The notes beneath the pieces are model-generated. The model did no database searches. It saw only the letters and a list, made by a program, of their open reading frames with translations, and had not been told where the DNA came from. Positions 1 through 28,115 of a stretch of 28,115 nucleotides of DNA are shown here, piece after piece. Origin of the DNA: a virus; IMG/VR virus record IMGVR_UViG_3300023196_000518, positions 1 through 28,115 of that record. One strand, written 5' to 3'. Made by a program: the position numbers and the translations under genes. Position 1 is the stretch's first letter; the number at the start of each line of letters is the position of its first letter.

Positions 1-1
1 C

Positions 2-232
2 ATGAGCGACCACGATGTAACCCACCGAGAAATCTACGACAGGCTGGTGGCTGTTGAGACTAAGGTGGATAATTTAACCTCCAGTACAAAGAATGTAACA
101 GAAGCCTTTGCTGCTGCTCAAGGAGCCTTCACAGTGTTGGAGTGGATTGCAAAGGCTGCAAAGCCTTTCTTGTTCATTGCTGCTGTTGTTGCTTCTATAA
201 GTGTGTTTATACAAGAGTTTAAGGCTCACTAA
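2..232 (+). CDS. Small holin-like membrane protein (76 aa)
   Basis: The protein has a hydrophilic N-terminal half (about residues 1-45) with a heptad-like pattern (EIYDRLVAVETKVDNLTSS), then one hydrophobic stretch at about residues 50-70 (PFLFIAAVVASISVFI) and a short charged tail. This layout, a short coiled coil followed by a C-terminal membrane segment, matches XhlA/hemolysin-type phage membrane proteins that help holins. It opens the lysis block and its TAA overlaps the next ATG (TAATG). The window begins one base before the ATG, so no ribosome site can be seen and an earlier start cannot be excluded. The membrane segment is visible; the lysis role is inferred from the neighbours. Confidence 0.7.
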   Translation: MSDHDVTHREIYDRLVAVETKVDNLTSSTKNVTEAFAAAQGAFTVLEWIAKAAKPFLFIAAVVASISVFIQEFKAH

Positions 233-348
233 TGAACGCTGCTCCTCCTCCAGCAATATATGCACCTGCTCCTGTGTGTAAACGTTGGAGTTGGTCTACT
301 GATAGGAAACAAGTGTGGTGTTTACAATGGGTAAAGGAAAATAAATGA
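232..348 (+). CDS. Very small Pro-rich hypothetical protein (38 aa)
   Basis: The ATG lies in a TAATG overlap with the upstream gene, and the TGA lies in an ATGA overlap with the downstream gene. Both edges are therefore translationally coupled, which is the main reason to believe in it. The product begins MNAAPPPAIYAPAPVCKRW; it is Pro/Ala-rich at the start and then Trp/Lys-rich with two cysteines. There is no signal peptide or membrane segment, so although Pro-rich and in a lysis block it does not look like an Rz1 lipoprotein. Function unknown. Confidence 0.55.
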   Translation: MNAAPPPAIYAPAPVCKRWSWSTDRKQVWCLQWVKENK

Positions 349-833
349 TCGACCCATTCACAGCACTAGCAGCAATTCAAACAGCTGTAAAGTTGGTGAA
401 GACAGCAGCTAAAACCTGCCAAGATGTAGAAAGTCTTGGGCCAGTATTAGGCAAACTCTTTTCGGCAAAAGCAGATGGAGTTAAAGTTCTTCAGCAGTCT
501 AAAACTAAAGACTTTAAAGGCTCGTCAATGGGCATAGCCATTGAGTTAGAACTAGCACTTGAGCAAGCCAGAGCTTTTGAAGAAGAAGTTAAGATGTTGT
601 TCTTTCAGTCTAATAAAATGGATGTGTGGGCTAAGATATTAGCTCGTGCTGCTAATATGGATAAAGAAGCTGCCCATGACGCACGGCGTCAACGTGAAGC
701 AGCAGCAAAGCATAAGAAAGAAGTAGATGAAGTAATTACCCTTGTCTTAATGATAGGGGTTTTAGCATTAGTATGTGGTGGCGTTGGTTGGATTGTTTAT
801 GAAGCCATGCAGCAATGCGCTGGTAAATGTTAA
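345..833 (+). CDS. Hypothetical protein with C-terminal membrane anchor (162 aa)
   Basis: The first 125 residues are mostly helical and charged, with long Lys/Glu/Ala-rich stretches such as HDARRQREAAAKHKKEVDEV that suggest a coiled coil. A strong hydrophobic segment follows at about residues 128-150 (VITLVLMIGVLALVCGGVGWIVY) with a short Cys-containing tail. The start overlaps the preceding stop (ATGA). Its position between small membrane proteins and the holin/endolysin suggests a lysis or envelope role, perhaps in place of a spanin or antiholin, but no family is recognised. Confidence 0.75.
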   Translation: MIDPFTALAAIQTAVKLVKTAAKTCQDVESLGPVLGKLFSAKADGVKVLQQSKTKDFKGSSMGIAIELELALEQARAFEEEVKMLFFQSNKMDVWAKILARAANMDKEAAHDARRQREAAAKHKKEVDEVITLVLMIGVLALVCGGVGWIVYEAMQQCAGKC

Positions 834-844
834 AAAGGTAAGTT

Positions 845-1255
845 ATGTTTTCCCTTACAGCACTGTTAGAAGTTGGTGGCAAACTCATCGACAAACTCAT
901 CCCAGACCCAGAAGCTAAAGCTAAAGCACAACTTGATCTAGCTAAGATGGCACAAGATGGTGAGTTGGCTAAGATGGCTAACGACACTGAACTTTATAAA
1001 ACAGAACAAACAAATGTCAGTGGTCGTTGGGATGCTGATATGAACAGCGATAGCTGGCTGTCTAAAAATATCCGGCCAATGTCGCTAGTTGCTATTTTTG
1101 CCGGATACTTCCTATTCGCTTTTATGAGTGCGTTTGGTTATGACGCTAAAGAAAGTTATGTTCAACTTCTAGGTCAATGGGGTATGCTCATTATGTCTGC
1201 CTACTTTGGTGGACGTACACTAGAAAAGATTATTGAAATGAAGAATAACAAATGA
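845..1255 (+). CDS. Holin, GTA/three-TM type (136 aa)
   Basis: An N-terminal helix (LTALLEVGGKLIDKLIPDP) is followed by an Ala/Lys-rich linker, then the sequence WLSKNIRPMSLVAIFAGY, which leads into a first membrane segment (about residues 78-96). A second hydrophobic segment (about 105-125) is followed by GGRTLEKI. A helix, then SWLSKNIRP, then two membrane helices is how I recognise the GTA_holin_3TM family of phage holins. The upstream aaggtaagtt gives a weak Shine-Dalgarno site. The stop overlaps the start of the endolysin gene (ATGA), the usual holin-endolysin arrangement. Role: forms inner-membrane lesions that release the endolysin. Confidence 0.85.
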   Translation: MFSLTALLEVGGKLIDKLIPDPEAKAKAQLDLAKMAQDGELAKMANDTELYKTEQTNVSGRWDADMNSDSWLSKNIRPMSLVAIFAGYFLFAFMSAFGYDAKESYVQLLGQWGMLIMSAYFGGRTLEKIIEMKNNK

Positions 1256-1707
1256 ACCTTTCTAAAAACTTTACTGTAGATGAGTTGTGTAAGTCTGAAA
1301 TTGCCATTCGTCGGTCTATTGACAACACTCCTACCGAAACTGTTATTAGTAACTTACAAGCGTTGGTACTAAATGTTCTACAACCTATTCGTAATAGCCT
1401 TGGCCCAATTACTATTAATAGCGGTTATCGTTCTCCTGCTGTTAATGTAGCTGTAGGTGGTAGCCCCACTAGTGACCACTGCCTAGGTATGGCAGCAGAC
1501 ATTGAAATTTCTGGTTACGATAATAAGATGTTAGCTAAGTTTATTGAACAAAACTTTAAGTTTACACAACTTATTCTAGAGTTCTATGAAGATGGACAAC
1601 CCGCTAGTGGTTGGGTGCATGTTAGTTTTGACCCTAGTGATTTAAAGTGTCAAACCTTACGTGCTGTTAAACAAAATGGTAAAACTGTTTATTTAAAAGG
1701 AATTTGA
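1252..1707 (+). CDS. Endolysin, peptidase M15 family (151 aa)
   Basis: The protein covers one Peptidase_M15_3 domain (D-alanyl-D-alanine carboxypeptidase/L-Ala-D-Glu peptidase fold). Zinc ligands of the family are visible: the motif SDHCLGMAAD contains His76 and Asp83, and WVHVS contains His123. Glu110 in LILE is the likely catalytic residue, and INSGYRS (about 55-61) is the conserved loop in front. There is no signal peptide, so it depends on the holin whose stop overlaps its start. It should cut peptidoglycan cross-link peptides at lysis. The length is normal for a single-domain lysin. Confidence 0.92.
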   Translation: MNLSKNFTVDELCKSEIAIRRSIDNTPTETVISNLQALVLNVLQPIRNSLGPITINSGYRSPAVNVAVGGSPTSDHCLGMAADIEISGYDNKMLAKFIEQNFKFTQLILEFYEDGQPASGWVHVSFDPSDLKCQTLRAVKQNGKTVYLKGI

Positions 1708-1708
1708 T

Positions 1709-1879
1709 ATGCCACTAGCTAAAGGTAAGTCCCAAAAGACTATTAGTAAGAACATTAAGATGGAAATGTCACACGGTAAGCCTCAGAAGCAAGCCATTGC
1801 CATTGCCCTACGTGCTGCTGGTAAACCACTACCTAAACGTGGTGAGCGTACAGCTAAGAATAAAGCAAATAAAAAATGA
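1709..1879 (+). CDS. Small basic protein, DUF6496-like (56 aa)
   Basis: This short Lys-rich protein contains the pattern KTISKNIKMEMSHGKPQKQA followed by an Ala-rich helix and a basic tail. The core (KxxxKNIxxExxxGKPxKQAxAIA) resembles the small phage/bacterial proteins grouped as DUF6496, an assignment made from memory. Its ATG sits one base after the endolysin stop (TGATATG), and its TGA overlaps the next start (ATGA). It is too short for many gene finders, but the coupling on both sides and the conserved-looking core support it. Function unknown; the charge suggests nucleic-acid contact. Confidence 0.72.
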   Translation: MPLAKGKSQKTISKNIKMEMSHGKPQKQAIAIALRAAGKPLPKRGERTAKNKANKK

Positions 1880-2121
1880 AGCTAGCTTACGTTGTTTGGG
1901 AAGATGCCACCGAACTTGACGTAACAGCTTGGACAGAACATGAAGAGGATTTTACATACATCCCTGTTCTGTGCAAACAAGTGGGCTTTGTCTTGTATGA
2001 CGGCCCAGAAGGTATTGTTATAACAAACGGAGTCATTGTTGACAACTGTGTAGCAAGACGTAACCAAATACCTCGCGGTATGATTAGGAGAGTGGAATGG
2101 TTGACCGAACCAAGTTTTTAG
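1876..2121 (+). CDS. Hypothetical protein (81 aa)
   Basis: This is a small acidic protein (MKLAYVVWEDATELD...) with a predicted beta-rich pattern of alternating hydrophobic residues (YVVW, FTYIPVLCKQVGFVLYDG, GIVITNGVIVDN) and an Arg-rich C-terminus. The start overlaps the preceding stop (ATGA) and the last 25 bases overlap the small terminase gene. I do not recognise a family. Its place just before the terminase genes and the tight coupling suggest co-expression with packaging genes. Confidence 0.75.
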   Translation: MKLAYVVWEDATELDVTAWTEHEEDFTYIPVLCKQVGFVLYDGPEGIVITNGVIVDNCVARRNQIPRGMIRRVEWLTEPSF

Positions 2122-2576
2122 ACGGTAGTGGTAAACGAGTGATTTTAGGATTGTTCAAAGAGTTCTCTCGCCCTGATGTTAAGTTTAAACCCGTATACAC
2201 CCTTGCTGAAATGAAACAAACGTTTCTAGAAGCTCGTGACCCTTCAGAGTATAGTGTTGCTATGACGCTACTAGGTGATTGGGAACACTGGCAAGAGGTT
2301 AGGTCACATGCCCTAATTAAACCACACGTAGACAAGTGGCAAGATGAGTTGGAAGTTAAACTCCGTAGTGAGGCAATTGTACAGATGCGTACCCATGCCA
2401 AACAACAAGGTGGAACAGCAGCAGCCAAGTGGCTTGCTGATAAGGGATATGCCCTAGAAGGCTCTAAAAGGCCCCTAGGACGCCCTAAAAAGGAGGAGGT
2501 GGTGCTACCCCCTTCTGTTGGTCGTATCGCAGGTGATATGGCTCGTTTAGGTATTGTTGTTGGAGGGAAGAAGTAA
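2097..2576 (+). CDS. terS: Putative terminase small subunit (159 aa)
   Basis: It sits shortly upstream of the large terminase gene, with an HNH gene and another small gene between, as in related podoviruses. Most of the protein is helical, with a central region around EHWQEVRSHALIKPHVDKWQ and a helix ending in WLADKGY. The tail carries KRPLGRPKK (about 134-142), an AT-hook-like Arg-Pro core that can bind the DNA minor groove. The start has a good Shine-Dalgarno site (ttaggag, 8 bases before ATG) inside the end of the previous gene. The stop overlaps the next ATG (TAATG). Expected role: recognise the packaging site on concatemeric DNA and recruit the large subunit. Assigned by context and overall look, not by a diagnostic motif. 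Confidence 0.72.
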   Translation: MVDRTKFLDGSGKRVILGLFKEFSRPDVKFKPVYTLAEMKQTFLEARDPSEYSVAMTLLGDWEHWQEVRSHALIKPHVDKWQDELEVKLRSEAIVQMRTHAKQQGGTAAAKWLADKGYALEGSKRPLGRPKKEEVVLPPSVGRIAGDMARLGIVVGGKK

Positions 2577-2845
2577 TGCCATACATGACTAACGGTAAGC
2601 GGGATTATAAGAAGCAATACGAGAAGTATGATGGCAAAGATTCTGTAAAGAAAGACCGTGCAATCCGGAATGGCGCACGAAGAATTATGGAACGTGAGGG
2701 TAAAGTTACCAAGGGTGATGGCAAAGATGTTGACCATAAAAAGCCACTAAGTAAAGGTGGTGCTAAGTCTCGTAGTAACTTACGTGTTCAAAGTGCTACT
2801 AGTAATCGTAGCTTTCCTCGCACTAAATCTGGAAAGGTAAAGTAA
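2576..2845 (+). CDS. HNH endonuclease-like protein (89 aa)
   Basis: A short, very basic protein. The core DVDHKKPLSKGG (Asp53, His54) followed by SNLRV and SNRS (Asn68, Asn77) matches an HNH ββα-metal core without the Cys pairs of larger members. The N-terminal 40 residues are Lys/Arg-rich helix. The gene overlaps both neighbours by one base in TAATG junctions, between small and large terminase. HNH proteins next to terminase are known to assist DNA cutting during packaging in some phages (HK97 gp74 is the standard case). A similar role here is inference; a stand-alone nicking enzyme is the alternative. Confidence 0.8.
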   Translation: MPYMTNGKRDYKKQYEKYDGKDSVKKDRAIRNGARRIMEREGKVTKGDGKDVDHKKPLSKGGAKSRSNLRVQSATSNRSFPRTKSGKVK

Positions 2846-3105
2846 TGGCTAAAGACCCTCGACTAGAACGTGCTGGTGTATCTGGCTTTAACAAGCCTAA
2901 ACGCACACCTAGTCATTCTACTAAATCTCATGTTGTTGTAGCCAAAGAAGGCGACCAAGTTAAAACCATTCGGTTTGGTCAACAAGGTGTTAGTGGTGAT
3001 AAAGAACCAACTGCACGACAAGCCTCCTTTAAAGCACGACATGCCAAGAACATTGCTAAGGGTAAGATGAGTGCTGCATATTGGGCCAACAAGGTCAAGT
3101 GGTAA
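2845..3105 (+). CDS. Conserved small basic phage protein, DUF6321-like (86 aa)
   Basis: The sequence begins AKDPRLERAGVSGFNKPKRT, continues with SHVVVAKEGDQVKTIRFGQQ and ends GKMSAAYWANKVKW. This set of phrases is characteristic of a small protein found beside terminase genes in many marine and freshwater phages, which I recall as DUF6321. The FKARH...IAKGKMSAAYWA tail is the most recognisable part. Both ends are coupled (TAATG). It is strongly basic, which fits DNA or RNA contact during packaging, but no activity is known. Confidence 0.8.
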   Translation: MAKDPRLERAGVSGFNKPKRTPSHSTKSHVVVAKEGDQVKTIRFGQQGVSGDKEPTARQASFKARHAKNIAKGKMSAAYWANKVKW

Positions 3106-4628
3106 TGTCAGAAAAAGAACTAGTTAAACAAGCAGCAGAAGCAGACCTACTAACATTTATTCGCCTCATTGCACCCCATCGTATGTTGGGTGTTGTACAT
3201 GAGGAGTTGTGTGCTTGGTGGGGTAGACAAGATGCTAAGGATAACCAACTGGTTCTTCTTCCACGCGATCACCAGAAGAGTGCAATGATTGCCTACCGTG
3301 TAGCATGGTGGGTAACTAAGAATCCAGAGACAACTGTGCTGTACGTATCTGCTACAGCTAACTTGGCTGAAAAGCAACTTAAAGCTGTTAAAGACATTCT
3401 ATTGTCTGATATCTATCGTTTCTATTGGCCTGAGATGGTTAATGAGAATGAGGGTAAACGTGAACGTTGGGCTGTAGATGAGATTAGTGTTGACCACCCT
3501 AAGCGTAAGCTAGAGGGTATTCGTGATGCCACTATTAAAGCATCTGGTATTACGGCTAACGTAACAGGATTGCACTGTAACGTAGCTGTTCTAGATGACG
3601 TAGTTGTGCCAGACAATGCTTACACACAAACTGGTCGTGACCAAGTTAGGTCGTTCTACTCACAACTATCTTCCATTGAATCTACAGGGGCACAAGAGTG
3701 GGCTGTAGGTACTCGCTACCATCCCGGAGACTTGTACAAAGACATGATGGAAATGGTTGAGTTGTACATGGATGACAACGATGAGAATGAGATTGAAAAC
3801 GAAGTGTACGAAGTATTTGAACGTGTAGTTGAGAGTGGTGGTGAGTTCCTTTGGCCTAAACAACGGCGTACTGACGGTAAGACATTTGGCTTTGATGAAC
3901 GTGAACTTGCTCGTAAAAAGGCAAAGTATCTAGACATTACTCAATTTTATGCACAATATTATAACAACCCGAATGCTGTTGAAACACAGCTTATTGACCG
4001 TAGCAGATTTAATCACTACGAACGGGATAAGATTGAGAACTTTAGTGGTGCTTGGTATTTTGGGGACAAACTACTTCATGTTTATGCCGCAATGGACTTT
4101 GCTTACTCTGTTAGCAATAACTCTGATTACACCGTAATTGCAGTTGTAGGTGTTGACTCTGACAACAACTACTACGTACTAGACATTGATCGGTTTAAAA
4201 CTAATAAGATTTCTGTGATGTATGACAAAGCAGAAACAGTGTTTCGTAAGTGGCGGTTTAAGAAAATGCGTTGTGAGGTTGTAGCCGCACAGCGACTCAT
4301 CGTTAGCCAGTTTAGGGACTACATGCGTAGCCAAAACATTGTGTTCACCATTGATGAGTATAACCCACCTAAGACTATGAGTAAGGCAGAGCGTATTGCA
4401 GCTATCCTAGAACCTAGGTATAGCAACAATCAAATCTGGCATTATAAAGGTGGTAACTGTCAAATTCTAGAAGAAGAATTAATGATGAATAACCCAGAGC
4501 ATGATGACGTTAAAGATGCGTTAGCTGCTTGTGTAGAGATTTGTAAGGCCCCTATTAGCCAACGTAGTTGGGGCAAACGTACTAATGTAATTGCATTTAA
4601 TTCTAAGTTTGGAGGCGTGTCAATCTGA
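3105..4628 (+). CDS. terL: Terminase large subunit (507 aa)
   Basis: This is the packaging motor ATPase/nuclease. Residues 48-59 (QLVLLPRDHQKS) form a deviant Walker A of the T7-like type, followed by a helix and VLYVSATANLAEKQL. AVLDD at 161-165 is Walker B, and VGTRYHPGDLY (about 201-211) fits the coupling motif region. The C-terminal half holds an RNase H-fold nuclease; YAAMDFAYSVSNNSDY places its first acidic residue at Asp331, and EHDDVKDALAACVE near the end gives later acidic residues. I chose the ATG at 3105 because it forms a TAATG overlap with the upstream stop; a TTG eight codons earlier has no support. Length is normal for the family. Confidence 0.95.
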   Translation: MSEKELVKQAAEADLLTFIRLIAPHRMLGVVHEELCAWWGRQDAKDNQLVLLPRDHQKSAMIAYRVAWWVTKNPETTVLYVSATANLAEKQLKAVKDILLSDIYRFYWPEMVNENEGKRERWAVDEISVDHPKRKLEGIRDATIKASGITANVTGLHCNVAVLDDVVVPDNAYTQTGRDQVRSFYSQLSSIESTGAQEWAVGTRYHPGDLYKDMMEMVELYMDDNDENEIENEVYEVFERVVESGGEFLWPKQRRTDGKTFGFDERELARKKAKYLDITQFYAQYYNNPNAVETQLIDRSRFNHYERDKIENFSGAWYFGDKLLHVYAAMDFAYSVSNNSDYTVIAVVGVDSDNNYYVLDIDRFKTNKISVMYDKAETVFRKWRFKKMRCEVVAAQRLIVSQFRDYMRSQNIVFTIDEYNPPKTMSKAERIAAILEPRYSNNQIWHYKGGNCQILEEELMMNNPEHDDVKDALAACVEICKAPISQRSWGKRTNVIAFNSKFGGVSI

Positions 4629-4637
4629 CCGTAATAT

Positions 4638-6404
4638 ATGAACGATAATATTCAAGTAAGTTTTAATGATGACGAGTTGGCTGTTAAAATTGCTGACATG
4701 TGGGTGCGCTGGGATACTGCCCGTGCATCATGGAAAGATGAGCAGCAAGAGTTACGTAGTTACATTTTTGCAACAAATACACGTAAGACTAGTAACAACA
4801 AACTACCTTGGAAGAACTCTACAGTTACTCCAAAGCTGACGCAAATTAGAGACAACCTACATGCCAACTACATGGCTGCGTTGTTTCCATCCGACAATTG
4901 GTTCTTTTGGGAAGCAACTGATAAGGATAAAGATTTAACTAAAAAGCGTTATGCCATTACTAACTACATGAAGCAGAAGCTAAAAGCATCTAACTTCCAA
5001 CTTCTTGTATCTCAATTGATTTATGACTACGTTGACTTTGGTAACGTAGTTGTTACATATGACTACGTACGAGACATTATTAGTGATGATACTGGTAATG
5101 TTGTTAGCCGTTATGTAGGCCCTAAAGCCTATCGTATCAACCCATCTGATGTTGTTTTTAACCCACTAGCTGAAGACTTTAGCAAGACACCTCTTGTTCG
5201 CCGTATGCTTAAGTCCATTGGTGATTTGCTTACTGATGTGGAAACTAAACCTGCTCTAAACTACGATAAAGCAGTGGTTGATAAAGTGTTGTCTTTCCGT
5301 CAAAACTACAGGGATGACCCTGAGTTTAAGAAAGAAGTTAACATGGCTATTGATGGTTTTGGTAGTGCTGACGAATATCTTGATAGCGATATGGTAGAAC
5401 TGCTAGAATTCTGGGGTGATATTTACGACCCTTCTACCAAGAAACTTCTTCGTAACCAGTTGGTAACCATCGTAGATCGTAAGTGGATTTTACGTAAACA
5501 ACCTAATCCGTTGTGGACAGGCAACAAACCTATGTTCCATTGTGGATGGCGCTTACGTACCGATAACCTATGGGCACAAGGGCCTCTAGACCAGTTGGTT
5601 GGTATGCAATATCGTATTGACCACTTAGAAAACTTGAAAGCAGACGTATTCGATCTTATTGCCTACCCCGTTATGGTGGTTAAAGGTTCTACGGTTGAAG
5701 AGTTTGAATACGAACCCGGAGCCACTATCTTTGCTGGTGATGAGGGTAGTGTTGAGTTTCTACGTCCTGATGCAACTGCACTGCAAGCAGACATGCAGAT
5801 TAACGAGTTGATGAACCGTATGGAAGAACTTGCTGGCGCACCTAAGCAAGCAATGGGTATCCGTACACCGGGTGAGAAGACTAAATACGAGGTACAGAGC
5901 CTTGAGAACGCCGCAGGACGCATTTTCCAGAGCAAGGTGAGCTGGTTTGAACGGAACATCCTAGAACCTCTCCTGAACGGTATGCTGGCTGAATCCATCC
6001 GTAACTTTGAAGGTGTTGAACGTATCCGTACGATTGATGAAGATTACAACACAGAAGTCTTTGTTGAAGTGAGTAAAGAAGACTTAACTGCTGCTGGTAA
6101 AATCTATCCTATCGGTGCAAGGCACTTTGCTGACCAAGCACGTTTTATCCAAGAACTAGCACAAACAATGCAAGCTGTAGCTGCTATCCCATCTGTAGCT
6201 GCCCACATCAGTGGTAAGGCTATTGCTAAGGCATTGGAAGAGAATCTAGGCTGGCAGAATTATAAAATTGTACAGGATAATGCACTCATCTTTGAACAAG
6301 CTGAGACACAACGACTTATGAACCAAGTGTCTGAAGACATTCAAACTGAAGCAACTATTAGCCCTGAAGGGCCAGCTATTGACAATCCTAATGAAATGGA
6401 GTAA
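4638..6404 (+). CDS. Portal (head-tail connector) protein (588 aa)
   Basis: It follows the large terminase directly and has the size of podoviral portal proteins. The N-terminus (KIADMWVRWDTARASWKDEQ) is helical, then KLPWKNSTVTPKLTQIRDNL and AALFPSDNWFFWE, which I recognise from portals of this phage group. Residues around LDQLVGMQYRIDHLENLKAD look like the long stem helix, and RTPGEKTKYEVQSLENAAGR a conserved portal loop. The C-terminal part is helical and acidic. The product would form the dodecameric ring through which DNA enters and leaves. No clear Shine-Dalgarno site precedes the ATG; the spacer is the AT-rich gtaatat. Confidence 0.92.
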   Translation: MNDNIQVSFNDDELAVKIADMWVRWDTARASWKDEQQELRSYIFATNTRKTSNNKLPWKNSTVTPKLTQIRDNLHANYMAALFPSDNWFFWEATDKDKDLTKKRYAITNYMKQKLKASNFQLLVSQLIYDYVDFGNVVVTYDYVRDIISDDTGNVVSRYVGPKAYRINPSDVVFNPLAEDFSKTPLVRRMLKSIGDLLTDVETKPALNYDKAVVDKVLSFRQNYRDDPEFKKEVNMAIDGFGSADEYLDSDMVELLEFWGDIYDPSTKKLLRNQLVTIVDRKWILRKQPNPLWTGNKPMFHCGWRLRTDNLWAQGPLDQLVGMQYRIDHLENLKADVFDLIAYPVMVVKGSTVEEFEYEPGATIFAGDEGSVEFLRPDATALQADMQINELMNRMEELAGAPKQAMGIRTPGEKTKYEVQSLENAAGRIFQSKVSWFERNILEPLLNGMLAESIRNFEGVERIRTIDEDYNTEVFVEVSKEDLTAAGKIYPIGARHFADQARFIQELAQTMQAVAAIPSVAAHISGKAIAKALEENLGWQNYKIVQDNALIFEQAETQRLMNQVSEDIQTEATISPEGPAIDNPNEME

Positions 6405-6406
6405 AC

Positions 6407-6423
6407 TAGTTATATATTAACTA
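6407..6423. repeat. Short AT-rich inverted repeat after the portal gene
   Basis: TAGTTA and TAACTA are perfect inverted arms around a TATAT centre, three bases after the portal stop. It is followed by a run of alternating TA up to the next ATG. As a hairpin it would be weak (six A/T-rich pairs), and no T-run follows, so a terminator is unlikely. It could be a protein-binding palindrome or part of an AT-rich promoter for the next genes. The repeat itself is seen; the role is a guess. Confidence 0.4.
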
Positions 6424-6436
6424 CTATATATATATT

Positions 6437-6688
6437 ATGAATAAACTATTATTAAATAATAAACCTAAAGATATTACTAATGAAGAGTTTATTAAGTTAT
6501 GGAATAACAGTACTTATGTATTAGAAACATTATATAACACATTACTAGTATTAAATAAGGAACTTACTTCAACTAAGAAAGATGATTTTGATTGTCCTAA
6601 CCACTATGCTAAACTTGCATTTAATTTAGGGCAATCTAAGATTATTGAACAAATTGTTACAATGTTACCTGACGGAGTTAAGAGGTAA
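6437..6688 (+). CDS. AT-rich hypothetical protein between portal and scaffold (83 aa)
   Basis: A small, mostly helical, soluble protein (MNKLLLNNKPKDITNEEF...), with Asn, Leu and Lys abundant. Its DNA is visibly richer in A/T than either neighbour, with runs such as attattaaataataaac, and the 32 bases before it are nearly all A/T with no Shine-Dalgarno site. It interrupts the usual portal-scaffold order. No family recognised. It may be a late insertion into the structural block; the base composition is the main sign. The reading frame is open with a consistent A/T third position, so I take it as a real gene. Confidence 0.68.
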   Translation: MNKLLLNNKPKDITNEEFIKLWNNSTYVLETLYNTLLVLNKELTSTKKDDFDCPNHYAKLAFNLGQSKIIEQIVTMLPDGVKR

Positions 6689-6742
6689 CGTTTTTTAAAA
6701 TACCTACTCTAAGACTGCTACTTTTTAGGAGATAACTTAAGC
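6689..6742 (+). promoter_or_regulatory. Leader of the scaffold-capsid genes with strong ribosome site
   Basis: A 54-base spacer, one of the longest gaps on the + strand. It has an A/T-rich first part (gttttttaaaatac) and a clear Shine-Dalgarno sequence, taggag, 11 bases before the scaffold ATG. A promoter for the highly expressed scaffold and capsid genes would fit here, but I cannot identify boxes with confidence. Confidence 0.35.
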
Positions 6743-7468
6743 ATGACCAATGCAACCATTTTCGGTAATGAAGACCACATTGCCACCCCTGCGACAGAGA
6801 CACCTGTTGTAGAACTATTCACTTCACTTGTTGGAGAGAATCAAAAATACAAGACACCAGAGGATTTAGCTAAGGCTTATTCTAATGCTGACCAGTTTAT
6901 TGAGACTTTGAAAGAAGACAATCGTAAGCTACGTGAGCAAGTGACACAAGCCAAGACTATTGACGAGGTTCTTGAACGTATGTCAAAACAAAATGTCGCG
7001 CCAGTGGAAGACAATCCTCCTGTTCAGGGTATTAGCTCTGAAGATGTGCAACAGCTTGTAGAGAAGACGTTACTAGGGCGTGAAGCCACTAAGACCAAGA
7101 CAGATAATCTACTGCTAGCTGATAAACTTATGAAAGATAAGTTTGGTGAGAAAGCAATGGATGTGTTTAAACAACGTGCTGCTAACCCAGAGAAAGCACG
7201 TATCTTAATGGAATTGGCAGCTACTGACCCGGCTGAATTTGTTTCAATGTTTATTGGTACTTCGTTGCCTACAAACAACATGGATAATGGTTCAGTGAAT
7301 ACAACTTCAGTAGCTTCTACTTCGGGCAATCGTGCTGGTATTGAGGGAACTAAAGAGTGGGCCGCTAAGGTTCGCAAAGAAGACCCTAATCAATATTGGT
7401 CACAAGAGTTCCAGTATAAGTTACAACAAACTGTTAATAAAAACCCCGCCCTATACTTTGGGCAATAA
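6743..7468 (+). CDS. Capsid assembly scaffolding protein (241 aa)
   Basis: It lies directly before the major capsid gene, as scaffolds do. The N-terminal part contains KYKTPEDLAKAYSNADQFIE, a helix typical of T7-type scaffolds, then a coiled-coil stretch LKEDNRKLREQVTQAKTIDE (about 57-76). The middle is acidic and Gln-rich, a low-complexity Ser/Thr/Asn linker lies at about 175-200, and the C-terminus ends in a helix (QEFQYKLQQTVNKNPALYFG) that probably binds the capsid protein. It would guide procapsid assembly and then leave. Confidence 0.88.
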   Translation: MTNATIFGNEDHIATPATETPVVELFTSLVGENQKYKTPEDLAKAYSNADQFIETLKEDNRKLREQVTQAKTIDEVLERMSKQNVAPVEDNPPVQGISSEDVQQLVEKTLLGREATKTKTDNLLLADKLMKDKFGEKAMDVFKQRAANPEKARILMELAATDPAEFVSMFIGTSLPTNNMDNGSVNTTSVASTSGNRAGIEGTKEWAAKVRKEDPNQYWSQEFQYKLQQTVNKNPALYFGQ

Positions 7469-7479
7469 GGAGAATTTAA

Positions 7480-8436
7480 ATGGCTGGTATTGACTATTCA
7501 AAAGTTAATGAACATCTAGTTCGCACAGAACTCTGGTCTTCAGAACTAAAAGATATTCTACAAGAGCAACTAATGGGCACTAAATATGTCCGTATGCTCA
7601 ATGGTTTCCCCGATGGTAATCAGTTTACTATCCCCTCTATTGGTGAACTACCAATGCGGGAAGTTGCTGAGAACACCCCTGTAACGTACGATGCAATGGA
7701 CACTGGTGAATTCACCTTCTCTATTGACCGTTACGTTGAGTCTGCTACGTTCATCACGGACAAAGCTAAACAAGACAGCTACTACGCTGGTCAACTAATT
7801 GGTATGTTTCCTTCTAAGATGCGCCGTGCCCTAGATGAGAATCTAGAGTCTTCTGTGTTCTCACTAGCTAACACCCAAACTGTTAACGACCTAAACAGCA
7901 TTAACGGTGCTTCACACCGCTTTGTTGCCTCTGGTAGCTCCAACACTGTTCTATCTCTAGATGACTTCGCTAAGGCTAAGTATGCTCTAGATAAAGCACA
8001 GGCTGGCGGTACTCGTGTTGCCATCATCGATGCTTCACAAGAGTATGTTTTCAACACCCTAGTTGGCGCACAAGCCTTCATCAACAACCCACAGTTCCAA
8101 GGTATTGTGAATGGTGGTTTCGTTAATGAAGTTACTGGTATGCGTTTCATCCGTAGCTTCTTCGGCTTTGATGTGTATGTTTCTAACTTCCTAGCAACCC
8201 CTACTGACACTGCTATCAATAGCGTGAACGTTCCTGCTACCCCAGTTACCAACATCTTCATGTCAGTTGGTGGCGATCTAACCCCATTCGTGGGTGCTTA
8301 TCGTCAGATGCCTCGTGTTGAATACGAGCGTAACAAAGACCTACGCCGTGATGAATATGTTATGAATGCACGTTTTGGCCTCAAGCTCTATCGCCCAGAG
8401 TGCCTAGTGTCTGTCATTTCTAAATCAACCATCTAA
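7480..8436 (+). CDS. Major capsid protein (318 aa)
   Basis: Its position after the scaffold, strong ribosome site (aaggaga, about 7 bases before the ATG) and GC-richer codons, typical of high expression, identify it. N-terminal helix LWSSELKDILQEQLMGTKYV, then a beta-rich part (FTIPSIGELPMREVAENTPV), and a helix around FPSKMRRALDENLESSVFSL resembling the spine helix of HK97-fold capsids; the C-terminal part (RVEYERNKDLRRDEYVMNAR, then FGLKLYRPE) is typical of small podoviral capsid proteins. About 35 kDa, normal size. It would form the icosahedral shell. Confidence 0.92.
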   Translation: MAGIDYSKVNEHLVRTELWSSELKDILQEQLMGTKYVRMLNGFPDGNQFTIPSIGELPMREVAENTPVTYDAMDTGEFTFSIDRYVESATFITDKAKQDSYYAGQLIGMFPSKMRRALDENLESSVFSLANTQTVNDLNSINGASHRFVASGSSNTVLSLDDFAKAKYALDKAQAGGTRVAIIDASQEYVFNTLVGAQAFINNPQFQGIVNGGFVNEVTGMRFIRSFFGFDVYVSNFLATPTDTAINSVNVPATPVTNIFMSVGGDLTPFVGAYRQMPRVEYERNKDLRRDEYVMNARFGLKLYRPECLVSVISKSTI

Positions 8437-8454
8437 TATTGAAAGGATACTGAA

Positions 8455-8913
8455 ATGACTCGTAAATCTACTTGGACAAACGCTGATGGTCTAGTTGTGG
8501 GCTTCGGCCCCAACTTCGCAGAGCGTAATGTCGCTGGCGTACTTGAAACTGATGGCGTTGTAAAAGAGGCTCGTCTAGCAATTACTTTCCAAAGCTCTGG
8601 TGCAACTGTTGACCTCCCCGCAGGTTCTGTTGTGCAAGATGTGGTTATGAAAGTAGGCACTGCATGGGTTGGTGGTACTGACGTACAAGTTGGTGATGGC
8701 ACTGACCCTGATGGCTGGATTTCAGCTACTCAAGGTGCTACTGCTAGCCTAACCATTGGTGCAACTATCCGTGCTGCTGGCGCATATGCCATCGGTGATG
8801 CTGCTACCAACCGTGGTCTAGGCAAAGTGTACGCTGCTGCTGACACTCTAGATGTTGCTTTCACTGGTACGTTCACTGCCGGTACTGCTGATATCTTTGT
8901 CCGTTACATCTAA
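8455..8913 (+). CDS. Capsid decoration/stabilising-like protein (152 aa)
   Basis: A Gly/Ala/Thr/Val-rich, probably all-beta protein with a good ribosome site (gaaagga) 18 bases after the capsid stop. Phrases such as TFQSSGATVDLPAGSVVQDV and VGDGTDPDGWISATQG look like the small beta-sandwich virion proteins that follow capsid genes in related phages. No cysteines or membrane segments. The stop is followed by a strong terminator, so scaffold, capsid and this gene form one highly expressed group. A head decoration (cement) role is inferred from location and composition; a minor tail protein is less likely. Confidence 0.7.
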   Translation: MTRKSTWTNADGLVVGFGPNFAERNVAGVLETDGVVKEARLAITFQSSGATVDLPAGSVVQDVVMKVGTAWVGGTDVQVGDGTDPDGWISATQGATASLTIGATIRAAGAYAIGDAATNRGLGKVYAAADTLDVAFTGTFTAGTADIFVRYI

Positions 8914-8926
8914 TTGTAACTAAACT

Positions 8927-8959
8927 GGAGGGGGCGCAATGCTCCCTCCTTTTTCTTTT
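8927..8959 (+). terminator. Rho-independent terminator after the capsid genes
   Basis: Stem GGAGGGGGC (8927-8935) pairs with GCTCCCTCC (8941-8949) over nine pairs including one G-U, with a five-base loop GCAAT. It is followed by TTTTTCTTTT. This is a textbook intrinsic terminator placed after the capsid and decoration genes, and probably limits read-through into the tail genes. Confidence 0.9.
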
Positions 8960-8973
8960 GGAGAAATATCATA
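8960..8973 (+). promoter_or_regulatory. Ribosome binding site that points to an ATA start
   Basis: GGAG at 8960-8963 stands seven bases before ATA at 8971-8973, an ideal spacing, directly behind the terminator T-run. No ATG, GTG or TTG lies at a workable distance in the open frame; the first TTG is at 9010, 46 bases after GGAG and inside the conserved N-terminus. Confidence 0.65.
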
Positions 8974-9555
8974 GCAAACGTACAACATTCTGCCCTTACA
9001 GGCGCTAACTTGCATGAGCCAAAAGGTGTTGAGAACGCTTTAATCGGTCAAGTATACATTGCTGACGGTGCTAATAGTGGTACATGGGTATACCCCTCTG
9101 GTTTCGCTTACGGTGAGTTGTTTATTACTGAAGGTGTAACCGCCCAAACACTCCCTGCATCAAGTGCAACTGCAAAACTAAATCCAACTGCTGAGTGGAC
9201 TACTAACGGTAATGCTAACGTAACTTTAGATGCTGCAAATGGTACTGTTACTATTTTGCAAGCAGGTGAATACGGTCTTAACTTTTACATTACATTTAAT
9301 ACAGCATCAATTGCTTCTTCTGCTATTTATAACTTTCACTATGCAGTGAATGGTGTACACAGTACACGTAGAGCATTAGTAAAAAAAGTAAGCAACGGTA
9401 TTGACATGTTACACTGTAGTGCTTCTGGAATTGCTGTGTTTGAACAAAACGATGTGATTTCTATGTACGTAGGTGGGGATGCTACATCTTCTTCTACTGC
9501 TATTACTCCCATTGAAGCTGGGTTTAATTGCATTCTAATTCAACCTGAGCTATAA
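8971..9555 (+). CDS. Head-fibre-like virion protein, apparent ATA start (194 aa)
   Basis: Read from the ATA, the protein begins (M)ANVQHSALTGANLHEPKGV. This N-terminal anchor, NVQHSxLTGxxLHEPKG, recurs in many phage virion proteins, which usually begin MANVQHS. The C-terminal part (about 75-194) has an alternating beta pattern, including VTILQAGEYGLNFYITF, HYAVNG and FEQNDVISMYVGGD. This resembles a C1q/TNF-like jelly roll, a fold used for surface binding. The good ribosome site before the ATA and the complete anchor argue for this start over the TTG at 9010, which would remove half of the anchor. A fibre or decoration on the head is the likely role. A point mutation or assembly error changing ATG to ATA is the alternative. 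Confidence 0.75.
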   Translation: MANVQHSALTGANLHEPKGVENALIGQVYIADGANSGTWVYPSGFAYGELFITEGVTAQTLPASSATAKLNPTAEWTTNGNANVTLDAANGTVTILQAGEYGLNFYITFNTASIASSAIYNFHYAVNGVHSTRRALVKKVSNGIDMLHCSASGIAVFEQNDVISMYVGGDATSSSTAITPIEAGFNCILIQPEL

Positions 9556-9558
9556 ATC

Positions 9559-10266
9559 ATGGCAAAATTATCTTTGCTAGACATGACACAGAACATTCTT
9601 TCTGCACTGGACAGTGACCCCGTAGACTCTATTGATGAAACTGTAGAAGCTGTGCAAGTTGCAGAGCTAGTTAAAGAAGCCTACTTTGAACTTATTAGCC
9701 AACGTGATTGGCCTTTTTCATTTGTATTAGGTACACTTAGTCCTTTAGGTGATACTAATAATCCAACTAAGATGAAGATTCCAGATACATGGAATAAACT
9801 TAAGTGGGTTAAATATAATAAAAAAGAAATTACATACATTCCACCAGAAGAGTTTCAAACACTCATTGACAATCGAGTTGTAGAAGCTGGTATAGTTGAT
9901 AGTAAGGGGTTTGTTATTAATGCAGACCCTATCTATTGGACAAGTTATGACGACACATACATCTTCTTTGATGGTATTAATAAGGCTGTAGAGAGTACTC
10001 TGCAATCATCTAAGTGTGTTGTATACGGCACTGCTCAAGCAGACTGGACACATGTAGATAGTTTTGTTCCTAACATTCCAGAGAAGTTCTTTCCTACACT
10101 GTTAGCAGAAGCTAAGAGTCAATCGTTTGTTAACTTGAAACAACAAGCTAATGCTCGTGAAGAGCGTAAAGCTACACGAGGCCGCATGGCTATGCGTAAC
10201 GATGCTTGGCGCAATGAGAATGGTGAAGCTAAATATAACAACAAGGTAAATTATGGACGTAAATAA
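9559..10266 (+). CDS. Tail tubular protein A / head-tail adaptor (235 aa)
   Basis: The size and order (after the capsid genes, before the nozzle gene) match T7 gp11-type adaptors. Recognisable parts: LLDMTQNILSALDSDPVDSI at the start, AELVKEAYFELISQRDWPFS (residues about 35-54), the central beta-rich domain with KLKWVKYNKKEITYIPPEEF, and a C-terminal helix FFPTLLAEAKSQSFVNLKQQ followed by a basic stretch (REERKATRGRMAMR). It should form the dodecameric collar under the portal. The gene starts three bases after the preceding stop. Confidence 0.88.
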   Translation: MAKLSLLDMTQNILSALDSDPVDSIDETVEAVQVAELVKEAYFELISQRDWPFSFVLGTLSPLGDTNNPTKMKIPDTWNKLKWVKYNKKEITYIPPEEFQTLIDNRVVEAGIVDSKGFVINADPIYWTSYDDTYIFFDGINKAVESTLQSSKCVVYGTAQADWTHVDSFVPNIPEKFFPTLLAEAKSQSFVNLKQQANAREERKATRGRMAMRNDAWRNENGEAKYNNKVNYGRK

Positions 10267-10522
10267 ATCTAGCTACGACCGTGTTATGGAACGTAGCTTA
10301 GAAAAGAAAGCAGCAGCTAAAGAGCGTAAAGAAGAACGAGAAGAACAAGGTATTGTTAACAAACTTGTTATTGAACGTGGCCCTGCTGGTTTGTATTCAA
10401 CCCGTTACTCTATGCGTGGTGCAGTACCTGATGAGTTAAAGGGTTTGTTTACACGTAAAGATCGTATCCTTGCAATTGCAGAACGTAGGGGAATTGAAGT
10501 TGAAACAGAAACCTATTCTTAA
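10253..10522 (+). CDS. Small charged hypothetical protein (89 aa)
   Basis: Starts at ATG inside the last 14 bases of the adaptor gene. The N-terminal 40 residues are a highly charged helix (RVMERSLEKKAAAKERKEER), the C-terminal part is globular (GLYSTRYSMRGAVPDELKGL) and ends acidic. No family recognised. Its place between the adaptor and the nozzle gene and its overlaps on both sides suggest a virion or assembly role, but this is only context. Confidence 0.72.
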   Translation: MDVNKSSYDRVMERSLEKKAAAKERKEEREEQGIVNKLVIERGPAGLYSTRYSMRGAVPDELKGLFTRKDRILAIAERRGIEVETETYS

Positions 10523-10655
10523 AGAAGATGCCCAGCAACGTAAGACTCGATTAGAGAAACTTGCAGTGGCTGGAGACAAAGCTAAGAAAGAACTTGGTAT
10601 TGTTGAAGAACAACCCAAAGACGTAAACAAAAGTAAGTGGAAAGGTGTAATGTAA
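10500..10655 (+). CDS. Small hypothetical protein, TTG start (51 aa)
   Basis: A short Lys/Glu-rich helical protein (LKQKPILKEDAQQRKTRLEK...) that ends two bases before the nozzle start, at TAATATG. No ATG is available near its beginning. I chose TTG at 10500 because AGGGGA (10487-10492) lies seven bases before it; TTG at 10494 is too close to that site. It overlaps the previous gene by 23 bases in another frame. The first residues and start are uncertain; the downstream part, beyond the overlap, is convincing. Confidence 0.55.
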   Translation: MKQKPILKEDAQQRKTRLEKLAVAGDKAKKELGIVEEQPKDVNKSKWKGVM

Positions 10656-10656
10656 T

Positions 10657-11559
10657 ATGGCAGTACAAGCCGCTGTAAAAGATAGTTTTACCTTTGTAGG
10701 TGGCCTTAACACTGAAGGCGGCTTTTTCATTACTCCTGATAACTCTTGGAAAGAGGGAGTTAATGTCGTACCTAGTCCTGACGGTAGTGTAGAACGCCGT
10801 AATGGTCTTGACTATGAAGAAAACTACACACTGTTCGCATCTGCTATTACCCCTGATCAAAAGGACTTGTGGGCCTTTACAACGGGCATTTGGACTACCG
10901 TAGGGGGTAATGGTAACCTAGACTTCATCGTGGCTCAGACAGGGCCTACACTGCATTTCTATAGTGGTGCTACGGGTGTTGTTAGTGGTAGTAAGAAATC
11001 TTTCACTGTTAACCTAAGTAGTTATAATGCTATAGGCAATACGGAAACATCTGGTACAGGTATTTGTAGCTTTGCATCTACTTATGGTAAACTCATTGTT
11101 ACTAGTAAGAATACTGACCCCATTGTTATTACATACGATAGTGCTACAGATACAATTACCACTGCTGTAATTAGCTTACAGAATCGTGATTTCAAAGGTA
11201 AAGACACTGGTGCTGCTATTGATGCAGAATATACAGAAGCTGAGTGGACTTCTCGTGGTGTTAACATTCTAGACGTTAAGTACAACTTGTATAACCAAGG
11301 ATGGACAGATAGTAAGATTTCATCATACTTGTCTGCTAATAGTAATAAATACCCTGCCTACACTAAGCAGTGGATTTATGGTAAAGATACTAATGATGAC
11401 TTCCAACCAGCATTCTTAAACAAACAAGACTTCGGTAACTCACCTGCCCCTAAAGGGCACTTTATTATTGACGCATTCCCAACTACATCATACCGCCCTA
11501 AGAGTTGTGCATTCTTTGCTGGTCGTGTGTGGTATGCTGGTCTTCCTAGTACTAATTAA
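10657..11559 (+). CDS. Tail tubular protein B / nozzle, N-terminal part (300 aa, ends at in-frame TAA)
   Basis: This is the N-terminal 300 residues of a tail nozzle protein (T7 gp12 type). It begins AVQAAVKDSFTFVGGLNTEG, typical of the family, with PDNSWKEGVNVVPSPDGSVE and RRNGLDY close behind. The frame ends at TAA 11557-11559 in the middle of a conserved region, FFAGRVWYAGLPSTN, where homologues continue into an IYFSQ motif. That motif is present just after the stop in the same frame. A 300-residue product would lack most of the beta-propeller domain, so it is either a nonsense-mutated gene, a read-through site or a sequence error. Confidence 0.82.
   Translation: MAVQAAVKDSFTFVGGLNTEGGFFITPDNSWKEGVNVVPSPDGSVERRNGLDYEENYTLFASAITPDQKDLWAFTTGIWTTVGGNGNLDFIVAQTGPTLHFYSGATGVVSGSKKSFTVNLSSYNAIGNTETSGTGICSFASTYGKLIVTSKNTDPIVITYDSATDTITTAVISLQNRDFKGKDTGAAIDAEYTEAEWTSRGVNILDVKYNLYNQGWTDSKISSYLSANSNKYPAYTKQWIYGKDTNDDFQPAFLNKQDFGNSPAPKGHFIIDAFPTTSYRPKSCAFFAGRVWYAGLPSTN
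11557..11559 (+). other. In-frame TAA inside the nozzle gene
   Basis: The context is ACT AAT TAA CTA GGT. The frame before (from 10657) and after (to 12840) is the same, and no other stop occurs in 728 codons. A single-base change from TAT, TTA, CAA, AAA or GAA would give it. Confidence 0.9.
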
Positions 11560-11583
11560 CTAGGTAGCATTTACTTTAGTCAA

Positions 11584-12840
11584 GTGTTAGATACATTTGA
11601 CAAGATTGGTATGTGCTATCAAACCAATGACCCTACATCTGAAGTTTTTAGTGATTTAGAAGATGATGATGGTGGCACTGTACAAATCCCTGAAGCTGGA
11701 GAAATCCTATCACTACAACCATTAGGTCGTGGTGTTATGGTGTTGGCGACTAACGGTGTTTGGTTTATCAGTGGTATTAACGTAGGTTTCACTGCTGGCT
11801 CCTACTCCGTTGAGCGTGTATCCACTGTAGGATGTAATGCAGGTAAGAGCATTGTAGTTGTTGAAGACACTCTCATCTACTGGTCTACCAGTGGTATTTA
11901 TGCAATCTCCCCCGGTGCATCTGGTGCTGAGTTCGTAAGTAAGAACGTCAGTGACCAAAACATTAAAACATTCTTTGAAGAAATTCCTGTACTAAGTAAG
12001 TTGTTTGCTGAAGGTAGTTATAACGCAACAGATAAAACTATCTATTGGTTGTATACTAGTAGCACTAGTACATCTACTAGTACAGGTAAGTTTAATAAAG
12101 ATCACGTACTAGCTTTAGACTTACGTCTTAATAGCTGGTATTGGTTTAGTTACAACACTGCTGTTGGTTCCATCCCTGTGTCCATTGAGATTACTCGTGA
12201 GACTAACGAAGCAGAACTTACATACGAAATTATTGCTGGTGTTGATGACGTTATTGCTGGCACAGATAATGTACAAGCAGACTTAGCAATTATTAACGGC
12301 ACTAAGAAGTTGTTTAAATTCTTAACACTACATTACACTGGTAGTGTTTACTCGTTAACGTTTAGTGATATGGTTAACCAGCGCGATAGTGCAACTAAGT
12401 TTAGAGACTGGTATGCAGCCAACACTGCGTCAGTAGAAGAAGACTCATACTTTGTCACTGGTTATAACATGGGTGGCAATGGCCCCTCTCGTGCTAAGAC
12501 AGGTCAATATTTAACAGTGTTTATGAAGCGTACAGAAACAGAGTTTGATGTTAACTCCATTCCATTAAATCAAAGTAGTTGCCTAATGCAAAGTCGATGG
12601 GACTTTACTGATAACGTATACCCCGGCAAGTGGGCAGATGAAGTACAAGTATATCGACAACTACGTGCATTCTTTACTGCTGGTGCTGGCCCCTTTGATG
12701 ACGGCTATCCACTAGTCATTACTAAGAACAAACTACGTGGTAGAGGTAAAGCTGTACAATTTAAGTTTGCTAGCGAAGCTGGTAAAGATATGAAGATTGT
12801 AGGTTGGACAGGGACGTTTGTAGGTAACACTAATGTCTAG
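11584..12840 (+). CDS. Tail tubular protein B / nozzle, C-terminal part (continues frame after TAA)
   Basis: The C-terminal part of the same nozzle protein. The open frame actually resumes at 11560 with LGSIYFSQ; 11584 is the first usable start codon (GTG). CYQTNDPTSEVFSDLEDDDGG and the beta-rich parts after it (RGVMVLATNGVWFISG) are the conserved middle of T7 gp12-like proteins. No Shine-Dalgarno site stands at proper distance before GTG, so independent translation is doubtful. Joined with the first part it gives 727 codons before the final TAG, close to the usual family length. A Ser/Thr run (TSSTSTSTSTG) occurs at about 12055-12089. The last eight bases overlap the acetyltransferase gene. 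Confidence 0.8.
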   Translation: MLDTFDKIGMCYQTNDPTSEVFSDLEDDDGGTVQIPEAGEILSLQPLGRGVMVLATNGVWFISGINVGFTAGSYSVERVSTVGCNAGKSIVVVEDTLIYWSTSGIYAISPGASGAEFVSKNVSDQNIKTFFEEIPVLSKLFAEGSYNATDKTIYWLYTSSTSTSTSTGKFNKDHVLALDLRLNSWYWFSYNTAVGSIPVSIEITRETNEAELTYEIIAGVDDVIAGTDNVQADLAIINGTKKLFKFLTLHYTGSVYSLTFSDMVNQRDSATKFRDWYAANTASVEEDSYFVTGYNMGGNGPSRAKTGQYLTVFMKRTETEFDVNSIPLNQSSCLMQSRWDFTDNVYPGKWADEVQVYRQLRAFFTAGAGPFDDGYPLVITKNKLRGRGKAVQFKFASEAGKDMKIVGWTGTFVGNTNV

Positions 12841-13261
12841 CATACGAAAAGCAACAAAATCAGATTTATTTTCTTTAATTAATATAGCTAAGAATTTTGT
12901 AGAGTATTTTAACCACTTTGCATGGGACAAAGATAGTGTTAAAGAAACACTAGAACAACTTTTAAAAATAGGTACGATGTACGTAGCAGAAAAAGATGGT
13001 GTAGTTGTTGGTGTAATTGGTGGTATTGTTGTACAAAATATGTGGAATAAACATGAGGTAATATACCAAGAATTGTTTTGGTGGGTAGAAGAAGAATATA
13101 GAGAATCTTCTATATCGATTAGGTTGTTAAAAGAATTTGAAAATGCAGCACCTATTGGTGCTAAAATAGCATTGTCACTATTACCTAAAAGCAATATTAA
13201 AACATCAACATTAAGTAAGTTAGGTTATCAACCTGCTGAAATAGCATTTACAAAGGTTTAA
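12833..13261 (+). CDS. GNAT-family acetyltransferase-like protein (142 aa)
   Basis: The layout follows the GNAT fold: SSIRKATKSDLFSLINIAKN (β1-α1), helices around KETLEQLLKIG, the strand pair MYVAEKDGVVVGVIGGIVV (β3-β4), EVIYQELFWWVEEEYRESSI near the acetyl-CoA loop, and AKIALSLLPKS followed by LSKLGYQPAEI at the end. The usual Q/RxxGxG/A loop is replaced by EYRESSISIR, so cofactor binding may be weakened. Such genes sit at this place in other podoviruses of this type. It overlaps the nozzle gene by eight bases and is richer in A/T than its neighbours. The substrate is unknown; modification of a virion or host protein is possible. Confidence 0.82.
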   Translation: MSSIRKATKSDLFSLINIAKNFVEYFNHFAWDKDSVKETLEQLLKIGTMYVAEKDGVVVGVIGGIVVQNMWNKHEVIYQELFWWVEEEYRESSISIRLLKEFENAAPIGAKIALSLLPKSNIKTSTLSKLGYQPAEIAFTKV

Positions 13262-13263
13262 TT

Positions 13264-13800
13264 ATGGCAGTTTTTACAGCACTTGGTGTTGGTTTAGGTT
13301 TAGCAGGTACAGCGGCTACAGTAGCTGGTGTTGCAGTTGCTGCTACTGCTGTTAGTACAGTTCAAAACATTCAAGAGACTAAGAAAGCTGGACAAGCTGC
13401 TGCTGAGACAGCACGACAAACACAAGTTGCTGCTGAAAAAGAATACGTTGCACAACAACAAAAAGCAGAAGTACAGAATGTACGTACAGTGAGACAACAA
13501 ATTAGAGAAGCACGTACAGCACAGGCTGCTATGGCTAACGTAGCTGCTCAGACGGGTGGAATGGGCAGTAGTGCCCTTGCAGGAGGTTTGGGTAGCATAG
13601 GTAGCCAAGCATCTAGTAACCTCTCCTACATGTCTGAAATCGCTGAAGCTAACACTGCCATTGGTAGCGCACAGCTAGAAGGTGCTAGAGCAGGTGCAGC
13701 AGGTGCAGCTAAGATTGCTGTTGCTCAAAGTAATGCTGCTGTTTGGGGTAGTGTTGGTCAACTTAGTGGAACTATCTTTTCAGCTACTAGAAAGGCATAA
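13264..13800 (+). CDS. Internal virion protein, gp14-like (178 aa)
   Basis: The N-terminus is a long Ala/Gly/Val-rich hydrophobic segment (about residues 4-33, LGVGLGLAGTAATVAGVAVA) that could insert into a membrane. A charged coiled-coil region follows (AAEKEYVAQQQKAEVQNVRT and RQQIREART), then a Gly/Ser/Ala-rich part with GGMGSSALAGG. This composition and the position directly before the giant ejection protein match T7 gp14-type core proteins, which leave the capsid and form a channel in the outer membrane. The start is two bases after the preceding stop. Confidence 0.82.
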   Translation: MAVFTALGVGLGLAGTAATVAGVAVAATAVSTVQNIQETKKAGQAAAETARQTQVAAEKEYVAQQQKAEVQNVRTVRQQIREARTAQAAMANVAAQTGGMGSSALAGGLGSIGSQASSNLSYMSEIAEANTAIGSAQLEGARAGAAGAAKIAVAQSNAAVWGSVGQLSGTIFSATRKA

Positions 13801-13802
13801 TA

Positions 13803-16800
13803 ATGCAATTATACGAAGAGAATAGTGATGCTGTTCCAGAAGAAAATACAACACTGTACACTGCTGACGATACAGTAGAAGCACCAAACACATCAGTTGG
13901 TAATTATTCAATTGCTAAAGGTATTATCACTACAGCCACTAACACAGTAGACGTAAGTGATGAAGTAAACTTTGAACAATTCGTAGATGAAAACTGGCGT
14001 AAAACTGTACCTCAGAACAACCAACTAGACATGAACACAGCTACTAGTGCTGCTCAAGTAGGAAAATCAGAAATAGTTCAACAAGCATTAGACAACATTG
14101 CTGGTCGTGATGCCTTGTATGGTCAAATGTCTGTACAGAATGCAGAAGTTGTACGAGTTAAACTTAAAGAACTTAGTGAGTTAGCTGTTGAAAACACTGC
14201 TATTAGAAACCCCGGCGTACTACTTAATAATAGTCCTGTTGATATTAGTAACGCTGTTAAAAACATTAGTGGTCGTATCACTGCACAAGCTGTGCTTGAA
14301 CGAGCTACTGTTGATGGTGGTAAAATATTAAACATAGGACTTGGTTTCGGTTATGAGTTTACACCACTCGCAGCAGAACAAGGTGCTGCTATTGACCGTG
14401 TAGCAATTAAGTATGGTGTCCCTGCGGATGCCATTAGTCGCACCACTGGTCGAAGTGAAACAAAGACTAACTTACAAGCTGTATTTAACACTATTGCTGA
14501 AGATAAAAAAGGTGAGTGGCTTGAGGGTTTGTACAATGATTTAAAAGGTAGCTGGCTAATCACTGATTGGCAAGCAGCTTTAGTTGTCCAAGAGGTTGCT
14601 ACTAACGCAGAACAAACATGGGGTGGTTGGGAAGATTGGCTAGACCGCATTGGTGTGGTGGGTGCTGCACTGTCTGGTGCGGGTGCTGTAATTAAGTCTA
14701 CTAAACTACTTAAGAGTGCTAGAGCGTTAAACAACATTGAACGATCTGTTGCTGCTGCCGGTGGTAAGGGTGCTATTGTATCTGCTGACGCAGCTAAACT
14801 AGCATCTGAGATTGCTAATAAACAACGACTACAAGCTGTTGGTGTTGTAGCTGGAGAACTAACAGGTATTGGTACTGCTATTGATCTAGGTAAACTTGTC
14901 AGCATGAATGCTGCTAAGGTGTTACCGGAGTCAATTACAACTGCGGCTAGTGACCTACAGAAGATGATTACAGAGCCTGTAGAGCGTTTAATCTTAGACT
15001 TGCAAAACACCATTGCAGCTAAGGGTATTCGTTCGTCTGAAGCTGCTGCTGAGTTGGAAGATATCCAGCGCATCTACTCACGCGCTAACAATCCTAATGT
15101 ACATACAGTGGATAACTTTGTTATGTCTGCTGATGGTACGTCAATCACTGGTAAGGTGTTGTACAAGCCAGAGAATGCTACTAGTTTCATTACTAAAGAA
15201 GCTGCTGAAAGCTACATTAAAGCATTCGATACTGATGGTAAGTTGAATATGAAGGTAGTGCCAGACACTACTAACACTGGTTTCTTAGTTGAAGAGAGTG
15301 TTAAGAAAGACTTACTATTACGTAAGGCGGCATTAGAAGCTGAGATTCTAAGTGTGGTAGCTGCTAGCAAACGTAAGAGTCGTGGTAAAGTAACCCCTGA
15401 GCTAGTGGGTGCAGATACTATTCCTACGCCTAAGAACTTAACTACAGCTAAACCCCGTTGGAAAACATCTACTCTTAGTTTTGAATCAGACATTGATAAA
15501 GCTACGTATCAACTTGGCAGTGTTACTAAAACTAGTAAAACTGACCCAGAAATTTCAGCATGGTTACGTACAGTAACTGGTTGGACTGATGATATGATTA
15601 GGGCGCACATTAAAGTTGTGCGTGACTTCATTAAAACTAATGAAACACAAGTTGACGAGTTAGGGAACATTAGTATTCCTAAACTTGTACCTGATGCTCG
15701 TCCACAATCTTCTGCTCAACTTACCTTTGACCAACAGTTTCAAACTGTCCTTGCTGCTAAAGGTGCAATCACTGTTGGTAATGTTACGGTTAGTACCAAT
15801 ACACAACAGAAGTTTATTCTAGAGTTTATCAACAAAGTTGGTAATGCACTAGGTATGAGTGAGCGTAAAGTAGTTGTCTATCAATATAATGACATGTTAT
15901 CTAGTAGTGACGCTACAGTTAAATCCATTGCTGCACAGTTTAAAAGTAAGTTTGCAGGTGCTGGTGCTGTACACTATGACTACGGTAATGGTCAAAGTTT
16001 AATTGTTATGCGTAGACCAGTGGGTAAAGATAACTCACTACGTAAGTACATGGAAACATTTGCTCACGAGTATGGACATGCGTTTGAAGCTCAGTTTGCT
16101 ACCAAGTATTTTGGTGTTATGAATAGTAGCTTTAATAAGTGGCTACGACTAAAGAACATTGCCTACAAAGGTGAGGGCGTTAATAAGAACATTACTGACA
16201 TGTTCCCGATTGAGGCGCTTCTAGAATACCGTGGCATCACTATGGTTGAAGACTTGTCTAGTTGGATTGACAAGTATGTTGCAGGGGATGTTGAAGCATA
16301 TAAGTTTATAGAAAAACAAATGCACAGTTGGGCTACTAGTTACTCTGAGTTCTTTGCTGAAAACTTCTCTAAGTGGGCATTTAGTGATGCAGTACCTACC
16401 GACCTATTGGGACAAGCATTTAAACGCCTTGTAGACGGTTTTAAGCTCATTGCTGCGGAAGTTACACGGTACTTGAAAGGTGCAGGTATTGAGGCTGAAG
16501 TGGGTAGGGTAGACCCCAACATTGCAGCTATGCTAAACCAGCATATTAAACTGCTGAACGACCAAGCTACACAAGCTATTAGTAATGCGTCAATTCTTAC
16601 TCAAGAAAGTAAATCTCTTAAGCCTACAACTGAAGCTCTACAAAAAGAACTAGATAATGTTTCAGATGAGTTGAATGCAATTGATGATGCAGAACGTGGT
16701 TTAAAAACAGGTTGGTTAGTTGAACAACCTATTAGCAGAAAGCTAGACTATAGTATCATTGGTAAATACACTGATGCTGACATTAATAGTGCCTCACGTT

Positions 16801-19709
16801 TCTCGTTAGGTGATTGGGCCTTGTCTACATCCAAAGAATTGTATGAGCAACGTTTAGTTGGTATTAACCAAGAGAGTCGCTACATTAAGTTACTCACTGA
16901 GTTTGTACGACCACACGTTGAGAAACTAAACAAGTCTGAGATGGTTGCACTCAATGACGTACTAGTGTTGGGTGATAAAGATAGTAAAGTGTTTAGCGAA
17001 GCAGAGCTTGCTGGTAACGGTATGTCTTCTAATGCTCGTATTGCCTATTACAAAGTAAGGGCACTACGTGATGTTATGTACCAGATGCGTAACGATGTAG
17101 CAACTAAGAGTATGATTCGCCGTGGCTATGTTCAGATATCTACTGGTTTAAAACTAGAGGATGGTTCATCTACGTTGTTTGTTAAGCCAACTACTCCAGC
17201 TATCGGTAAGTATGTGTACATAGCTGATGAGGGTACAATGCAGCGCGTTAGTGCTGAGTTTCTTGAAGAGGCTAAACAAAAGGGTTATTCATTCTACGAG
17301 AGTGCTGAGCCAGTAACTATTGACGGTAAGATTCGTAAAACACTAGCTTTTAAAGAAGGTAGTTACGCTACTAGTAAGATTGAAAGTGTTATCCCCTATC
17401 GTGCAGGTGAATATCGCCGCATCTATAGTGATGAGTATTTCGTAAAGATTACTTCAGATTACGAAGTAGACGGTGCTATTGAGTCTGTTACTAGTACGCA
17501 TCGTACTGCGTCAACAGTGTCAGAAGCAAACGCATACGTTAAAGCATTTAAAGAAGCAGCTAGCCTACATGCAGCAGGTAAGTTAACTCTGTCTGATGCT
17601 GGTAGACTTATGCAGCCATTTGGTTGGAAGCCAGAGGATGTACTAGATGTACTTAACTCAGGTAAGTATGGTGATAACTTTAAGATTGAAGTTAAGTATA
17701 ACCGTACTGATGATGACTACGTTAAAGAGACAATTGGTATGTCTACCAACTTCTCTAGCAAGCGTGGTGATAAGGTTGTGTCTGTACGTGGTGAAGATAC
17801 GGTTAACACAATTAACCCTATGGATTCTGTTGCCAGTGAGATTGGTAACACAGCATACGTAGCAGCCATTACGGAGTGGCGTGAGTCGCACATCCAGCGT
17901 TGGTTCAATAGTTTCGTAGATGATTTGCCAGCAAACATTCGTACAATGACCCCAGAGTCAGCATTCACATACATGCTGAACAACAAGGGTATGTATGTTG
18001 GTCAAAGTAAACGTCTGCAAGTAGCTGAGAAAGTACAAGACTACATCATTGCACAAATGAACATCCCCACTAAAGAAGAGAAGTCTTACTTAGGGTTTAT
18101 GCGTTTAGTCAGTGAGGGTATTGAGGGTAAAGCAGGTGGTAGGGGTGTAGCTAAACTAGGTGCTGCATTACGTGCTACTAAAGACTACCCAGTGTGGGCG
18201 CGTACAGTTGCGTTCCATAGCTTCTTTGCATTCAATCCAGTGCAGTTCTTCATGCAGGGTATGAATGCGTTCAATGCTGTAGCAATTAGTCCTCTACATG
18301 GTTTGAAGAGTGCTAAGAGTTCTAGCATGTATGCACTAGCATTAATGAGTGACCAAGAAACTATCTGGCGTAATGTTGCTAAGGGTAATAAACTTAGTAA
18401 TTTAGGCTTAGGTATGAGTGAAGATGAGTTCGTTGAAGTGGTACGCTCTATTCGCCGTACTGGTTTAATGGATGGTATTAATAGCAGTAGCTTGTACGGT
18501 GCAGAGACTGGTAAGTATGGTTTGTTTAATGGTCTACGCCGCAAGGTGGGTGCTGTGTCTGCATCACCATTTAATGCTGGTGAAGGGTATTCACGACTAG
18601 TTAGCTTTGACATTGCACGTAGGGAATTTATGGGTGCTAACCCCGGTGCTGCATGGTGGACTGATGACAGTCTTAGTACCATTCTAAAGCGTCAGGATGA
18701 CTTAACTCAGAACATGACTAAGGCTAACGTAGCTACTTGGCAAACTGGTTGGAAATCTATTCCAGCACAGTTTATTCAGTATCAAGTTAAGCTGATGATG
18801 AATGTAGTTCAGAGTTTGTTAGGTAACACTAGGGCGTTCTCACAGAAAGAAGCGTTGCAGTTACTAGTAACACACGCTGTTGTTATGGGTACTGCTGGTA
18901 ACTTCTTATGGCCTTTCCGTGACTTAATCACAGAAGTTGTGCCAGAAGATATGTCTGAGACAGGTAGACTAACAGTGCAACAGGGTGTTGTGGCAGGTAT
19001 GATTGCTGCCATTACTGATGGTGAAGCCAAACTAGCCATTGGTAGCCGGTTCAATACTTTTAAATATTACGAAGATATTGTTAAAGGTATGTTAGACCCA
19101 GAGAAGAGTTTCATGGAAGTAGCTGCTGGCCCTTCTGGTTTTGCTGCATTACGTATACTAGGTAGCTTTGGTGAAGCATTCAGCATTATTAGTAAGGCTC
19201 CAATGACTATGGATACTTTACAAATTGCAATGGGTGAGATTGGTAAAGGAAGTTTCTCTTTCTTTAATAACATTCAAAAAGCTCGTATTGCAATGGGTAA
19301 TTATAACCAAGTACAGAGTGGTGCTGGTGGTGCTATGTATCGTGTAACAGATACAGAAGCATGGATGGTTGGGTTTGGTATTCCTCCTGCTGCTCAGGAA
19401 GACTTATCTGTGTTGTTCTCTAGCCGTAAGGCAGCAGCAGCAGAGATTAAAGAGGCTTCTAAGGCTGTTGGTAAGCACGCTATGCTAGCCCTCACTGCAC
19501 TGCGTAACAACGACACTGAGGGGCACAAGACTCATGCAGCAGTTGTACAAGCTATTCTAAATAGTTATACAGGTGAAGATTTACGTACGTTGTACAAGGC
19601 AGCATACAAAGTAGAAGCATTTACTCAATACGAGAAAATGTTAACTGACCAAGCAGTTAAAGATTGGGCAGTAAAAGATATTGTGGTAGACACTGGAGTA
19701 AATAATTAA
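13803..19709 (+). CDS. Giant internal virion (ejection) protein with zinc-peptidase motif (1968 aa)
   Basis: The largest gene in the window. Being flanked by gp14-like and gp15-like genes marks it as an ejection (core) protein like T7 gp16. It carries the zincin motif HEYGH at residues 755-759 (context ETFAHEYGHAFEAQF), with a downstream SEFFAENFSKW (Glu849 or Glu853) as a candidate third ligand, so it may be an active metallopeptidase. Hydrophobic stretches occur near 275-295 (GVVGAALSGAGAV), near 1470-1490 (FHSFFAFNPVQFFMQG) and near 1690 (THAVVMGTAGNFLWPF), which could contact membranes. The lysozyme-like domain found at the start of T7 gp16 is absent and is encoded separately at 21947. 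The N-terminus is acidic and unstructured. The start is two bases after the previous TAA. Confidence 0.9.
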   Translation: MQLYEENSDAVPEENTTLYTADDTVEAPNTSVGNYSIAKGIITTATNTVDVSDEVNFEQFVDENWRKTVPQNNQLDMNTATSAAQVGKSEIVQQALDNIAGRDALYGQMSVQNAEVVRVKLKELSELAVENTAIRNPGVLLNNSPVDISNAVKNISGRITAQAVLERATVDGGKILNIGLGFGYEFTPLAAEQGAAIDRVAIKYGVPADAISRTTGRSETKTNLQAVFNTIAEDKKGEWLEGLYNDLKGSWLITDWQAALVVQEVATNAEQTWGGWEDWLDRIGVVGAALSGAGAVIKSTKLLKSARALNNIERSVAAAGGKGAIVSADAAKLASEIANKQRLQAVGVVAGELTGIGTAIDLGKLVSMNAAKVLPESITTAASDLQKMITEPVERLILDLQNTIAAKGIRSSEAAAELEDIQRIYSRANNPNVHTVDNFVMSADGTSITGKVLYKPENATSFITKEAAESYIKAFDTDGKLNMKVVPDTTNTGFLVEESVKKDLLLRKAALEAEILSVVAASKRKSRGKVTPELVGADTIPTPKNLTTAKPRWKTSTLSFESDIDKATYQLGSVTKTSKTDPEISAWLRTVTGWTDDMIRAHIKVVRDFIKTNETQVDELGNISIPKLVPDARPQSSAQLTFDQQFQTVLAAKGAITVGNVTVSTNTQQKFILEFINKVGNALGMSERKVVVYQYNDMLSSSDATVKSIAAQFKSKFAGAGAVHYDYGNGQSLIVMRRPVGKDNSLRKYMETFAHEYGHAFEAQFATKYFGVMNSSFNKWLRLKNIAYKGEGVNKNITDMFPIEALLEYRGITMVEDLSSWIDKYVAGDVEAYKFIEKQMHSWATSYSEFFAENFSKWAFSDAVPTDLLGQAFKRLVDGFKLIAAEVTRYLKGAGIEAEVGRVDPNIAAMLNQHIKLLNDQATQAISNASILTQESKSLKPTTEALQKELDNVSDELNAIDDAERGLKTGWLVEQPISRKLDYSIIGKYTDADINSASRFSLGDWALSTSKELYEQRLVGINQESRYIKLLTEFVRPHVEKLNKSEMVALNDVLVLGDKDSKVFSEAELAGNGMSSNARIAYYKVRALRDVMYQMRNDVATKSMIRRGYVQISTGLKLEDGSSTLFVKPTTPAIGKYVYIADEGTMQRVSAEFLEEAKQKGYSFYESAEPVTIDGKIRKTLAFKEGSYATSKIESVIPYRAGEYRRIYSDEYFVKITSDYEVDGAIESVTSTHRTASTVSEANAYVKAFKEAASLHAAGKLTLSDAGRLMQPFGWKPEDVLDVLNSGKYGDNFKIEVKYNRTDDDYVKETIGMSTNFSSKRGDKVVSVRGEDTVNTINPMDSVASEIGNTAYVAAITEWRESHIQRWFNSFVDDLPANIRTMTPESAFTYMLNNKGMYVGQSKRLQVAEKVQDYIIAQMNIPTKEEKSYLGFMRLVSEGIEGKAGGRGVAKLGAALRATKDYPVWARTVAFHSFFAFNPVQFFMQGMNAFNAVAISPLHGLKSAKSSSMYALALMSDQETIWRNVAKGNKLSNLGLGMSEDEFVEVVRSIRRTGLMDGINSSSLYGAETGKYGLFNGLRRKVGAVSASPFNAGEGYSRLVSFDIARREFMGANPGAAWWTDDSLSTILKRQDDLTQNMTKANVATWQTGWKSIPAQFIQYQVKLMMNVVQSLLGNTRAFSQKEALQLLVTHAVVMGTAGNFLWPFRDLITEVVPEDMSETGRLTVQQGVVAGMIAAITDGEAKLAIGSRFNTFKYYEDIVKGMLDPEKSFMEVAAGPSGFAALRILGSFGEAFSIISKAPMTMDTLQIAMGEIGKGSFSFFNNIQKARIAMGNYNQVQSGAGGAMYRVTDTEAWMVGFGIPPAAQEDLSVLFSSRKAAAAEIKEASKAVGKHAMLALTALRNNDTEGHKTHAAVVQAILNSYTGEDLRTLYKAAYKVEAFTQYEKMLTDQAVKDWAVKDIVVDTGVNN

Positions 19710-19710
19710 T

Positions 19711-21945
19711 ATGGCAACCTATCAAGCAAACATTACTAAGAACCTAGAACCTGCTACAGCTAGTGTTAACCCACTAATTAGGGCAGCAGAGGCAAGTGCG
19801 GCAGCATCTCGACAAGTTGCAGAGGGCAATACCGCCATTGCAAAGACACTAACTGGTGTGGGTGAGACTCTATTCAAAGGATATCAAGACTACCAAGTAG
19901 CATCTGCTGAACAAGAGGCTATTGGTCTTGCTGGTGAGTTTTTACAAAGTGGTCAAGCAGCATCTGTAGCTGGTAGACAAGTTGCACAAGTAGAAGCGCA
20001 ACAGAATAGGTTTCAAACTCTATCTACTGGCCCACAAATGCCAGAGGGTGAAATGCAACGTGATGCACAAATGGCTGCATTTACTAATGAAGTAGATCGG
20101 TTGAAGAAAGCCTCAATGGGTGGTATGTCTAATGCTGAGTATGTATCTCGCATTGATGCACTTACTAAGAAAGCTATTGCACAAACTCCCGGAATGTCAG
20201 ATAAGATTCGTGAACGTGTAGGTGCTGTAACTGGTCTATCTGGTGCTGATCGTTGGGCACAGATGAACTACGTTAAAGATCGCTTTAAAGATCAAGAGAA
20301 AACAAAGCAAGCTACTCCTGAAGAGATGGCTATTAAAGATATTGCTTTAGTAGCACCGTTAGGTTTTGGTACTAATGAAGAATTATTAAATTTTTATAGA
20401 AACAACCGTTTAGAATATGACAAACGTATGAACAACGCCAAAGAGGTGATGTTGATACAAACACAAACAAACACTGTTAAAAACAATCTTAATAGATTAG
20501 AAAATCAAGATGACATACAAGCAAATACACAGCGGTCTGCTTTTATGGGTGTCTTTAGTGGTGGTTTAAGTATATCTGTTCTTAAATCAACTGCTACTGA
20601 TAAAGAAAACATCTTTGGTACAACTCTTGATTTAATGGCTAAGGGTGCAAACGTATCTGTTGACATTGTACCTTTTAAAGTACAGATTGATGTTCACGCT
20701 GCTCAAATGCGTACAAACATTGACGGTGCTAAACGAGAAACGTACGCTTTCATTGATAAATATTTAGTTAGTAATCCTAATGTGTCCGATAGTAAACGTA
20801 AAGAACTGTATGCTGACGTAGATAGGGCAGCTAACACTATGATGGCTAAGTATGCGGATGACAAGGGTGTTGGCCTAGTTGCTATGGCTAACATTATGAA
20901 GACCTATCGTGATAAGGGCATTGCTGAGAAGACACAACTAGTTGACTTGGCAATTAAACAACAGAGTGCTATGCAGAATAATCCCATGGTTATGGCATAC
21001 TGGGCTGGTGGTGAGGCACGAGAGAACCTTAAGCGTACCAATCGTAGCTTCTTTGAGTTTATGACTGGTCAAGAACAAGAGCTTACTAGTAGCATTACTG
21101 GTGTTCGTAACGACATTCAAGGTGCTACTAACCTAGCTAACGTACAACGTGTGATGGTGCAAGCTGGTACATCCCCCACTGCTGTGGCTCCTGACCCCAT
21201 TGCTGAACCTAATGTAACTCGTGCTGCACATCAAGCATTGGCTGCTAGTGCAGTTGAAATTCTTAAGAAGAGTGAACTAACTCCTATTCAAGTTAGCACA
21301 GTGTCGGCTGCTTTGGCTACGTCTGCTGAGTATGGTGCTAACAGTTTACTACTTGCTAAAAACTATAAGACACTAGGTATTAGTATTGAGAAACTAACAG
21401 ATCAAGACCAAGGTGTTATTAAAGCTAACGTAAGTAATAGTGTTCAGAAATCTATTATTAGTATCAATGACATTAAAACTGTACTTGAAGCTAAGTATAA
21501 AACTACACTGACACTAGGTGTTAATGATGCTGGTGAGATTAGTGTTATTCCACCAAAGGCTCCAGTTGTACCATCTCAACGTAAGGCAATGACTCGCGCT
21601 GAAATGATGGCTGCGGCTGCACCTGTTATCAATGCTGCTAATTCATCTGCTGCACAAGAGTTTATGAAGCAAGCTAAACCAATGCTTAACAACATTGTAT
21701 ATAGCAGGGCTATGTTAACTAAAGAAACTCCACAAGTAATTGGTGCAGACTTTGCTACACTAATTAATACTAATCAAACATATACAGGGTTTTACTCAGC
21801 AGAGGCTAAGAGTGTTGCACCAACACCTATAGCAGCACCAGCAGCTACAACTAAAGGTGGTGCGCTAAAGGTAGGAGATGTTGTTAATGGGTATCGTTAT
21901 AATGGTGGTGATACTAACGTTGAATCTAGCTGGACTAAACAATAA
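19711..21945 (+). CDS. Internal virion protein, gp15-like (744 aa)
   Basis: A long, mostly helical protein rich in Ala, Gln and Lys, starting one base after the stop of the giant protein. The N-terminal part (VNPLIRAAEASAAASRQVAE, then TLFKGYQDYQ) is a helix seen in core proteins of this class. The region up to about 600 is helical repeat-like. The C-terminus, after an Ala/Pro linker (PTPIAAPAATTKGGALKVG), ends GDVVNGYRYNGGDTNVESSW, a short motif common at the end of internal virion proteins. It matches T7 gp15 in size and position and should form the periplasmic tunnel for DNA entry. Confidence 0.85.
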   Translation: MATYQANITKNLEPATASVNPLIRAAEASAAASRQVAEGNTAIAKTLTGVGETLFKGYQDYQVASAEQEAIGLAGEFLQSGQAASVAGRQVAQVEAQQNRFQTLSTGPQMPEGEMQRDAQMAAFTNEVDRLKKASMGGMSNAEYVSRIDALTKKAIAQTPGMSDKIRERVGAVTGLSGADRWAQMNYVKDRFKDQEKTKQATPEEMAIKDIALVAPLGFGTNEELLNFYRNNRLEYDKRMNNAKEVMLIQTQTNTVKNNLNRLENQDDIQANTQRSAFMGVFSGGLSISVLKSTATDKENIFGTTLDLMAKGANVSVDIVPFKVQIDVHAAQMRTNIDGAKRETYAFIDKYLVSNPNVSDSKRKELYADVDRAANTMMAKYADDKGVGLVAMANIMKTYRDKGIAEKTQLVDLAIKQQSAMQNNPMVMAYWAGGEARENLKRTNRSFFEFMTGQEQELTSSITGVRNDIQGATNLANVQRVMVQAGTSPTAVAPDPIAEPNVTRAAHQALAASAVEILKKSELTPIQVSTVSAALATSAEYGANSLLLAKNYKTLGISIEKLTDQDQGVIKANVSNSVQKSIISINDIKTVLEAKYKTTLTLGVNDAGEISVIPPKAPVVPSQRKAMTRAEMMAAAAPVINAANSSAAQEFMKQAKPMLNNIVYSRAMLTKETPQVIGADFATLINTNQTYTGFYSAEAKSVAPTPIAAPAATTKGGALKVGDVVNGYRYNGGDTNVESSWTKQ

Positions 21946-21946
21946 T

Positions 21947-22483
21947 ATGAAACCTTGGGAAATGGTGTGGAATGTTATGTCGGGTAAAGGGGAGACACCA
22001 CCTTTAGCACAAACCCCGTCTAATCCAGCAGACAATGATTACTACGCTAGACTAGCTAAGGCTGAGAGTGGTGGTAATGTAGAGGCTAAAGCCACTACTA
22101 GTAGCGCAGTGGGGCCGTTTCAATTCGTTGAAAAGACTTGGCTAGAACAAACTAAAGCTATGGGTAAGGACTATGCTTTAGACGCTCGTACAGACTACGC
22201 TAAAGCTAAAGAAGTGGTACAACACTTTACTGAGAAGAATAGGGAGTATCTACAGAATAAACTTGGCAGAGAAGTGGGTGATACAGACTTGTATGCTGCT
22301 CACTTCTTGGGTAATCAGGGAGCAAGTAAATTGCTAACTGCTAAACCATTTATGACCGTTGATAAGGTCGTAGATAAGAGGGCACTAACTGCCAACAAGA
22401 ATGTGTTCTATGATAAGGTTACAAAGAAACCTAGAACAGTTGCTGAAGTATATAAGATATTACAAACAAAGATAGGGGAATGA
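21947..22483 (+). CDS. Lytic transglycosylase, SLT type (178 aa)
   Basis: The motif YARLAKAESGGN places the catalytic Glu at residue 40. SAVGPFQFVEKTWLE is the usual second motif (Gly-Pro-Phe-Gln-Phe), and TDLYAAHFLGNQGASKLL the third (A-HFLG), together defining an SLT/lysozyme-like domain that cleaves the glycan strand without water. I chose ATG at 21947, one base after the previous stop; a longer reading from 21878 overlaps the preceding gene and adds an unrelated Met/Ile/Val-rich leader. In T7 this activity is a domain of gp16; here it is a separate small virion protein, likely opening peptidoglycan during DNA entry. It is the last + strand gene. Confidence 0.9.
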   Translation: MKPWEMVWNVMSGKGETPPLAQTPSNPADNDYYARLAKAESGGNVEAKATTSSAVGPFQFVEKTWLEQTKAMGKDYALDARTDYAKAKEVVQHFTEKNREYLQNKLGREVGDTDLYAAHFLGNQGASKLLTAKPFMTVDKVVDKRALTANKNVFYDKVTKKPRTVAEVYKILQTKIGE

Positions 22484-22486
22484 AAG

Positions 22487-22511
22487 AAGGGGCACTAGGC
22501 CCCTTTTTCTT
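22487..22511. terminator. Terminator between the convergent gene blocks
   Basis: AAGGGGC (22487-22493) pairs with GCCCCTT (22499-22505) around an ACTAG loop, followed by TTTCTTT; the T-run begins within the stem base. It lies just after the transglycosylase stop on the + strand. Read on the minus strand the same stem is followed by CTTTC, so it may also stop transcription coming from the right. Confidence 0.85.
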
Positions 22512-22538
22512 TATGTCTTACTAATATCGTAGCCAAAA

Positions 22539-22922
22539 CTACGCATTAGATACAACGGTGGGTGTTCCCCAGAACTCAAACGCATCTTTTGTCGAAACAA
22601 CTGGCGCAAGGCGCTCCGTGCCTGATTGTAATCTTTGAACAACATCGTCAAAGACTTTGGTAGACTGCCCTTGCGATTCACTAGTTTGTACATATTTCAT
22701 TTCTCTTTCTATTTTAGCAATTAAATAATCAATGTTGTGCTTGCATTTGTACAAGTCTTCTAATGGCTTACCCTTACTCTTGTAGCGCAATAAGTATTTC
22801 AATGCGCTAGCTTCCCAACCATTCATGTCATAGGCTTCCCACACTTCCCAAGGCTGAATAGCCTTATCTTTGTAGTGGTTACCGCCATACTGTGCTGCCA
22901 TTACACTGTCGTAACTGTCCAT
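22539..22922 (-). CDS. DUF3310 family protein (127 aa)
   Basis: The N-terminal 75 residues hold the DUF3310 pattern: GGNHYKDKAIQPWE (residues about 13-26), then SALKYLLRYKSKG and LEDLYKCKHNIDYLI. This family is widespread in phages and often annotated as a nucleotide kinase-like or uncharacterised early protein. The last 50 residues (after KYVQTSESQGQS) look disordered. I start it at ATG 22922, which overlaps the preceding TGA (TGATG); a GTG one codon earlier is possible. It is the promoter-distal gene of the minus-strand module. Confidence 0.82.
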   Translation of the reverse strand: MDSYDSVMAAQYGGNHYKDKAIQPWEVWEAYDMNGWEASALKYLLRYKSKGKPLEDLYKCKHNIDYLIAKIEREMKYVQTSESQGQSTKVFDDVVQRLQSGTERLAPVVSTKDAFEFWGTPTVVSNA

Positions 22923-23101
22923 CACTCAGCTTTCTTAAACAGTGCTGGCATACGTTTCTCTTTCTCAGCTAGGTCTAGAGCATCTGTTAGCAACTTAATG
23001 AATCCAGTTTGAATGATAAGGGTCATTACACTAGGGTCAATGTTGTCTAGTTGAACATCTGCACTACCATCGTCATGTTCTTTAAGTACGGTTAGTTTCA
23101 T
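22922..23101 (-). CDS. Small hypothetical protein (59 aa)
   Basis: Begins MKLTVLKEHDDGSADVQLDN and ends in a helix with a Lys/Arg-rich tail (AEKEKRMPALFKKAE). The first part looks beta, the middle (PSVMTLIIQTGFIKLLTDAL) amphipathic helix. A good Shine-Dalgarno site (GGAG, eight bases before ATG), the ATGA overlap with the upstream gene and the TGATG overlap with the downstream gene make it convincing despite its length. From memory, short proteins with this beginning accompany DUF3310 genes in other phages. Function unknown. Confidence 0.72.
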   Translation of the reverse strand: MKLTVLKEHDDGSADVQLDNIDPSVMTLIIQTGFIKLLTDALDLAEKEKRMPALFKKAE

Positions 23102-23259
23102 TTCTGTTTCTCCACAAAGCTGTTACAAAGTTGATGTAGTTTACCATCTTCTGTTTTAAATTTCAACACTACCTCAATGGTGTTATCCGTTTCGTAAACA
23201 CTTATCTTCAAATACCTACGTAATGCTGCCATCATATGATAGCTGTCATCGTTTATCAT
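23098..23259 (-). CDS. Small hypothetical protein (53 aa)
   Basis: Begins MINDDSYHMMAALRRYLKIS, continues with a beta-like segment (VYETDNTIEVVLKFK) and ends VEKQK. A strong ribosome site (AGGAAGGAAG, the second AGGA five bases before ATG) lies in the end of the sigma-factor gene, which it overlaps by 14 bases. Its TGA overlaps the next ATG (ATGA). No family recognised; the coupling and ribosome site are the support. Confidence 0.65.
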   Translation of the reverse strand: MINDDSYHMMAALRRYLKISVYETDNTIEVVLKFKTEDGKLHQLCNSFVEKQK

Positions 23260-23776
23260 CTACTTCCTTCCTGATTGTACGTTTAGCTAGATACACAAGT
23301 TTCTTAGCATACCCCTCTTTACATCTTAGTGCAACCCCTATGTCGTAATAACGCATACTCTCATACTCTCGTAAGTATAAGGCTCTTTGTTGCTTACGAG
23401 GTAGTGTACCCCAAACCTTAAGAACCATATCCATCGTTTGCTTAGTCTCCAATAAAGTCTCAGGACTTATTGTAGTGTGCAACTCTATTTCGGTTTTAAG
23501 GCTACGTAGAGGGGTCTTAGAGGCTTTATTTATTGCAATGGTACATAACCATGTGTAGAACAAACTATCGCCTCTGAAGCTCTTTAAATGCCTGTATGCT
23601 GCTAGGAATGTCTCTTGTGTAAGCTCTTCTGCTAATGCACTGTCGTTAACCCTCCTCCGCAATAAGCGGAAGATACGTTGCCAGTATCGAGCCGTAAGAA
23701 GGGAGTAAGCACCCTCACTCCCCTCTAGTGCTTCTGTTATTAGTATCGCATCAGATTTCACAGACACCGGCAACAC
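23246..23776 (-). CDS. ECF-type RNA polymerase sigma factor (176 aa)
   Basis: The two domains of an ECF (group 4 sigma-70) factor can be seen. Region 2 (about residues 22-86) contains YWQRIFRLLRRRVNDSALAE followed by ELTQETFLAAYRHLKSFRG, then SLFYTWLCTIAINKA, the core-binding and -10 recognition helices. Region 4 (about 124-172) contains LPRKQQRALYLREYESMRYY then DIGVALRCKEGYAKKLVYLA, a helix-turn-helix for the -35 box; its recognition helix differs from the usual GTVKSRLHRAR. It would redirect host RNA polymerase to phage promoters. The 5' end overlaps the reductase gene by 26 bases; ATG at 23776 has no clear ribosome site, and a GTG five codons later is possible. No anti-sigma gene is seen. 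Confidence 0.85.
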   Translation of the reverse strand: MLPVSVKSDAILITEALEGSEGAYSLLTARYWQRIFRLLRRRVNDSALAEELTQETFLAAYRHLKSFRGDSLFYTWLCTIAINKASKTPLRSLKTEIELHTTISPETLLETKQTMDMVLKVWGTLPRKQQRALYLREYESMRYYDIGVALRCKEGYAKKLVYLAKRTIRKEVDDKR

Positions 23777-25643
23777 ATGCTAACATTTGAGCACCCTCTA
23801 CGTTGTCATCTTTCTCAATGAACGATTCCCAATCAATAGTCTTAGGCATCTTATCTTTCATATTCTCGTACTCAAGATGAGAGATTTCCTCGTAAGGTGC
23901 TTGTCGGTATGACCCACCATCCCAAGGGAGGAAACTAATGCCACTAATCTCATCAAAGTGTTCCCACACCCAAGCGCCTACAGAGGGCCAATCTTCTTCT
24001 TTAACGTACACTGTTACTGACGGCTTATGCTCACACCAGTGTCGTTGATAGATTAGCCACAATTTCAAGTGTGTGAAGCTATCAAGTTCATCTCGTGTAA
24101 TACAACCAGCAGGTGCTTTAGTAGGGAAGCTAAAGATAGTTGTATCTAATGGCTTCATTACACACGGCTCACTAGGTACTCCTTGATCTTGTAGAAACGC
24201 TGTAAGAGGGTCTTTAGTATCGTTACGCACCCTGCGAATATAAAACTGACTATGCCGAGCATGAATACCAGAGGCACTATCAACAAGCTGAGAAACAGTA
24301 CCAGAAGGTTTAACACAAGTGATTGCTGTTGACTGTTGTATCCCCAACGCATCTGCAAACTCCTTATTAGTAACAACTGCAATGTTCTTTAATCGCTCCA
24401 ATCTACTAGGTAAGTCGTTGTCGTTGGTATTGTTGAGTAGGGGACAGTCGAGAATTCCGGTGATGGAGACTCCCAATAGACGCTCTTCTTCGGTGTTCTT
24501 TTGCCAGATTTTTCGTAGGTAAGGGAAATCTGTGAGGCAAGATTGGTAAGTTCCGAGGATAGAGGCAAGTCGCACCTTCCTTTCCAAACTATTTTCATCC
24601 TCTGTGTCTCTGGCGACAACTTCCGTAAGGTTACAAAACTGATTCGGCCTGAGTATGATTTCAGAACAGGGGTTAGTACCAAACTCATAATTGCTGTCTC
24701 TCCGTCCAATCTTTGCAACTGTAGATTTAGCCGCTTGTCTTGAAAAGATTCCGCGCTCTCCACTGAAAGATTGGTACAAAGCCAGCCACTCTGACATAAA
24801 CTCCCCAACTGTGGGGCGTTCATTATATGCTGCACTATTGTTTGCAAGTGCGCGTTGTCCTTCACGTTCCCACCAGTTACCAGCTTTAGCATGTCGCATC
24901 CTATCGTCAGACAAATCACTTAAACTAATCATAGCACTGCGGCGTACACCACCAACAACTACTACATCCCCAATCTTACACATAATGTCATGGCACTCTA
25001 AACTATTTAGTTTACGTCCAGCCGCACCTTTAAACTTATTAGTAACAAACTCAAACAAGTCTTGCAACGGCTTAGGGCCACTAGCACGTCCACCAAATGT
25101 TTTAAGTCGTGCACCAGCAGGTCGTACCTTAGACACATCCCATTTAGGAATCTCACCAGAATAGAGTAGAGCAATTACTTGTCGTAACGCTTTAGCCCAA
25201 CCTGCTTTACTATCAGACACAGAGATAGTAGTGTCGCTATTAAACATCTTAGCAGGTACATCTGGCAGTTTGTTAACATATTTACTTTCAACACTAAAGC
25301 CTACACCAGTACCGCACAAAAGAATGTACATGGCTTCGTCAAAGGATTTAACATCATCTACAGCTAGGTAGCTACAATTGTAGCCAGCAGTGTTATCACG
25401 CTCTAGCGCCTCACCAGCAGTCATTACAGCCCTCATAGAAGGCATAACTTCTAGTGTTAGGATTGCTTGGTGCAGTTCTGAATAGAGTTCACTAGGGATG
25501 GCGTAGCCCTGCTTCTTAATGAGTTGTGTGTTCATAAAACTCATGTAGCGGTCAACACTCTCAGGCCAGTGTTCACGGCGTTTCTTATCGTCAATGAAAC
25601 GGCAGTAACGGCTCTTAGCAATAAATGTTTGGTAACTATCCAT
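23751..25643 (-). CDS. Class II (adenosylcobalamin-dependent) ribonucleotide reductase, monomeric type (630 aa)
   Basis: Reduces ribonucleotides to deoxyribonucleotides for phage DNA synthesis. The catalytic set of the Lactobacillus-type enzyme is complete: the first redox cysteine in YNCSYLAVDD (Cys90); NPCSE at 324-328, with Asn324, the thiyl Cys326 and Glu328; the second redox cysteine Cys337 eleven residues on (CSEIILRPNQFC); and the C-terminal pair CVAGVC (Cys623, Cys628). VKPSGTVSQLVDSASGIHAR is the conserved barrel segment. At 630 residues it is shorter than the 739-residue Lactobacillus leichmannii enzyme. The ATG at 25643 follows the preceding TAA by one base; a TTG three codons earlier is less likely. 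It needs adenosylcobalamin, so the host must make or import B12. Confidence 0.95.
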   Translation of the reverse strand: MDSYQTFIAKSRYCRFIDDKKRREHWPESVDRYMSFMNTQLIKKQGYAIPSELYSELHQAILTLEVMPSMRAVMTAGEALERDNTAGYNCSYLAVDDVKSFDEAMYILLCGTGVGFSVESKYVNKLPDVPAKMFNSDTTISVSDSKAGWAKALRQVIALLYSGEIPKWDVSKVRPAGARLKTFGGRASGPKPLQDLFEFVTNKFKGAAGRKLNSLECHDIMCKIGDVVVVGGVRRSAMISLSDLSDDRMRHAKAGNWWEREGQRALANNSAAYNERPTVGEFMSEWLALYQSFSGERGIFSRQAAKSTVAKIGRRDSNYEFGTNPCSEIILRPNQFCNLTEVVARDTEDENSLERKVRLASILGTYQSCLTDFPYLRKIWQKNTEEERLLGVSITGILDCPLLNNTNDNDLPSRLERLKNIAVVTNKEFADALGIQQSTAITCVKPSGTVSQLVDSASGIHARHSQFYIRRVRNDTKDPLTAFLQDQGVPSEPCVMKPLDTTIFSFPTKAPAGCITRDELDSFTHLKLWLIYQRHWCEHKPSVTVYVKEEDWPSVGAWVWEHFDEISGISFLPWDGGSYRQAPYEEISHLEYENMKDKMPKTIDWESFIEKDDNVEGAQMLACVAGVCEI

Positions 25644-25644
25644 A

Positions 25645-25785
25645 TTATTCAATATCCTCTAAATCATCTTCGTTAAAAAATACAATCTCCATAATGCCTA
25701 GGTATAAGCACAAGTGGATTCCTTGTTGGGGAGCAACTTCTAAACCTACAACAAAGCCAGCCATTAAGCGACCTGTAATTGACAT
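25645..25785 (-). CDS. Very small hypothetical protein upstream of the reductase (46 aa)
   Basis: Begins MSITGRLMAGFVVGLEVAPQ, a partly hydrophobic stretch, and ends strongly acidic (NEDDLEDIE). AGGA stands five bases before the ATG. The stop is one base from the reductase start, so it is placed to couple translation into the reductase. It overlaps the preceding gene by 21 bases. No family recognised, and its short length leaves some doubt. Confidence 0.5.
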   Translation of the reverse strand: MSITGRLMAGFVVGLEVAPQQGIHLCLYLGIMEIVFFNEDDLEDIE

Positions 25786-25946
25786 TTCAGTCCTTTCTTA
25801 TCTAATTGAATCATGTTACTAATAATGAGTTTAGTATCATCACCTAGCAAATCGTAAAACAATGGGCCATACTTATGTGAGTTTACTACGTACTCGAATT
25901 CTCTTAGCGTGTGGTGGAGCCACGCTTCCTCTTCGTTTTGATGCAC
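25764..25946 (-). CDS. Small hypothetical protein overlapping the HNH gene (60 aa)
   Basis: An acidic N-terminus, then WLHHTLREFEYVVNSHKYGP, FYDLLGDDTKLIIS and a basic end. The helical pattern looks like a real protein rather than a shadow frame. However, its first 74 bases overlap the end of the HNH gene in another frame, which is unusually long for this tightly packed genome. A later start is possible, but no ATG with a ribosome site is obvious. Function unknown. Confidence 0.5.
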   Translation of the reverse strand: MHQNEEEAWLHHTLREFEYVVNSHKYGPLFYDLLGDDTKLIISNMIQLDKKGLKCQLQVA

Positions 25947-26295
25947 TCTTTTCTTCCTTAGTCTTAATTTGATGACAGTCCTTACATAACACCTGTAAGT
26001 TTTTACTGTCGCAAAACATCCTATCTATGTAAACATCCCAAGATATAAATCCTACTACGGGGTCTACTACTGGTTCTATGTGATCTACTTGTACATCTTT
26101 AGCTACATGCTCTTTAACGCACACAGCACAAGTGTAGTGCATAGCAAGTTTACCAGATTTCTTGTTAATCTTCCTACCTGTCTCTGCTGCCTTTAAACAC
26201 TTCCACTTAGGGGGCCACCTACGCACACCACCTCTAAGAGTACTAGTAATGAAACTACGATAGCGTCCGTCTGTCCAGTCACCATCATTTCTCAT
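25873..26295 (-). CDS. HNH endonuclease (140 aa)
   Basis: A Cys-containing HNH nuclease. YTCAVCVKEH supplies the first Cys pair, DVQVDHIEPVVDP the catalytic Asp-His, and NLQVLCKDCHQIKTKEE the second Cys pair with the last His, so the zinc-stabilised ββα-metal fold is complete. The N-terminal 45 residues (RSFITSTLRGGVRRWPPKWK) are basic and may contact DNA; the C-terminus is Arg/Lys-rich. ATG at 26295 lies inside the end of the upstream gene (11-base overlap). It could be a homing-type nuclease, an anti-host nuclease or a recombination enzyme; the surrounding genes do not decide this. Confidence 0.88.
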   Translation of the reverse strand: MRNDGDWTDGRYRSFITSTLRGGVRRWPPKWKCLKAAETGRKINKKSGKLAMHYTCAVCVKEHVAKDVQVDHIEPVVDPVVGFISWDVYIDRMFCDSKNLQVLCKDCHQIKTKEEKSASKRRGSVAPPHAKRIRVRSKLT

Positions 26296-26530
26296 CAATA
26301 ACCCAAGGGACTACTTTAGTCCAAGCTGCAAAGTGATGAAGGTTACCCAAACTATCATAACACTTACTGTACATTCCGTCAACGCCCATATACTTAAACA
26401 CATCGTTCGGTGAAAAGACAAGGCTATCTGGTGGCACTTGTGCATCTTCCGTAGGAGATAGTTTGAAATGAGAACGTAAAGGTAGGTCATACAGTGCTTT
26501 CATATCATTAACATCAATTTCACTAATCAT
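26285..26530 (-). CDS. Hypothetical protein (81 aa)
   Basis: A small soluble protein with MISEIDVNDMKALYDLPLRS at the start and FSPNDVFKYMGVDGMYSKCY in the middle, ending in a Trp-containing stretch (HHFAAWTKVVPWV). The ribosome site GGAGG stands eight bases before the ATG, which overlaps the upstream TGA (ATGA). No family recognised. Tight coupling on both sides makes it a firm gene call. Confidence 0.75.
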   Translation of the reverse strand: MISEIDVNDMKALYDLPLRSHFKLSPTEDAQVPPDSLVFSPNDVFKYMGVDGMYSKCYDSLGNLHHFAAWTKVVPWVIDEK

Positions 26531-26673
26531 TTTAATGCCTCCATATATAAACCAACATTACCTATTGCATACCCAATGAATGCAATCCCTAATCCTGCCT
26601 TACCTGTTACTAGTAAGTTAACTGCAACAATTAAGTATACCACACCAATAATGGCAATGAGCCAACTAGCCAT
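26527..26673 (-). CDS. Small membrane protein (48 aa)
   Basis: Two hydrophobic segments: residues 4-22 (WLIAIIGVVYLIVAVNLLV) and about 27-43 (GLGIAFIGYAIGNVGLY), separated by the short loop TGK. This is a two-helix hairpin protein. Similar short proteins ending in YAxxNVGLY occur in other phages, from memory. AGGAG stands eight bases before the ATG, and the stop overlaps the next start (ATGA). Role unknown; a membrane effect on the host is a guess. Confidence 0.75.
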   Translation of the reverse strand: MASWLIAIIGVVYLIVAVNLLVTGKAGLGIAFIGYAIGNVGLYMEALK

Positions 26674-27112
26674 AGTTCTTCTCCTTAAGTAACCTCTCTA
26701 GCTCTGCTGCAAACTCACGCCAACCATGATATTTATATAGAGCATTATTTACATCGTCTTCTGTCAGCCCTACCCAAACGGTTGGCTGGGGGCGGGTGTG
26801 CCAGTTTTGTACTTGCGCGTTGTCAAGACTTAGGCTGCGCATCTTTGCAAACTCCGTAATGGCTTCTACGGCGGGGCTTGCCTCATCGGCGCTTGACAAC
26901 ACCAGCCGGTCTGTGCGCGACGTTAGCCAGCCCATGAAATCAAATAACACCCCAGCAATTACCGAATGCGCCACAGGCTCATCCTCGGGCTGCTCCAGCC
27001 GTGATTTCAAGGCGGCGATGGCTGCGTTGCGTAGGTCGATGTTGGGCAGTGTCAAGGCTATCGACTTCTCCAGCGCCCCCAGCGCCTGCTGCATCAGTTC
27101 TTTATCAGTCAT
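26666..27112 (-). CDS. MTDKE-type hypothetical protein, composition mosaic (148 aa)
   Basis: Begins MTDKELMQQALGALEKSIAL, then an Ala/Leu helix, RLEQPEDEPVAHSV, an unrecognised middle, and the C-terminal module RPQPTVWVGLTEDDVNNALY plus a charged helix (LERLLKEKN). The opening and the EQPE...PVA phrase are typical of a variable phage family found in many environmental phages. The ATG at 27112 has AAGGAG five bases before it and overlaps the upstream TGA; a longer reading lacks this support. The DNA up to the WVGLT codons is GC-rich, the rest matches the AT-richer phage, so the gene looks recombinant. Function unknown. Confidence 0.78.
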   Translation of the reverse strand: MTDKELMQQALGALEKSIALTLPNIDLRNAAIAALKSRLEQPEDEPVAHSVIAGVLFDFMGWLTSRTDRLVLSSADEASPAVEAITEFAKMRSLSLDNAQVQNWHTRPQPTVWVGLTEDDVNNALYKYHGWREFAAELERLLKEKNYG

Positions 27113-27804
27113 GTCGGCTCCTTCGGTGTTGGTGCAGCGGGAAGGTTGTCTTTGTTGACCACGCACACAGCAGACCAGCCACGCGAAAGGCGTTCGGGCG
27201 TCATGAATTCCAACGCTTCAGCAAACGACAACCCCGATGCCACCTCTGCGCCCGTGTTGAATACGCTCCAGTTGGGCGCGTCTGGTGGTCGCTGCCATTG
27301 GTCTCCGTCCCAAATCCAGCCGTCTTCAGTAAGCGCCTCAACCGCGTCGGCTTCCATGTAGTCGCGTTCCGTTGCATTGGCTGGTTGCGGGCTAGCGTAA
27401 AGGGGAATGCGCTCAACATCATTGTGGGGCTGACCTCTGCCGTCCGACCCGTAAGCAGTCCACGGCTGGCCCTGCTGCAAAGCCTCAAGCCCTTCTGGGT
27501 AGACCCAAGCTGTAGGCTGCTGCTTGTCTTGCGGTAGATCAACCCAACCCTCGACAGCATTCCAGTAGCCAAGCGGCTCTTGCTTTGCTGCCTGCTCAAG
27601 TTCTTCAATGCGTTTCGCCATGCGCTGTTGTTCTTCAACCATCACAGCCATTGCGTCCCAATCAGGGCTGAACTCTTGCTCTGGCTGCTCAATGGCTTGG
27701 CGCAGGGCGGTAATGGCTGGCCCAATCACTTCTGGTCGGCGATTTCCAGTGTTGGCGTATTCCAGCGCATCAAGCGCCAGCTTCATTGCTTCTTTGTCAG
27801 TCAT
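27109..27804 (-). CDS. MTDKE-type hypothetical protein (231 aa)
   Basis: Begins MTDKEAMKLALDALEYANTG, with ITALRQAIEQPEQE, a coiled-coil segment (MVEEQQRMAKRIEELEQAAK) and the phrase RIPLYASPQPANATERDY near the middle. The C-terminal part has Trp-rich stretches (EDGWIWDGDQWQRPP). It shares the N-terminal helix and the EQPE motif with the gene after it, so the two are paralogues with different middles. It overlaps the upstream small gene by eight bases and the downstream gene by an ATGA. High GC codon use differs from the rest of the phage. The role is not known; accessory, host-range or defence-evasion roles are only guesses. Confidence 0.8.
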   Translation of the reverse strand: MTDKEAMKLALDALEYANTGNRRPEVIGPAITALRQAIEQPEQEFSPDWDAMAVMVEEQQRMAKRIEELEQAAKQEPLGYWNAVEGWVDLPQDKQQPTAWVYPEGLEALQQGQPWTAYGSDGRGQPHNDVERIPLYASPQPANATERDYMEADAVEALTEDGWIWDGDQWQRPPDAPNWSVFNTGAEVASGLSFAEALEFMTPERLSRGWSAVCVVNKDNLPAAPTPKEPT

Positions 27805-27955
27805 GGTTCGTCTCCTGCTGCGGGATAGTGGTTGTGATAAAACGTACAGCAGTCTCGCCGTCTTGCACCAGCACAGTCACTGTCGCAGCTTGTAAGTCCA
27901 TACCGTAAACCAAGCGCAAGGTATCCCATATTTTGTGGGCCACTTCATTGTTCAT
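27797..27955 (-). CDS. Small hypothetical protein (52 aa)
   Basis: Begins MNNEVAHKIWDTLRLVYGMD, then a beta-like segment (QAATVTVLVQDGETAVRFIT) and a polar tail. The ATG overlaps the stop of the partial gene upstream (ATGA), and the end overlaps the next MTDKE gene by eight bases. GGAG stands about nine bases before the ATG. GC-rich like its neighbours. No family recognised. Confidence 0.62.
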   Translation of the reverse strand: MNNEVAHKIWDTLRLVYGMDLQAATVTVLVQDGETAVRFITTTIPQQETNHD

Positions 27956-28115
27956 GTGTTCTTCTCCTTTAATTTGGCTTCGATGGCGCAGGCAATGCTG
28001 CGGTATAGGGTCTTGTTAGATTCGTGGTACGTGGCGATAGCAGGGAAAACCTTTTCCATATCATCATCCGTCAGCCCAACCCAAGGCTTCTGTGGTTGTG
28101 GTGATGTGTAGAGGG
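27952..28115 (-). CDS. MTDKE-type hypothetical protein, C-terminal part only (cut by window edge)
   Basis: The last 53 codons of a gene that starts outside the window. The visible part reads LYTSPQPQKPWVGLTDDDME, followed by a helix ending AIEAKLKEKNT. It repeats the end module of the gene at 26666 (RPQPTVWVGLTEDD ... LLKEKN) and the LYASPQP phrase of the gene at 27109, so it is a third member of the same family. The start and N-terminus cannot be seen. Confidence 0.72.
   Translation of the reverse strand, partial: LYTSPQPQKPWVGLTDDDMEKVFPAIATYHESNKTLYRSIACAIEAKLKEKNT

Follow-up and report, generated by a model that had tools for sequence, protein, structure and literature searches.

The question raised by this locus is where translation of a phage virion fibre gene begins, and what it would mean if the answer were AUA, which is among the weakest of natural starts. 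The window, that is, the whole stretch of DNA analysed, is a 28,115-base virus record with the gene content of a Zobellviridae-like podovirus, in the order terminase, portal, scaffold-like gene, capsid, small decoration-like gene, fibre, tail tubular A, tail tubular B and internal virion genes. On the plus strand, the major capsid protein gene (7480 to 8436; PHROG 267) and the small decoration-like gene (8455 to 8913) are followed by an intrinsic terminator-like hairpin and T tract (8927 to 8949), which was found by a terminator scan and has a fold of −18.4 kcal/mol (z of −4.1). Next come the fibre gene (8971 to 9555; 194 codons plus stop), an open frame which matches PHROG 38624, and the gene for tail tubular A, the head completion adaptor (9559 to 10266; PHROG 7592). 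The run of capsid, small decoration-like gene, fibre and tail tubular A is the one seen at Zobellviridae-type fibre loci.

The stop-to-stop frame of the fibre extends from 8920 to 9555, and within it no ATG, GTG or TTG was present upstream of the TTG at 9010 to 9012, the only conventional in-frame start nearby. The sequence at the proposed start reads GGAG (8960 to 8963), AAATATC, ATA (8971 to 8973), GCA-AAC-GTA-CAA-CAT, so that the Shine-Dalgarno (SD) site lies 7 nt 5' of the AUA; its duplex with the anti-SD is about −6.4 kcal/mol. Read from ATA 8971, the N terminus is IANVQHSALTGANLHEPKG, containing the family-wide anchor ANVQHSALTGANLHEPKG (8974 to 9027). This corresponds to the Zobellviridae-type pattern ANVQHSxLTxxxLHEPKG, and residues 1 to 40 match PHROG 38624. 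The original prediction, that the anchor is complete and in frame only from this ATA, that GGAG precedes it by seven bases and that TTG 9010 sits inside the anchor with no ribosome site, was thus confirmed. It had also placed the ATG of relatives at exactly this position, and a homologue search with alignment of N termini and start codons agreed, with the addition that some relatives have GTG (L005, L029) or TTG (L014, L017) there.

Structure prediction gave the fibre a TNF/C1q/BclA-like knob and an N terminus of low confidence, which fits a trimeric fibre anchored by a peptide. Of the earlier description of a head fibre after the capsid terminator, a virion fibre behind the terminator is upheld by the gene order, the hairpin and the predicted TNF/C1q-like knob, whereas attachment of the anchor to the head, and hence "head" rather than "tail" fibre, is something we infer from the gene order. 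The fibres of SIO1 (gp29), Lentibacter phages ICBM1-3, Vibrio phages and the Klebsiella/Citrobacter Citrovirus phages share the N-terminal anchor and mostly the same gene order but, where checked, start on ATG or GTG.

ATA was found at the same position in three further records. The independently assembled contig L030 spans window positions 3981 to 13783 with five differences in 9,803 bases and an identical ATA. The codon was also conserved in two diverged relatives, L038 (DNA about 97% identical to the window 5' of the fibre and 94% 3' of it) and L034 (about 90% identical), both of which retain the hairpin and the SD site. The spacers between the SD site and ATA differ among the ATA phages (AAATATC, AATTATC and AACTATC), indicating that the context diverged whereas the ATA stayed. 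Among the three distinguishable ATA phages, codons 2 to 13 showed four synonymous changes and one nonsynonymous change (Ala/Ser at residue 12; P of about 0.013 versus the site fractions, about a quarter of sites being synonymous). For translation of the stretch 5' of TTG 9010 in ATA-bearing viruses, this evidence is direct, if modest. A separate observation is that the C-terminal domain of the fibre was swapped as a block in L034 and L038 relative to window positions 9090 to 9558, with flanks still about 90 to 97% identical.

Start codons were then compared across the family in two samples drawn by capsid protein rather than by fibre. ATG predominated among the sampled members, TTG and GTG were frequent, and ATA and ATC were present. 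Pattern scans for the anchor with near-cognate starts identified ATC in four lineages (L035, L103, L140 and L139) and ATT in two lineages (L256 and L257). L139 was kept as ambiguous, with in-frame ATG and GTG 10 and 9 codons upstream; an upstream codon in frame was also present in L140, a TTG with no evident SD site. Most matches of the broad ATA pattern and of the ATC/ATT pattern lacked HEPKG and were set aside as unrelated chance matches, and a scan of genome contigs returned one distant relative, in an alphaproteobacterial MAG. The ATA, ATC and ATT examples were without exception from metagenome contigs. The fibre starts on ATG or GTG in 17 other annotated phage records checked, including cultured Vibrio, Klebsiella, Citrobacter, Lentibacter and Celeribacter phages. 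The anchor of public record MW202697 (MW202697.1, L250) opens ATA-ATC-ATT-CCA, near-cognates only. Gene finders commonly skip AUA, AUC and AUU starts on account of their rarity, and in this record, around locus positions 690 to 770, the fibre CDS (UOF80644.1) is annotated from a downstream start, with loss of the conserved anchor.

A quick capsid DNA tree of 130 rows, with SH-aLRT support only, required one change for ATA, four for ATC and 22 between ATG and non-ATG. AUA and AUC arose about five times on this tree, which does not include the AUU lineages. The sister of L103 (ATC) is very close to it and has ATG, and some switches are therefore recent. For this reason the comparison of L103 with L140 (five synonymous and no nonsynonymous changes) was left out of the codon evidence above, since the ATC may be younger than most of them.

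Among the late genes checked, near-cognate starts were restricted to the fibre. AUH-only starts occurred in 4 of 92 distinct fibre contexts versus 0 of 377 contexts from seven other late genes of the same loci, namely portal, scaffold, capsid, decoration, tubular A, a small gene and tubular B (Fisher P of 0.0014; the start contexts are related to one another and P values are guides only). The corresponding counts for all non-ATG starts were 23/92 and 17/377. The small decoration-like gene immediately 5' of the fibre started on ATG in 51 of 51 contexts checked.

In the capsid-linked table, each of the seven distinct AUH contexts had GGAG 4 to 9 nt from the start, versus 26 of 55 ATG contexts. 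Some of the AUH members had been found through a GGAG pattern, which biased a first SD comparison. A final search with no SD requirement recovered the same lineages minus L139, whose anchor does not fit the pattern, plus L256 and L257, and every AUH gene it returned has GGAG or better. The SD sites of L035 and L140 are much stronger, and L256 and L257 have GGGAG.

The use of AUA 8971 as the real start of the fibre gene is well supported by the starts of relatives aligned with it (ATG, GTG, TTG, ATC or ATT), by retention of ATA across three distinguishable phages, by the synonymous excess 5' of TTG 9010 and by the independent AUC and AUU starts at the same codon. Two other ways of decoding it were considered. 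No tRNA genes were found in the window, which may be incomplete, and a phage tRNA reading AUA was rejected. For an altered code in which ATA is Met, internal ATA codons were few; at the only two alignable sites, the partner residues in relatives were mostly V, then P, I and T, with Met outside the eight commonest.

We consider it probable that this AUA is used inefficiently and limits the output of a low-copy virion fibre. GGAG would position the 30S subunit on AUA 8971, where the initiator tRNA (anticodon CAU) would pair with the A and the U and be mismatched at the third base, a mismatch that is weakly tolerated and disfavoured by IF3 (PMC10158994, PMC2268962). fMet would still be incorporated, with initiation being slow and opposed by IF3 and output being a fraction of that from AUG. 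Such output would suit a trimeric fibre encoded just 3' of the capsid and decoration genes, whose products are very abundant, and would be cut by both the terminator and the start codon. Inspection of the downstream junction showed that tail tubular A begins 3 nt past the fibre stop in the window, with no clear SD site; the stop lies one base from the tubular A start in L034, L038, L103, L140 and the ATG relative L101, and overlaps it (TAATG) in L035 and L139. Because of these close or overlapping junctions, translation of the adaptor may be coupled to that of the fibre and throttled together with it. Neither this possible coupling nor the recurrence of near-cognate starts in the family formed part of the original prediction. 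The inefficient use, the N-terminal fMet, the low-copy benefit and the coupling are what we infer, and the independent AUA, AUC and AUU starts at one codon suggest that low fibre output is tolerated or useful.

Natural AUA and AUU starts are already known. Gene 26 of T4 has an internal AUU start giving a second product, a single case; it resembles the fibre in being an AUH start in a phage virion gene, although the fibre AUA is not internal. The AUU starts of Escherichia coli infC and pcnB are IF3-sensitive near-cognates that keep output low, and infC is autoregulated by its own product, IF3; no such product feedback is proposed for the fibre. An IF3-sensitive limitation of fibre dosage is plausible and agrees with the literature on AUA/AUU starts. 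These two E. coli starts are cited in a study of Staphylococcus aureus (Nat Commun 2026, PMC13009471), in which infC, ccpN, citZ and cvfC1 have natural AUH starts with strong SD sites and reduced output, some of them conserved among relatives. In that work AUA and AUU starts gave roughly 10% to a third of AUG reporter expression, and their extended SD sites are resembled by those of the AUH-start fibres (PMC13009471). The S. aureus examples are bacterial genes, several of them regulatory or metabolic, whose expression was measured, whereas here each of AUA, AUC and AUU evolved in a structural gene of phages that is known from sequence. In cellular genomes, Belinky et al. listed neither an AUG-to-AUA nor an AUG-to-AUC switch for 61,358 ancestral AUG starts (PMC5622118), and our literature search found no report of AUA/AUU starts evolving repeatedly in one phage structural gene. 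With all three AUH starts having arisen here, repeatedly, and none seen in the neighbouring genes, the fibre gene offers a natural experiment in start-codon weakening and a case in which control of virion stoichiometry by the start codon can be tested.

It is possible, though we lean against it, that the AUA is used but that need for the fibre is small or rare enough for weak starts to arise by drift and be retained, the weakness itself being of no benefit. The start codon is labile, as the 22 changes on the capsid tree indicate, the ATG sister of L103 points to recent switching, fibre C termini are often swapped, and tolerated weakening of a noncritical gene predicts much of the same pattern as a dosage benefit. 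Against this, ATA persists in a clade with about 10% DNA divergence, the AUH-gene frames are intact (194 to 220 codons) and their SD sites remain strong. Under the opposite extension, the fibre gene was repeatedly placed under IF3-discriminated AUH starts as an evolved means of controlling dosage, and the number of fibre copies, perhaps together with the coupled adaptor, would track host IF3 level or growth state; we regard this as unlikely.

An out-of-frame leader ORF (8939 to 8974, plus strand; MLPPFSFGEIS*) runs from an ATG in the hairpin loop to a TAG overlapping the AUA, and its translation could in principle end in re-initiation at the AUA. The leader and its overlapping stop occur in all three ATA phages, and noncanonical starts tested with mutant initiator tRNAs can be used in re-initiation (PMC2268962). 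However, ATA-GCN creates the TAG automatically, the ATC starts read by eye showed nothing equivalent, the AUA has a good SD site of its own at 7 nt, and the leader ATG and its SD site are buried in the −18 kcal/mol hairpin. The leader is probably not used, because its ATG sits in the loop, and such coupling is improbable.

Initiation at TTG 9010, yielding a protein without the first 13 residues, is very improbable. TTG is a standard start and the codon is kept as TTG in L034 and L038, but it has no SD site, most of the conserved anchor would be lost, the equivalent codon is no standard start in L103 and L140 (ATC) or L035 (CTG), and synonymous changes dominate the codons 5' of it in the ATA phages. 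A sequencing or consensus error (G read as A), which had been offered as the plain alternative, can be virtually dismissed, since four records have the ATA, including two that have diverged from the window, even though the window carries at least one suspicious base, in the stop at 11557 to 11559 that is missing from L030.

That in-frame stop divides tail tubular B into 10657 to 11559 and 11584 to 12840. L030 differs from the window at these bases and has no stop, so intact copies of the gene exist, and the stop is either a strain mutation or a sequencing error. Elsewhere in the window, a transglycosylase-like ORF (21878 to 22483) overlaps the 3' end of the gene at 19711 to 21945 in a different frame, for which two genes, a frameshift or an indel error are alternatives. 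On the minus strand, within 23246 to 25652, a ribonucleotide reductase gene (PHROG 367) shares its end region with a sigma-factor-like gene (PHROG 1740), and adjacent ORFs within 26666 to 27804 share the similar stretches MTDKELMQQALGALEKS and MTDKEAMKLALDALEYA and are possibly tandem paralogues.
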